From NCBI GenBank assembly GCA_019115765.1, contig DXCZ01000012.1, forward strand, positions 1 through 64,000: DNA of 64,000 nt, written 5' to 3'. This stretch comes from Candidatus Mediterraneibacter stercoripullorum (GTDB lineage Bacteria; Bacillota; Clostridia; Lachnospirales; Lachnospiraceae). Below the pieces are notes generated by a model. It had not been told where the DNA came from, did not search any database, and was given only the letters and a program-made list of their open reading frames with translations. Positions 1 to 64,000 of this stretch are shown one piece after another. The translations under genes and the position numbers were made by a program. Each line of letters begins with the position of its first letter. The stretch's first letter is position 1.

Positions 1-1
1 T

Positions 2-991
2 GTATCTGACCAGTGCGGCGGCCTCGTATCCGCAGTGTACGGCGCACGGATCATGAAGGATCTGGATCTTATCCCGGAAGGATATAAGATCATGGTTGTC
101 GGAACCGTTCAGGAAGAAGACTGCGACGGTCTGTGCTGGCAGTACATTATCAATGAGGATAAGATTCGTCCGGAATTCGTTGTATCTACTGAACCGACTG
201 ACGGCGGCATTTACCGCGGGCAGCGGGGACGTATGGAGATCCGCATTGATGTAAAGGGAGTGTCCTGCCATGGCTCCGCACCCGAGAGAGGCGACAACGC
301 CATCTACAAGATGGCTGATATCCTCCAGGATGTACGCGCACTCAATGAAAACGACGACGCGGACGACACAGAGATCAAGGGGCTTGTAAAGATGCTGAAT
401 CCCAAATACAATCCCGACTGGGAGGAAGCCCGTTTCCTTGGAAGAGGTACTGTAACCGTTTCCCAGATTTTCTACACATCACCCAGCCGCTGTGCTGTGG
501 CTGACTCCTGTGCGGTATCCCTGGACCGCCGCATGACATTCGGTGAGACATGGGAGAGCTGTCTGGATGAGATCCGTGCTCTGCCTAACGTGAAAAAATA
601 CGGGGACGATGTTGTAGTATCCATGTACAATTATGATCGTCCGTCCTACACCGGATGCGTATATGAGATCGAGTGTTATTTCCCGACATGGGCGATTCCC
701 AAGGATCACAAAGTAACAAAGGCTCTTGAACAGGCGTATACCTCTCTGTACGGCGACAAGAGAATCGGAGCTGAAGAGACACTGGAGATGCGCCAGAGCC
801 GTCCTCTTACAGACAAGTGGACCTTCTCTACCAACGGTGTGTCCATCATGGGAAGAAACGGCATCCCCTGCATCGGATTCGGTCCGGGAGCCGAGGCACA
901 GGCACATGCGCCCAATGAGAAGACATGGAAACAGGATCTGGTAACTTGTGCAGCAGTTTACGCGGCACTGCCGGGATGCTACTGTGAATAG
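2..991 (+). CDS. ygeY: YgeY-family M20 metallohydrolase, 5' partial at window edge
   Basis: Frame is open from base 2 ([21 protein letters not shown]...); M20 peptidase-like motifs; directly followed by ygeW, ridA and arcC. Confidence 0.85.
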
Positions 992-1051
992 ATCACCATG
1001 AAAGTATAAACAAGATCAAAAAAACAGGATTAATAGGAGGATTAAAATACT

Positions 1052-2245
1052 ATGAAAACATTACAGGACTATATCGATAAGCTGAACGCCCTGAATTTTA
1101 AAGACATGTACAACGGGGACTTTTTCCTGACATGGGAGAAGACAGATGATGAGATTGAGGCTGTCTTCACTGTTGCGGACGCACTCCGCTATATGAGAGA
1201 GAACAACATTTCCACAAAGGTATTCGAGAGCGGACTGGGTATCTCCCTTTTCCGTGACAACTCTACACGTACCCGCTTCTCCTTTGCTTCTGCCTGCAAC
1301 CTGCTCGGCCTTGAAGTACAGGATCTGGACGAAGGAAAATCTCAGGTTGCCCACGGAGAGACGGTCCGCGAGACAGCCAACATGATTTCCTTCATGGCTG
1401 ACGTGATCGGTATCCGTGATGATATGTACATCGGCAAGGGAAATGCCTATATGCATGAAGTTGTTGACGCTGTGACACAGGGAAATAAAGACGGTATCCT
1501 GGAGCAGAAACCCACACTTGTGAATCTGCAGTGCGATATCGACCACCCCACGCAGGCAATGGCTGATATGCTCCATATCATTCATGAATTCGGCGGAGTT
1601 GAGAACCTGAAAGGCAAGAAGATCGCCATGTCATGGGCATACTCTCCTTCCTATGGCAAGCCCCTCTCCGTTCCCCAGGGTATCATAGGACTGATGACTC
1701 GTTTCGGGATGGACGTGGTCCTGGCTCATCCGGAAGGATATGAGGTATTCCCGGAGGTAGAGGCTGTAGCTGCTGAGAATGCGAAGAAATCCGGCGGATC
1801 CTTCACGAAGACCAACAGTATGGCTGAGGCGTTCAAAGATGCAGATATCGTATATCCCAAGAGCTGGGCTCCCTTCGCGGCAATGGAGAAACGTACCGAG
1901 CTGTACGGCAACGGCGACTTCGACGGTATCAAAGAACTGGAAAAGGAACTGCTTGCTCAGAACGCACAGCACAAAGACTGGGCATGTACGGAAGAGCTGA
2001 TGAAGACAACAAAAGATGGAAAGGCTCTCTATATGCACTGTCTGCCGGCCGATATCACAGGCGTAAGCTGCGAGGAAGGCGAAGTGGATGCAAGCGTATT
2101 CGACCGCTACAGAGATCCGCTCTACAAAGAAGCAAGCTACAAACCATATATCATCGCAGCTATGATCTTCCTCGCAAAATTCGCAGATCCCGCTGACATC
2201 CTCAAGAAGCTTGAGGAAAGATCCACCCCGAGGATCTTCAAATAA
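1052..2245 (+). CDS. ygeW: YgeW-type knotted carbamoyltransferase
   Basis: 397 aa; carbamoyltransferase motifs (DNSTRTRFSFASACNLLGL, DIDHPTQAMADMLHI, MHCLPADI); RBS ggagg upstream. Confidence 0.9.
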   Translation: MKTLQDYIDKLNALNFKDMYNGDFFLTWEKTDDEIEAVFTVADALRYMRENNISTKVFESGLGISLFRDNSTRTRFSFASACNLLGLEVQDLDEGKSQVAHGETVRETANMISFMADVIGIRDDMYIGKGNAYMHEVVDAVTQGNKDGILEQKPTLVNLQCDIDHPTQAMADMLHIIHEFGGVENLKGKKIAMSWAYSPSYGKPLSVPQGIIGLMTRFGMDVVLAHPEGYEVFPEVEAVAAENAKKSGGSFTKTNSMAEAFKDADIVYPKSWAPFAAMEKRTELYGNGDFDGIKELEKELLAQNAQHKDWACTEELMKTTKDGKALYMHCLPADITGVSCEEGEVDASVFDRYRDPLYKEASYKPYIIAAMIFLAKFADPADILKKLEERSTPRIFK

Positions 2246-2344
2246 GTCAGCCCGACCGGATAATAAAACCGACATTTATTTCATACGGATAAAACAGATT
2301 GTTTAGAAAAGAAATTATTAAATTTACATCGGAGGTATACAGAA

Positions 2345-2728
2345 ATGTTAAAATATGTTGATACTAAAAATGCACCTGCAGCAATCGGACCTTACTCTCA
2401 GGGGATTATCCTTAACGGAATTGCTTTCTTCTCCGGACAGATCCCGCTGTCACCGGAGACCGGTGAGGTTGTAGGTTCCGATATTACAGAGCAGGCTGAG
2501 CAGGTCATGAAAAATGTGGGGGCTCTTCTTGAGAGCCAGGGCGCTTCATTTACCGATGTGGTAAAAACCACATGTTTCCTGGCAGACATGGGAGATTTCG
2601 CAGCATTCAACGAAGTGTATGCAAAATACTTTACAGGGAATCCGGCCCGTTCCTGTGTAGCTGTAAAGGATCTCCCCAAAGGAGTCCTCTGCGAAGTAGA
2701 GACCATCGCTGCCGTAAAAGAGGATTAA
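2345..2728 (+). CDS. ridA: RidA family reactive enamine/imine deaminase
   Basis: 127 aa; [13 protein letters not shown] and [13 protein letters not shown] motifs; RBS ggagg. Confidence 0.93.
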
Positions 2729-2746
2729 AGCAGAAGGAGGCAGGCA

Positions 2747-3691
2747 ATGGAGAAAAAGAAACGTATTGTCATCGCCCTGGGCGGAAACGCCCTGGGCAAT
2801 ACCCTGCCGGAACAGATGAAAGCAGTAAAGATCACCTCCCGTGCCATTGTAGATCTGATCCAGGAGGGATGTGAGGTTGTCATCTCCCACGGCAACGGTC
2901 CCCAGGTAGGGATGGTGAACAACGCTATGATCGCGCTCACACATGAGGATCCCCAGCAGCCCAATACTCCTCTGTCCGTCTGTGTTGCCATGAGCCAGGC
3001 GTACATCGGATATGACCTGCAGAACGCCCTCAGAGAAGAGCTCTTAAACAGAGGGATCGAGGATATTCCCGTGGCGACCATGATCACCCAGGTCAGAGTG
3101 GATCCCGATGATCCCGCATTCGATCATCCGTCCAAGCCCATCGGCCGTTTCATGACAAAGGAGCAGGCGGATCTGATGGCCGAGAAATATGATTATATCA
3201 TGAAAGAGGACGCCGGGCGAGGCTACCGACGTGTGGTTGCCTCTCCCAAGCCCCAGGAGATCATCGAGATCGGAACCATCCGCAACATGGTGGACTCCGG
3301 CGACGTGGTCATCGCCTGCGGCGGAGGCGGCATCCCGGTCACACGCCAGGGCAATCACCTGAAGGGCGCCAGCGCCGTGATCGATAAGGACTTTGCCAGC
3401 TGCCTTCTGGCAAAGGAACTGGACGCTGATTTCCTCATCATCCTGACTGCCGTGGAAAAGGCCGCTGTCAATTTCGGGAAACCGGATGAAAAATGGCTCG
3501 GCGATATTACAGTATCCGAGGCAAAACAGTACATAGAAGAAGGGCATTTCGCACCGGGCAGCATGCTTCCGAAGGTGCAGGCTGCCGTAGAATTCGCAGA
3601 GTCCAAACCAGGACGTCAGGCGCTGATCACACAGCTTGAGAAGGCACGGGACGGAATCCTTGGAAAGACCGGGACACGGATACATCTGTAG
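2747..3691 (+). CDS. arcC: carbamate kinase
   Basis: 314 aa; VIALGGNALG, SHGNGPQVG, VIACGGGGIPV, LTAVEKAAVNFGKP motifs. Confidence 0.95.
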   Translation: MEKKKRIVIALGGNALGNTLPEQMKAVKITSRAIVDLIQEGCEVVISHGNGPQVGMVNNAMIALTHEDPQQPNTPLSVCVAMSQAYIGYDLQNALREELLNRGIEDIPVATMITQVRVDPDDPAFDHPSKPIGRFMTKEQADLMAEKYDYIMKEDAGRGYRRVVASPKPQEIIEIGTIRNMVDSGDVVIACGGGGIPVTRQGNHLKGASAVIDKDFASCLLAKELDADFLIILTAVEKAAVNFGKPDEKWLGDITVSEAKQYIEEGHFAPGSMLPKVQAAVEFAESKPGRQALITQLEKARDGILGKTGTRIHL

Positions 3692-3761
3692 GAGCTGTCT
3701 ATAGGATATAGGAGCTGTCTTTAAGATTCCTTCCATAACAGAAACTTGAACCCAAAACAAG

Positions 3762-3800
3762 GGGAGCGCTTCTCCGTCATGCGGCGGAGGCGCTCCCTTT
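3762..3800. terminator. bidirectional Rho-independent terminator between arcC and ssnA
   Basis: GGGAGCGC-CTCCG stem and its complement, followed by tttct; lies between convergent genes. Confidence 0.75.
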
Positions 3801-3885
3801 CTATATCTGCATGCAGCAGACCAGACAAATATGCCTGCATCTGTACCTTTAACTATCTTCTCAGCTCTGTTTTCTTTCTGTTCGC

Positions 3886-5166
3886 TCAGAGCTCTATCTT
3901 CTTTCCTCTCACGTATTTTGCCCGGATCTCTCTGTCATCCGAGAAATAAATCATCCGTTCCAGTCTGCTCTTTACATCCAAAGGCTGGGGATGCTTCAGA
4001 CGGCTGTCATCCAGCACAACTGCGTCGAATTCATATCCAGGCTCGAAGCTGCCCGCCCTGCCGAAGAATTCTCCTCCGCCTTTCGTAGCCATGTAGAATG
4101 CCTCCTCCACAGTCAGTGCCTTCAGGCTTTCATCCTGGAGCCGCCACCGCAGTTTGGACGACTGGATGGCATGAGCCATGGCCGAGAACATATTTTCCGA
4201 TGAACCGCCTGCCACATCGCTCCCCAGGCCCACATGAAGTCCTTCATCCAGGAAACGGCGCACCGGCGCAATCCCTGACGACACATTCATATTAGACTCC
4301 GGACAGTGAGCAATGAATACATGATTCTCCTTCATCCGGCGGATCTCCTCCTCACCGCTGTAGACACAGTGGGCCATAACAGTGGGGCACTCCCCGCCGA
4401 ACAGTCCGAAACGTTCGTAGGCTTCTCCGTAATATTCCGCCCAGGGGCAGAGTTCCTTCACCCAGGCGATCTCACTGGGATTCTCTGACAGATGAGACTG
4501 AAGAGGGAGACCATATTCCTTCTGGATCTCCTTCAGCTTCTCCATCAGTTCATCTGTACAGCTGGGAGTGAACCGGGGCGTCAGGATGGGCCGGGTATTC
4601 TTATACTCTCTCCCGAGCGCATCCTTCACCCACTCCGCCGTCTCAGCTGCCGACTCTTCCGTGCCCTCCCGGATATAATCCGGACAGTTCCGGTCCATGT
4701 TCACCTTTCCGACCATGGTGCACAGACCGGTCTTCTCCAGCATATCCATGAGGAGCAGAGTTGCCGGACGGTGAACTGTGGCAAATACACAGGCCCGGGT
4801 AGTAGCGCTCTTCTTCAGATTCTCCACAAAGATCCGGTAGGAACCTGCAGCATATTCCAGATCCGCGAACTTCGCCTCCTCCGGAAATGTATTGGTCTCC
4901 AGCCATTCCAGCAGTTCCATGTCCATCCCCAGCCCCCGGTAGGAATACTGAGGCGCGTGGATATGCAGATCCACAAGTCCCGGAATGATCAGACAGTCTC
5001 CGTAATCTGTGATGGGATAGCCTCCCAGCCGGAAAGGCAGTGTCCGGTAGATTCCTTTGACCGCTCCTCCCTGACATACCAGATAGCTGTTCTCATGGAT
5101 CTCCAGCTCCGTCCGGCTTTTACTGAAGATAATATTCCCTTTCAGGATAAAAACAGGTTCACGCAT
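3886..5166 (-). CDS. ssnA: SsnA-type amidohydrolase (putative aminohydrolase)
   Basis: 426 aa; IIPGLVDLHIHAPQYSYRG, QSHLSEN, MAHCVYS, HCPESNMNVSSGIAPVRRFLDEGLHVGLGSDVAGG amidohydrolase motifs; genomic context. Confidence 0.85.
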   Translation of the reverse strand: MREPVFILKGNIIFSKSRTELEIHENSYLVCQGGAVKGIYRTLPFRLGGYPITDYGDCLIIPGLVDLHIHAPQYSYRGLGMDMELLEWLETNTFPEEAKFADLEYAAGSYRIFVENLKKSATTRACVFATVHRPATLLLMDMLEKTGLCTMVGKVNMDRNCPDYIREGTEESAAETAEWVKDALGREYKNTRPILTPRFTPSCTDELMEKLKEIQKEYGLPLQSHLSENPSEIAWVKELCPWAEYYGEAYERFGLFGGECPTVMAHCVYSGEEEIRRMKENHVFIAHCPESNMNVSSGIAPVRRFLDEGLHVGLGSDVAGGSSENMFSAMAHAIQSSKLRWRLQDESLKALTVEEAFYMATKGGGEFFGRAGSFEPGYEFDAVVLDDSRLKHPQPLDVKSRLERMIYFSDDREIRAKYVRGKKIEL

Positions 5167-5184
5167 AAAGTTTTCCTTTCATAT

Positions 5185-6168
5185 TCAGTAATTCACTGTC
5201 TCCAGCATCACTTCCACAACTCCGCCGCAGACCATGCCTTCATCCTCCGCCGCGTCGGCTGTCATATCCACGCGACAGATCTGAAAAGCGGGAGTTTCCA
5301 TGCGCATCATCAGAAGCGCCTTCTGGATGATCTCACTCTCCACGCAGCCGCCACCGATCGTATCCACTGCAGTACCGTCCTCCCGGATCAGCATCTTCGT
5401 CCCCACGCTCCTGGGTGCGGATCCCTTTCTGGAAATGACCGTGGCAAGCACCCTCTTCCTTCCGTCCGGTTCAAAAATGGCATCCAGCAGCTCCGGTGAA
5501 TAACCGCCGCCTTTTGCTCTGGCGTTCTTCTCCTGGATGATCTCCGCCATGACAGAGACCGCGATCTCTTCCGGCGTCTCGGCGCCGATCTTCAGTCCGA
5601 TGGGGGTGTGTACCCCTTCCAGGATCTCCCGGCTGATTCCCTGCTCCGCCAGCTGATCCTTTACGAGAGCCACCCGCCTCCTGCTGCCCATCATTCCTAC
5701 ATAAGCATAGTTCTTGTGAAGGATGCGCTCCAGACATATGGTGTCATACCGGTGCCCCCGGGTGACAATGACAAACCAGGAGTCCGAGTCGCCGTCTGCC
5801 GATTCCAGTCCCTTCTCAAACGAATCACAGATCACCCGGTCCGCTCCCGCTGCTCTGGCATTATCCGCAAATCCCGGACGGTCCTCCAGCACCGTCACGT
5901 AAAATCCCAGCATCTTTCCCATCCGGATGATCGGCATGGATACGTGACCAGCCCCGCAGATGATCAGTTTCGGCATCCGGCCAACCCGCTCACGGAAGAC
6001 GGCCGGGACGTTTTCCTTCTGAGTTTTCTCCACTTTTTCGTCCGCTTTCCTGCTGCCGGAGATCAGACATTTCTCACCTGCCCGTTCCCCTTCCAGCACA
6101 GTTTCAGTCCATATATCTCCTTCAGGAGACTCAAGAGCTTTTTTCAGCTGATTATAAAATTCGTTCAT
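5185..6168 (-). CDS. XdhC/CoxI family protein (Rossmann domain N-terminal, XdhC_CoxI domain C-terminal)
   Basis: 327 aa; LIICGAGHVSMPIIRMGKMLGFYVTVLEDRPGFA, then GSAPRSVGTKMLIREDG...DTIGGGCVESEI. Confidence 0.85.
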   Translation of the reverse strand: MNEFYNQLKKALESPEGDIWTETVLEGERAGEKCLISGSRKADEKVEKTQKENVPAVFRERVGRMPKLIICGAGHVSMPIIRMGKMLGFYVTVLEDRPGFADNARAAGADRVICDSFEKGLESADGDSDSWFVIVTRGHRYDTICLERILHKNYAYVGMMGSRRRVALVKDQLAEQGISREILEGVHTPIGLKIGAETPEEIAVSVMAEIIQEKNARAKGGGYSPELLDAIFEPDGRKRVLATVISRKGSAPRSVGTKMLIREDGTAVDTIGGGCVESEIIQKALLMMRMETPAFQICRVDMTADAAEDEGMVCGGVVEVMLETVNY

Positions 6169-6275
6169 ATACCTTCTCCGTTATCATATTATACTCAAAA
6201 CTCACCCGCAAGTCTTGCGAGCCCGGGCCAGATATGCTATATTAAAAATGAAAACAGGAACAACCGCCAAAGTGG

Positions 6276-6304
6276 TTGACTCCGTTGAAAAGGTAATTTA
6301 TAGA
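6276..6304 (+). promoter_or_regulatory. sigma-A-like promoter for a candidate antisense antitoxin RNA
   Basis: TTGACT (6276-6281), 17 nt, TATAGA (6299-6304). Confidence 0.5.
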
Positions 6305-6307
6305 ATC

Positions 6308-6345
6308 ACCACCCCAACTCGCCAAAGTTCCGGGGTGGTTTTTCT
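6308..6345. terminator. strong GC hairpin (ACCACCCC...GGGGTGGT) followed by a T tract
   Basis: accaccccaactcgccaaagttccggggtggttttt. Confidence 0.6.
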
Positions 6346-6357
6346 ATGCTTAAAACA

Positions 6358-6411
6358 TTACTGGATAAACGTAAATACGAATGTCAGCAATGCCAGAATG
6401 AACAGTAACAT
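6358..6411 (-). pseudogene. C-terminal remnant of a holin-like type I toxin (Hol_Tox-like)
   Basis: Translates as MLLFILALLTFVFTFIQ*, resembling the C-terminus of small holin-like toxins; antisense promoter and hairpin lie just beyond its 3' end. Confidence 0.45.
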
Positions 6412-6413
6412 CC

Positions 6414-7430
6414 TTATTTTCCGAAGCCACAATTAGGAAATGTGCATGTCGGGCAGTTCAGGCACAGGCCGCCCTCGCCCAGCACCGAAAAGTCCTCCGC
6501 AGTAAGCCGCTCTCCTGCTGCGATCCTTGGCAGGACCAGATCAAAGATCGTGCGTTTTGAATACATAACACACCCGGGAAGTCCCATCACCGGGATATCT
6601 CCTGCATAGGCCAGCATGAACATAGCCCCCGGAAGCACCGGAGCGCCGTAGGTGACGACCTGATCCGACGCATTGCGGATGGCAAGGGGCGTCCGGTCGT
6701 CGGGATCCACACTCATCCCGCCTGTGCACACTACCACCTCTGCGCCTTTGGCGATCCATTCCCGGATGGCGTCCGTCACCATATCAGCGTCGTCATTGCA
6801 CAGAGTATTGCCCAGCACTTCCATGCCGGCCTCCTCCAGCTTGTCCTTTACAACAGGGGTGAACTGATCCTGGATCCTGCCATAGTATACCTCGCTCCCC
6901 GTGGTCACGATCCCCGCCTTCATGGGACGGAACGGAAGGAGTTGGAAGATGGGCTCTTCTCCGCATATTTCTCTGACCCGGTTCATCTTCTCCTCTTCGA
7001 TGACAAGGGGGACCACACGCATTCCTACGATCTTGTCTCCTTTCTTCACTGGAAAGTCGCCATGACGGGAAGCCAGAACCATCTGTCCCATGCCGTTCAC
7101 TGCGTTCAGCTTGTCCCGGTTGATCTTCAGCAGGCCGTCACACTCAGCTGAGAGCTCGATCTTTCCTTCCTTCACCCCGGACGCCTTCATGTGCTCTCCC
7201 TGACAAACCTGTCTGAGGATTTCTGCCGCATCGTTCTCATGGAGCATGCCCTCCCGGGCCTCCCACACGTACAGATTTTCCTTGCCGACAGAGAGAAGGA
7301 CCGGAATATCTTCCTCTGTTACAATGTGGCCTTTCCGGAACACTGCATCCTTCGTCACGCCGGGGATGATCTGTGTGATATCGTGGCAGAGCACGCTGCC
7401 TACTGCATCTTCTGTTCTGATCAGTTTCAT
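6414..7430 (-). CDS. molybdopterin-binding (MoeA-like) protein of a Mo-hydroxylase cluster
   Basis: Start at MKLIRTEDAVGSVLCHDIT; VVCTGGMSVDPDDRTPLAI and VMGLPGCVMY motifs; C-terminal Cys cluster CLNCPTCTFPNCGFGK. Confidence 0.8.
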   Translation of the reverse strand: MKLIRTEDAVGSVLCHDITQIIPGVTKDAVFRKGHIVTEEDIPVLLSVGKENLYVWEAREGMLHENDAAEILRQVCQGEHMKASGVKEGKIELSAECDGLLKINRDKLNAVNGMGQMVLASRHGDFPVKKGDKIVGMRVVPLVIEEEKMNRVREICGEEPIFQLLPFRPMKAGIVTTGSEVYYGRIQDQFTPVVKDKLEEAGMEVLGNTLCNDDADMVTDAIREWIAKGAEVVVCTGGMSVDPDDRTPLAIRNASDQVVTYGAPVLPGAMFMLAYAGDIPVMGLPGCVMYSKRTIFDLVLPRIAAGERLTAEDFSVLGEGGLCLNCPTCTFPNCGFGK

Positions 7431-7450
7431 GGTTCTGTCTCCTCCTGTTC

Positions 7451-9376
7451 CTAATCTTCCATGAGAGAAATATTTCCCAGATCCTTCAGCCATACTGCCA
7501 CACAGGCGTCGCTTGGCATCCTCCAGTCTCCTCTCGGGCTGAGGGCAACTGTACCGATCTTCGGGCCGTCCGGCAGACAGGAGCGCTTGAACTGCTGGGA
7601 GAAGAATCTGCGGCAGAATGTCTCCAGCCATTTCAGGATCGTCACATTATCATACTCGTCCCGGAAGGTCAGCTCCGCCAGCCGGAAGATCTTGCTGGGC
7701 TCATAACCGAACCTGAGCATATAGTAGAGGAAGAAATCATGCAGATCATAGGGTCCTACCAGATCCTCTGTCTTCTGCGCGATATCTCCGTCCTTGGGGG
7801 GAAGGAGCTCCGGGCTTACCGGAGTATCCAGCACATCATAGAGCACGTCACGGAGCTGTCTGTCCTCTGCCGTGTCTGCGGCATATTTTACCAGGTGTCG
7901 GACCAGTGTCTTGGGCACAGAGGCGTTGACACCGTACATGGACATGTGGTCTCCGTTATAGGTAGCCCAGCCCAGAGCCAGCTCAGACATATCCCCGGTT
8001 CCGATGACCATTCCCCAGGTCTTATTTGCAATATCCATGAGCACCTGGGTCCGCTCCCTTGCCTGTCCGTTTTCATAGGTCACGCTGTGATCCTCCGGAT
8101 CCTGTCCGATATCCCGGAAATGAATATTCACGGCATCAGCGATGGGAACTTCCTTTAATGTGGCTCCAACCTGCTCTGCCATACGGCAGGCGTTCCGGTA
8201 GGTCCTGTCTGTGGTGCCGAAGCAGGGCATGGTCACAGCCAGGATCTCTTTCTTATCCCTTCCCAGCATGTCGAAAGCACGGGCAGTCACCAGCAGGGCC
8301 AGAGTGGAGTCCAGTCCTCCGGAGATACCTACCACTGCTGTTCTGGCGTTAGTATGGGCCAGACGCTTCTTCAGCCCCATTGCCTGGATCGTAAGGATCT
8401 CCTCACACCGCTTAGCCCTGGCCTGATCATCAGAAGGAACGAAAGGCCGCTTCGGGAAGGTCCTGGTCAGCTGGGTCTTCTCATTTTCAATATAGAACGG
8501 GATCCGGATCAGGTTCTCCCCGTGAGAAGCCTTGAAGGTAGTATTCTTCCTGCGCTCACTGAGGATCCTGCGGATATCCAGTTCCGAATAGACGATGGCA
8601 TTGTGATATCGCTGTGCCTCCGCAAGGATGGTTCCATTCTCTGCGATGATATTGTGTCCGCCGAAGACAAGGTCCGTGGTGGACTCCCCTTCCCCGGCAT
8701 TTGCATAGATATATCCTGCGATCAGGCGTGCGGACTGTCCGGAGATCAGTTCCCTCCGGTAGGTGTCCTTCCCAATCGTCTCATCGCTGGCCGAACAGTT
8801 GACGATCACGGTCGCTCCCTCCAGAGCCGCGCCGATGCTGGGCGGTACCGGCGACCATACATCCTCGCAGATCTCCGCAGAGACTACCAGTCCCTCCATG
8901 GCAGGCGTCTCGAAGAGAAGCTGCGGTCCGAAGGGCACACTTTCTCCTTCAAACGTAATGAACTCCACCCGTTCCGGCCCTGGTGTAAACTGCCGCATCT
9001 CATAAAATTCTCCGTAGTTGGGAAGGAATGTCTTGGTCGTAAATCCAAGGATCTTTCCCTCATTCAGTGCAGCCGCCACATTATAGAGCTTCCCTCCTTT
9101 TTCCAGCGGAAGCCCGAGAAAAACAAGCATATCCTTTCCAGCTGTAAATGCAGCGATCTTAATCAGGGCATCCTTTGCCGCTTTCAGCAGGATATCCTGG
9201 GTAAACAGGTCGCTGCATGTATATCCTGTCAGGCAAAGCTCCGGGAACACCGTGATCTTCGCCCTGTTATCATACGTCTCCTGGATTGCCTCACATATTT
9301 TCTCCGTATTATACGCCACATCCGCCACCCGGATATCCGGCGTCACTGCGGCCACCTTGACAAAACCATGTTTCAT
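7451..9376 (-). CDS. nadE: NAD+ synthase (glutamine-hydrolysing)
   Basis: 641 aa; nitrilase-type amidase N-terminus plus VVGISGGLDSTLAL synthase domain. Confidence 0.95.
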   Translation of the reverse strand: MKHGFVKVAAVTPDIRVADVAYNTEKICEAIQETYDNRAKITVFPELCLTGYTCSDLFTQDILLKAAKDALIKIAAFTAGKDMLVFLGLPLEKGGKLYNVAAALNEGKILGFTTKTFLPNYGEFYEMRQFTPGPERVEFITFEGESVPFGPQLLFETPAMEGLVVSAEICEDVWSPVPPSIGAALEGATVIVNCSASDETIGKDTYRRELISGQSARLIAGYIYANAGEGESTTDLVFGGHNIIAENGTILAEAQRYHNAIVYSELDIRRILSERRKNTTFKASHGENLIRIPFYIENEKTQLTRTFPKRPFVPSDDQARAKRCEEILTIQAMGLKKRLAHTNARTAVVGISGGLDSTLALLVTARAFDMLGRDKKEILAVTMPCFGTTDRTYRNACRMAEQVGATLKEVPIADAVNIHFRDIGQDPEDHSVTYENGQARERTQVLMDIANKTWGMVIGTGDMSELALGWATYNGDHMSMYGVNASVPKTLVRHLVKYAADTAEDRQLRDVLYDVLDTPVSPELLPPKDGDIAQKTEDLVGPYDLHDFFLYYMLRFGYEPSKIFRLAELTFRDEYDNVTILKWLETFCRRFFSQQFKRSCLPDGPKIGTVALSPRGDWRMPSDACVAVWLKDLGNISLMED

Positions 9377-9407
9377 AAGTATTTCCCTCCTTTCTCGCCC
9401 TGTCTGT

Positions 9408-10283
9408 TTACCTGCTCTTTTTCAGCAGTTCCTTCAGATCATCCACCGAATAGTTATATGCCGTGTTGCAGAAATGGCATTTCACTTCGATATTTTTCCC
9501 ATCATCGATCATAGACTGGATCTCTTTCTTTCCGATGCTGATGATAGCCTTCTCGATACGCTCCTTGGAGCAGTTGCAGCAGAATCTGGCCGGAAGGGTA
9601 TCCGTGAACTCCACATCAAGCCCCTCCAGAACGTGTTCCAGCATTTCCTCCGGTGTATGTCCGTTATCCAGCATCGTTGTCACTGACTGTATATGCTTGA
9701 TATTTTCTTCCAGTCTATTCAGCACCTTGTCCTCAATAAACGGCATGACCTGAACGATAAATCCGCCCGCACATCTGACCGTATTATCCTTCTCCATGAG
9801 AACGCCAAGTCCTACAGAAGACGGGACCTGTTCCGATGTGGCAAAATAATAGGTCAGATCCTCCGCGATCTCCCCGGTCTGGAGGATCGTCTGCCCGGAA
9901 TAGGGCTCCTTCAGTCCCATATCCTTGATCACGGTCATGACGCCCTGTCCAAGGGCGCCTCCCACATCCAGCTTGCCGTTCTTCGGCGGCAGCATCACAT
10001 CAGGATTGTGTACATACCCTTTGACATTTCCCTGGCTGTCCGCTGTCACAGTCAGACCGCCGATAGAACCGCTGCACTTGATCTGGATCGTCAGCACATC
10101 CTCCGGGTTCTTCATCATACTGCCCATCATCACCCCTCCGGTGAGGAGACGTCCCAGAGCCGCTGTCGCCACCGGGCTGGTGTTATGACGCTGTCTGGCC
10201 TCCTCCACCAGCTCTGTTGTAACCGCCGCAAAAGCCCGGATCTGGGTATTGGCGGCAGATGCTCTTACAATATAGTCTTTCAT
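9408..10283 (-). CDS. hslO: Hsp33 redox-regulated chaperone
   Basis: MKDYIVRASAANTQIRAFA...; C-terminal FCCNC...CHFC zinc cysteines. Confidence 0.95.
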   Translation of the reverse strand: MKDYIVRASAANTQIRAFAAVTTELVEEARQRHNTSPVATAALGRLLTGGVMMGSMMKNPEDVLTIQIKCSGSIGGLTVTADSQGNVKGYVHNPDVMLPPKNGKLDVGGALGQGVMTVIKDMGLKEPYSGQTILQTGEIAEDLTYYFATSEQVPSSVGLGVLMEKDNTVRCAGGFIVQVMPFIEDKVLNRLEENIKHIQSVTTMLDNGHTPEEMLEHVLEGLDVEFTDTLPARFCCNCSKERIEKAIISIGKKEIQSMIDDGKNIEVKCHFCNTAYNYSVDDLKELLKKSR

Positions 10284-10382
10284 TTTGTCTGTTCTCCTTC
10301 TTCTATAAAATTTCCATCGCATGCTATCTGTTTTCTTCAGATCTTCTCATATTGTTATCCAGTTTTCTATCTTCTGAAATAT

Positions 10383-11258
10383 TTATCTTCTTGATTTTCC
10401 GTGTTCTCTGGCTACCATATAGATCCGTTCGCTTTCTTCCGTGGGCGCGCTCCTTGTAAACGCGTCGTATTCTGCTACAAACTCCAGTCCGGCGCGGTCC
10501 AGCAGTCCGCGCATCTCTGCTGCAGTATACCCTCTCTGGAAATGAGTCTCAATATACTTCCGGTAAAGCTTTCCGTTTCCATAGAGCTCTCCATCCGTAC
10601 CCCTGTCATCCTCCTCATTCTGATGACCGGTAAGGCCAGCGGGGACCTCCGGTCCCTGCTCGTCCAGCGCTCCCTCTTGTATAAACAGCGTAAGATCATA
10701 TTCATTGATCCGCTCATCCTCATAATAGCAGTTGTCCCAGATGAAACTGCAGACTCCTCTGTCCTCGGCGATTGTACTGTCGCCGATCACATCTCTGTAT
10801 TTGTGAACTGTATTAAAATCAAATATAAATATTCCACCCGGATCCAGATAATTATTCACCAGCCGGAATACCTGAGCCAGGTCATCCGGATCCGTGATAT
10901 AATTGACGGAATCACAGACGCTGATTGCTGCCTTCACCGTTCCAAACAACTCGAACTCTCTCATATCCTGTTGCAGATAGAGGATATCATGGCCGGATCT
11001 TGCCTTCTTCTCGGAAGCGATCTCCAACATGTCCGCAGAACTGTCCACTCCGATCATGTCATACCCGTATCCTGCCAGTATCTCTGTCATGGAACCGGTG
11101 CCGCAGCCCAGCTCTACAACGATACCCTCCCCGATGCCGTACTCTTCCAGAAGGCTGCAGATATAGTCGCCCCATTCCTCGTAAGGTACATTGTCCATAA
11201 ATATGTCATATACACGGGCAAAATTTCCGTAGATGCCCTCATTGCTGTCATGGATCAT
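10383..11258 (-). CDS. class I SAM-dependent methyltransferase
   Basis: 291 aa; VVELGCGTGSMTEILAGYGYDMIGVDSSADML motif. Confidence 0.85.
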   Translation of the reverse strand: MIHDSNEGIYGNFARVYDIFMDNVPYEEWGDYICSLLEEYGIGEGIVVELGCGTGSMTEILAGYGYDMIGVDSSADMLEIASEKKARSGHDILYLQQDMREFELFGTVKAAISVCDSVNYITDPDDLAQVFRLVNNYLDPGGIFIFDFNTVHKYRDVIGDSTIAEDRGVCSFIWDNCYYEDERINEYDLTLFIQEGALDEQGPEVPAGLTGHQNEEDDRGTDGELYGNGKLYRKYIETHFQRGYTAAEMRGLLDRAGLEFVAEYDAFTRSAPTEESERIYMVAREHGKSRR

Positions 11259-11314
11259 ATTGTATTTCCTTCCTGTTTTTCTACATTATTTTTAAGCGTT
11301 TTGTCTTATTCCTC

Positions 11315-12799
11315 TTACAGCCGTCCCAGCACATCCGCCAGAAGCCGGTAGAATCTCTCAAAGGAATCCAGATGCAGATGCTCGTCCGGCGTATGGCAGT
11401 CATAAATGGACGGTCCCACGGCAATGGCGTCCATACCCGGTATAGCATCGCAGAACAGGCCGCACTCCAGGCCTGCATGGATAGCTTCGATCTTCAGCTC
11501 TTCTCCGGTCATCTCCCGGTAACTGTCCTGGAATATCTGCCGTATCTTCGACTCTTCCCGGTAAGCCCAGCCCGGATACTCTCCTCTGTATGATATGGCA
11601 AATCCAAAAGTCTCCGCCAGAAGGCCCAGCCGTTCCTTCATTTCTTCCTGCAGAGATGCTACAGAGGATCTGGGGGAGAACACGATCCGAAGCTCTCCTT
11701 CATCCGCCCTTGTCACTCCCAGATTCGTGGAGGTTACTACAAAGCCGTCCATCTTCACATTCCGTCTCTGGATCCCGTTGGGCGCCAGATAGATCATATG
11801 GACAAAAGCTTCCCCGTCCGCAGCGGGCACCGCAGATGCTGTTGCGTCCTTCTCCACATCGATCCGGCAGGTAAATCCCGGCTCGAAGGGAGTGATCTCC
11901 TCTGCAAATGTACCAGCCATACGGCGGGCCAGTTCTTCCGCCTCCGCCGCGCCGCCTGCCTGGCTTCCGTCATGATCTCCATTATCCGCCTCGTTCTCAT
12001 AGATCAGGGATGCCTGGCACTCTCTGGGGATGGCGTTGTCTTTGTTTCCGCCCGAGAAACTTACCAGTTTACCTCCTGTCTGTTTCATCAGCTGATAAAC
12101 CAGACGTGCCATAAGCTGGTTGGCGTTCTGACGCTCCTTGTCGATATCCGATCCGGAGTGGCCTCCGAGAAGCCCTTCGATGGTGACCGTCACAAGCGTT
12201 CCTTCCGCCTGCTCTCTTCGGACCGGTCTGGTACAGTCGATCCTCAGGCCGCCCGCGCAGCTGACGGTGGCGATTCCTTCCTCCTCGGAATCCAGATTGA
12301 TCATAGTCCTCGCCCGGATCATCGACTTGTCCAGCGCCTTTGCGCCGTTCAGTCCCACTTCCTCCTCCGTTGTAAATACGCACTCCAGCGGAGGATGAAC
12401 CAGAGAATCATCGTCCAGCACCGCCAGCATCAGCGCCACAGCGGCTCCGTTGTCCGCGCCCAGGGTAGTTCCTTTTGCCCGGAGGATACCGTCCCTCACT
12501 TCCAGATTGATCCCTTCATTTTCAAAATCATGCTCTACACCGGAGAGTTTCTCACATACCATATCCATGTGTCCCTGGAGCATTACCGCCGGATGATCCT
12601 CCATGCCGCGGCTTCCCGGCTCCCGGATGATAACGTTAAGCGCCTCATCCTGATATACCTCGAGATTTCTCTCTGAGGCAAACTTTACCAGATAATCACT
12701 GATTCCTTTCTCGTTGCCTGATCCCCTTGGGATAGCGCTGATCTCCTCAAAATAATGAAATAATTTCTCCGGTTTATATCCTTTAATAATGTAGTCCAT
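11315..12799 (-). CDS. pepD: aminoacyl-histidine dipeptidase (M20 family, PepD)
   Basis: 494 aa; LQGHMDMVCEK, TLGADNGAAVALMLA, FTTEEEVGLNGA motifs. Confidence 0.92.
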   Translation of the reverse strand: MDYIIKGYKPEKLFHYFEEISAIPRGSGNEKGISDYLVKFASERNLEVYQDEALNVIIREPGSRGMEDHPAVMLQGHMDMVCEKLSGVEHDFENEGINLEVRDGILRAKGTTLGADNGAAVALMLAVLDDDSLVHPPLECVFTTEEEVGLNGAKALDKSMIRARTMINLDSEEEGIATVSCAGGLRIDCTRPVRREQAEGTLVTVTIEGLLGGHSGSDIDKERQNANQLMARLVYQLMKQTGGKLVSFSGGNKDNAIPRECQASLIYENEADNGDHDGSQAGGAAEAEELARRMAGTFAEEITPFEPGFTCRIDVEKDATASAVPAADGEAFVHMIYLAPNGIQRRNVKMDGFVVTSTNLGVTRADEGELRIVFSPRSSVASLQEEMKERLGLLAETFGFAISYRGEYPGWAYREESKIRQIFQDSYREMTGEELKIEAIHAGLECGLFCDAIPGMDAIAVGPSIYDCHTPDEHLHLDSFERFYRLLADVLGRL

Positions 12800-12957
12800 T
12801 GTACTTACCTTCCATTTCCGTCAGTTTTTCTCCACAGAAAAGTATACCGTTTTTTCCACACAGAAACAAGACAAAAGCTGACTTTTCCCTTGACACTGCC
12901 AACGACAGAGGATAAAATAAAATCTGTTGAGATCATATTACTTAATTTAAACTATTT

Positions 12958-13115
12958 TCGGTAGGTGAGGTTACCGCAGGGATCAGGTTTACCCCGAAGA
13001 TTGCTGCCGCGAGATTGTGGAGACACAAAGTGATGGTCAGCAGGCTGTGTCGTCAAGGCACAACCTAATGCAATTGATACGCCCTGCGATGCTAAAGCTT
13101 GAACGATGTACGCCG
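12958..13115 (+). ncRNA. M-box (ykoK leader) Mg2+ riboswitch
   Basis: GTAGGTGAGGttaccgcaggga...GCTGCCGC...GCCCTGCGATGCTAAAGCTTGAACGATG matches M-box conserved elements by eye; located upstream of mgtE. Confidence 0.85.
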
Positions 13116-13145
13116 GTCATATCCCGTAACGGGATATGTATTTTG

Positions 13146-13183
13146 CTCCGTCATTGTTCGCGAACAGACGGAGTTGTTTTTTG
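13146..13183 (+). terminator. riboswitch expression-platform terminator
   Basis: CTCCGTCattgttcgcgaacaGACGGAGttgtttttt. Confidence 0.75.
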
Positions 13184-13306
13184 TATTAACGTAAACTATT
13201 TTATGTATTCAGAAAGAAAAAGGAGGTGAGGTTATGGACTCTGGCGCCAGTTGTCACTTGTGCGGCTTAATTACAAAAAACAGAATAGAGAGAGGGATAT
13301 ATTATC

Positions 13307-14638
13307 ATGGACAAAGAGATTTTTATCAAACTCCTCCAGCAGCGTCAGTTCAAAGCTGTGAGGAGCATTCTGGATGTAATGAACGAAGTGGACATAGCCT
13401 CACTGCTCTCCGAACTGGAAGATAAAGAGCTGGCTCTCGCCTTCCGGCTGATCCCGAAGGATAAGGCTGCAGAAGTGTTTGCCAATATGGATTCCTCCAT
13501 GCAAAGTTATCTGGTAGAAGTATTCACAGAGAAAGAGCTGAAGGAACTGCTGGATGATCTGTACATGGACGACACCGTAGACATTCTGGAGGAGCTTCCG
13601 GCCAATCTGGTCAGCAGGATCCTGGACAACGTTTCCGCTGCAGACCGTGTTAAGATCAACGAACTCCTGAACTACCCTGATGACAGCGCAGGAAGCATCA
13701 TGACCACCGAGTATGTAGACCTGAGGAAGAACATGACTGTAGCGCGGGCTATGGCTCATATCAAAGAGACAGGAATACACAAGGAGACCATTTACACCTG
13801 TTATGTCACGGAACGCCGAAAACTGATCGGTACAGTCTCCGCCAAGGAGCTGATGACAGAAGACGACGATACGCTGATCGAAGATCTGATGGAGACAGAG
13901 ATCATTTACGTACGTACTCATACAGATAAAGAAGATGTAGCAAAACTCTTCCGAAAATATGACCTGATCGCCCTTCCTGTACTGGACGAAGGAGATCTGC
14001 TGGTAGGTATCGTCACATTTGACGATGCCATGGATGTCATGGTGGAAGAGGCAACCGAAGATATTACAAAGATGGCAGCTATCAACCCAAGCGAAAAGGG
14101 CTATTTCGCTACCTCTGTATTTACCCACGCAAAAAACAGGATTCCCTGGCTGATCGTGCTGATGTTCGCCTCTATTGTAACAGGAAGCATTATCACAAAA
14201 TATGAAGATGCCTTCGCGGCGATCCCGATCCTTGTATCATTCATTCCAATGTTGATGAGTACAGGCGGTAACTGCGGTTCCCAGAGTTCTACTCTGACAA
14301 TCCGGGGGATCGCTCTGGGCGAGATCAAAGGGCGGGACGTCTTCCGGGTGATCTTCAAGGAATGGCGCATTGCCATCGTGGTCGGTATTGTCCTGGCAGT
14401 AGCCAACGGCCTGAGGATCCTGATCCAGTACAAGGATCCGGCTCTGGCCCTGGTGATTGCGGTTTCACTTGTATTTATCATCATGATCGCGAAGATCATC
14501 GGATGCCTGCTGCCGCTGGCTGCCACTGCGATCCATCTGGATCCGGCGATCATGGCATCACCATTGATCTCGACACTGCTGGACACATTTTCCATATTGA
14601 TCTTCTTCAATGTGGCTACGATGATGTTTAATCTGTAA
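13307..14638 (+). CDS. mgtE: magnesium transporter MgtE
   Basis: 443 aa; MgtE N domain, CBS pair, TM domain with STGGNCGSQSSTL. Confidence 0.95.
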   Translation: MDKEIFIKLLQQRQFKAVRSILDVMNEVDIASLLSELEDKELALAFRLIPKDKAAEVFANMDSSMQSYLVEVFTEKELKELLDDLYMDDTVDILEELPANLVSRILDNVSAADRVKINELLNYPDDSAGSIMTTEYVDLRKNMTVARAMAHIKETGIHKETIYTCYVTERRKLIGTVSAKELMTEDDDTLIEDLMETEIIYVRTHTDKEDVAKLFRKYDLIALPVLDEGDLLVGIVTFDDAMDVMVEEATEDITKMAAINPSEKGYFATSVFTHAKNRIPWLIVLMFASIVTGSIITKYEDAFAAIPILVSFIPMLMSTGGNCGSQSSTLTIRGIALGEIKGRDVFRVIFKEWRIAIVVGIVLAVANGLRILIQYKDPALALVIAVSLVFIIMIAKIIGCLLPLAATAIHLDPAIMASPLISTLLDTFSILIFFNVATMMFNL

Positions 14639-14662
14639 GAACCGGATATTTATTCAAAAAGC

Positions 14663-14710
14663 ATCCCGGAAAGAGAGCACTTTACCTATCTCTTTCCGGG
14701 ATATTTTTAT
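14663..14710 (+). terminator. Rho-independent terminator of mgtE
   Basis: ATCCCGGAAAGAGA...TCTCTTTCCGGGATattttta. Confidence 0.85.
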
Positions 14711-14793
14711 CATATCGTTCTATTTTTCATACAAGCCAGGGGCGCCGCCGGGAAACACACGGGCGGTCACCTCAGATTCATGGTTCTGATCGT

Positions 14794-15735
14794 TCATACC
14801 AGGTTCGCTGCTCCGATGATCCCCGCGTCATTTCCAAGCACAGAAACAACGATATCTGCAACCTCTCCGTAAGGATTACCGAAGCACATGTTTTTCACCA
14901 TTTCAGTCAGCGGCACTGTCAGGTTATCCCGCTGGGCTGCAACGCCTCCGCCCAGGATCACCTTTTCCGGCCGGAAGATATTGATCACATTTGCAATACC
15001 GCAGGCAAGATAGCTTTCATACTCATCTATTACTCTTCTGCCTGCCTCGTCCCCCATCTGAGCTGCGTCAAACGGGATCTTTCCGTTCATTTTTCCGCCA
15101 GCTTCATCACAAAGTTTCCTCAGGGCAGACTCTGGACTCTTTTCCATTTCTTCTGTTGCCATGCGGATCAGCGCAGACGCAGAGCAGTACGCTTCCATAC
15201 ATCCGCTTCGGCCACATGTACATGTCTCACCGCCAGCTGCGATCACCATGTGGCCGATCTCACAGCCGCCCCTCACCGGACCGTGGAAAATATGTCCATC
15301 AATGATGACACCTCCGCCTACACCCGTTCCAAGTGTAAGGAGCACTGCACTCCTGGCCCCCTGTGCCGCTCCGGCACACACTTCTCCCAGAGCCGCTGCA
15401 TCCGCATCATTAGCCATGGAAATAGGAAGAGGGAGCAACTTTTCCATTTCTTCCGCAAAAGGAACATTTTCCCATCCAAAATTATTGGAATAGAGAATTA
15501 CCCGTCCTGTATCATCCAGCATACCCGGAGTACCCACTCCGATACCTGTACACTCCTCCAGCGCAACACCGGCTTTTTCTGTCAGATCACGGACCGCCTG
15601 CGCTGTCTTCTTTATCATATCCTGATATGGAATATCCAGTTCTGTCGGGATCACATGTCTGGCAACAATACGGTTGTCATCATCTACCAGCCCCAGCTTA
15701 AAGGACATTCCTCCCATATCAATACCAATTCTCAT
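14794..15735 (-). CDS. glk: ROK family glucokinase
   Basis: MRIGIDMGGMSFKLGLVD; CTCGRSGCMEAYCS zinc motif; LGTGVGGGVIIDG. Confidence 0.88.
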   Translation of the reverse strand: MRIGIDMGGMSFKLGLVDDDNRIVARHVIPTELDIPYQDMIKKTAQAVRDLTEKAGVALEECTGIGVGTPGMLDDTGRVILYSNNFGWENVPFAEEMEKLLPLPISMANDADAAALGEVCAGAAQGARSAVLLTLGTGVGGGVIIDGHIFHGPVRGGCEIGHMVIAAGGETCTCGRSGCMEAYCSASALIRMATEEMEKSPESALRKLCDEAGGKMNGKIPFDAAQMGDEAGRRVIDEYESYLACGIANVINIFRPEKVILGGGVAAQRDNLTVPLTEMVKNMCFGNPYGEVADIVVSVLGNDAGIIGAANLV

Positions 15736-15754
15736 TGCATTATCCCCCTTGTTT

Positions 15755-16729
15755 TTACCTGTCAGCCTGATCTTTCCCATCAGTTCCTTCTGCGGAACAG
15801 ATCAGCTGCATGCTGCCTTCCAGGCAGATATCTCCATATCCACAAGGCAGGATAAAATGATCTCCCTTTTCTACAGGAACTCCATTGAGGGTTCCGCTGC
15901 CGTTTACAACAGTGGCAAGGAGATATCCCGGCTGTTCCGGAATCTCCGCTTTTCCATCTACAGACAGACGGTAAACGTTATAATACTTACAGCTGTACAG
16001 CTCATTTAACTTGTTGGTTTCCATTCCATCTGTATGGCTTACACACTTTTCGCTGTCCTCGGCCGGAACCGCGATCACATCAATGCTCTGCTGGACATGA
16101 AGCTGCCTCGGCTTACCATTGGACAGTCTGTCATAGTCATATACCCGGTATGTGATGTCACTGTTCTGCTGTGTTTCCAGAAGCATGATGCCTCCTTTGA
16201 TCGCATGAACAGTACCGGGATTGATCTGTATGAAATCTCCTTTTTTCACAGGAACGGTCCTGATAAACTCATTCCACCGCCCCTCTCTGATCATAGACTC
16301 CAGCTCTTCTCTGGATCCTGCATTGTGTCCGATCACCAGACATGCGTCTTCCGGACAGTCCAGAATATACCAGCACTCAGTCTTTCCAAGTGATCCATTC
16401 TCGTGTTCTGCTGCATATGTATCATCCGGATGCACCTGAATGCTCAGATCAGACTTGGCGTCAATGATCTTGATCAGAAGAGGGAACACATGGTTTGCTG
16501 TATATTCCCCGCTCTTTCCAAACATTTCCGGATGCTCTCTCCACAGCTGGGACAGATGCATTCCTGTATATGTTCCATTCTTCACTTCGCAGTCTCCGTT
16601 CTGGTGAGCTGCTATTCCCCAGCATTCACCGATATCGTCACCTTCCACCTCATAACCATACTTCTCTCTCAGTCCTGTACCTCCCCAGATATTGTGTTTG
16701 AATACAGGATTCAAAAAAATAGCTTCCAT
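15755..16729 (-). CDS. manA: mannose-6-phosphate isomerase, class I
   Basis: 324 aa; PLLIKIIDAKSDLSIQVHPDD; INPGTVHAIKGGIMLLETQQNSDITYRVYDYDR. Confidence 0.93.
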   Translation of the reverse strand: MEAIFLNPVFKHNIWGGTGLREKYGYEVEGDDIGECWGIAAHQNGDCEVKNGTYTGMHLSQLWREHPEMFGKSGEYTANHVFPLLIKIIDAKSDLSIQVHPDDTYAAEHENGSLGKTECWYILDCPEDACLVIGHNAGSREELESMIREGRWNEFIRTVPVKKGDFIQINPGTVHAIKGGIMLLETQQNSDITYRVYDYDRLSNGKPRQLHVQQSIDVIAVPAEDSEKCVSHTDGMETNKLNELYSCKYYNVYRLSVDGKAEIPEQPGYLLATVVNGSGTLNGVPVEKGDHFILPCGYGDICLEGSMQLICSAEGTDGKDQADR

Positions 16730-16920
16730 CTACATGGCCTCCTTCAACCTTACTAAATCAAATAATAGTTTGAAATATTTCATATGTCAATATGCGAAAT
16801 AATTTATATGATGTTCTGCTACTGTTGGATCGTTCCCGGATGCCAGCCATAAAGGAATTGTGTCAGTGCCGAATAAGATCCAGTGGCATAATAGCAGACT
16901 AATGCCGGGCCCAATACGCA

Positions 16921-16968
16921 AAAAAAGCATCGTGAAAGCTACAAAATTCTTTCTATCGATGCTTTTTT
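16921..16968 (-). terminator. terminator downstream of ilvE
   Basis: AAAAAAGCATCG...CGATGCTTTTTT inverted repeat. Confidence 0.65.
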
Positions 16969-17042
16969 ATAATATTTCAAAAGATTATCATTTTTCAGAT
17001 CATCTTCTCAAATCTTCCGAGTTTCCCGACACTTACTCCTTT

Positions 17043-18068
17043 TTACTCGATCACCTTGATCCATCCTTCCGGAGCCTCGATGTGTCCCATCTGGATACCT
17101 GTCAGAGTATCGTACAGTTTCTGGATTGTCGGTCCCATCTTCTCCATTCCGCTCGGGAAGCAGATCTCCTCGCCATGATTTACAACCTTTCCTACCGGAG
17201 AGATAACAGCTGCAGTACCGCAGAGTCCACATTCAGCGAAGTCTTTTACTTCGTCAAAGTATACGTCTCTCTCTTCTACTTCCAATCCAAGATAATGCTC
17301 TGCAACGTACATCAGAGATCTTCTTGTGATAGACGGAAGGATCGTTGTAGAATGCGGTGTAACAATCTTGTTGTCCTTTGTAACAAACAGGAAGTTTGCT
17401 CCGCCGGTCTCCTCTACTTTTGTCCTTGTAGCGGAATCGAGATACATATTCTCATCAAATCCGTTCTTATGAGCTGTCACGATCGCATGCAGGCTCATTG
17501 CGTAATTAAGTCCGGCTTTGATATGACCTGTTCCATGCGGCGCAGCACGGTCGAAATCAGATACACAGATGGTGATCGGCTTTACGCCGCCCTTGAAGTA
17601 GGGTCCTACCGGTGTAGTAAATACGCGGAACTGATATTCATCTGCAGGCTTCACTCCGATAACCGGATTAATGCCGAACATATAAGGTCTGATATAAAGT
17701 GTTGCTCCTGATCCATAAGGCGGAACATATGCAGCATTTGCCTTTACAGTCTGGACGATAGCGTCCACGAAACGATCCTCGGGAAATGGCGGCATCTCAA
17801 GGCGTTTTGCAGAATCTACCATACGAGAGGCATTCAGATCCGGACGGAATGTCACAATATGTCCGTCCTCTGTTGTATATGCTTTCATTCCCTCAAACAC
17901 TGTCTGTGCATACTGCAGGACCCCGGCACATTCATTCATTACGATGTTCGGGTCGTCGATCAGCGCTCCATCATCCCATTTGCCGTCTTTAAAATTAGCT
18001 ACATATCTCTTGTCTGTAGGTATATAGCCGAACCCAAGGTTCTCCCAGTCAATATTTTTCTTCTCCAT
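17043..18068 (-). CDS. ilvE: branched-chain amino acid aminotransferase
   Basis: MEKKNIDWENLGFGYIPTDKRYVANFKDGKWDDG...; EETGGANFLFVTKDNKIVTP. Confidence 0.94.
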   Translation of the reverse strand: MEKKNIDWENLGFGYIPTDKRYVANFKDGKWDDGALIDDPNIVMNECAGVLQYAQTVFEGMKAYTTEDGHIVTFRPDLNASRMVDSAKRLEMPPFPEDRFVDAIVQTVKANAAYVPPYGSGATLYIRPYMFGINPVIGVKPADEYQFRVFTTPVGPYFKGGVKPITICVSDFDRAAPHGTGHIKAGLNYAMSLHAIVTAHKNGFDENMYLDSATRTKVEETGGANFLFVTKDNKIVTPHSTTILPSITRRSLMYVAEHYLGLEVEERDVYFDEVKDFAECGLCGTAAVISPVGKVVNHGEEICFPSGMEKMGPTIQKLYDTLTGIQMGHIEAPEGWIKVIE

Positions 18069-18252
18069 CGTAAAATCCTCCATTCCTCTGCACGATGCAG
18101 ACCGTCAAACTTCACACTGTCCAGCCATGCAACACTCCATAACTATCTATAAAAACTGTATGTCTGAACCGTTTTCATCTTTTACGTTGTCATTATAATA
18201 CGTTAGTTAAGAAAAATCAAGAGTGCGCTCTGTTTTTTTGTGTGCTCCGCTT

Positions 18253-18678
18253 TTATTCAGCCTGCTCCGACAATCCTTTCATCACATCAGAAAATTCCTT
18301 CATCTCCCGGTCGATCAATACCGGTCTGCCATCCTTCTTAAGGAAGCAATGAGTAGTGGTCCCGTATGCGCTCAGCACGCCATCTTCTGACAGATTGTAA
18401 ATATCATACCGGAGAGTAAACTTCACCCTTCCTAATTCCTGCAGAGAAACAATGATCTTCACCTCATCATCAAACTTTATACTTTTCTTATACTCACACT
18501 CTGCATGGAGCACCGGACTGATATACCCCATCTCCTCAAACCGCCTGTACGGGAAACCAATCTGATCCAGCAGATCGATCCTGGCCTCCTCCATCCAGCG
18601 AATGTAATTAGAATGATGGATAATCCCCATCTGATCAGTCTCATAATACTTTGCTTTTCTTGTATACGGCTTCATCAT
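18253..18678 (-). CDS. acyl-CoA thioesterase, YbgC/FcbC-like hot-dog fold
   Basis: 141 aa; YYETDQMGIIHHSNYIRWMEEARIDLLDQIG. Confidence 0.88.
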   Translation of the reverse strand: MMKPYTRKAKYYETDQMGIIHHSNYIRWMEEARIDLLDQIGFPYRRFEEMGYISPVLHAECEYKKSIKFDDEVKIIVSLQELGRVKFTLRYDIYNLSEDGVLSAYGTTTHCFLKKDGRPVLIDREMKEFSDVMKGLSEQAE

Positions 18679-18766
18679 TTTCTCCTTTCCATCGAATATT
18701 TTTCAGAATATTCAGAAAACGCTACCAAAAAGTACCTGTCCCCTTTTTCCGGCATTTTCAGAAAAT

Positions 18767-20131
18767 TCAGATAAATCCCACCACATCATTAATATTCTTC
18801 ACTCCCACCAGCCGGATTCCTTTCACGCCCTTTACCATCTTCAGGCAGACTTCCGGCAGGATGCATGTCTCGAATCCCAGTTTTCTAGCCTCGGCCACAC
18901 GCTGTTCAGGCATGTTGACGGCGCGGACCTCGCCGCTGAGTCCTACTTCGCCGAATACGATCATCTTCTCGTCTATCGGACGATTGCGGAAGCTGGAGAT
19001 GACAGCCATGACGATGCCAAGGTCGATGGCTGGTTCGTTGATACGTATACCTCCGGCAATGTTGACGTAGGCGTCGCAGTTGGACAGGGCCATCCCCAGC
19101 CGTTTCTCCAGCACGGCCATGAGCAGGTTCACCCGATTGTAGTCTGTTCCCGCAGCAGTACGCCGGGGCATACCGAAGTTACTCCGGCATACCAGCGCCT
19201 GGATCTCCAGCAGGATCGGCCGGGTTCCCTCCATGGAGCAGGCCACAACAGACCCCGAGGCGTTCTCCGGCTTTCCGCTGAGCATATATTCGGAAGGATT
19301 CTCCACCTCCGCCAGCCCATCCTGGCGCATCTCAAAGACACCGATCTCATTGGTGGATCCGAAACGGTTCTTCACTGCCCGCAGGATCCGGTAGGACGCA
19401 TGCCGGTCTCCTTCAAAATAGAGCACCGTATCTACCATATGTTCCAGCACTCTTGGCCCTGCCACGGTTCCTTCCTTTGTCACATGGCCTACGATGAAAA
19501 TGGGGATGCACAATCCCTTTGCCAGCTGCATGAAGATATTAGTAGACTCCCGCACCTGGGACACGCTGCCCGGGGCGGAGGCCACTTCTTCGCTGTACAT
19601 AGTCTGGATAGAATCGATAATGACCAGCTCCGGCTTCTCCCGTTCGATCACTCCACGAATCAGATCCAGATTCGTCTCACACAGGAGGAGCAGATTGTGC
19701 GCGAATTGTCCCATCCTGTTTGCCCGCAGTCTGATCTGTGCCTGGGATTCCTCTCCGGAAATGTACAGGATCTTCTTCATCTCAGCCAGCCTCTGGCACA
19801 CCTGAAGCAGAAGGGTTGATTTACCAATTCCCGGATCTCCTCCCACCAGCACAAGAGAGCCTGGCACGATCCCGCCACCGAGCACCCGGTCCAGCTCTCC
19901 GATGCCGGTCCTGCATCTCTCATCATCATCGGCTTCCACCTCCGCCAGCGGGATCACTTTCGCCTCACGCACAGAACGGGCGGAGACCGTAGTTCCCCGG
20001 GTGATCCCGCTTTCTGTCTTTTCCTCTACAAATGTATTCCACTCTTTGCACATAGGGCACTGCCCCAGCCATTTCGACTCCTCATGCCCGCAGTTCTGGC
20101 AGTAAAATACAGTCTTTTTCCCTTTCGCCAT
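18767..20131 (-). CDS. radA: DNA repair protein RadA
   Basis: N-terminal CQNCG..CPMC zinc finger; GGDPGIGKSTLLLQ; KNRFG motif. Confidence 0.96.
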   Translation of the reverse strand: MAKGKKTVFYCQNCGHEESKWLGQCPMCKEWNTFVEEKTESGITRGTTVSARSVREAKVIPLAEVEADDDERCRTGIGELDRVLGGGIVPGSLVLVGGDPGIGKSTLLLQVCQRLAEMKKILYISGEESQAQIRLRANRMGQFAHNLLLLCETNLDLIRGVIEREKPELVIIDSIQTMYSEEVASAPGSVSQVRESTNIFMQLAKGLCIPIFIVGHVTKEGTVAGPRVLEHMVDTVLYFEGDRHASYRILRAVKNRFGSTNEIGVFEMRQDGLAEVENPSEYMLSGKPENASGSVVACSMEGTRPILLEIQALVCRSNFGMPRRTAAGTDYNRVNLLMAVLEKRLGMALSNCDAYVNIAGGIRINEPAIDLGIVMAVISSFRNRPIDEKMIVFGEVGLSGEVRAVNMPEQRVAEARKLGFETCILPEVCLKMVKGVKGIRLVGVKNINDVVGFI

Positions 20132-20254
20132 AAATCCATCCTTTCACAATAAAGCAGATATTCCCGCTTCGGTTTTCCTCTTGATCAGGAACCCAAAAAC
20201 AGGGCAGACGCCTCACATCCACCCTGTATCGTTCCATTATTAAATTCCAGGCGG

Positions 20255-20668
20255 TCAGCACTTCACAACACTGACCTGAGCCTCCTGATCTCCATTGAGT
20301 TCTACGCTTACGCTGAGCTTCCCGCTCAGGTTGGTGCTCATCTTTCCGGCGGAATTCCCATCGATCACCACTTCATATTCACTCTCAGGCTCCAGCTCAA
20401 GGGTAAACTGCACATCTCCTGCCGCCGAAACCGTAAATGCGATCTCATTCTCTGTCTGTCTGAAGTGTTCCACCGTGCTTCCCGGTACTGACTCATAGAC
20501 AAACATTCCGTTCTTCTCGAGTTTTGTTATCTCGGAAAATGTCTTTACCTTGTAAAGGTCTCCCTCAAACTCAAAATTATCCTTCTTCGTCTTGGACGAA
20601 AGGGAGTAATCTCCGAAGCTTAAGGTTCCGTCATCTTCCGCGCGCAATAACTCTTTCACAGCTGTCAT
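20255..20668 (-). CDS. conserved hypothetical protein, 137 aa, beta-rich
   Basis: Intact ORF with RBS in an otherwise empty interval; no family recognised with confidence. Confidence 0.65.
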   Translation of the reverse strand: MTAVKELLRAEDDGTLSFGDYSLSSKTKKDNFEFEGDLYKVKTFSEITKLEKNGMFVYESVPGSTVEHFRQTENEIAFTVSAAGDVQFTLELEPESEYEVVIDGNSAGKMSTNLSGKLSVSVELNGDQEAQVSVVKC

Positions 20669-20736
20669 TTTAATTTTCCTCCTAAGTATTTCTGCTTATG
20701 GCTATTATATAATAAAAAATTCTGATTTGCCACTGA

Positions 20737-23169
20737 TTATTTTACAATAAAATGGATCTCTTTCTTCACTGTTCCCGCTTCCACCTGATCGCCGGGCTTC
20801 ACCTCACCGTTAAGGATCGCCTCTGCCAGCTTATCTTCCAGTTCTGTCTGAAGAGCTCTTCTCAACGGTCTCGCTCCGTATTTCACATCGGTTCCTTTCT
20901 CCACGATCAGATTCTTCGCGGAATCCCGGAGAGTCAGTGTAATATCCATCTGATCCTTCAGCCGCTTTGTAAATCCGCGGCACATAAGTGAAACAATCTT
21001 CTTCATATGCGACTTCTCCAAAGCATGGAATACTATGATCTCATCGATCCGGTTCAGGAACTCCGGACGGAAGATCAGCTTCACCTCATTCATCACGTTC
21101 TGTTTCATTCTCTTATAATCGTCCGCCGGATCTTCCTTCACGGAAAATCCCAGTTTCTTCGGATCCACGATTGCCTTCGCACCTGCATTGGATGTCATGA
21201 TGATGACCGTATTGGAAAAGTCAACCTTCCTCCCCTGGGAATCTGTGATGTGTCCGTCGTCCAGCACCTGAAGCAGGATATTGAATACATCCGGATGGGC
21301 CTTCTCGATCTCATCGAACAGGATCACGGAATAGGGATGAGTCCTCACCTGATCACTGAGCTGTCCGCCCTCTTCATGTCCCACATAGCCCGGAGGAGAT
21401 CCGATCATCTTGGATACAGAATGTTTCTCCATGTACTCCGACATATCCACTCGTATCATGGACTCTTCATTTCCGAACAGCGCCTCAGCCAGCGCCTTGG
21501 AAAGCTCTGTCTTACCCACACCTGTAGGTCCCAGGAACAGGAAGGAACCGATAGGCCGCTTCGGGTCCTTCAGTCCCACGCGTCCACGCTTCACCGCACG
21601 GGCGACCGCACTGACTGCCTCGTCCTGTCCGACTACTCTCCTGTGCAGCTCACTCTCCAGCTTCTTCAGCCTCTCTGCGTCGCTCTGCGCGATCTTCTGG
21701 ACCGGGATCTTCGTCCAGGCAGCCACTACTTCCGCAATGTCATTCTCCGTGACGGACGGGTTGGCGGCGCTGCTCTTCTTCTCAAAACGCTTCTTCAGTC
21801 CGTCCACTTTCTGCTGTACACTATCCTGTTCCTTCTGGATCATGGAAGCCTCGGTAAAGTCTCCTCTGCGGACACTCTCTTCCTTCTGCTCCGCAAGTTC
21901 CTTCAAGGACTCCTCCAGGGCATTCAGATTGTCCGGCACCTTATATCCTCTCAGGCTGACAGCAGAACACGCCTCATCCAACACATCGATAGCCTTGTCC
22001 GGCAGATTTCTGTCTGTGATATAGCGCTCGGACAGCTGCACCGCACTTCTGATCGCCTCCTCCGAGACCGCCACACGGTGATGGGACTCATATCTGCCCT
22101 TCAGCCCTTCCAGTATCTCAATGCACTGCCCTCTGGTAGGTTCCTCCACAGAGACAGGCTGGAATCGGCGCTCCAGTGCAGCATCCTTCTCGATATATTT
22201 CCGGTATTCCGCTATGGTAGTCGCACCGATCAGCTGCAGTTCGCCCCTTGCAAGGGAGGGCTTCAGAATGTTGGAAGCATCGATGGCTCCCTCCGCGCCG
22301 CCTGCACCGATGACGGTGTGGATCTCATCCAGGAACAGGATAATATTTCCGGCTGCCTCTACTTCTGAGATCAGACCCTTCATCCGTTCCTCAAATTCCC
22401 CACGGTATTTTGATCCTGCGATCAGTCCCGGCAGATCCAGCGTATAGATTCTCTTATCCTTCATCATCTCCGGAACGATCCCTGAGGCAATCCGCTGGGC
22501 AAGCCCCTCCACGACTGCAGTCTTGCCAACGCCCGGTTCACCGACCAGGCAGGGATTGTTCTTCGTACGGCGGCTCAGCACCTGCATGAGACGGTACATC
22601 TCTTTCTCCCGGCCGATAACCGGATCCAGTTTTCCCTTCTCCGCGCGTTCCGTCATATCGGTACAGTACTGCTCCGTCATGGAAGACGCACCACGCATCT
22701 CATCCTGTACTTCCTCCTGATATTCCTTCGGATCTACTCCTGCGGCTGTCAGGATATCCTGAAGTATCTTCTGCAGACTGATGTTCAGTGTGATCAGGAT
22801 ACGGGCGGCAACACAGTCCACATCCCGGATTATGGAAAGGAGCAGATGTTCAGTTCCCACAGCGTCGGAATGAAAACGCACTGCTTCCTTCTCACTGTTT
22901 TCCAGAATATATTCAAATCTGGGGCTCTTCCCCGGTTTCCCGGCGCCCGGCCGGTCTCCCTCCGGAGCGATCAGCTCATCCATAAGGTGAAGGATCTTCT
23001 CCTCCTCCACTCCGTTCTGTGCCAGTACCTGTCCTGCCACACCGCTGTATTCCGCCCGAAGACCAAGCAGGAGATGTTCTGTCCCAACATAGGGGTGATT
23101 CATCTCCCGTGCTTTTCTGGAAGCATATTTCAAGGCTTCCCCTGCCTGTTTCGTATATGATAAACGCAT
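20737..23169 (-). CDS. clpC: ATP-dependent Clp protease ATP-binding subunit ClpC
   Basis: 810 aa; Clp_N repeats, two AAA+ domains ([26 protein letters not shown]), UVR-like middle region. Confidence 0.94.
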
Positions 23170-23208
23170 AGATTCCTCCCTGTCTGTTTAATTGTCTTTC
23201 TCATCTTA

Positions 23209-23589
23209 TCATATCCCGGAGCTGTAATCATCAAAAATCTCGTCAACCAGGTCATGCACTTCCTGTCTGGTAATGTTCTTGCAGCATCCCCTGGCAAGAA
23301 CGATCCGCAGTTGTCTGCGCATCTCTTCCAATTCCTCTATCTTGTCAATGTCAAGAGAGATCACCGCTCCGCGTCTCTTATCCAGACTGATATATCCCTC
23401 CCTCTTCAGAACACTGTATGCCTTATTCACTGTATGCATGTTCACGCCGATGGTATCGGCAAGCTGGCGTACAGACGGCAGGGAATCCCCCTCACGGATC
23501 ACAGATGTAGCGATCCCGAGGATGATCTGGTTACAGAGCTGGACATAGATTGCCTCGTCACTGTTAAAGTCAACTTCTAAAAGAAGCAT
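23209..23589 (-). CDS. GntR family regulator (YtrA-like)
   Basis: MLLLEVDFNSDEAIYVQLCNQIILGIATSVIREGDSLPSVRQLADTIGVNMHTVNKAYSVLKREGYI. Confidence 0.85.
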   Translation of the reverse strand: MLLLEVDFNSDEAIYVQLCNQIILGIATSVIREGDSLPSVRQLADTIGVNMHTVNKAYSVLKREGYISLDKRRGAVISLDIDKIEELEEMRRQLRIVLARGCCKNITRQEVHDLVDEIFDDYSSGI

Positions 23590-23817
23590 ATATCCCTCCC
23601 CTTTCTCTGGTGTGTTATACATATAATAGCACAAAGAAGGGATTTTTCAAGTTTTTTCGCAGGGATGGGGTTTCAGATTGGACATGCTCGCATGTCCTCT
23701 TGGCTGGATAATTGACTCGACTTATTAGCTTGACTTATTAGTTTATTGGGGATGTGGGGATAAGTTATAGGAAAAGTAGATTTGTGCTGAAAAAGTTGTA
23801 GAATTGGAAAGCATACG

Positions 23818-24027
23818 CTATATTTTATCGAAAGACATCAGCTTCTTGATTACTTCTGTACCGGCTGCGATCACCCAGGCGAGGAGGGACTCTGTGCTGT
23901 CATGAAGGCCCGTAGTGAAACGCCGGCACTTAAGACGCGTCTTTTGCGTCTTTATGTGTCCGCTGCGTTTCACTCCGAGCGAGAGCGTGGCCGCCAGGAT
24001 AGCACAGAGTCCCCCCTCACCGGATGA
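23818..24027 (-). repeat. large nested palindromic element with a continuous frame on the minus strand; candidate interspersed repeat or structured RNA
   Basis: Outer arms 23886-23901/23998-24013, middle 23914-23922/23966-23974, inner 23932-23938/23946-23952; minus-strand frame open for 69 codons. Confidence 0.55.
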
Positions 24028-25374
24028 TCACTCCACCTTTTCTTTCTCTGCCCGAGGAAACTGCATTTCCATCCGGGTCCCTCTGCCGGGCACGCTGTCT
24101 ACTGTGACCTTGGCGCCGTGGAGCAGTGCGCCGTGTTTTACGATAGAGAGGCCCAGGCCGGTTCCTCCCCGTTCTTTCGAGTGGCTCTTATCCACCCGGT
24201 AGAAACGCTCGAAGATCCGCTCCTGGTGCTCTTTCGGGATTCCGATGCCGGTGTCGGAGACGGAGATCTTCGGTCCTTCCAGAGTATCTCCCACCCAGAT
24301 TGATACCCGTCCGCCTTCGTTATTATATTTTATGGCATTTTCGCATACATTGTAGATCATCTCGTCCAGGATCTGCCGGATACCGAAGTAGGTGACAGGC
24401 TCTCCGGTGACTTCCAGACGGACATTTTTCTGAGCTGCCTGGGGGGCCAGATGGCTGATGATCTCACGGGTAAGGTCGAAGAGATCTACATTTTCCTTTT
24501 CCAGTTCCACCGACTCTTCATCCAGCTTGGACAGCTTGATGATATCCTCTACAAGTGTGATCAGGCGTCGCGCTTCCTTGTAGATTCGTTCTGAGAAAAG
24601 CGGTATGTCAGCCGGACGTACCATGCCGTTCTTCATGATCTCTGCATATCCTGAGATCGAGGTCAGAGGCGTCTTCAGCTCATGGGAGACATTTGCAGAG
24701 AACTCCTTCCTCATGTTGGAGACAGCCTCCTTCTCCTTGTTCTGCCTGTCCATAGCTTCCAGAAGGGGCCCCAGCTCCTCGTATACATTATTATCAAGAG
24801 GATGCTCCAGATCAAGGGAGATGATCGGGCGGATGAGCCGCTTCGTCTGCCAGCTGGCAAGGATCATGGCAAGAATGATCATGAGCAGCGCGATACCGCC
24901 CACAACTGGCAGGACATCGATAGCGGTCTGCACCAGACTGTCCATGGATCTGGAGACACGGAGCACAGTCCCGTCATCCAGACGGATCGCATAGTAATAC
25001 AGCTCCTGACGGACTGTATGCGACATCCGGATGTCTTCACCTGTACCGGAAACCTCCGCCTCTTTCACCTCTTCTCTCGTACTGTGGTCATCCATCTCAT
25101 CCACATCACTGTCATTTACACCAGAGTCAAATAACACCTCTCCGTTGTCTCCGATCAGTGTGATGCGGATCTGGCTGTCCACCTGGCTCATCTCCTCCAG
25201 GTAATCAGACCCGGAAATATTGATGGCCGCACTGATATATATAGCTTCCTGCCGAACCTCTGCCTCCAGAAGAGACAGATTTCTTCTATATAAAAATATG
25301 GATATGATGGCGTAAAAGAGTATGAAAGTGACCCCAAGGATCAGCATCATACTCTTCTGTATCTTCTTTCTCAT
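24028..25374 (-). CDS. phoR: phosphate-regulon sensor histidine kinase
   Basis: 448 aa; FSANVSHELKTPLTSISGYAEIM, NAIKYN, DTGIGIPKEHQERIFERFYRVDKSHSKERGGTGLGL; downstream of pst-phoU-phoP. Confidence 0.88.
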   Translation of the reverse strand: MRKKIQKSMMLILGVTFILFYAIISIFLYRRNLSLLEAEVRQEAIYISAAINISGSDYLEEMSQVDSQIRITLIGDNGEVLFDSGVNDSDVDEMDDHSTREEVKEAEVSGTGEDIRMSHTVRQELYYYAIRLDDGTVLRVSRSMDSLVQTAIDVLPVVGGIALLMIILAMILASWQTKRLIRPIISLDLEHPLDNNVYEELGPLLEAMDRQNKEKEAVSNMRKEFSANVSHELKTPLTSISGYAEIMKNGMVRPADIPLFSERIYKEARRLITLVEDIIKLSKLDEESVELEKENVDLFDLTREIISHLAPQAAQKNVRLEVTGEPVTYFGIRQILDEMIYNVCENAIKYNNEGGRVSIWVGDTLEGPKISVSDTGIGIPKEHQERIFERFYRVDKSHSKERGGTGLGLSIVKHGALLHGAKVTVDSVPGRGTRMEMQFPRAEKEKVE

Positions 25375-26045
25375 GCGCTTCCCCCTACGCGGTAACCGAC
25401 GCCCCGGACAGTCTGGATCAGATCTCCATGCTCGCCCAGCTTCTGTCTGAGGGTACGGATATGTACGTCTACGGTACGGGTCTCTCCGTCGAAATCATAG
25501 CCCCAGATCTCTGTGAGGAGCTGATCTCTGGTGAGGACGATTCCCTGGTTGCGCATCAGTTTTTCCAGCAGTTCAAATTCCTTGAGGGTAAGGGAAACCT
25601 CTTTTCCCTCTACCGTAACTTCATGTTTTTTCACATTGACATGGACGCCTGATATGTCCATGTCCATCCTGTCTTCCACTTTTCCAGCACGCCGCATGAC
25701 TGCCTTGATCCTCGACACAAGCTCCATCATGCCGAAAGGTTTCGTGACATAGTCATCGGCTCCGGAATCCAGGCCCACGACCTTGTCATATTCCGATCCT
25801 TTTGCAGTCACCATGATGACCGGAATATCCTTTGTCTTCTGGGAAGACTTCAGCTTTTTCAGAAGTTCCAGCCCGTCATCACCGGGGAGCATGATATCTA
25901 GCAAAATAAGCTCCGGCGTATCAAATGCCAAAGCTTCCATAAAGGCGGCTCCGTCTGCAAAGCCTCTGGCCTTGAGTCCGGTCGTTTCCAGTGTATATAT
26001 GACAAGTTCGCGGATGTTGTCATCATCTTCCACGCAAAATATCAT
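25371..26045 (-). CDS. phoP: OmpR/PhoB-type response regulator
   Basis: Start at MIFCVEDDDNIRELV with RBS aaggag; winged-helix C-terminus. Confidence 0.88.
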   Translation of the reverse strand: MIFCVEDDDNIRELVIYTLETTGLKARGFADGAAFMEALAFDTPELILLDIMLPGDDGLELLKKLKSSQKTKDIPVIMVTAKGSEYDKVVGLDSGADDYVTKPFGMMELVSRIKAVMRRAGKVEDRMDMDISGVHVNVKKHEVTVEGKEVSLTLKEFELLEKLMRNQGIVLTRDQLLTEIWGYDFDGETRTVDVHIRTLRQKLGEHGDLIQTVRGVGYRVGGSA

Positions 26046-26163
26046 TTCAAAGCTCTCCTTATCGTATCTCTTATTCCTGTCAGCCATACTCATACGGACT
26101 GTCGAAGGCCGGCGTATATACATACGCCGGCCTTCCGGCTGCCATGAGTCCGTATTATCTTAA

Positions 26164-26832
26164 TTAACCCTCGTGGATGACCGCGCTGTCCTTGTGAACG
26201 CCGGTGATCGAGAATTCCACCCACTCAGCAATATTGGTAGCATGGTCTCCAATTCTCTCGAGATATTTGGTAACCATGATCAGATCGAAGATCCTTCTTC
26301 CGTTCTGCCCCTTTTCCTCTTTGATGAAGTCGATCATCTCATCTCTGACTTCGTCAAAATACGCGTCAATGGCATCATCCGCCTCCATGACACTCTTTGC
26401 CAGTTCAAGATCCTTATTTACATATGCGGTCACACTGTTGCGCACCATCTTGCTCACTTCGGATGCCATGGTTCCGATTACATGGATAACGTCTGCTGCG
26501 CTCTCTCCCTTGGATGTAATGATGATCTCAGCAATATCGGATGTCTGATCGCCAATCCTCTCCATATCCGTGATCATTTTCAGCGCTGCTGAAATTCTGC
26601 GGAGATCCTTGGCTACCGGCTGCTGCTGAAGAAGAAGTTTCAGGCAGAGACGCTCGATGTCTTTTTCAATCTGATCGATCTCCTCATCTTCTTCAATAAT
26701 AATCTTTGCCTGTTCAACACTGCCGTCCTTCAGAGCCTGCGTTGCCTTAGCAATAGCTGTCTCGCAGAGCTCTCCCATATGTGTAAGCTGCTCATCCAGA
26801 CGATGAAGCTGTTCGTCAAATTTATTACGCAT
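26164..26832 (-). CDS. phoU: phosphate signalling protein PhoU
   Basis: 222 aa; PhoU repeats (MERIGDQTSDIAEI, LERIGDHATNIAEW). Confidence 0.95.
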   Translation of the reverse strand: MRNKFDEQLHRLDEQLTHMGELCETAIAKATQALKDGSVEQAKIIIEEDEEIDQIEKDIERLCLKLLLQQQPVAKDLRRISAALKMITDMERIGDQTSDIAEIIITSKGESAADVIHVIGTMASEVSKMVRNSVTAYVNKDLELAKSVMEADDAIDAYFDEVRDEMIDFIKEEKGQNGRRIFDLIMVTKYLERIGDHATNIAEWVEFSITGVHKDSAVIHEG

Positions 26833-26835
26833 GAT

Positions 26836-27585
26836 TTAACCGAACCTCCCTGTGATATAATCTTCTGTCCTCTTATCGGACGGGATGGAGAACAACTTCT
26901 CCGTATCATTGTACTCAACCACTTCTCCCAGGAGGAAGAAAGCTGTGTTATCGGAAACACGTACTGCCTGCTGCATGTTATGTGTTACCATGACAATAGT
27001 ATAGTCCTTTTTCAGTTCCATCGCAAGGTCCTCGATCTTGGATGTGGAAATCGGATCCAGAGCGGATGTAGGCTCATCCATCAGCAGGACTTCCGGTTCT
27101 ACCGCAAGAGCTCTTGCGATACAGAGTCTCTGCTGCTGTCCGCCTGACATTCCAAGCGCGCTCGTCTTCAGACGATCCTTGCACTCATCCCAGATCGCCG
27201 CGTTGCGCAGTGACCTCTCGACAATATCATCCAGCTTTGCTTTCGAGCGGATACCGTGGGTTCTCGGTCCGTACGCGATGTTGTCGTAGATACTCATGGG
27301 GAACGGATTAGGTTTCTGGAATACCATTCCCACACGCTTTCTTAACATATTTACGTCCATGCCCTTGAAAATATTCTGGCCGTCCAGAAGGATCTCCCCG
27401 TCGATGCGGCAGCCTTCCACAAGGTCGTTCATCCGGTTGATGGACTTCAGGAGAGTTGATTTACCACATCCGGAAGGTCCGATAAATGCGGTGATCTTAT
27501 TTGGTTCGATCTCAAGATTTACATTTTTGAGGGCTTTGAAATCGCCGTAATATAAATCAAGATTCTTGATACTAATCTTAGACAT
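26836..27585 (-). CDS. pstB: phosphate ABC transporter ATP-binding protein
   Basis: [46 protein letters not shown]. Confidence 0.96.
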
Positions 27586-27669
27586 TTCCTTTCCCTTTCT
27601 CATTTTCATCGATTGGGGACGTAGTGAAATCTAATTTGAGTACGTCCCCTTTCACAGTTTTTTCACATT

Positions 27670-28530
27670 TTATGCTTTTGTAAGTTTTCTTGCAATGAAG
27701 CTTGACAATGCATTGATACCTACAACAAGTACGAGCAGGATAACTGCCGTCGCATATGCCTGATTCATATAAAGTCCTTCGCTGGACAGTGTATACATAT
27801 GAAGTGCCAGTGTACGTCCGGATCCCATAATGCTGTCCGGAATCTGTGCAACTGTACCTGACGTATACATCAGAGCTGCTGTCTCGCCGACGATACGGCC
27901 GATTGCCAGGATGACACCTGCCAGGACGCCCGGGATAGCGGACGGAAGGACGATGCGGAACACGGTACGCAGCTTGCCTGCGCCCAGTCCGAAGCTTCCT
28001 TCACGGTAGGAATCCGGCACGGCTTTCAGGGCCTCCTCTGTATTTCTCATGATCAGAGGAAGGATCATGATCGCCATTGTAAATGCACCTGCCAGAAGGG
28101 AGAATCCCCACCCCAGCGCGTTAACGAAGAGCAGCATACCGAACAGACCGTATACGATGGACGGAATACCCTGAAGCGTCTCTGTCGTCAGACGGATGAT
28201 CTCTACAAATTTATTTCCTCTTGGCGCATATTCCACAAGGAAGACAGCGGAAAAGATTCCGAAAGGAACTGCGATCACCAGGGATAATAATGTCATAATA
28301 ATGGTATTCACAAGTGCGGGCACTACCGACGCATTTTCAGAAGTATACTCCAGCGAGAAAAGGGACGGTGTGATGTGCGGAACTCCATTGATCAGGATAT
28401 ATGCGATCAGGAAGATCAGCACGGCAAATGTGATGATAGCTGACAGCATCACGAGCAGCATCACGATGAATGAGCCCGGATGTTTCAGATAGGTTCGGAA
28501 CTTGTCACCGATTGTCGTTTTATTACTCAT
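27670..28530 (-). CDS. pstA: phosphate ABC transporter permease PstA
   Basis: 286 aa; permease motif; context. Confidence 0.93.
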   Translation of the reverse strand: MSNKTTIGDKFRTYLKHPGSFIVMLLVMLSAIITFAVLIFLIAYILINGVPHITPSLFSLEYTSENASVVPALVNTIIMTLLSLVIAVPFGIFSAVFLVEYAPRGNKFVEIIRLTTETLQGIPSIVYGLFGMLLFVNALGWGFSLLAGAFTMAIMILPLIMRNTEEALKAVPDSYREGSFGLGAGKLRTVFRIVLPSAIPGVLAGVILAIGRIVGETAALMYTSGTVAQIPDSIMGSGRTLALHMYTLSSEGLYMNQAYATAVILLVLVVGINALSSFIARKLTKA

Positions 28531-29416
28531 GATCTGTCCCCCTCTTTAACACTGCTACACATAAGTTGATGATCAGGATAAATACAAAGAGAACAACTCC
28601 TGTTGCGATCAGCGCCTCACGGTGCAGGCCTGTAGCATATCCCATTTCAATTACGATATTTCCGGTCAGGGTACGGATTCCCTGGAGGATACTGCCTGTA
28701 AGGCGGGCCTGGTTTCCAACGATCATGATCACGGCCATGGTCTCACCGATAGCACGGCCGATCCCCAGGACGATTCCCGTGATCACACCGGACTTGGCAG
28801 CCGGGATGATGACACGGAAGATACTTCTCTCTTTTGTTGCTCCCAGTGCAAGAGATCCTTCATAATAATGAGAAGGAACCGCGCGCATGGCGCTCTCTGT
28901 TGTTCCGATGATCGTAGGCAGGATCATCATTCCAAGGATGATGGAAGCAGTCAGGATGCTGTTTCCGTTTCCCGCATTCTTCACGATACCAGCTGCATGC
29001 AGCGACTCACCCAGGCTGCGGATCAGCGGAACCACGATCACCATACCGAAGAAACCGTAGATAACGGAAGGAATTCCGGCCAGCAGCTCGGTAGCTGCCT
29101 TCAGTGGTTTATAAATCTGCTTCGGACAGTACATTGCCATAAATACTGAAGTCAGGATCCCGATCGGCACTCCGAATATGATCGCGCCGGCCGTCACATA
29201 AAGGCTTCCTACGATCATCGGAAGGATACCGTACTGGTCACTGCCCGGACGCCAGATATCTCCGGTAATAAATTTAATAAATCCAATCTCTCTCATTGCA
29301 GGGATACCATTTGCAAAAAGGAAGATGCAAATGAGCGCTACCGCCAGCACAGAGGCACATGCGGCCACGAAAAACACTCCCTGCATGAATTTTTCAGTCC
29401 ATGCTTTTGATTTCAT
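28523..29416 (-). CDS. pstC: phosphate ABC transporter permease PstC
   Basis: 297 aa; AIGETMAVIMIVGN; context. Confidence 0.93.
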   Translation of the reverse strand: MKSKAWTEKFMQGVFFVAACASVLAVALICIFLFANGIPAMREIGFIKFITGDIWRPGSDQYGILPMIVGSLYVTAGAIIFGVPIGILTSVFMAMYCPKQIYKPLKAATELLAGIPSVIYGFFGMVIVVPLIRSLGESLHAAGIVKNAGNGNSILTASIILGMMILPTIIGTTESAMRAVPSHYYEGSLALGATKERSIFRVIIPAAKSGVITGIVLGIGRAIGETMAVIMIVGNQARLTGSILQGIRTLTGNIVIEMGYATGLHREALIATGVVLFVFILIINLCVAVLKRGTDHE

Positions 29417-29534
29417 TTTTTCCTCCTAATGAGCCGGGAAGACATGTTCTATCTGCCCGGCTCATACATTCAAAGCGGAAATCTTTTCATTTGAAAATTT
29501 TTCTGCATCGTACTCTCAGTCCGTATCGGTCTGA

Positions 29535-30458
29535 TTAGATTGCATCCCATGTTGTAACATCGCCCATGTAGATGGATTTTACCTGATCAACAGACAGATC
29601 ATCTGTCGGGTTGTTCTGGTTAACGATAACCGCAATACCATCTGTAGCGATAACAGTTCCGTCAAGCTCAGCAGCCTCGTCATCCTTCAGTTCTCTGGAT
29701 GCCATACCGATGTCATAGCTTCCCTCGATCGTAGATGTCATACCTGTTGTAGAATCAGATGTCTGAAGCTCGATGTTGGCGTTTGCGTTTACTGATTTAT
29801 AAGCCTCGATCAGTTTCTCCATCAGCGGAGACACTGAAGAAGATCCTCCGACTACACAGCTGCCTTCCGGAGCGCTTCCTGAATAAGCCTGTACATCAGA
29901 TACCGGGATATATCCCTCGTCAGCAACAACCTGCTGTCCTTCCTGGCTCATGATAAAGCTCATGAAGTCTGTTGCAACTGCATTGTCAGCGCCTTTCTTC
30001 ATAGCAACGTTGAACGGTCTGGATACTTTATAAGAACCATTCTCGATGTTTTCTGCTGTAGCATCAGCCCCGTCAATCTTCACTGCTTTTACCATTGACT
30101 CATCCAGAGATCCAAGAGATATGTATCCGATCGCATACTCATTCTCAGATACAGTAGTCATCATAACGGATGTGTTGTTTGTGATCTGCGCGTCAAGTGT
30201 TGTCATGTCGTTGTCATTCTCATCAACAACACCGAACAGCTCTGTGAAGGCTCCTCTTGTTCCTGAACCTTCCTCACGTGAAACAACTGTGATTGTGCTT
30301 GCTGCGTCCCAGGAGCCTTCTGCTTCTGTTCCCGCATCACTTTCCGCGTTCGCATCGTTTCCTGTGTTTGCATCATCTCCGCTGCTTCCGCATCCAACCG
30401 CTGCAACTGCCATCATGCTTACTACAGATACGATTGCGATAAACTTTTTCATCTTCAT
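29535..30458 (-). CDS. pstS: phosphate-binding lipoprotein PstS with swapped (circularly permuted) half order
   Basis: Lipobox-like VAAVGCG; begins with ITVVSREEGSGTRGAF and ends with GGSSSVSPLMEKLIEAY...IYMGDVTTWDAI. Confidence 0.88.
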   Translation of the reverse strand: MKMKKFIAIVSVVSMMAVAAVGCGSSGDDANTGNDANAESDAGTEAEGSWDAASTITVVSREEGSGTRGAFTELFGVVDENDNDMTTLDAQITNNTSVMMTTVSENEYAIGYISLGSLDESMVKAVKIDGADATAENIENGSYKVSRPFNVAMKKGADNAVATDFMSFIMSQEGQQVVADEGYIPVSDVQAYSGSAPEGSCVVGGSSSVSPLMEKLIEAYKSVNANANIELQTSDSTTGMTSTIEGSYDIGMASRELKDDEAAELDGTVIATDGIAVIVNQNNPTDDLSVDQVKSIYMGDVTTWDAI

Positions 30459-30534
30459 TTTTCATAATCTCCTTTTTTTCAATTGCGATTATTTTGTGTC
30501 TTTCCTTAGCACGTTATTCATCTTAAAAGAGAAA

Positions 30535-30574
30535 TGTTAAATGTAAAATCAAGAGTATGTTAAATCTATGTAAA
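30535..30574 (-). promoter_or_regulatory. PHO-box-like direct repeats upstream of pstS
   Basis: Plus-strand TGTTAA 30535, TGTAAA 30542, TGTTAA 30558, TGTAAA 30569; the last two are 11 bp apart (minus strand TTTACA-N5-TTAACA). Confidence 0.6.
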
Positions 30575-30583
30575 GTCCGAAAA

Positions 30584-30619
30584 AGCCTGGATTTATGCCG
30601 TTTTGCACAAATCCAGGCT
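30584..30619 (-). terminator. terminator of the phnWX transcript
   Basis: AGCCTGGATTT...AAATCCAGGCT followed by TTTTTC on the minus strand. Confidence 0.8.
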
Positions 30620-30707
30620 GCATTTTCCATATGATATCAGTGGAAATAACTCCCATTTTTACATTTTCTCCATGATCCGGCCGTTTCTCCCTGTGATCCT
30701 GCTGTAC

Positions 30708-31481
30708 TCACCCGAGAAGAAACGCCTCCAGATCCTCGATTGTGTAAAATACCTTGTCCGCTCCCGCATCCAGGAACCTGCCTGCAACTTCTCTGCACTT
30801 TCTTTCCTTCTCTTCATCGGAAAGTGCCTCGAACTCTGCCTCCGTCAGCCCCATCTCAGAACTGCCGATCACGATCCCTGCAGACCACACACCTGCGTTC
30901 CTGCCTTCTTTGATATCGGACACTGTATCTCCCACCTTCAGCACACGGCGGACCTTCTTGATCTCCAGCGCCTCCATGTTGCGGAAGATCATATAGGGCC
31001 AGGGGCGGCCCTTCTGTCCGGTAGAGTCCGGGCTGAACCATACGTCCGGCTCATATCCCTTTTCCTTTGCCGCAGGAACGACGATCTCCATCATCTTGTC
31101 GTTATATCCGGTTGTGGATCCGATCCTGATGCCGTTTCTCCTGAGACGGTTTACTACTTCTACTACGCCCGGCTTTGGATCAGAATAGAGATGAAGGATG
31201 CTCAGCAGCTTCTCCTCGAAGATCTTGTAGAGGGCCTGTGCCTCTTCCTCTCCCGGCTCTTTTCCGTATTTTTCCTTCCACAGACCGCTGATCCTCTCCA
31301 TCTTCAGCATGGTCCGGATATGATCGATCTTCAGCATACCCATAGGCTCGCGGACCTCCTGCATGGTAGGCTCGATGCCATACTGCTTAAATACTTCCAC
31401 AAATGCCTGCACCGGCGCCATACATCCATAGTCTACTGTTGTTCCTGCCCAGTCAAAGATCACTGCCTTAATTTTCTTCAT
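30708..31481 (-). CDS. phnX: phosphonoacetaldehyde hydrolase
   Basis: 257 aa HAD protein; KAVIFDWAGTTVDYGCMAPVQAFVEVF; TGYN motif. Confidence 0.93.
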   Translation of the reverse strand: MKKIKAVIFDWAGTTVDYGCMAPVQAFVEVFKQYGIEPTMQEVREPMGMLKIDHIRTMLKMERISGLWKEKYGKEPGEEEAQALYKIFEEKLLSILHLYSDPKPGVVEVVNRLRRNGIRIGSTTGYNDKMMEIVVPAAKEKGYEPDVWFSPDSTGQKGRPWPYMIFRNMEALEIKKVRRVLKVGDTVSDIKEGRNAGVWSAGIVIGSSEMGLTEAEFEALSDEEKERKCREVAGRFLDAGADKVFYTIEDLEAFLLG

Positions 31482-32340
31482 GGTCGTATTCCTCCAGAAA
31501 TTCTTTTATAATGCCGCACACTTTCTCGATGTCTTCCCGGTAGATCTCTCCGATGTTGCCAATGCGGAAAGTAGGCGCCTCCGTAACCTTGCCCGGATAG
31601 ATGGCATAGCCTCTCTCCTTGATATAGCGGTACATCTGGTCAAATGTAAAGTGGCACTCATCGGGATAGAAGAAAGTTGTGATGATAGGGCCCTGGTGGA
31701 TTCCGTCAATGTAAGTCCTGAATCCCATCTCATTCATCTTCTCGATGAGGAGGCGGTTATTCTCTGTATAGCGGCGGTTTCTTGCCGGAATGCCGCCTTC
31801 CGCCTCCATCTCCTTCATGGCCTGTGCGAATGCAAGCACCACATGAGTCGGGGATGTGAAGCGCCATTTGCCGTCCACTTCCATCGTCTTCCACTGATCG
31901 TACAGATCAAGGGACAGACTTCTCGCCTTGCCTGCGCTTTCCATGAGAAGAGATCGTCTTGCAATGATAAATGAGAATCCGGGAACCCCCTGGATACACT
32001 TGTTGGCACTGCTGATGATGAAGTCAATGCCCCAGTCCGCCACCGGGATATCCACGCCGCCGAAGCTGCTCATGGCGTCCACGATGAAGACTCTCCCCTT
32101 CTCCTTTACCACTTTTCCTACTGCCTCAATATCATTGAGGATACCGGATGTGGTCTCGCTGTGTACCATGGAGACATGAGTGATAGCCGGATCAGCATCC
32201 AGCATTTCCGCTACTTTCGCGACATCGGGAACGAGGTTATAGTGCTCGTTGTAGATCACATGATCGATCTTCGCATGATCAGCGATATCTGCCATACGCT
32301 CGCCGTAGGCGCCGTTGGCACAGATCAGCAGTTTGTCATC
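31468..32340 (-). pseudogene. phnW: 2-aminoethylphosphonate-pyruvate transaminase, 5'-truncated
   Basis: Homologous from (DDKLLICANGAYGER)MADIADHAK to the C-terminus; PLP lysine region ISSANKCIQGVPGF retained; about the first 80 residues absent and in-frame stops lie immediately upstream. Confidence 0.7.
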
Positions 32341-32505
32341 TCAACTTCAGCATAATACTTACTCCTCTTAGAATGAATTTCCTCAAGTGTTTCGTTTCTT
32401 ATATCTGCTGGAGCCCTTTGTATCGACTGTTGCCGTCGGCTTTTCCGCTCCGGAACAGTTCCGATTATGCACTGATTTTTCTCCGATTTCCATCAAGAAA
32501 AAATT

Positions 32506-32547
32506 AAGCCTCTGTAAAGGGAATGTAAACTTTACAGAGGCTTAACA
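32506..32547 (-). terminator. hairpin after rpiR that also contains PHO-box-like repeats
   Basis: TTAAGCCTCTGTAAAG...CTTTACAGAGGCTTAA followed by a T run on the minus strand; TGTAAA at 32515 and 32526 (11 bp). Confidence 0.65.
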
Positions 32548-32615
32548 TATGTATAATTGTAGAAAATCTACTCCTGAAGCCGCACGGCCAAAATGCTGTC
32601 AAAGCGAACTCAGAG

Positions 32616-33521
32616 TTACCGGTGACTGCCCGGCAGTTCCTTCTCCGGATAGGCCTTCTCCCTCACTACCTTCTCCCCCTTGTCCAGCTGGGATACATAA
32701 TGATCGTAATCCGATGCGATGATCCCCATATAGATCATATCCACGATCATCAGCTGGGTCATCCGGGAGAAGATGGCATTCCCGTAGATGAACTGCTCCT
32801 GGCTGGTGCAGATCAGGATATCAGCGTACTTATTGATGGGCGATTCCTGGAAATTGGTGATCACGATAGTGGTCGCTCCGGCTCTTTTCGCAGTACGCAT
32901 CACATCTACCGTATCCTTCGACGCGCCGGAATAGGAGATCCCCACCGCCACATCCTGATCGGTCAGTGTTCCTGCGGAGATCCGCTGATAATAATAGTCC
33001 TCGAAGTACCGGCACGGCAGCCCCAGGTACAGAAGCTTCGCAAGCAGATCCTGGGCTGTCACCGCAGAGTTCTCCACCCCGTAGATATCGATCATCCGGG
33101 CAGACTTCAGCGCTTCCACCACTCTTTTGTACGTCTTCACTGAGAAGTTCTTCATCGTCTCCTCCAGCATCCCCGTAGCTGTAGCCAGCATGCGGGACGG
33201 AATATCCTCCAGTGCTTCCTCTCTGCTCAGTGTATATCCGTACATCGGCTCCGCGGAAGGCTGCTCTGCGCCGGGCTCCTTCACTGCCAGCTCTGATACA
33301 AGACGGTATCGGAAGTCCTTATATCCTGCGAATCCCAGAGCATGGAGCATGCGCAGCACTGTAGGCTGGCTGACCTGTGCCTCCTTTGCCAGACAGTCAA
33401 TGGACATCTCAGCCGCCTGCTCCATATGCTCCAGTATATAATCCGCCGCTTTCTTCTCTGATCTGCGCAGGTCTCCGTAACCTGCCTTGATCTGTCGTTC
33501 AATACCGTTCTTCATGATCAT
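32616..33521 (-). CDS. MurR/RpiR family regulator (HTH plus SIS)
   Basis: 301 aa; SIDCLAKEAQVSQPTVLRMLHALGFAGYKDFRY; SIS domain GISYSGASKDTVDVM. Confidence 0.88.
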   Translation of the reverse strand: MIMKNGIERQIKAGYGDLRRSEKKAADYILEHMEQAAEMSIDCLAKEAQVSQPTVLRMLHALGFAGYKDFRYRLVSELAVKEPGAEQPSAEPMYGYTLSREEALEDIPSRMLATATGMLEETMKNFSVKTYKRVVEALKSARMIDIYGVENSAVTAQDLLAKLLYLGLPCRYFEDYYYQRISAGTLTDQDVAVGISYSGASKDTVDVMRTAKRAGATTIVITNFQESPINKYADILICTSQEQFIYGNAIFSRMTQLMIVDMIYMGIIASDYDHYVSQLDKGEKVVREKAYPEKELPGSHR

Positions 33522-33596
33522 TCCTCTGTAGATTTTCTACAAATCCGCTTTCTTTTCTATAAATATAATGCTGAAAATATTATAACAGACAGAAAA

Positions 33597-33641
33597 CCCC
33601 GCCTTCATCTCCGATTATGTTAAATCTTCGTAAAGGCGGGG
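33597..33641 (-). terminator. glmS terminator with a PHO-box-like repeat in the loop
   Basis: CCCCGCCTT...AAGGCGGGG with T-rich tail on the minus strand; TGTTAA 33618 and CGTAAA 33629 (11 bp). Confidence 0.65.
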
Positions 33642-33690
33642 CTTTCTTCCATTCTATATCGCTCTATATCTCTCTATTTCGCTCTTTATA

Positions 33691-35529
33691 TTACTCTACT
33701 GTAACTGACTTGGCCAGATTCCTCGGTTTATCCACATCCAGTCCCTTTGCCACGCTCACATAATATCCCATGAGCTGCAGAGGCACGATCGCCAGACTGG
33801 TGGTGAAATACTGCTCTGTCTTCGGCACATACACAGAGAAATCCGCATGATCCTCGATATTATAGTTTCCATAGAGGGTCAGGCCCATCAGGTAAGCTCC
33901 GCGGCTCTTGACCTCTACCATGTTGCTGACTGTCTTCTCGAAGAGAGCCTTCTGTGTGGCAACTCCTACCACAAGAGTACCGTCCTCCACCAGGCTGATG
34001 GTGCCGTGCTTCAGCTCGCCGGCAGCGTAAGCCTCGGAGTGGATATAGCTGATCTCCTTCATCTTCAGGCTGCCTTCCATGCTGATCGCATAGTCGATGC
34101 CCCGGCCGATGAAGAAAATGTCCTTTGCATTGGCATATTTGCTGGCGAACCACTGGATCCTCTCCTTGTCATCCAGAGTCTTCTGGATCTTCTCCGGCAG
34201 TCTGCCAAGCTCTGCGATGAGCTCTCCGTAACGTTCCTCGCTGACCAGAGCCTTCACATAAGCAGTCTGGATCGCCAGCAGATACATGGCGATCAGCTGG
34301 GTGCTGTAGGCCTTCGTCGTAGCAACGGAGATCTCCGGTCCTGCATAGGTATAGAGAACATAGTCGCTCTCACGGGCAATGCTGGAGCCGACGACATTGA
34401 CAACGCCGAGCACCGGTACTCCCTTTTCCTTCGCCAGACGGAGCGCAGCCAGACTGTCTGCGGTCTCACCGGACTGGGAAACTACGATCACGAGGGAGTC
34501 CTCCATGATCATGGGATTGCGGTAACGGAATTCCGACGCCAGATCCACTTCCACCGGCACACGGGCCAGATCTTCCAGCACGTATTTTCCAACCATTCCA
34601 ACATGGTATGCAGAACCACAGGCAACGATATATATACGCTTCACTCCGCTGAGAACCTCGTCCGTAAGTCCGACCTCCTCCAGGCTGATCCGTCCATCCT
34701 TCACATAGGCGCCTACCGTATCCTGCACCGCCTTGGGCTGCTCGTGGATCTCCTTCAGCATGAAGTGCTCATATCCGCCCTTCTCTGCCGCTTCGGCGTC
34801 CCACTTGATCTCTACCATATCCTTCTGGATCTCTTCCCGGTCGATGTTGTAGAAATGGATCTCATCGCGGGTCAGCTCTGCGATCTCCATGTTCCCGATG
34901 TAGAATACATTCCTCGTCTTATCCAGGATAGCCGGAACATCTGATGCGATCAGGCTGCCGGTCTCGTTCTTGCCTATGATCAGCGGACTGTCCTTGCGCG
35001 CTGCAAAGAGTCTGCCCGGATAATCATGGAACATCACGCCAAATGCATAAGAACCGCGGATACGAAGCATGGAGCGGGTCAGTGCCTCCAGCGGGGTACC
35101 TGTCTTCTTATAGTAGTAGTCCACAAGCTTCACTGCGATCTCTGTATCTGTCTGAGAATAGAATGTATATCCGGATCTGGACAGCTTATCCTTCAGTTCC
35201 TGATAATTCTCGATAATTCCATTGTGTACAAGTACAACAGACTTATCCTCTGTACAGTGGGGATGAGCGTTGTTCTCGGAAGGCTCTCCATGAGTAGCCC
35301 AGCGTGTATGACCGATACCGCATGTACCCGGCACAGCTGCTCCTCCGTCCGTCTTCTCGGACAGGATCTTCAGCCTTCCCTTCGCCTTCACGATCGAAAT
35401 ATTACCTGTCTCCTCGTTGCGCACCGCGATCCCGGCAGAATCATATCCCCGGTACTCCAGCTTGGCCAGGCCCTCCAGCAGGATCGGCGCCGCCTGTGAA
35501 TCTCCTACATATCCAACAATACCACACAT
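33691..35529 (-). CDS. glmS: glutamine-fructose-6-phosphate aminotransferase (isomerising)
   Basis: 612 aa; MCGIVGYVGD; two SIS domains; C-terminal KPRNLAKSVTVE. Confidence 0.97.
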   Translation of the reverse strand: MCGIVGYVGDSQAAPILLEGLAKLEYRGYDSAGIAVRNEETGNISIVKAKGRLKILSEKTDGGAAVPGTCGIGHTRWATHGEPSENNAHPHCTEDKSVVLVHNGIIENYQELKDKLSRSGYTFYSQTDTEIAVKLVDYYYKKTGTPLEALTRSMLRIRGSYAFGVMFHDYPGRLFAARKDSPLIIGKNETGSLIASDVPAILDKTRNVFYIGNMEIAELTRDEIHFYNIDREEIQKDMVEIKWDAEAAEKGGYEHFMLKEIHEQPKAVQDTVGAYVKDGRISLEEVGLTDEVLSGVKRIYIVACGSAYHVGMVGKYVLEDLARVPVEVDLASEFRYRNPMIMEDSLVIVVSQSGETADSLAALRLAKEKGVPVLGVVNVVGSSIARESDYVLYTYAGPEISVATTKAYSTQLIAMYLLAIQTAYVKALVSEERYGELIAELGRLPEKIQKTLDDKERIQWFASKYANAKDIFFIGRGIDYAISMEGSLKMKEISYIHSEAYAAGELKHGTISLVEDGTLVVGVATQKALFEKTVSNMVEVKSRGAYLMGLTLYGNYNIEDHADFSVYVPKTEQYFTTSLAIVPLQLMGYYVSVAKGLDVDKPRNLAKSVTVE

Positions 35530-35580
35530 ACTGTCATACTCCTCCTTTATTGTATATCCTATGCTTTCTCAATAGAAAAA

Positions 35581-35630
35581 GGTAATAAAATCTCATTCCC
35601 TCTGCGGAATCCTCCTGAAATTTTATTACC
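35581..35630 (-). terminator. leader terminator/attenuator-like hairpin upstream of glmS
   Basis: Minus strand GGTAATAAAATTT...ATTTTATTACC followed by TTTTTCT. Confidence 0.65.
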
Positions 35631-35656
35631 TCTAATTTACAGCAACTACGTGGACT

Positions 35657-35686
35657 ATCATATCACTGTATATGTGAAAATGTCAA
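35657..35686 (-). promoter_or_regulatory. glmS promoter (sigma-A type)
   Basis: Minus strand TTGACA - 18 nt - TATGAT. Confidence 0.7.
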
Positions 35687-35838
35687 TATATTTAAAAAAT
35701 TGAACAAGTTTCCTACAAATGCAGCGGCTGTCAGTTTTCTCAGTGTCTGCGCGCTTTTCATGAGAAAACAATATGTCATCCGAGATGGCAAAGGTTCGCG
35801 CATATCAGAAAACACCGTCTCCTGTCTCCGTTCAGGGC

Positions 35839-36564
35839 TCATCCTGGAGGAGTGGATTTCAGGATCCGATATGGATTGCGCTTCAGCAGGATCCTCGATG
35901 CATCGCTGCCGTAATACAGATCCAGTATCGCTGCGGTATCCTCCAGATCAATGGTACGCAGAACCGGATCATGAGCGTCAGAAGCGACCACCCCGGCGAT
36001 CCCTTCCCGGAGCATCTGATCAGCTGCCCGGGAAGCAAGTCTTCCGAAGGCGCCGGAGAGACTTCCCTTGTTGATCTGCAGTACCGTGCCGGACCGATAG
36101 AGTGCGCGGGCTCTCGACGGATCCCGCCGGATGAAGTCGTACCTCTCCGGATGCGCCAGGATCAGCTTCCACCCAAGCCCTCTCAGCCTGTCCAGACTCT
36201 TCTCAGCCAGATCAGCAGATACGTCAAATCGGAACTCTACCAGGATATATCTCCCTCCGTTAATAGCGGGAAGCGGGTTCTCCTGCGCATAACGCAGGAG
36301 CTCCTCATTTACGAGGAGCTCCATGCCGCCTGCAACTTTCAGCGGAATACCTTCCTTTTCCAGCACCTTCCTGAGACTGACAAGCTTCTTCACATAGTAC
36401 CGGACATATTCTCCCGGCTCCACCCGGGCAAAGTCCCCGTGAGAGGTGGCGGCAACGATCCTCGTGCCATTCTCCACGGCGATCCTTGCCATCTCCAGTG
36501 AGTCTTCGATTGTTCCGGCCCCGTCATCAATCCCGGGGATGATATGACAGTGAAGATCAATCAT
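35839..36564 (-). CDS. CpsB/CapC-type (PHP) tyrosine-protein phosphatase
   Basis: MIDLHCHIIPGIDDGAGTIEDSLEMARIAVENG; adjacent to BY-kinases. Confidence 0.88.
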   Translation of the reverse strand: MIDLHCHIIPGIDDGAGTIEDSLEMARIAVENGTRIVAATSHGDFARVEPGEYVRYYVKKLVSLRKVLEKEGIPLKVAGGMELLVNEELLRYAQENPLPAINGGRYILVEFRFDVSADLAEKSLDRLRGLGWKLILAHPERYDFIRRDPSRARALYRSGTVLQINKGSLSGAFGRLASRAADQMLREGIAGVVASDAHDPVLRTIDLEDTAAILDLYYGSDASRILLKRNPYRILKSTPPG

Positions 36565-38047
36565 GGTCCTTGTTCTCCTCCCCGGTCGGAGCTTCCTGTC
36601 CGTAACCGTACCTGTAACGGTTCTTCCGGTATCCGTAATTTCCGTAGCCGCCATACCTTCCATACCCGTATTCGCTCACTGACTCCGGATAATCATTAAA
36701 CACATACCCGAGGAATGCTGCTTTTCTGCCTCTCAGGGAAGAGATACCCTCCCATATCTTCTGCTGGGATGCGAAATCATGCTTTACAACATATAAGATC
36801 CCATCCGCCTGGTCTGCCAGGATTCCCGTATCCTGGAACATCTCGCATGGAGGTGTGTCAATGATAATATAGTCCATCTTCTCCCGTACCTTCCGGATAA
36901 AGTCTACGGTTTTCCGGCTGGTAAGAGCAGGCGCCGGCTGCCGGATCGGTCTCGTCCCTCCCAGGAACCAGAGAGAAGTCTTGTGCACTTTCCGGAGCAG
37001 TTCCTCCGGGTCCTTATCGCCTTTCGCCGCATCCGCCAGGGAGAATCCATTCCGAAGCCGGAGCATTCTTGCGTCTGCCTGCTTGCGCAGGTCTCCGTCG
37101 ATCAGGAGGACTTCCTGTCCTCTCTCCGCAAACATTTCCGCCAGATTCACTGCCAGAGAGGACTTGCCCTCTCCTGCAGACGTACTTGTAACAAGGAGTA
37201 TCTTTCCGCTTCTCTTCTTCAGCTCCTTCTCCAGACGGATCTGCAGCGCACGGAGACTCTCCCGGTAGCTGTATGGGACCTTATTGTCCCAGATAAGGAT
37301 GCTGGTATTCTTCTGCTTCTTCCTCGCCTTGAACCGGACATGAGGTATGGAAGCCAGACAGCGGAGACTGGTGACTTTCTTCATTTCTTCCGGATTCCTG
37401 GCTGTCTTTCGGAAGAGCGCCGTAATTCCAAGGAAACAGAGTGCCGCGAATGCACCGGCGCCGCCGCCCAGCGCAACAGAACGTGGCAGACTCATCTGAT
37501 TGTATGGCGCTCCCGGCGTCTCCGGCTCGTTCAGATAGTTAAAGCTGATATCTCCCAACACAAAACGGGCCGTATCCGGATAGATCTCGAGAGCGGCATT
37601 CAGGATCGTCACTGCATCCTCTGCACTTGAACTCTCCACTGACATGGTGACCACATTAGAGTCCGTTATCGTCTCCGCCGAGATGGTTCCATTCAGCGTA
37701 TCTGTCCCAAGCTGCTCCAGCAGAGTGCTCCGGAAGAAGCTGCTGTTCAGGATATATGGAAAGGTCCTCGACATCTGATCAGCCGTGCTGCTGTTGTAGT
37801 AAAAACTGTAGCTTCCGCTTGAGCCGTCCCCGGTTGAAACGGTGAAAGTAGCGCTGCTGCGGTACATGGGTTCATATCCCACAGCCTGAAATATGGAAAA
37901 TCCGGCTGCTCCGATCACGATCAGCGCAAGAACCAGCCACCAGAACCGGAGAAAACCTTTCCACATGGCGCCAATAAGCAGTACAAGATCGATCTCCATC
38001 TCGTCCTCTCTGGCATTTGACACAATATCATTTCTCTGTTCTTCCAT
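36557..38047 (-). CDS. Wzz domain/BY-kinase fusion (capsule chain length regulation)
   Basis: N-terminal Wzz; LLVTSTSAGEGKSSLAVNLAEMFAERGQEVLLIDGDLRK; YIIIDTPP; Tyr-rich tail YGYGRYGGYGNYGYRKNRYRYGYG. Confidence 0.88.
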   Translation of the reverse strand: MEEQRNDIVSNAREDEMEIDLVLLIGAMWKGFLRFWWLVLALIVIGAAGFSIFQAVGYEPMYRSSATFTVSTGDGSSGSYSFYYNSSTADQMSRTFPYILNSSFFRSTLLEQLGTDTLNGTISAETITDSNVVTMSVESSSAEDAVTILNAALEIYPDTARFVLGDISFNYLNEPETPGAPYNQMSLPRSVALGGGAGAFAALCFLGITALFRKTARNPEEMKKVTSLRCLASIPHVRFKARKKQKNTSILIWDNKVPYSYRESLRALQIRLEKELKKRSGKILLVTSTSAGEGKSSLAVNLAEMFAERGQEVLLIDGDLRKQADARMLRLRNGFSLADAAKGDKDPEELLRKVHKTSLWFLGGTRPIRQPAPALTSRKTVDFIRKVREKMDYIIIDTPPCEMFQDTGILADQADGILYVVKHDFASQQKIWEGISSLRGRKAAFLGYVFNDYPESVSEYGYGRYGGYGNYGYRKNRYRYGYGQEAPTGEENKDHD

Positions 38048-38051
38048 ATCC

Positions 38052-39458
38052 CTATCCTTTCTCCTGTCCGTAACCGCCGTATCCGTATTCTGAGCTTCCG
38101 GCAGCCCACTCCCGGTGGAATGCATTGAGTACGAATCCTGCAAAGTCCTTCCCGCTCTGCCATATCATATCCACCGTATCGTTGATCACACGTACATCAG
38201 CCCAGTCCTCCCGCACAACGAGAAGCACCGTATCGGCCAATGCCATCCAGATCTCCGCGTCTGTAGACACCGCAGTCGGAGAACAGTCTATCACAATATA
38301 GTCAAACTCCTGCTTCCACTCTTCCACCAGACCGGTTTCAGCAAGCCGGTTCATGAGGCGGGAAGGATCAGACGCGGCCCGGAACTGGAAGATCTGGCTG
38401 ATACTGTCCTTCTCGTTGTACATGACCACATCATGCCAGTCCGTGCCGTCCTTCAGCACATGTTCCAGAGAACTGCCGCGGCGCTCCCTGCGCTCAAATA
38501 TTTTATACTGGGACGGCTGACGCAGGTCTCCGTCCACCACCAGTACCTTCTTATGCTTTTCCGCCATAGCGAGGGCGATGTTCGCCGCTATAGTTGATTT
38601 CCCTTCATTCTCCGTCACACTTGTAACGAGCAGGACCTGCTGGCCTTTCCGGCGCATATGCGCCTCCGTCCTGGCCTCTGCACGGCGCTGTGCCTCAGCG
38701 AAGTCCATGCTGACAAGCGGAGAAGTAAGGAGCAGCGCCTGCTTTGATTTCTCCTGCTTCCATATGGATCCTTCCTGCAGAAGTGCCCCGCTTTTCCGCT
38801 CAAACGGAATTGTCCCGCGGATCCTCCCGTCCAGCTGACGAGAAGCACAGACCGCATTCTTCACCGTAAACCGCAGTACATAGAACAGACAGATCAGGCA
38901 GGCCATCGCGAATGCTCCGCCCAGGGCCAGAAGGGTCCTTCTGGTCAGCAGCCAGGAAGAATTGGACGGTTCGGAAGGCACCTCCGGCTCCTGTACGATC
39001 TGAAGAGACGCATTGGCAAATACATCTCCGGCCACCTCCTCATAGTGCTGCAGGGCAGAATTGATAAACAGGTATGCCTGCCTCGGATCCGGACAGGTAG
39101 TGCTGAGCACCAGCAGATTCGTCTCCTCAATGGGCGCACAGGTGATCGTCCCCTGGATCTCCTCTCCCACATCCTCAATGATCCGGTTCCTGAGCGCTTC
39201 ACTCTGGAACACCTGTCCGAACACATCCGCCATAGACGATGCCACTGAAAGCGAAGAGTAAGCACTGGACTCCCCGCGTACAGTCACCACCAGAGTAGCA
39301 GACGCTGTGTAAGCCGGTTCATATGTAATATTGTAGAGTCCTGTGGCAGCGAACCATACGGCTGCCGCCGCCATCAGGATCATCCAGGCATTGCGGAGCA
39401 GATCCATGCACAGACCTCTCCAGCTGATCTCATCCAGTCGGAATAATTCCCGGTTCAT
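38052..39458 (-). CDS. second Wzz domain/BY-kinase fusion
   Basis: Wzz N-terminus; LLVTSVTENEGKSTIAANIALAMAEKHKKVLVVDGDLRQ; YIVIDCSPTA; tail EYGYGGYGQ. Confidence 0.86.
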   Translation of the reverse strand: MNRELFRLDEISWRGLCMDLLRNAWMILMAAAAVWFAATGLYNITYEPAYTASATLVVTVRGESSAYSSLSVASSMADVFGQVFQSEALRNRIIEDVGEEIQGTITCAPIEETNLLVLSTTCPDPRQAYLFINSALQHYEEVAGDVFANASLQIVQEPEVPSEPSNSSWLLTRRTLLALGGAFAMACLICLFYVLRFTVKNAVCASRQLDGRIRGTIPFERKSGALLQEGSIWKQEKSKQALLLTSPLVSMDFAEAQRRAEARTEAHMRRKGQQVLLVTSVTENEGKSTIAANIALAMAEKHKKVLVVDGDLRQPSQYKIFERRERRGSSLEHVLKDGTDWHDVVMYNEKDSISQIFQFRAASDPSRLMNRLAETGLVEEWKQEFDYIVIDCSPTAVSTDAEIWMALADTVLLVVREDWADVRVINDTVDMIWQSGKDFAGFVLNAFHREWAAGSSEYGYGGYGQEKG

Positions 39459-39468
39459 CCTGTCCCTC

Positions 39469-40299
39469 CTATCCTTCTACAATGACCGTCAGCCAGGTCT
39501 CTCCTGTACTGCCGCCATCGGAAACTTCATAATGTATCTCATAGACGCCCGGCGTCTGCGTATCCACATTGGAAGAGACATTCACCCTTCCCGCATCTGC
39601 TTCATTTCCCTGCGCATCTGTCACACGCTGCACGTAGGAATCCGGATCAATGCTGCCGCCGGTGCTGATATACACGATCGAAGTACTGAGTTCAATATCC
39701 ATCGTTCTTCTCTCCGCACTGACTACATGGACCGGGAGTCCCACCGTAGAGGTATCACCGAAGCTGTTGCTGACCTCTACCGTCATGGTATAGCTGCCGG
39801 CTCTCTGGTAGTTCAGATCCGTTTCCGTCTGCGTGATCCAGTCCTTCAGGTCACCATCCAGCATATCCTGTGCGCCGATCCGGTTCATAGCCTCGGTATA
39901 GCTGCCTTCCTCCTCTGCAAATACCAGCGGCTCGGTCAGTGTAAATCTGGGAGAATGGTAGTCGGTAAAACACACCTCTCGTGTAAGGGTGGCCGGCTGG
40001 TCAGACGAATCAAACACCACGTACGTGATATTGGAGACGCCCTTGTCGATAAATCTGGAAAAAGAGCCCGCGATGATCTGGGACGTCAGATCCCCATCAT
40101 CCTCATCGCTTGCCGTCAGCCCTTCCAGGAGCTGCTCCTCCGTATAATCACAGGGAATCTCAAGAACCTCCCTGTCGCTTGTGATCTCCGGCAGGCTGGT
40201 ATCCCGGTTCACCAGCCGGATCACTTCGGTTATCCCGAATAATGCAAAAGATAAAATTGTAATAACGACCACTACGGTCCTGACAATTCTCATACCCAT
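39469..40299 (-). CDS. membrane-anchored Ig-like/DUF5011-type protein of the polysaccharide cluster
   Basis: 276 aa; N-terminal TM helix; YTEEQLLEGLTASDEDDGDLTSQI and repeated beta-sandwich-like modules. Confidence 0.65.
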   Translation of the reverse strand: MGMRIVRTVVVVITILSFALFGITEVIRLVNRDTSLPEITSDREVLEIPCDYTEEQLLEGLTASDEDDGDLTSQIIAGSFSRFIDKGVSNITYVVFDSSDQPATLTREVCFTDYHSPRFTLTEPLVFAEEEGSYTEAMNRIGAQDMLDGDLKDWITQTETDLNYQRAGSYTMTVEVSNSFGDTSTVGLPVHVVSAERRTMDIELSTSIVYISTGGSIDPDSYVQRVTDAQGNEADAGRVNVSSNVDTQTPGVYEIHYEVSDGGSTGETWLTVIVEG

Positions 40300-40487
40300 A
40301 TTCTTTCCTCTGTCGTGTTCTCCTGTTGTTCAAAACTCGCTCACGAGTCTTTGCGTGGAATCCGGGTCAGCTTTCGCTGACATCATACATCTGCTATACT
40401 GCTCTTCCCGCTTTCTCCGGGGCGTCTCGCCTCGATTTCCTTATTCCTCTCTCCTGCCCGCACTGACTGCCCCAATATTTCCCGGGA

Positions 40488-42248
40488 TCAGAACTCGTCC
40501 AGGAACTGACGGATCCCTTCCTCGTCTACCTCAGACACACGTCCTTCCCCGATCTTGTACACCCGGCTGCACATGGAGAAGACACTGGGACGGTGAGCCG
40601 CCACGATCACTGTACGGTGGGGCTCTTTCTTAATGATCCTCCGAAGGACCCGTCTCTCTGTCGCCACATCCAGCGCACTGGTGGCCTCATCCAGGATCAT
40701 CACCGGGGCATCCGCCAGCAGGGCCCGGGCGATGGACAGTCTCTGCTTCTGTCCTTCGGAGAAACGGGTACCTCTCTCCCGCACCTCCGTATCGATGCCG
40801 TGATCCAGCTTCTCCACGAACTCCCAGGCACATGCAGCCTCAAGGGCTGACCGGATCTCCTCATCTGTGGCGTCCGGCTTCACCATGCGCATATTGTCGG
40901 CAATCGTACCGGAAAACATAGTATTCCCCTGGGGAATATAATTGAACATACACCGGGTAGCCGAAGAGGCCGGAAGCTCCATCCCGCCGGGGTTCCCTAT
41001 GGTGATCTCCCCTTTCTGGGGATGATATAGCCCCAGTATCAGATTCAGCGTAGTCGTCTTCCCCTGTCCGGAAGGACCGATGAGAGCAACGATCTCTCCC
41101 GGCTCCGCCCGGAAGTCTGCATCCCGGTAGATCCACTTCTCTTCCTCGTAGGCGAAGTCTACCGAGTCCATATGTACATAGACACCTTCCTCTTTCCCAC
41201 GGCGCTTGATCTCCTCCGCCTCCTCCTGATTCTCCATGGAATCTCTCGGGAGCCCGGTGATCTCCATGATCCGCTCCGCACTGATGCCGGCCCGGATAAC
41301 CTGGGGCATCAGGTTCAGGATACTGCTGAATGATCCCCGGAGCGATCCTGCCATGGATACAAACATGGTCATGGTTCCATAGCTGATCTGCCCCTGCCAG
41401 AGGCGGAAAGCGGCAAATCCATAACAGGCATAGCCCACCGCCTGTCCCACAAGAGAGGTGGCGATGGTCATGGTCTGCTGGAACTTATTCTGCTTCAGCG
41501 CAATATCCACCGTCTCCTGCTGGATCCGGTGGAACTTCTCCGTCACCCGGTCCAGCATTCCGAAAGCCTTGATAAACTGCAGATTCTGGAAGGTCTCCTG
41601 ATCGAATACAGTCCGGTCGCTGGCTACATTCTGATTGTCCCGCTGGAAGTCCCGCATCCGCTTCGCCGAGTACCGGGAAGTCAGGAAAGAAATGGGCGCA
41701 CCCATCAAGGCGATCAGAGCCATCCACGGATCATTCTGCATGACGACAACAAAAGCCCCGCCGAAGCTGATCAGCGTAGTCACCACGTTGGGCAGAAAGG
41801 TAAGGATCGTATTCGCTACCATTCCCGCGTCTCCGTTCACCCGGTAGAGCAGATCTCCGGAGCGGTACTTCGCCAGAGACTCCCAGTTTGTCCGCAGCAC
41901 CTGTTCATAAATATCCGCCCGGATCTCATTGGTCACCTTCAGCCGTACCTTCAGAGACAGCCTGGACTTCACTGCATTGATAAAGATCTGCGCCACTCCA
42001 ACGCCGACATACGTGGCAGCCACCCCAATGATCTCCAGAGAATTCACCCCGGTCACTGCGTCCACCAGATCCCGGCTCACCATGGACGTCCCCAGTGCAA
42101 GAACCGATCCCGACGCTCCAAGCAGAACATATACGCCGATCTGCAGCCAGTATTTCCGCACATAGGCGTACATCCAGAGCAGCTCCGCGATCAGCTGCTT
42201 CAGCCTTCCCTCTTTGATCCTGCGGATGATCCGCCTGATATCGCTCAT
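40488..42248 (-). CDS. ABC transporter, fused permease/ATPase
   Basis: 586 aa; TM domain plus GPSGQGKTTTLNLILGLY, FSEGQKQRLSIARALLADAPVMILDEATSALD. Confidence 0.9.
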   Translation of the reverse strand: MSDIRRIIRRIKEGRLKQLIAELLWMYAYVRKYWLQIGVYVLLGASGSVLALGTSMVSRDLVDAVTGVNSLEIIGVAATYVGVGVAQIFINAVKSRLSLKVRLKVTNEIRADIYEQVLRTNWESLAKYRSGDLLYRVNGDAGMVANTILTFLPNVVTTLISFGGAFVVVMQNDPWMALIALMGAPISFLTSRYSAKRMRDFQRDNQNVASDRTVFDQETFQNLQFIKAFGMLDRVTEKFHRIQQETVDIALKQNKFQQTMTIATSLVGQAVGYACYGFAAFRLWQGQISYGTMTMFVSMAGSLRGSFSSILNLMPQVIRAGISAERIMEITGLPRDSMENQEEAEEIKRRGKEEGVYVHMDSVDFAYEEEKWIYRDADFRAEPGEIVALIGPSGQGKTTTLNLILGLYHPQKGEITIGNPGGMELPASSATRCMFNYIPQGNTMFSGTIADNMRMVKPDATDEEIRSALEAACAWEFVEKLDHGIDTEVRERGTRFSEGQKQRLSIARALLADAPVMILDEATSALDVATERRVLRRIIKKEPHRTVIVAAHRPSVFSMCSRVYKIGEGRVSEVDEEGIRQFLDEF

Positions 42249-42284
42249 AGAACCTGTTGCGCTCCTTTACTTACACAATAAAAT

Positions 42285-42516
42285 GATGTTGGGGGCAAAA
42301 GCCCCCAACTATGATGCCTACGGATTGTTCCGTGCTTCGCACTTCCACGTCTACACTCCGTTTCGGTCGGTGCTAAACGCGCGTCACTGGCGCGCAGCAC
42401 CCCAATATTCGCATATCGTGGGATATACATCCCACTTTTATGCTCATATCGGGGCGGGTCCCAAGGCCTTTCACCCACTTATGAGCAAGCTCATGTTGGC
42501 TCAGACCTTGGGACCC
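42285..42516. repeat. structured intergenic element of several hairpins; candidate interspersed repeat or ncRNA
   Basis: Hairpins GTTGGGGGCaaaaGCCCCCAAC (42288-42309), GGTGCT/AGCACC (42369-42401), GTGGGATatacATCCCAC (42418-42435), GGGTCCCAAGG/CCTTGGGACCC (42456-42515). Confidence 0.6.
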
Positions 42517-42526
42517 TTGCATCATA

Positions 42527-42590
42527 AAATCTCATTCCCACATCCCGCCGACATTCCTCACGGTATATGGGAATGAGATTTCCCTTTTTT
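42527..42590. terminator. bidirectional-looking terminator
   Basis: AAATCTCATTCCCA...TGGGAATGAGATTT followed by ccctttttttc. Confidence 0.75.
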
Positions 42591-43379
42591 TCATTTGAAT
42601 ACTGTTTCTTCTACCAGCCGCACGGCGTCCTCGTCCGGACGGCAGGACAGTTCGTAGACCGGAATCTTCGACAGGAGATGATCCAGAGTTTCCAGGCAGA
42701 GTTCCATACCGTTCTCCAGCCATCGCGGATAAAACACACTGTTGGACACCTCAGATACTTTCTCGAATCCTGTCAGCTCCCGGATCGAATTCTCCGGTGC
42801 CTGCTTCAGCACGATCATGGCGTGGACAGGGACACTGGTGTTCTCACAGTAGGGTGAGGAACCATGCCATGGAGTGCCCCAGCCAAGGAAGGCGTCTTCC
42901 GTTTCCTGGACAAAGACGATATCTCCATTGATGATCAACGCGTCACGGTACTTGTTCCAGAGCTCGGCTTGGGTGGTCTTGCCGATGCCCGATGGGCCAA
43001 GGAACATCAGACCACGGTCGTTGGTGGAGATAAGGGAGCTGTGGAGCTGGATCATGTGGCGCTGAACAGCGTGGGTGTAAAAAAATTGGAGTAAAAACAT
43101 ATCGAAACAAACCATTCCATCACCCAATTTAATAGTCCCTTTTTTCCAATCTTTTGAGACAAACATATAATTATATCCAACTTTAGCCACATAATGAATA
43201 CTATCTTTAAAATTGAAGCATTCTATTCCATGATACACTGCATTTTCCCGAAGAAGATTAATTTGACAATAAATTTCATTTTGATTACTTTCTTCAATTT
43301 GAAATTTTAGAAAACTATCCCGCTTTTTTATATCTATATTTAAAATTTCTATTATTAAATCTGTTACTCTAATAATCAT
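42591..43379 (-). CDS. HPr kinase-like P-loop protein associated with a radical SAM/PqqD cassette
   Basis: 262 aa; FLGPSGIGKTTQAELW P-loop; C-terminal HprK-like region; context. Confidence 0.75.
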   Translation of the reverse strand: MIIRVTDLIIEILNIDIKKRDSFLKFQIEESNQNEIYCQINLLRENAVYHGIECFNFKDSIHYVAKVGYNYMFVSKDWKKGTIKLGDGMVCFDMFLLQFFYTHAVQRHMIQLHSSLISTNDRGLMFLGPSGIGKTTQAELWNKYRDALIINGDIVFVQETEDAFLGWGTPWHGSSPYCENTSVPVHAMIVLKQAPENSIRELTGFEKVSEVSNSVFYPRWLENGMELCLETLDHLLSKIPVYELSCRPDEDAVRLVEETVFK

Positions 43380-43388
43380 TTATTAATG

Positions 43389-43712
43389 TTAAATTATAAG
43401 TTCCCAACATTCTTCATTAATTGTCTGTCTAACAAAATAACTCCGATCTGCATTGTCATTCTTTCCCCATGCTTCAAAATAATAATTTAAATTGTTATGT
43501 TTTTCTGCATATTCTTCAATATCACTTGGCTGAACATTAAAAAACGGACTATTAACATCACCCGTATACCAACCATGACCAGTAATTCCACCTGGGCTAA
43601 CCCAATTTACTCTTGCGCCGCTTTCATAATATCCAGAAGTAGAACCACCTTCAGCCATTGGCATAACTGAATTTGCTTCTATTTTAACGTAATTACTACC
43701 TTGCTCGTTCAT
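43389..43712 (-). CDS. small ORF, candidate radical SAM substrate/precursor
   Basis: MNEQGSNYVKIEANSVMPMAEGG...; SD aaaggtgag overlaps the stop of the rSAM gene (ORF track extends to a GTG at 43724); sits between rSAM and HprK-like genes. Confidence 0.55.
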   Translation of the reverse strand: MNEQGSNYVKIEANSVMPMAEGGSTSGYYESGARVNWVSPGGITGHGWYTGDVNSPFFNVQPSDIEEYAEKHNNLNYYFEAWGKNDNADRSYFVRQTINEECWELII

Positions 43713-43716
43713 ATTT

Positions 43717-44784
43717 TCACTCACCTTTCACTTCATCATAAATCTTCTTAACCCTGCCGCAATACTCCTCCGTCACCCGATGCGGACTCCCGCACTCGGC
43801 AGCCAGAGTCCCGGCACACTTGAAGCACACTTTCTGTGCCTCGCATGTCCTGCATTCCTCAGGCCATTCCAGAGCTTCCTCATATCGGACCAGCTCCTCC
43901 CAGGCCTTCTGAAATGGCATGTCTCTCACCGGGATATTCGGTTCATTCATAAAGCTGCAGAACCTCATATCACCGTTCCACACCACCCAGTATCCCAGGC
44001 GGTAGTCCTTGCAATAGGTACAGGGTTTTCTGTTTATATCAACCGGGGCTTTTTCCAGCCTCCGTTTGATCTCTTCTCTTTTCTGTTCTTCCAGTTTCTC
44101 CTCCACACGAACCTGCCGGGCCTCACTCTCGACTCCTCTGCAGGAGTCTTTGATCCCTCCGGTTGCCATCCATGGGAGTCTGTGGATGTATGCGTAGAAT
44201 GCCATCCTCTTTATATCATCTTCATTCTGCCGGATCACAGTACTGATCAGCTGGACCGGGATTTTCATTTCGCACAGGGCACGGATCCCGGCGTCTGCAT
44301 CGGTAAATCCATTCTTCATCCGGCATACTTTTTCATACACTTCATCGCTGGATCCATAGAGGGTGATCTTCGCCCCTCTTGGCGGATACTTCGCCAGCAG
44401 ATCTGCCATTTCCCCTTTGATAAGGGATGCGTTTGTCTGCAGGGTGATGAAGAATCCCATGGAGCACAGTTCCTTCCAGATTGTCTCGAACTCCGGATGC
44501 ATCAGCGGCTCTCCGCCGGTAACGCACAGCCAGGTAGTTCCGGCTTCTTTCGCTTCTTCTGCGATCCGGATCCACTCTTTCGCCGTCAGTTCTCTTCCGT
44601 ATTTCGGGATCTGATCCGGCTTCAGATGGACATAACACATCCGGCAATTGAAGTTACACCGCGGGGTAAGCTCAAAAGTTCCGGATATAGGGATCGCATC
44701 TGCGAATGCCTTTTCCCAGACAGATTTATAAAAGGGATCCAGCCATTCCATTCTCCGGCATGCCGGTTCAAATTCCGTACTCAT
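43717..44784 (-). CDS. radical SAM/SPASM peptide-modifying enzyme
   Basis: CNFNCRMC (CxxxCxxC), CVTGGEPLMHPEF; C-terminal cysteines CTYC...CSFM...CRTCEAQKVCFKCAG...C. Confidence 0.88.
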   Translation of the reverse strand: MSTEFEPACRRMEWLDPFYKSVWEKAFADAIPISGTFELTPRCNFNCRMCYVHLKPDQIPKYGRELTAKEWIRIAEEAKEAGTTWLCVTGGEPLMHPEFETIWKELCSMGFFITLQTNASLIKGEMADLLAKYPPRGAKITLYGSSDEVYEKVCRMKNGFTDADAGIRALCEMKIPVQLISTVIRQNEDDIKRMAFYAYIHRLPWMATGGIKDSCRGVESEARQVRVEEKLEEQKREEIKRRLEKAPVDINRKPCTYCKDYRLGYWVVWNGDMRFCSFMNEPNIPVRDMPFQKAWEELVRYEEALEWPEECRTCEAQKVCFKCAGTLAAECGSPHRVTEEYCGRVKKIYDEVKGE

Positions 44785-45113
44785 GATTCATCCTTCTTGG
44801 GCATCCGGACAAATACCCTGCCTCGCTTGATTCCATCATCCATGATGTTGTTATCCGACAGTATTTTCAGGAATTTCTCCACATCTTCCGCCGCCTTTTC
44901 TTCTGTTACACCAGTGTAGTGCTCCATGATCCTCTGCACCAGATCTTCTTTCTCGAACTCATGGTCCTTCATGTAGTCCCAGAGGTAGGCTGCTGAGGAA
45001 GAGATGTAAACAATGCTGGTCACTTCCTGCACCCGCTTCCCGGTCGGCACGATCACGTACTGTCCGGCAACCTCCCGCAGGATCAGGCCGTCTTTCAGTT
45101 TCATACGCATCAT
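44781..45113 (-). CDS. PqqD-family peptide chaperone (RRE-like)
   Basis: 110 aa; LKDGLILREVAGQYVIVPTG...SSSAAYLWDYMKDHEFEKEDLVQRIMEHYTG; 4-nt overlap with rSAM gene. Confidence 0.85.
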   Translation of the reverse strand: MMRMKLKDGLILREVAGQYVIVPTGKRVQEVTSIVYISSSAAYLWDYMKDHEFEKEDLVQRIMEHYTGVTEEKAAEDVEKFLKILSDNNIMDDGIKRGRVFVRMPKKDES

Positions 45114-45124
45114 CCCCTTTCCAG

Positions 45125-46582
45125 CTATACTGCTGCTGTTTTGTCAGGTATATTCAATACTATCCGAAGGATAAATGTCTCTCCTTCTGTCCGGTATTCC
45201 AGACTGCCGTCGTATTTCTTGGCGACCGCTCTCATACTGGCGATCCCATCCCCGCCCGCGCGGTCCCGCCTTACAGGGCCGGCTGTGCCGCCGTTTTCGG
45301 CTCCCGGACTCTTCCTGAACTTCTTTTTCATGCCCTCTTCCCCCTCCGGGGCCATACAGTTCTCTATTTTAATAAGGAAGGACTGCTTCACCTGTCTGAG
45401 CATGATCCGGATAAACGGCTGGTCCGCTCCCGAGTCCTCACATGCCTCAACGGCATTCTCCATGGCATTTCCAAGGAGAACTGTCATATCTGTTATATCG
45501 AAAGGATAGTATTCTTTGATACTGATGTCTGTTTCCACCCGGATTCCTTTCTTCTCCGCAAGAGAGAAGTAATATCCCAGGATCACATTGAACATTGGAT
45601 TGCCGCAGATATCTCTGTCGGCAATCTCTTCCCATTCTTTCAGATACCTTTTCAGGTAATCCTCAAGACGGTCATACTGTTTTCTGTCTGCCAGCGAAGC
45701 CATTGTCCTGAAATGATGTCTCATATTGTGGTACATCCTCCGGTCTTCGCCGAGCCGGTCACTGAATGACTGATATTGTTGACTTTCCGCAGCAGCCAGC
45801 ATGGCGCTGGTCCGCTCCAGTTCTTCTATCTGCTTTTCTGCTGTCTGCAGCCCGCGCAGATAGAAGTGATATGCGAATATATCCATCAGGATCATGCTGG
45901 CCATCCAGATCAGGATACACAGCTCGCCTGCTCCGTCTTTCAGGAAATAATACAGCTTCTGTTCTGCGCTCAGAGAACATATGTATAATATAAGAAGCAG
46001 AACAGAGATTATAGTGACCATGCAAAGCTTCTTCCGGTTGGATGTATGCATATGTTCAGATCTGTGCTGCTTCATCAGTCTGTATATAAATGGATAAGTA
46101 ATAGCAGTTATGATAACGTATATAATAATGCTGACCGTGGACCACGGCCTGAACCCGCTGCCATAGACCCGGATCTCGAGGAGTTTTTCCACGGTCTCGG
46201 TCACTGCATACAGGAACGTTCCATAATGCAGTACGATCAGCCAGGTCAGAAGCCTGGTTCCGGCTTCCTTTTTCACCGCCAGGAAATAGGCAGCCGTCTC
46301 AATACTGAACATGCACAATAAAATGAGATTGCCCCATAACCAGCAAGCCGCCGCATCTTCTCCTGCCTGACAGCTTCCTTCATACAAGATTACTGCCTCT
46401 GCTGTTCCTGCCAGGATTATTCCTGCGGCCATCACCGGTACTAATATCCTTCTGAACACTCTCATCTGCCTTATGCCATAAGGTACAAAAAGCAAGAAAA
46501 CAATCGGAAGAGCCTGTATCAGGATTCCGCAAAACTGTATGCAGACATATATCTGTCTGCTGTCTGTCCCCGCCACGCACAC
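45125..46582 (-). CDS. GHKL-type sensor histidine kinase (AgrC-like)
   Basis: 485 aa; multiple TM helices; DRRMYHNMRHHFRTMASL; LLGNAMENAVEACE. Confidence 0.85.
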   Translation of the reverse strand: MCVAGTDSRQIYVCIQFCGILIQALPIVFLLFVPYGIRQMRVFRRILVPVMAAGIILAGTAEAVILYEGSCQAGEDAAACWLWGNLILLCMFSIETAAYFLAVKKEAGTRLLTWLIVLHYGTFLYAVTETVEKLLEIRVYGSGFRPWSTVSIIIYVIITAITYPFIYRLMKQHRSEHMHTSNRKKLCMVTIISVLLLILYICSLSAEQKLYYFLKDGAGELCILIWMASMILMDIFAYHFYLRGLQTAEKQIEELERTSAMLAAAESQQYQSFSDRLGEDRRMYHNMRHHFRTMASLADRKQYDRLEDYLKRYLKEWEEIADRDICGNPMFNVILGYYFSLAEKKGIRVETDISIKEYYPFDITDMTVLLGNAMENAVEACEDSGADQPFIRIMLRQVKQSFLIKIENCMAPEGEEGMKKKFRKSPGAENGGTAGPVRRDRAGGDGIASMRAVAKKYDGSLEYRTEGETFILRIVLNIPDKTAAV

Positions 46583-46584
46583 CT

Positions 46585-47295
46585 CTATGTGATCCGCATT
46601 GCAGCTTCAAACATATAGTCATTATATTTTTTTCTGCTTTCCGCCCTGGTCTTCCGGCTGAGCATAAATGTCACTCCTGCGATCTCACAGGACTGTGTAT
46701 TCATCTTCTCCACTGCCTCCATGTTGACGATAACGCCCCTGTTAATACGAAGGAAACGTTCGTCCAGCTTCTCCATGAATCGCTGAATGCTGTCTCTGAC
46801 AGTGAGGATCGATCCGTTCAGCAGGTGAATATGCAGGTTGTTATGATCACTGTCTATATAGGAAATCCTCTGAAAAGGTATCTCCTCTGTTTCCCGTATG
46901 CCGGTATGGAGCACCGCATTCTTGCGGGCACTCTCTTCAAACCGCCTTCTGATCTCCTCCATATCCTTCTGCTCCCAGGGCTTTACAAGATAGTGGAGAG
47001 CGTTCACCGCGAACAGCTCCGGACCGAAATCCCTGCTGTTGCTCACAAAAACCATTTTCAGTTCCGGGAAATTCTCGTGTATCCATTTACCTGCCTGGAT
47101 CCCGTCTACATTATCCATATAAATATCAAGAAAGATCAGGTCATACCCTGTACCTTTCTGAATGCTGCGGATCACTTCCTGTCCGCTGCCGGCCACATCG
47201 ATCCGGGCCTCCGGCCAAACTGCCTTCACAGACTGTACCAGTTCTCCTCTGTCATACATTTCGTCATCACAGACCATAATTCTCATTTGTTTCAA
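46585..47295 (-). CDS. LytTR family response regulator
   Basis: 236 aa; receiver domain (LIFLDIYMDNVDGI) plus LytTR (ISYIDSDHNNLHIHLLNG...FLRINRGVIVNMEAV). Confidence 0.9.
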   Translation of the reverse strand: MKQMRIMVCDDEMYDRGELVQSVKAVWPEARIDVAGSGQEVIRSIQKGTGYDLIFLDIYMDNVDGIQAGKWIHENFPELKMVFVSNSRDFGPELFAVNALHYLVKPWEQKDMEEIRRRFEESARKNAVLHTGIRETEEIPFQRISYIDSDHNNLHIHLLNGSILTVRDSIQRFMEKLDERFLRINRGVIVNMEAVEKMNTQSCEIAGVTFMLSRKTRAESRKKYNDYMFEAAMRIT

Positions 47296-47520
47296 AGCTC
47301 AATACACCTCATACTCCGGCATGAAAACCAAAGCATATAAATATTATATATTTTCCCTTCGTCCGTTGAATCACCACTTATCCCCATTTTATACCATTTA
47401 TCCCAATTCCCGCATATTATAGAGCATCTTATAATAAAAATACATTTATCAGACATCCGGATGAACGTACACAGCTGGATCAGCGGAAGATCAGGAAGGC
47501 GTATCCCGGGATTTCGGCGC

Positions 47521-47578
47521 AAAAAGCCCCCGCAGGGAACTATGCAGTTCTATCTGCACAATCCCTCACGGGGGCTCT
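47521..47578 (-). terminator. terminator of the 47622-52643 gene
   Basis: AGCCCCCGTGAGGGA...CCCTGCGGGGGCTTTTT on the minus strand. Confidence 0.8.
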
Positions 47579-47621
47579 TCCTATTATGCTGTCTTCTTAT
47601 TATGCTGTCTTCTTACTTATG

Positions 47622-50600
47622 TTATCTTCCTACTCCGCTGGTTCCTTCCGGGCAGATCGCAATACTTAATGTATCCAGAGTCTCTCCATATTTTACGATA
47701 AAGTCCTGTTCAGCCAGCCATTTGTCTGTGTCGGATACATATTCATATCCTTCCGGCAGCTCCCAGTCATCCTTTGTAAATGTATGTTTTTCTCCTTCTG
47801 TTCCTCTGGCGGTCAGTTCCATCTTCCAGGGCTCTCCACCTTCATCAGTAAGAGGAATGCCCCACTCGTCCATCCACCAGATCACAAGTTTTGCCTCAGC
47901 CTGGTCAGCCGGAATCCTTACTTTTACTTCGGCTGTATTATCATCCTTATTGATCAGAGTATCACCGACATTTACAATCTCATATCCCTGCGGAATATTC
48001 TGCAGAATACTTGTGTTGAACTGATAGCTGTCTTCCTCAACAGAGATTGTCTCTATTCCTACCGTCTCACCAGTTGCCTCATCCACATAGCTGACTGTCA
48101 CTTCTTTGTTCTGAACAATGTTTGTGATACGGATATCTACATCATTTCCGTTTCCTGCAAGGTCATAGATATTGACGTTGCGGTCTACGTTATGAGTATA
48201 CTCCTTTGTAAATGTAACATCGTCAACTTTTGTCCAGCCTTCCGGTGTCTGGATCGGTTCATTTGCGCGGATCGTAACGATCACACTTCCGGATGTGATC
48301 TCTGTTGTTGAATATTCAACATCCGCTTCAGGAGCCACTTTATCAATTCCGGTAACAGTAACAACTGCGCTTCCCGTTACTCCCGACAGACTTGTAAGTG
48401 TTACGGTTTCTTCCGTATTCTCACTATATGTCTTCTGGAACTGATTTCTCTTTGCACTTCCCGGTACTCTCTCCCAGCCGTCCGGAACATTACACTCAAC
48501 ATTTGTGGAAATGATCACAGTCACATCCTCATTCGTAGGCTGACCGTCATTCGAGTAAGCAACCTCTGCTGTCGGAGCAATATTTTCAATTCTCTTAACT
48601 TCGAAGCTTGCTTTCTCGGATACATTTCCTGCAATATCTGTTACCGTTATGCTGTCCTTTTTGGCCTCTGTATAAACTTTGGCCCACTGAGTTCCATCAG
48701 ATCCTTCTACTTCTGTCCAGCCTTCGCCCGGGCACTGTACCGCCTCATCAGCAGTAATCGTAACCGTCTTGGATGTACTCATCTGACTGTTCTCAGGACT
48801 GATCGCAACATCCGTGATAACCGGAGCAACCTTGTCAATTCCTGTAACATTGATCTCAAACTCTGCGGATACTCCGGACAGGCTTACAAATGTAACTGTC
48901 TCTGTTGTATTCTCGCTGTATGTCTTCTGGAACTCGTTCCTCTTAGCACTTCCCGGTACCCTTTCCCATCCGTCCGGTGTCTGGCACTCTACATTTGTCT
49001 TAACCGTTACAACTACATCCTGGTTCGTCGGCTGTCCGTTGTTGGAATAGGTAATCTCTGCTTCCGGCTTCACATTCTCGACCCGCTTCACTTCTAATTT
49101 ATAAGCGTCGGATTCATTTCCTGCGATATCCGTAAACTTGATCTCGCCCTTGAAGTTCTCTGTGAACTCCTTCTGCCACTGGGTTCCGTTGGAGCCCTCG
49201 ACTTCTGTCCATCCTTCCAGTGCCTGGATCGGCTCTGAGATTGTAAATGTAACCGTCTTGGATGTGCTCATCTGTCCATTGTCCGGTGTGATGACAAACT
49301 CACCGACAAGCTCCGGCTTCGTCTGATCCACATAGAATGTATATGTAGTGGAATTGCCCGCCTTGTCATATACAGTCAGTGTATTCTTGCCTTCCTCGCC
49401 GTTGCCTTCCTTCAGATAAGACTTGATATTCTGGTAATTGCCATCGCCCCATGTTCCTGTGATGCCTGTCGGCTTCTCCTTGCCATTCAGCACGTAATAG
49501 TCGAGCGCTGTGTCATCATGGAACTTCAGGCTGATGTTAATGTTGTACGGCTTCTCCTGGTCAATATTCTGAAGTTTTCCGCCTGTGGAGATCTGAGCGG
49601 TAGGAGCTGTCGTGTCCTTCACCTCTTCTTCCCACTGAGCGTATACTGTCATATTGCCGTCCAGTGTATCGCCCACGTTCAGCGCTTCACCGGAACCGTC
49701 CTCGCTTGTATTCCATCCTGCCAGCACGAAACCATCCTTTGTAAATGCCGGCATCTGCGCCTCTGTAATGGCTGTGTCGTTTGCCACATATGCATAAGCA
49801 GTCTGTCCCGCATTTGTTCCGTGGAATGTAACCATGCTGTAAGACGGATCTTCTACGTAAAGTCCTGCCCACTGGACATCTCCTTCGGATGTAAAGTACT
49901 TGTTGAAATCTGTCTCGCCAAGGTATGCAGACAGGCTTCCTTCCGGAACAGTAACCGTTCCTTCCCCTTTAACAATCTTGCCCTCAGTTGCCGGAGGAGT
50001 TTCCTTCTCTATAATGAGATGGAAATCGTTCATCGTTCCGTTATACGGAGTAGCGAATCCACATTCATCCAGACTTACAATGCTTGCAGGCAGCGTCACT
50101 TCTTCCAGGCTGTCTGTCCAGTAAAATGCCTTGGAACCGATTGTCTCAACCTTTGGCATATCAACGCTTTCAAGCGCTGTACATCGCTGGAATGCCTGGC
50201 TGTTAATAACCGTCACATCCGGTATAGAGATTGACACAATTCCGGAATTCTGGAATGCACTCTCTCCAATCTCGGTAAATCCGCCAAGTTCTACATTCTC
50301 AAGATATCTTATACCTTCAAATGCATCATCCGGCAGTACCGTAGAGCCATTCTCATAGGTCAGCCCGTCTGTCAGATTCAGTGTCAGTGCTTCAAGATCT
50401 TCACACTCTTCTTTGATATATGTAAGATCCTCCTTTGTAACATTACCGGATACGAACTTGATAGACGTCACATCCCCTGCATCGATTCCAGATGCCGTGA
50501 TAGCTTCTTCCAGCGTTTCGCCGCCAACAGACTGGCCGTTAATTTCCGCGGTCACATTAACAACCGCTTCTTCGAATACCGGATAAACTTTGATATTGTC

Positions 50601-52643
50601 TTTTGTAATAGCTGTCTCAGTTGTTATCCAATCGCCGGAGCCGTCTTTCTTTGTATTCCAGCCGGCAAATTCATAGCCTTCTTCTGCTTCGGCTGTGGGG
50701 ATCTGCTTCTCTGTCGGAGTAGAACCAGCCTTTACAAAGGCATACCAAGCATCTCCGCCGCCTGCAATGTTTTTCGCATTAAACTCAATACGATAAGTTC
50801 CTTCTTCTTTTAGATATAGCTTATTCCAATAAGTATCACTTGTTTTAATTGCACCTTCCGCATCCAGGTTATCCTTTATCTGATCCAGATAGTTCTGAAG
50901 CGCTCCCTCCGGAACTGTCACGGTCGCCTGTGATGTTATGCTTCCCACTCCGTCAAATGCGCCATATGCTACGGTTGGAGGTGTTGAGCCAAGCATTGTA
51001 ATCTTTGCACTGCTCTTCTTTCCATTATCTGTCGCGCCAAATTCAATATCTTCAATCGTCTTCAGTGTAGCAGGGAGCGTCAGATTCTTCAAAGAGTCTG
51101 TATATCTAAAAGAACCCTTCTCCAAAGTTTCAACTGACTCTAAGGTCAGATTCTCCAACTTTGTACAATTGAAGAACGCAGACTGTCCGATCACTTTCGC
51201 ACTGCTCAAGTCAAGATCTACTACTCGTGGTACTCCGCTAAACGCGCTCGTTCCAACTGTTACGACATCAGGCATATTAATTACTTTTACCGAATCAGAT
51301 TTCAGGCTGCTTCCCTGGATTTCTGTAATACCGCCAAGGGTAAGTGTCTGTAATACCCCCTTAGGAGTACTTCCATTTGTCCGTTCCGCAAACTCAAGGA
51401 CTGCCGTCTCCGTACTCAGTACCGTTGTAGGATTGCCATCTTTTCCGATCAGCTGCAGATTCTCGCCCAGATTCATCGTCAGTTCTTTCAACGTAGGAAG
51501 CGTTTTAATATAAGCCAGATCATCCTGAGTAACTTTACCGGATTCAATGGTAAGTGCTGTCACGTCTCCGGCAGTAAGTCCTGCTGCTTCTACAGCCTTT
51601 TCCAGTGAAGCGCCATTGTATGATGTTCCATTGATATTCGCTGTTACAACAGTCTGCTGCTCCGGCAGCTTCAGGCCTGCCCAGGTATGGTCTTCTGCAT
51701 CATACCACTTTGTATCCGCCATATATGCGTCCAATGCTTCTTCTGGAACCGTCAGAGTTGATTCCGGTGCAGCTTTCGTAAACGGAGTTCCGTTTCCTGT
51801 GATTTCCGGAGGAGTCATCTTATCTATAGTCACATGGATCTCTTTCTTAGCTCCGCCATTGCCGCGATAGAATGCTTTCCGCGCCAGTTTTTCAATCGTA
51901 TCAGGAAGATGGATTTCCGTAAAGTTCTTGCCGTCAAAGGCATTTGAATCTATTGATTTTACCTTCGGCATATTTACTTCTGTCAATGCATTACAATTTG
52001 AAAATGCATAATTCGAAATTGTCACTACATTTGGCAGATTAATACTTTTCAGCGCCCCTCCCTTGCCCGTATTGGCATCGCTAGGAGACTGCATGAAAGC
52101 ATATGGTCCTACCTTCACTACATCTGGTATAGATACATTTGCAAGAGATTTTGTTTCTGCGAGAGAATATGATCCAAGTTCTGTAAATCCGTCAAGTTCA
52201 ACTGTCTCAAGACTCTCCATATCCTGGAATGCACGAGAAGGTAATACAGTAACTCCCGCGTCAAAGGTCAGTTCCTCTGTCAAGTTAAGTTTGAATGTTT
52301 CAAGCGCCTCGCAGTTTTCCTTAATATAAGCAAGGTCTTCTGATGTAACATTACCAGACTGGAATTCAATCGTTTCCACATCCGCCGCATTGATGCCTGC
52401 TGCCTCTACAGCTGCCTGGAAACTCTCGCCTTCTGCTGCTTTGCCATCAATTAAAGCAGTTACAAGTCCTTCAGCTACTTTTGTCACCTGTTCATTTCCG
52501 TCATCTGATGTACTCTGCACTTCAGCCTGTATAGTCTTCACATTCATTTCCTGCAACGGAGCCGCCGATACCATTACCTGCGGGCAAACCATAGACAGAC
52601 AGATCACCAGTCCAAGTGCTTGCTTTAAAAATTTCCTTTTCAT
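47622..52643 (-). CDS. giant secreted repeat protein: BspA-type leucine-rich repeats, InlB-like B repeats, Ig-like modules
   Basis: MKRKFLKQALGLVICLSMVCPQVMVSAAP signal peptide; LRR_5-like repeats; VTFHGTNAGQTAYAYV..GFVLAGWNTSEDGSGEAL; no LPXTG. Confidence 0.85.
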   Translation of the reverse strand: MKRKFLKQALGLVICLSMVCPQVMVSAAPLQEMNVKTIQAEVQSTSDDGNEQVTKVAEGLVTALIDGKAAEGESFQAAVEAAGINAADVETIEFQSGNVTSEDLAYIKENCEALETFKLNLTEELTFDAGVTVLPSRAFQDMESLETVELDGFTELGSYSLAETKSLANVSIPDVVKVGPYAFMQSPSDANTGKGGALKSINLPNVVTISNYAFSNCNALTEVNMPKVKSIDSNAFDGKNFTEIHLPDTIEKLARKAFYRGNGGAKKEIHVTIDKMTPPEITGNGTPFTKAAPESTLTVPEEALDAYMADTKWYDAEDHTWAGLKLPEQQTVVTANINGTSYNGASLEKAVEAAGLTAGDVTALTIESGKVTQDDLAYIKTLPTLKELTMNLGENLQLIGKDGNPTTVLSTETAVLEFAERTNGSTPKGVLQTLTLGGITEIQGSSLKSDSVKVINMPDVVTVGTSAFSGVPRVVDLDLSSAKVIGQSAFFNCTKLENLTLESVETLEKGSFRYTDSLKNLTLPATLKTIEDIEFGATDNGKKSSAKITMLGSTPPTVAYGAFDGVGSITSQATVTVPEGALQNYLDQIKDNLDAEGAIKTSDTYWNKLYLKEEGTYRIEFNAKNIAGGGDAWYAFVKAGSTPTEKQIPTAEAEEGYEFAGWNTKKDGSGDWITTETAITKDNIKVYPVFEEAVVNVTAEINGQSVGGETLEEAITASGIDAGDVTSIKFVSGNVTKEDLTYIKEECEDLEALTLNLTDGLTYENGSTVLPDDAFEGIRYLENVELGGFTEIGESAFQNSGIVSISIPDVTVINSQAFQRCTALESVDMPKVETIGSKAFYWTDSLEEVTLPASIVSLDECGFATPYNGTMNDFHLIIEKETPPATEGKIVKGEGTVTVPEGSLSAYLGETDFNKYFTSEGDVQWAGLYVEDPSYSMVTFHGTNAGQTAYAYVANDTAITEAQMPAFTKDGFVLAGWNTSEDGSGEALNVGDTLDGNMTVYAQWEEEVKDTTAPTAQISTGGKLQNIDQEKPYNINISLKFHDDTALDYYVLNGKEKPTGITGTWGDGNYQNIKSYLKEGNGEEGKNTLTVYDKAGNSTTYTFYVDQTKPELVGEFVITPDNGQMSTSKTVTFTISEPIQALEGWTEVEGSNGTQWQKEFTENFKGEIKFTDIAGNESDAYKLEVKRVENVKPEAEITYSNNGQPTNQDVVVTVKTNVECQTPDGWERVPGSAKRNEFQKTYSENTTETVTFVSLSGVSAEFEINVTGIDKVAPVITDVAISPENSQMSTSKTVTITADEAVQCPGEGWTEVEGSDGTQWAKVYTEAKKDSITVTDIAGNVSEKASFEVKRIENIAPTAEVAYSNDGQPTNEDVTVIISTNVECNVPDGWERVPGSAKRNQFQKTYSENTEETVTLTSLSGVTGSAVVTVTGIDKVAPEADVEYSTTEITSGSVIVTIRANEPIQTPEGWTKVDDVTFTKEYTHNVDRNVNIYDLAGNGNDVDIRITNIVQNKEVTVSYVDEATGETVGIETISVEEDSYQFNTSILQNIPQGYEIVNVGDTLINKDDNTAEVKVRIPADQAEAKLVIWWMDEWGIPLTDEGGEPWKMELTARGTEGEKHTFTKDDWELPEGYEYVSDTDKWLAEQDFIVKYGETLDTLSIAICPEGTSGVGR

Positions 52644-52906
52644 ATTTTTTTCCTTGTCCCGTATCCCCAACGTACGGGATCCCTTTCCTAACAGTAAAAT
52701 CTTGTAATTTCACGTTTAGTTATAACCGACAACCTTTCTCTGCCACCCTCCTTTTTATATTATCAATTTCGTCGATTATATTTTTTAATTGATAATATTT
52801 TTGTTAATTTTTAACAACGCAAGCATAGCACTCTTCCATTTCTTTTTCAACAGATTTACTATTTTCTGGCAATATATTAACAAAAGAAAGCAATTTTCTC
52901 AAAAAC

Positions 52907-52947
52907 AGCAGGTTCCTGTCTGTACTTTATACAAACAGGAACCTGCT
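52907..52947 (-). terminator. terminator of the 52968-56558 gene
   Basis: AGCAGGTTCCTGT...ACAGGAACCTGCT perfect inverted repeat. Confidence 0.8.
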
Positions 52948-52967
52948 TACTAAAAAACTATTATTCT

Positions 52968-55900
52968 TTATTCTACAGGAACGATTCCGATTTCCGGGAT
53001 TTCAAGGGTCTCGCCATATTTTACCATAAATGACTGTTTCGCAGTACTTTCATCAAATTCTTCTGCGAAAGCATATCCCTCTGGAATTACCCAGTCTTCC
53101 CCATATTCAAAGGTTGCCCACTGACCTTCCTGACCGACTTTAGAAACAGTTACTGGTTCAACGTCGATTGTCTCTCCAAACTGTCCAACAAAGTTAACCA
53201 CCAGTTTAGCAGCTTCCATTCCTTCAATCGGCCGGATTCCTACATAAACATATCCGTCTGATGTGATCGGAAGATCTCCAAGTGATATAACTTCATACCC
53301 CTCAGGTACTGCGATCTTGGACGTGTTAACATTAACCGCATCTTTATCTACAGTCATCTTTTCTTCTTTGACCTGTACTCCGTTGATCTCGTCATAGAAG
53401 TTCAAAATAATCTCTTTGGTCGTCTCAATCTTGCGCAGTTCCACAAAGATCCAGCCATCATTAATTGTGACATCTCCCGAATTAACTACTTCATATCCTT
53501 CCGGAATGTCTGTCAGCTTGCTGGTGTTTACCTGTGTTGCATCCTTATCAACCACAACCTTGCCATCAACATAGCGTCCTTCTGCGCTGATATAATAGTT
53601 GACGCCGATTTCTTTTGTCATCGGTACCGGACGGAGGCCAATATATACATAGCCGTCGGATGAAATAGAAAGATCACCTGATGATACAAGCTCATATCCT
53701 TCCGGAACCGTAATATCGGATGTATTGATCTTCCATGCATCCTTATCGACTGTCATCGTCTCCTCTTTGACCTGTACTGCATTTTCCTCATCATAGAAGT
53801 TCAGCACGATTTCTCTGGTCGTCTCGATCTTGCGCAGTTCTACAAAGATCCAGCCATCATTAATTGCAACATCTCCTGAATTAACTACTTCGTATCCTTC
53901 CGGAATGTCTGTCAGTTTGCTGGTATTTACCTGTGTTGCATCCCTGTCAACTTCAACTTTGCCTTCCACATAGCGATCTTCATCTTCAATATAATAATTA
54001 ACGCTGATTTCCTTTGTTGTTTCCGTAAGCTTCACAGGAACATATACATATCCGGCGCAGATATCCAGCATATCCTTATCTCCGATATACTCATATCCCT
54101 CGGGGATCATGTCCTTTACCTGGTCATAAGAGATTGTTTTGCTTCCCTTTGCTACAGCAACAGATGGCTCATCAACCTGAACTCCATTCTCTTCATCATA
54201 GATATTCAGTTTTACTTCTTCAGTAATATTTGACACTGTTACTTCAAGAGTCTTGCCTGGTATTCCTGTATGACTCTTGATATTTGTATAAGTAAGTGTT
54301 TCATTATCTTTGAAGATCCTTACATAGGTAGCCGGATCATCTACTGTCTTCTTCCATCCGTCTGCCTTAAGCATCTGATCTGTTTCTCCGGACAGCTGAG
54401 TATTCCAGACGATCTGTACAGGTACGTCATTCGAAGTCGGATCTTTATATGTATAGTTAACTGTTGCTTCCGGCACCGTGCTGTCTATATTGGTAACGAG
54501 AACACCAACTGAGCTTGTATTACCAAGCTTATCTTTCACTGTATAGCTCTCATCAACCGGCTTCTGGGTTGAAGTTTTCCATACTGTGGCATATCCGTCT
54601 CCGTCATCGTCATTCTGAGCTGTGAAAAGCAGGCTGCTTTCATCTGTCATGTATACTTTAAACGGCTCATCTCCGGTCAGTGTTATATTCTTTGTATATG
54701 TCATCTGATCCGGGTTATCCACTTCAACTGTCACTTCCGGTCCGGTCTTGTCAATATTGGTGATATCAATAACAACATCTTCTCCAGGTACTCCTGTAAA
54801 GCTCTTAATGTTATCATACACAACATGCGTATTTTCTCTGAAGAGTTTCACAAATGTTGCCGGAATATCATCTGTCTTTTTCCAGCCATCATCAATAAGA
54901 CGTTCCTCCACATCCTCGGAGGGATATGTATTCCACACTAACTGTACAGGCACTACACCATTTGTCGGTTCTGTAACAGTATAATTGATCTTTGCCACCG
55001 GCTTTGTGCTGTCAACGTTCGTCACCAGAACTGCCACGCTTGTCCGGTTGCCCAGCTGATCCTCAACTTCTACTCCTTCATATGCCGGATGACCTGCGGA
55101 GGCTTTCCATACCGTGGCATATCCGTCTCCGTCGTCGTCATTCTGAGCTGTGAATCCCATCTTGCTTACAGAACTGTTATTCACCTTAAACGGCTCATCT
55201 CCGGTTAATGTTACTGTCTTTGTAGGAGTAGGCTGATCCGGCTTTTCCACATCTACTGTAACATTGGGAGCAGTCTGATCAACATAGAATGTATACTCTG
55301 TGCTGTTTCCGGCCTTATCCCACACAGTCAGCGTGTTTTTGCCTGCCTCACCGTTTCCGGTATTCAGATAGTTTCGGATGTTCTGATAATTGCCGTCTCC
55401 CCACTGTCCTGTGATCCCCGTCGGTTTCTCTTTGCCATTCAGAACATAATAGTCAAGTGCTGCATTATCACTGAACTTCAGGCTGATATTGATATTATAT
55501 GGTTTGGACTGATCAATATCCTGCAGCTCTCCTCCGGTGGAAATCTGAGCTTTCGGAGCAGATTTATCGATTCCTGTAACCGATATGAAAACAGTCCCTT
55601 CCTTACCAGATAAGTTTAAAAATGTTACTGTTTCCTCAGTATTTGCGGTGTACACTTTTTCGAATGTATTCTTCTTCGAAGCGTCCACTCTTTTCCAGCC
55701 TTCCGGAGCCTGGCATTCCGTATTTGTCACCACGCGTACCGTTACATCCTTATTTGTGAGAACTGCTTTTCCATCCACAACATTAGAATACGTAACAGAT
55801 GCTGCTTCAGGAACTGTGTTGTCAATCCTCTTTACTTCCACCTTTGCATTGCCTGTATTACCGGCACGGTCTGTCACTGTAACGTTCTCTTTTGCAGTAG

Positions 55901-56558
55901 CATAATATGTCTTTTCGAATTTCCGGCCATCGCTGCCCTCGACCTCACTCCAGCCTTCCGGAGCCGCTACAGCTTCGTCCGCTGTGATCGTCACTGTCTT
56001 GGACTGACTGAAAGAGCTGTTAGAGGGAGAATAAGACACGTCAGTAATAACAGGAGCAGTCTGATCAATATAGAAGACAAATTTCTTCACATTTCCCGCC
56101 TTATCATAAACAGTTAGATCATTCCTTCCGTCCTCTCCATTTCCCATATTAAGATAACTTGATATGTTCTGGAAATTACCGTCACCCCATGTGCCATTCA
56201 GACCGGTGGGGCGTTCCTTGCCATTCAGGATATAATACCCAAGCGCCTTATCATCACTGAACTTCAAGCTGACATTCTTATTGAAATAAGGCGCGGTATT
56301 TTCTGTCAATTCTGTCATCTGTCCGTTAATATTAATGTATGCGCGCGGGCCTGTCTGATCCTGATCTGTTACATCAACATTTACCTCATTACTGCCGGCA
56401 GCCTGTACTGACTCGACTGCCTTCGGCTCTTCTGTGGACTCTTTTGTCACTGCAGCAGGAAATCCTGCTCTGTAACCGGCTGCCATGCCCGGTACAACAG
56501 TTGTAAGAGCCATTGCCGCAGAAAGTGCGATCGCTATCTGCGCTTTTCGTCTTTTCAT
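52968..56558 (-). CDS. giant secreted Ig-like/tandem-repeat protein, paralogous in part to the 47622-52643 product
   Basis: MKRRKAQIAIALSAAMALTTVVPGMAAG signal; shared YNINISLKF..ALDYYVLNGKEKPTGITG module and KYGETL C-terminus. Confidence 0.85.
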   Translation of the reverse strand: MKRRKAQIAIALSAAMALTTVVPGMAAGYRAGFPAAVTKESTEEPKAVESVQAAGSNEVNVDVTDQDQTGPRAYININGQMTELTENTAPYFNKNVSLKFSDDKALGYYILNGKERPTGLNGTWGDGNFQNISSYLNMGNGEDGRNDLTVYDKAGNVKKFVFYIDQTAPVITDVSYSPSNSSFSQSKTVTITADEAVAAPEGWSEVEGSDGRKFEKTYYATAKENVTVTDRAGNTGNAKVEVKRIDNTVPEAASVTYSNVVDGKAVLTNKDVTVRVVTNTECQAPEGWKRVDASKKNTFEKVYTANTEETVTFLNLSGKEGTVFISVTGIDKSAPKAQISTGGELQDIDQSKPYNINISLKFSDNAALDYYVLNGKEKPTGITGQWGDGNYQNIRNYLNTGNGEAGKNTLTVWDKAGNSTEYTFYVDQTAPNVTVDVEKPDQPTPTKTVTLTGDEPFKVNNSSVSKMGFTAQNDDDGDGYATVWKASAGHPAYEGVEVEDQLGNRTSVAVLVTNVDSTKPVAKINYTVTEPTNGVVPVQLVWNTYPSEDVEERLIDDGWKKTDDIPATFVKLFRENTHVVYDNIKSFTGVPGEDVVIDITNIDKTGPEVTVEVDNPDQMTYTKNITLTGDEPFKVYMTDESSLLFTAQNDDDGDGYATVWKTSTQKPVDESYTVKDKLGNTSSVGVLVTNIDSTVPEATVNYTYKDPTSNDVPVQIVWNTQLSGETDQMLKADGWKKTVDDPATYVRIFKDNETLTYTNIKSHTGIPGKTLEVTVSNITEEVKLNIYDEENGVQVDEPSVAVAKGSKTISYDQVKDMIPEGYEYIGDKDMLDICAGYVYVPVKLTETTKEISVNYYIEDEDRYVEGKVEVDRDATQVNTSKLTDIPEGYEVVNSGDVAINDGWIFVELRKIETTREIVLNFYDEENAVQVKEETMTVDKDAWKINTSDITVPEGYELVSSGDLSISSDGYVYIGLRPVPMTKEIGVNYYISAEGRYVDGKVVVDKDATQVNTSKLTDIPEGYEVVNSGDVTINDGWIFVELRKIETTKEIILNFYDEINGVQVKEEKMTVDKDAVNVNTSKIAVPEGYEVISLGDLPITSDGYVYVGIRPIEGMEAAKLVVNFVGQFGETIDVEPVTVSKVGQEGQWATFEYGEDWVIPEGYAFAEEFDESTAKQSFMVKYGETLEIPEIGIVPVE
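53220..54020 (-). repeat. in-gene tandem repeat, period about 399 bp (133 aa)
   Basis: ttgcgcagtt...acaaagatccagccatcattaatt occurs at 53431 and 53830; protein repeats TQVNTSKLTDIPEGYEVVNSGDV.INDGWIFVELRKIETT. Confidence 0.8.
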
Positions 56559-56840
56559 ACAACTTCTCTCCTTTTCCTTAAATCTGATGCTCCTGCCTAA
56601 AGGCTGATACACCAGTCCAACTATATATTAGTCCTTCTATATATAGATGTCAAATATTTCTAATGTTTCTTTCAGCTATCAGAGAAATGAAGTTCTTGCT
56701 GCCTGTAAGACAATCGCATCGCCAAAGAGGAAGAAGTTCATAAAAACTACAAATACCGGTGATGACTCTGCAAAATATGTATATATTGTCCAGTCTGTGA
56801 TTTCTCTTTTGTCTTTCGTTACTCATTTTATTATCCCCAG

Positions 56841-57401
56841 TCATTTTCTTCTCCGCTTCCGGCTGCGGAGATTCTTCAGCAGATGGAATACGCACCAGCC
56901 CAGGACAGCTCCCAGCACATTGTTCAGGATGTCGTCGAATTCGAAGAGCCCCAGCCGGAAGATCAGCTGACAGCACTCCACCGCGCCGCTCAGGATCAGG
57001 GCTACCAGGCAGACGATCCTAAGAGGGCATTTCCTGAAAGCATCAGTCATGATGAATCCCAGAGGGAAGAACAGCAGTATATTGTTCAGGATCTCCATCC
57101 CCAGAGCTGCATTATGACGGATGATCCACTCCTTATAGGACCAGAACAGCTCCAGCTCATAAGAATGGGCCGAAGAGCTGTCCCGGAACATAAGGGTAAA
57201 ATATACAATCGTCACTATCTCGATTCCAAAGCCCAGCAGAGCCGTCGGCTCCCTCAGCTTGTTGAAGAGCGGGCTGTTCGGCCGGTGCATCAGCAGGATA
57301 TAGCAGACAACGAATGCGGCAAGGAAGATCATCAGGCCATAATACTGTCTGATATACATCCACAGGAAATGAAATGCATCGGATATAAAACTAACCGGCA
57401 T
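56841..57401 (-). CDS. VanZ family protein
   Basis: Start at MPVSFISDAF; NILLFFPLGFIMTDAF; GAVECCQLIFRLGLFEFDDILNNVLGAVLGW. Confidence 0.88.
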   Translation of the reverse strand: MPVSFISDAFHFLWMYIRQYYGLMIFLAAFVVCYILLMHRPNSPLFNKLREPTALLGFGIEIVTIVYFTLMFRDSSSAHSYELELFWSYKEWIIRHNAALGMEILNNILLFFPLGFIMTDAFRKCPLRIVCLVALILSGAVECCQLIFRLGLFEFDDILNNVLGAVLGWCVFHLLKNLRSRKRRRK

Positions 57402-59013
57402 ATTTCCTGATGATCTCCTGCATCCGACCGAACTGCTGCTCCATCTCATCGACCAGCCGGAACTGAGTCCTTGCCCGGACAAGGTTATGTTCCGGATACT
57501 CGGTCTTGAAATAGGTGTCGCCCTGGAGATAGTCGGTCAGGAAACGGATCCCGCACTCCAGCGTCATCAGCCTTGCGCCCCAGGGCAGGCTGTCGATCTC
57601 CGCTTCTGTCAGCACGTCCTTCGTCTCCTCCAGATAGCCTTTCACATACAGCTCATAGAGGGAGATGTCGAAATGCATCTTGTCCAGATCCCGCTCATCT
57701 TCCTCAGCTGTTGCCGCGCCGAACCGGATGGAATCACCGAAGTCATTTGCCGCAAGCCCCGGCATAATAGTATCCAGATCGATGATGCACAGTCCTTTCC
57801 CGGTCTTTCCGTCGAAAAGGATGTTATTCAGCTTCGTGTCATTGTGGGTAACCCGCAGGGGAAGGTTTCCATTTTCCTGCTGCTCTACCAGCACGCCGCA
57901 GTCCTTCTCCCTGGCAAGCACGAAGTCGATCTCCGGCCGGCAGGAGGCAGCCCGGTTCTTCAGATCCCGCTTCAGCGCCACCTGGAATGCCCCGAATCGT
58001 TTCACTGTGTTGTGAAAGTCCGGAATCGTTTCGTTCAGCTTGTCTGCCGGATAATCACTGAGCTGCTTCAGGAAATGTCCGAAGCTGCTGCCCGACTGAT
58101 AGAACTGCTCCGGATCCTCCACGATCTGATAGCACTCCGAGTCCGGGATAAAGTTATAGCACCGCCACGGCTCTCCCTCGCCATCCTCGAAGTAATTGCT
58201 GCCGCTCTTTGTCTTGATATAGGAGAGAGTTCCCCGGTCCGGGTCTCCGCCCTCCCGGCGGATCACATTTCGCAGATACTCTGTCACTCCGAAAATATTG
58301 TCCATCACACCGGCAGGATCACGGAACACATTGCTGTTCACCCGCTGCAGGACGTAGGAGAGCTCGTCTCCCTCCTCCCCGGGCATGTAGACCGCATATG
58401 TCTCATTGATATGCCCGGCGCCGAAGGGCTTCACATAGCTGCATCTCGGGCCGAAACCAAACGCATAGATGGCGTCCTCCAGGTTCCGGTCATTGACACC
58501 GTCGATCTTCCTTCTGGTAGAAAAAATAACCTCTCCGGCCTCTACCTTTTGCTTTGGGGATATGTTACAGTTGGCCTTCACCACACTGCCCAGTCCGATA
58601 TGTGCGCCGCGGGCCACATGAGAATCGTGATCCACTACAGCACCGCTGTTGACGAGAACGCCGTGCTCGATCACAGTATGAGTATTCACCACTGCTCTCT
58701 GCATGACAAATGTTCCGTTGCCGATAACTGCGCTGGGACTTACCACTGCCGACGGATGGATGATGGCCGGCACCTGGTATCCCGCCTCTATCAGCTTCTC
58801 CGTCCAGTAGAGCCGCATGTTGTTATCTCCCAGAGCCGCCACCGCTGTGTCGTACTTTTCCCTGAAGTCTTCGTAATCACAGCATTTCCCGACCACGTCC
58901 GGCTCCTTCACTGCGTCGTCGAGAAACACCACATCTTCATATCCAAGCAGGCGGGCCGTCTCCTGTATCATATGTCCGAAGCCGCCTGCTCCCAGAATCA
59001 ATAAACTATTCAT
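57391..59013 (-). CDS. fusion: NeuD/PglD-like left-handed beta-helix acyltransferase plus APH-like sugar kinase (NahK-like)
   Basis: N-terminus LILGAGGFGHMIQETARLLGY...HPSAVVSPSAVIGNGTFVMQRAVVNTHTVIEHGVLVNSGAVVDHDSHV; C-terminus RVTHNDTKLNNILFD, CIIDLDTIMPGLAANDFGDSIR. Confidence 0.83.
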   Translation of the reverse strand: MNSLLILGAGGFGHMIQETARLLGYEDVVFLDDAVKEPDVVGKCCDYEDFREKYDTAVAALGDNNMRLYWTEKLIEAGYQVPAIIHPSAVVSPSAVIGNGTFVMQRAVVNTHTVIEHGVLVNSGAVVDHDSHVARGAHIGLGSVVKANCNISPKQKVEAGEVIFSTRRKIDGVNDRNLEDAIYAFGFGPRCSYVKPFGAGHINETYAVYMPGEEGDELSYVLQRVNSNVFRDPAGVMDNIFGVTEYLRNVIRREGGDPDRGTLSYIKTKSGSNYFEDGEGEPWRCYNFIPDSECYQIVEDPEQFYQSGSSFGHFLKQLSDYPADKLNETIPDFHNTVKRFGAFQVALKRDLKNRAASCRPEIDFVLAREKDCGVLVEQQENGNLPLRVTHNDTKLNNILFDGKTGKGLCIIDLDTIMPGLAANDFGDSIRFGAATAEEDERDLDKMHFDISLYELYVKGYLEETKDVLTEAEIDSLPWGARLMTLECGIRFLTDYLQGDTYFKTEYPEHNLVRARTQFRLVDEMEQQFGRMQEIIRKYAG

Positions 59014-59162
59014 CTCTTTCCCTGCCGGAAAGCCTCAGTGACTGCCCAGGTCTTCCCGGTACTCCTTTCTGATCTGCTGCCCGCTGCACAGAGCAGGCGT
59101 CAATCCCCATTTTATCCGTTATATTCTATCACCATTTTTCTCTCCGGACAAGGAGCTTCTGA

Positions 59163-60848
59163 TCAAAGCAGTTTCTCCGGTCTGCTCATGCGCCCGGTCC
59201 ACCCCAGACTGCGAGCCCACTCCCGGGTACCTTCCTGGTCGTAGTCCCAGTTATCCGGAATTGCATCCAGATATTCCTCCTGTGACCATCCCTCCGCTAT
59301 CCCCTTCTCATTCCAGAATAACGTCTCCTTCTCTTTATTTATGCCCCTCAGAAACCTGATATAACCGTCGATTCCGCCTACATCATCCAGCACCGGCAGG
59401 CCGTCCGCAGCCAGACATACCGGACGGTATGTCTCCTCCACTATTGAAAATGCACGATCCAGCTCCTGCACCGTTATCCTTTCCTGTTCCACCAGATCCG
59501 CACAGCTTCCGGGAGCCGTGATCCGTACAAGCCATCCGTCTCCATAGTCATATTCATAAAGCAGTGTGTCTGTACAACAGGAGATCCAAGGCTGCACATC
59601 CGGTTCATCCAGACCGCTCTCCAGTATACTCTCGATATCTGCTTTCCTCTCTCTTGTCATGAATTTACCGTAAGTATCTGAAATCACCGCTCCATTCTTT
59701 TCCGCTTTTCCAGCAAGCAGATCTCCGATGCTCAGCCTCTCAAGAAGCTGCTTGGGATCCTGCTCATAATAAGCGAATATGTCCGCCGGCGATGCAGTCC
59801 GGACCGCCGGGAATTCATTCAGAATCACGCAAGCATCCTGCCTGCACCGGACAATCCCTTCACCGTGATTCAGTGACAGATATGGACCGGTATACTTCCT
59901 CTTCAGCCAGTTCCGGAAACTTCCCTTCTCATAATCATCCGCCCAGAACAGATCCTCCTCTCCCATCAGCGGCGACCGGAACAGCACTCCCACCAGATCA
60001 AGCCAGTTCTGAGCACTGTTCTCCGTGAGACCTGAAAATACCGCCTCCGGCAGTCTGAAGCTGTGAAGATGCGAGTTCTCCCAGCCGAATGCCCGCTGTA
60101 TCATATAGTGAAGAGCATAGAGAGGCATATCTTCCGGAACCGCAATATCCCTTGTGATCCTGTCTCCATATTTCACCCGGCCATAAGTGTGCAGTACCCG
60201 CTGTTCTTCTTCCTCCTCCAGAAGTCTGTACTGCTTCATAGCAGCACTTTCCTTCCTTTCATTACCTTCATCATTTTCATTCAGCTCCAGATGGTCGTGG
60301 CTGATCAGCTCCAGATGCAGACGCATTACTCCAACAGGACATTGGCTTTCCTTCTCCTTGCCCTCTATCGCTGCTCCTTCTATCGCTGTTCCCCCCATCT
60401 CTGTACCTTTCCTCTCCATATCTTCCGTCCCGCTCATCCCGCTCATTTCTTCCCATCCTTCCTCTTTTGCAATGGAAATCGACTTCTTCAGCGTCTTCTC
60501 CCGGACGATCCGCATCCTTCTCCTGTACTCTTCCGAATTCACTGCATCGGCGGAGCGCTGCTCCTTGTTGTAGATTCCTCTGGTGTAGGGCAGATACTGC
60601 TGCACTGCCTTCTCCGTAGTATTTAAGACGGACGCGATCTGAGCGGCCGTCAGTCCCTGTTCATGATAATGCTGCACTGCAAGGCTGGTGCGGCTGGACC
60701 ATATTTTCTCAGTGATCAGGACACGCCTGACCTTCACTTCTGAAACATGAAGCCCTTTGGCGGTGCGCTGTATGGATTCCGTCTCCAGATATCCGTCGAT
60801 GATCTTCTGATACAGGATATCGTCCGGTCTGCCATCTGTCTGTGTCAT
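59163..60848 (-). CDS. HTH N-terminus plus pRiA4b ORF-3-like domain protein
   Basis: 561 aa; IPLYALHYMIQRAFGW-type motif (DMPLYALHYMIQRAFGWENSHLHSFRL), YDYGDGWLVRI. Confidence 0.7.
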   Translation of the reverse strand: MTQTDGRPDDILYQKIIDGYLETESIQRTAKGLHVSEVKVRRVLITEKIWSSRTSLAVQHYHEQGLTAAQIASVLNTTEKAVQQYLPYTRGIYNKEQRSADAVNSEEYRRRMRIVREKTLKKSISIAKEEGWEEMSGMSGTEDMERKGTEMGGTAIEGAAIEGKEKESQCPVGVMRLHLELISHDHLELNENDEGNERKESAAMKQYRLLEEEEEQRVLHTYGRVKYGDRITRDIAVPEDMPLYALHYMIQRAFGWENSHLHSFRLPEAVFSGLTENSAQNWLDLVGVLFRSPLMGEEDLFWADDYEKGSFRNWLKRKYTGPYLSLNHGEGIVRCRQDACVILNEFPAVRTASPADIFAYYEQDPKQLLERLSIGDLLAGKAEKNGAVISDTYGKFMTRERKADIESILESGLDEPDVQPWISCCTDTLLYEYDYGDGWLVRITAPGSCADLVEQERITVQELDRAFSIVEETYRPVCLAADGLPVLDDVGGIDGYIRFLRGINKEKETLFWNEKGIAEGWSQEEYLDAIPDNWDYDQEGTREWARSLGWTGRMSRPEKLL

Positions 60849-61016
60849 CTGGGTTGCCTCCTTTTTCCCTTTAATCTCTTGTGTATCTCTTGATTGCTGT
60901 CCTGATCCGTGTCAGCCACGAAAAAAGCAGCTGATGACGGATACACCTAGATATTTTTATCTGAATTATAGGCCGATATATATCACATGTCAACCTAATG
61001 TTTTTATGTGGAGAAA

Positions 61017-61044
61017 AGGAGTTCTGTCTGGGGACAGAACTCCT
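61017..61044 (-). terminator. terminator of the AAA-ATPase-like gene
   Basis: AGGAGTTCTGTCtgggGACAGAACTCCT; minus strand followed by TTTTCT. Confidence 0.8.
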
Positions 61045-61084
61045 GGGATATTCGCCTTTATATGATATTTTCCACAAGAAAAAA

Positions 61085-62782
61085 TTATTCCCTTTCCTTC
61101 TCTGCCAGCTTAATGAGACACCTCTTTCCAAGAAAGGCAGCACCATAACATAGTATCGTCGTATAACCTTCCATCTCAAGGTTCTTTACATACTGCCTGT
61201 CTTTGATCTGCTTCAGCGCCGCCGCACATTCTTTTTCAAGACTTGCCTCACCTTTTCCGGGCCATTTAATCTCTATCACAATGGCTCGTCTCCGCTCCTG
61301 CTCTTTCACAACGATATCTGCACGCCCGGTCCCCTGCTCGGAATCCGTCCGCACATCATAACCTGCACCGGAAAACAATCCTGCAACAAATGCATGATAG
61401 AAATCTTCTTTATAGTCAAAGTAGCTGATCGTGCCAAAGAGAATATCTGTCACATCCTGTGTCAGCTTGTCTTCATCACCATTCCACCATGCCGAAAATA
61501 AACTGCTGCGATCCCTTACAGAAATCTTCTCTTCAAACCACTTCCTGACGGTATCGCCAAACACTGACTTTACTTCTTCATTCGGGATTCTGAGAACAGT
61601 ATTCCCTTTTATCACATTCATTTCCTTTGGAACTTTTTCCGGAAGCACCCTCGTCAGATATCCTGTCAGATACAGGATACTCCACAGATTATCCTCCGTA
61701 GAATGAGCAATGTCGTATGTGAGATCCTCTCTGATTAATTCCTGAATTGCCCCACCTGACAGTAATGTTTCAAACTTGGCATTAACATTGATCCGTGGAT
61801 GTTCGATAAACCGCTGGATAATATTATTATGACTGGTATCAAGCCAGTAATTCTCAGGTTCAGCCTTTTCATCCTTCATCAGAGCACGAACATGATTAAT
61901 CACATCCCAAGGACAATAAATCTCTTTCCTTCCAAAAATATATCCGTCATACCATTTTCTCATCTGAGGCAGTGCCTCCTGTAACCCGGCAGTCTGCAGA
62001 AGGCTTTCCACCTCAGATTCTGTAAAGCCAAAATAGTCCTGATAACTTTCTCCGGAAATTGAATTAGAGATAAAATTGTTTGCGCCGGTAAATATACTTT
62101 CCTTTGCAATGCGAAGACATCCCGTCACTACAGCAAATTTAAGCGATGGATTAGACTTCCACACCATGCCGAGAAACTTTTTAATAATATTCAGCATTTC
62201 CTTATAGTAACCGTTATCACTGGCTTTAGCGAGCGGGACATCGTATTCATCTACCAGAAGGATTACATCTTTTCCATAGTAGGCTTTCATCATGCGCAGC
62301 AATGTATCAAGAGCGCACTGCAGATCAATTGTATCGGCTTTCCTTGATTTTAATTCAAGGAAAACCTCTCTGTCAGTCGGATCCACCTTATCGCTCTGAA
62401 CTAAATAAGCATGTTCAATGCAGATCTTTGAAACCGTCTTCTCCAGGAGACCATATGCGTCCTGAAATTCATCCCCATCTACATCTTTCAATGTAATGAA
62501 TAATACAGGCCACTGGTTCATCCACGCCGCACAGAGTTCTTTATCATCTGTAATCTCAAGCCCCTCGAAAATCTTTCTGCTGTCTTTCCGAATATCAAAA
62601 AACTCGGCCAGCATACTCATTGTAAGTGTTTTCCCAAAGCGTCGGGGCCGGGTGATCAGATTCACATCAAATGTCTCACTCAGCAGTTCTCTGATAAATC
62701 CAGTTTTATCAATGTAGTAGCAGCCACTGGTACGAACTTTTGCGAAATTATCAATACCATACGGCAGATTCACCTTCACCAT
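61085..62782 (-). CDS. AAA-ATPase-like protein with C-terminal PD-(D/E)XK nuclease-like domain
   Basis: 565 aa; LPYGIDNFAKVRTSGCYYIDKTGFIRELL; RPRRFGKTLTMSML; C-terminal GRADIVVKEQERRRAIVIEIKWPG. Confidence 0.82.
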   Translation of the reverse strand: MVKVNLPYGIDNFAKVRTSGCYYIDKTGFIRELLSETFDVNLITRPRRFGKTLTMSMLAEFFDIRKDSRKIFEGLEITDDKELCAAWMNQWPVLFITLKDVDGDEFQDAYGLLEKTVSKICIEHAYLVQSDKVDPTDREVFLELKSRKADTIDLQCALDTLLRMMKAYYGKDVILLVDEYDVPLAKASDNGYYKEMLNIIKKFLGMVWKSNPSLKFAVVTGCLRIAKESIFTGANNFISNSISGESYQDYFGFTESEVESLLQTAGLQEALPQMRKWYDGYIFGRKEIYCPWDVINHVRALMKDEKAEPENYWLDTSHNNIIQRFIEHPRINVNAKFETLLSGGAIQELIREDLTYDIAHSTEDNLWSILYLTGYLTRVLPEKVPKEMNVIKGNTVLRIPNEEVKSVFGDTVRKWFEEKISVRDRSSLFSAWWNGDEDKLTQDVTDILFGTISYFDYKEDFYHAFVAGLFSGAGYDVRTDSEQGTGRADIVVKEQERRRAIVIEIKWPGKGEASLEKECAAALKQIKDRQYVKNLEMEGYTTILCYGAAFLGKRCLIKLAEKERE

Positions 62783-62832
62783 TCAACCTTCACCCTTTAC
62801 ATCTGATCCATCTCATGCGACTTGCTGCCTGA

Positions 62833-63999
62833 TCAGTCTCTTCCGAACAGATCTCTAGTATAAACCTTATCCTTCACATCATCCAGACACTTGTCATACC
62901 GGTTGGCAATAATCGACTGGCTCATCTCCTTGAACTTCTCAAGATCATTCACCACTTTGCTGCCGAAGAAGGTGCTGCCGTCCTCCAGAGTGGGTTCATA
63001 AATGATCACGGTAGCTCCTTTCGCCTTGATCCGCTTCATAACGCCCTGGATGCTGCTCTGACGGAAGTTATCAGAGTTGCTCTTCATGGTCAGACGGTAA
63101 ACGCCGATCACAACTTCCTTCTCCATGTTCTGGTCATATTCACTGCCGCCGCTGTAAGCGCCTGCAAGCTCAAGCACACGATCTGCAATGAAATCCTTTC
63201 TCGTCCGGTTGGACTCCACAATGGCTGTCATCATGTTCTGAGGAACATCTGCATAGTTGGCAAGGAGCTGCTTCGTATCCTTGGGCAGGCAGTATCCGCC
63301 GTAACCGAAAGATGGATTGTTGTAATGTGAACCAATCCTCGGATCCAGACATACGCCGTCGATGATCTGCTTCGTATTCAGCCCCTTCATCTCTGCATAA
63401 GTATCCAGCTCGTTGAAATAAGAAACACGAAGCGCCAGATATGTGTTGGCAAAAAGCTTCACTGCCTCCGCCTCTGTAAATCCCATGATCAGCGTATCAA
63501 TATTCTCCTTGATCGCACCTTCCTGAAGAAGTCCTGCAAAAGTATTCGCCGCTTTCACAAGACGGGCATTCTCCACATCTGTTCCCACGATAATACGACT
63601 GGGATACAGATTGTCATAGAGCGCCTTGGACTCACGAAGGAACTCCGGGCTGAAAATAATATTGTCGCAATGATATTTCTCACGGACAGATACGGTATAA
63701 CCTACCGGAATCGTAGACTTGATCACCATGATCGCATCCGGGTTGTACTTGAGCACCAGCTCGATCACACTCTCAACCGCTGACGTATCAAAAAAGTTCT
63801 TCTTGCTGTCATAGTTGGTGGGAGCTGCGATCACAACGAAATCCGCTCCTGTGTAGGCAGCCTCTGCATCCAGAGTGGCTGTAAGGTTCAGCGGCTTATT
63901 CGCCAGATAATCCTCAATGTAATCATCCTGGATCGGAGACTTCTTCTGATTGATCAGATTCACCTTTTCCTCAATGATGTCTACCGCCGTCACTTCATT
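62833..63999 (-). CDS. ugd: UDP-glucose/UDP-sugar 6-dehydrogenase, 5' partial at window edge
   Basis: [62 protein letters not shown]. Confidence 0.93.
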
Positions 64000-64000
64000 G

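Follow-up and report, generated by a model that had tools for sequence, protein, structure and literature searches.

The closest described system to the locus considered here is that of the linear polyphosphorylated peptides (LPP; PMC13381572). LPP precursors are 35-200 aa long, with a conserved N-terminus and a variable C-terminus, and are often encoded in capsule loci; the kinases of these related systems phosphorylate their precursor (PMC13381572). The operon under study lies in a stretch of 64,000 nucleotides from Candidatus Mediterraneibacter stercoripullorum (contig DXCZ01000012.1), referred to below as the window. Like LPP, it comprises a discrete RiPP recognition element (RRE), an HprK-like kinase, an MsbA-like exporter (nearest family MsbA_rel, 288.6 bits, below its curated cut-off) and a small precursor with a conserved N-terminus and a variable C-terminus, in a capsule/polysaccharide gene context. 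However, the LPP core genes include a SpI-type leader peptidase and an NTP transferase (PMC13381572), and neither these nor any other leader peptidase was visible in a Pfam search of the operon genes, from which the two Wzz/CpsD genes were excluded. Conversely, the window locus possesses a radical SAM enzyme, which LPP lack (the term 'radical SAM' is absent from PMC13381572). The LPP leader motif is YxxPxV. In the window family the tyrosine, Y8, is invariant in 34 small-protein sequences, usually as Yxx(V/I), and proline at +3 is not general.

Paeninodin-like phosphorylated lasso peptides, as far as PMC13381572 and general knowledge indicate, also combine an RRE, an HprK-like tailoring kinase and an exporter. 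They employ a lasso cyclase and a B2 protease, however, neither of which was found among the operon genes searched against Pfam; the window operon has the radical SAM enzyme instead. A similar combination, an HprK-like protein with SPASM radical SAM enzymes, is represented by the SynChlorMet cassette (NCBIfam ScmC, ScmE, ScmF), but the matches to ScmC (20.6 bits) and ScmF (75.6 bits) are weak and far below the cut-offs of 125 and 400 bits. HprK/P itself resembles the window kinase in the fold of the catalytic domain and in the P-loop and differs from it in the hypervariable N-terminal domain and the peptide operon setting; the Pfam Hpr_kinase_C match (18.2 bits) is below the cut-off of 33.3. 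No RiPP system uniting radical SAM and HprK-type enzymes was found in the literature searched. Since the LPP peptidase and NTP transferase were not seen among the operon genes searched and the SynChlorMet and HprK cut-offs are not met, the locus is regarded as a variant near these systems and not as a member of them.

Table 1. Features of the operon, with genes in their order on the minus strand, followed by the exchanged segment and its flanks (window coordinates).
Feature	Coordinates	Strand	Basis
LytTR response regulator	46585..47295	-	Pfam Response_reg + LytTR; upstream in some, not all, related loci
GHKL histidine kinase	45125..46582	-	Pfam HATPase_c_5; upstream in some, not all, related loci
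PqqD-like RiPP recognition element	44781..45113	-	Pfam PqqD 45.0 bits, above cut-off
Radical SAM enzyme, CxxxCxxC, C-terminal Cys-rich region	43717..44784	-	Pfam Radical_SAM 96.4 bits
Small protein, 107 aa, putative RiPP-type precursor/substrate	43389..43712	-	34 homologues in same operon position share key residues
HprK-like kinase, variable N-terminal domain, residues 1 to ~100	43080..43379	-	Low column identity; beta-rich in confident model
HprK-like kinase, conserved catalytic domain, P-loop GPSGIGKTT	42591..43079	-	Invariant columns in 30 homologues; fold match HprK/P + PEPCK
MsbA-like ABC exporter without peptidase domain	40488..42248	-	Pfam ABC_membrane + ABC_tran; 57-99% identical in related loci
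Ig-like surface protein	39469..40299	-	Pfam Bact_surface_Ig-like; same place in most related loci
Wzz/CpsD-like protein 1	38052..39458	-	Gene order shared with related loci; function inferred from sequence alone, without family search
Wzz/CpsD-like protein 2	36557..38143	-	Gene order shared with related loci; function inferred from sequence alone, without family search
CpsB/CapC-like phosphatase	35839..36663	-	Pfam CpsB_CapC 170 bits
Exchange cassette	43083..43708	-	Small-protein gene minus start codon + kinase codons 1 to ~99; unalignable to G037, flanks 92-99%; GC 30%
Upstream shoulder, raised divergence	43709..44500	-	3-9% vs ~1% beyond; 100-bp identity profile vs G037
Downstream shoulder, raised divergence, kinase core	42600..43082	-	9-11% falling to 4-5%; 100-bp identity profile vs G037

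The adjacency of the PqqD/RRE, radical SAM and small precursor genes (Table 1) is that of radical-SAM RiPP systems generally. Modification of the small protein by the radical SAM enzyme is inferred from the protein families, PqqD and radical SAM both being assigned by Pfam. Between the kinase and exporter genes lies an Rfam Clostridiales-1 RNA (RF01699, 84.3 bits; window 42312-42524, minus strand). This element behaves like an inserted repeat: it is missing at the corresponding site of the comparison genome G037 described below, and its DNA matches 20 other places in its own genome, almost over the full length at 93-94% in two cases and more briefly or weakly in the rest.

The small protein most likely starts at ATG 43,712 and not at GTG 43,724, because the former is preceded by a Shine-Dalgarno-like GGTGAG and is conserved in G037. 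Besides the leader residue Y8, its 34 homologues (95-146 aa across the family) have in common W37, G42, W48, W82 and a single C-terminal Cys102 in the core. It matches no Pfam, NCBIfam or PHROG family; its structure model is modest (pLDDT 74) and has no structural match in PDB. It belongs to a hypervariable exported-type protein family of gut Lachnospiraceae, without a named family and linked to surface-polysaccharide genes.

The kinase consists of two parts; mean column identity is 0.20-0.47 in the N-domain and 0.66-0.99 after residue 100. A confident structure model (pLDDT 94) of the kinase resembles both HprK/P and PEPCK; the fold match to HprK/P reaches E = 4e-6, although the sequence match is weak. 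Phosphorylation of the small protein by this kinase is inferred from the fold and by analogy with the LPP kinases (PMC13381572); the activity is untested.

A first-pass annotation made from sequence alone had placed a sharp change of base composition between the radical SAM gene and the 3' part of the kinase gene, both of normal GC. This claim held. Sliding GC across the window is 24-30% at about 43,080-43,710 and 50-57% on either side (about 24% at 43,100-43,499, 54-56% at 42,600-43,000 and 50-53% at 43,700-44,600). The 630-bp cassette has 29.8% GC; elsewhere in the window (mean 49.6%, SD 4.8%), no segment of equal length falls under 36.3%. Amino-acid usage as the sole source of the low GC was ruled out by third-position GC in the kinase gene, which rises from 0.17 in the N part to 0.68 in the C part.

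The replacement of this AT-rich segment was seen by comparison with G037, the genome of another, related species of Mediterraneibacter, to which most of the window is colinear. The two operons are 92-99% identical on both flanks, and nothing can be aligned between 43,709 and 43,082, where an identity of about 97% gives way to unalignable sequence in the space of a few bases. At the protein level, PqqD (98%), the radical SAM enzyme (97%), the kinase C-domain (98%) and the ABC exporter (99%) are nearly the same, in contrast to the small protein (30%) and the kinase N-domain (19%). The upstream edge is one base past the ATG of the small-protein gene, and the downstream edge is kinase codon 100, where the conserved FYTHAVQRH begins. 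Thus, a hypervariable AT-rich unit, the small-protein gene with the first ~100 kinase codons, has been replaced as one block between near-identical backgrounds, as shown by a single near-isogenic pair. By alignment, the first-pass boundary inside the kinase frame (43081) is corrected to 43,082, and the upstream one (43735) was off by 26 bp and falls within the end of the radical SAM gene. Uniform divergence across the whole operon in related strains, named there as the outcome that would refute the proposal, was checked against G037 and not found; identity collapses near both proposed boundaries.

Raised divergence on both sides of the cassette is read as import by homologous recombination through the conserved flanks, and the upstream shoulder is inferred to be donor DNA brought in with it. 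No other near-isogenic pair was found in the genus and family samples, and the close pairs L078/L080 and L059/L060 show no swap. The best match to the window cassette in a donor search is only 53% identical. No convincing repeats flank the cassette edges, and no silent cassettes were found in the same genome, where each close kinase locus has one small protein. The operon annotation, which was not aimed at recombinases in particular, showed none. An assembly chimera is unlikely: neither genome has a break in the kinase frame, and genomes of isolates show this layout too.

A single scan of GTDB genomes produced 40 loci of the Lachnospiraceae type. Gene order is the same in nearly all of them, isolates included, where the contig is long enough; the genes for the PqqD-like protein, radical SAM enzyme, small protein, kinase and exporter form the shared operon, and the Ig-like, Wzz/CpsD and CpsB genes occur in most, not all, of the approximately 40 loci. 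Nearly all loci combine a high AT content with hypervariability in the small protein and the kinase N-domain: the N-domain is lower in GC than the C-domain in 34 of 35 (p = 2e-10), and the small-protein region is lower than the radical SAM gene in 29 of 30. Mean identities over 28 loci are 0.64 for PqqD, 0.61 for the radical SAM enzyme, 0.31 for the small protein, 0.24 for the N-domain, 0.75 for the C-domain and 0.73 for the ABC exporter. Across loci, GC of the radical SAM gene agrees with that of the C-domain (r = 0.76), and GC of the small protein with that of the N-domain (r = 0.53); N-domain GC is unrelated to that of the flanks (r = 0.01-0.15). This pattern is consistent with a pool of cassettes that has its own base composition.

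Covariation was evaluated by partial rank Mantel correlation in 26 loci, near-duplicates removed. Leader and core were divided at a fixed alignment column, nine residues before Trp37, which was picked after viewing the alignment, once the first automatic rule had failed. Several correlations were examined without multiple-testing correction, which the main ones would survive. The core covaries with the kinase N-domain (r = 0.35; partial r = 0.36, p = 0.0003, controlling for leader, radical SAM, PqqD, kinase C-domain, composition, length and GC) and not with the C-domain, although the latter directly adjoins the N-domain. The leader covaries with PqqD and radical SAM (0.46 and 0.48) and not with the N-domain (partial r = -0.04). 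When only the largest class (19 loci) is considered, the core/N-domain covariation persists (0.22-0.29), whereas that of leader and PqqD is lost (0.09, p = 0.21); the leader result therefore depends on differences between classes. PqqD and radical SAM covary strongly (0.88), the kinase C-domain and ABC exporter at 0.50, and radical SAM and ABC not at all (-0.04), so that an upstream and a downstream block with separate histories meet at the cassette. Overall, the core/N-domain covariation is moderate (0.22-0.36). In L048, L067, L068 and L075, small proteins 55-64% identical (the cores of the last three are 66-69% identical to that of L048) stand beside N-domains only 17-27% identical, so the linkage is loose.

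The first-pass reading, in which the substrate and the N-terminal region of its kinase are exchanged together, is supported by the G037 swap and by the core/N-domain covariation; that the small protein is the kinase substrate and that the N-domain sets specificity remain inferences. The likely explanation is a phospho-/rSAM-RiPP-like family in which substrate and kinase recognition domain are exchanged as one, the activities of the kinase and radical SAM enzyme and the role of the product being inferred. The PqqD-like protein would bind the leader of the small protein, which could then be modified by the radical SAM enzyme, phosphorylated by the HprK-like kinase and exported by the MsbA-like transporter, in connection with the downstream Wzz/CpsD/CpsB surface-polysaccharide genes. 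Homologous recombination via the conserved 3' end of the radical SAM gene and the conserved kinase core would swap the cassette. It is proposed that the N-domain recognizes the core, so both are exchanged together and the match of enzyme and substrate is kept, while PqqD and the radical SAM enzyme would read the conserved leader and need not change.

The same variability could in principle arise without DNA exchange, in a fast-evolving hotspot where point mutations accumulate in the small protein and N-domain, selection being relaxed or positive. N-domains and cores are indeed hypervariable in all loci, and there are pairs with different N-domains but the same type of small protein. This explanation is nevertheless very unlikely and is contradicted for the G037 pair by the abrupt loss of alignment between 92-99% identical flanks and by the shoulders of raised divergence; the base composition of the N-domain, independent of the flanks, also speaks against it. 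Exchange could also be mere allelic variation without matched specificity, the N-domain serving another role (dimer contact, regulation, partner binding) and travelling only as a neighbor. The adjacency of N-domain and core means that linkage alone could yield covariation, which is moderate, and N-domains do differ among loci with similar cores. However, the leader, carried in the same exchanged block (minus the start codon), follows PqqD/radical SAM and not the N-domain, and the core follows the N-domain and not the C-domain directly adjoining it; this alternative is considered unlikely.

The cassette could finally encode a polymorphic pheromone, comparable to agr- or com-type pherotypes, with the upstream GHKL/LytTR pair as the receptor system. 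Such a pair is located directly upstream here and in several related loci, but G037 has nearly the same histidine kinase (99% identity) and the same regulator (100%) despite an entirely different cassette, and several loci have no GHKL/LytTR pair nearby. This possibility is very improbable.

Joint exchange of substrate and recognition domain remains the preferred explanation. It would be a natural demonstration that the substrate specificity of a tailoring kinase sits in a separable N-terminal domain evolving with the core of the substrate, leader-binding enzymes following the leader instead, and would show directly how modularity in peptide-modifying enzymes can be tested. A bolder reading, for and against which the evidence is presently balanced, is that the horizontally exchanged unit crosses a gene boundary and takes the substrate gene with only the recognition domain of the kinase, the leader-reading enzymes, catalytic core and exporter staying fixed and new products arising by plug-in exchange.

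Several other observations were made in the window and related loci. Between 4,000 and 64,000, the window is a mosaic relative to G037 (about 91% identity at 4,000-12,500, at least 99% at 13,000-21,500), which suggests frequent recombination between the two species. At 49,500-56,500, strong divergence from G037, not shared by the surroundings, affects an LRR (BspA-type) surface protein and the large protein that follows it. The window genome itself contains two loci of more remote similarity (L006 and L007, on contigs C62 and C78), each encoding an HprK-like and a radical SAM protein, of which the C62 locus has PqqD and adjoins Ig-like and Wzz/CpsD genes. A paralogous operon in the same genome (L005:7354-9966) encodes a different small protein, and its kinase C-domain is 89% identical in protein and about 75% in DNA. 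A contig carrying a complete operon (L078) also bears a 5'-truncated small-protein gene and a kinase gene with no PqqD/radical SAM upstream (L050:8722-9759). In L053:8696-9528, a frameshift near a T7 tract splits the kinase gene at the junction of the N- and C-domains, which may be a sequencing error or a real split. In L061:302-830, a small-protein core is fused in frame to a phage-tail-like N-terminus near the contig end, probably in a chimeric contig.
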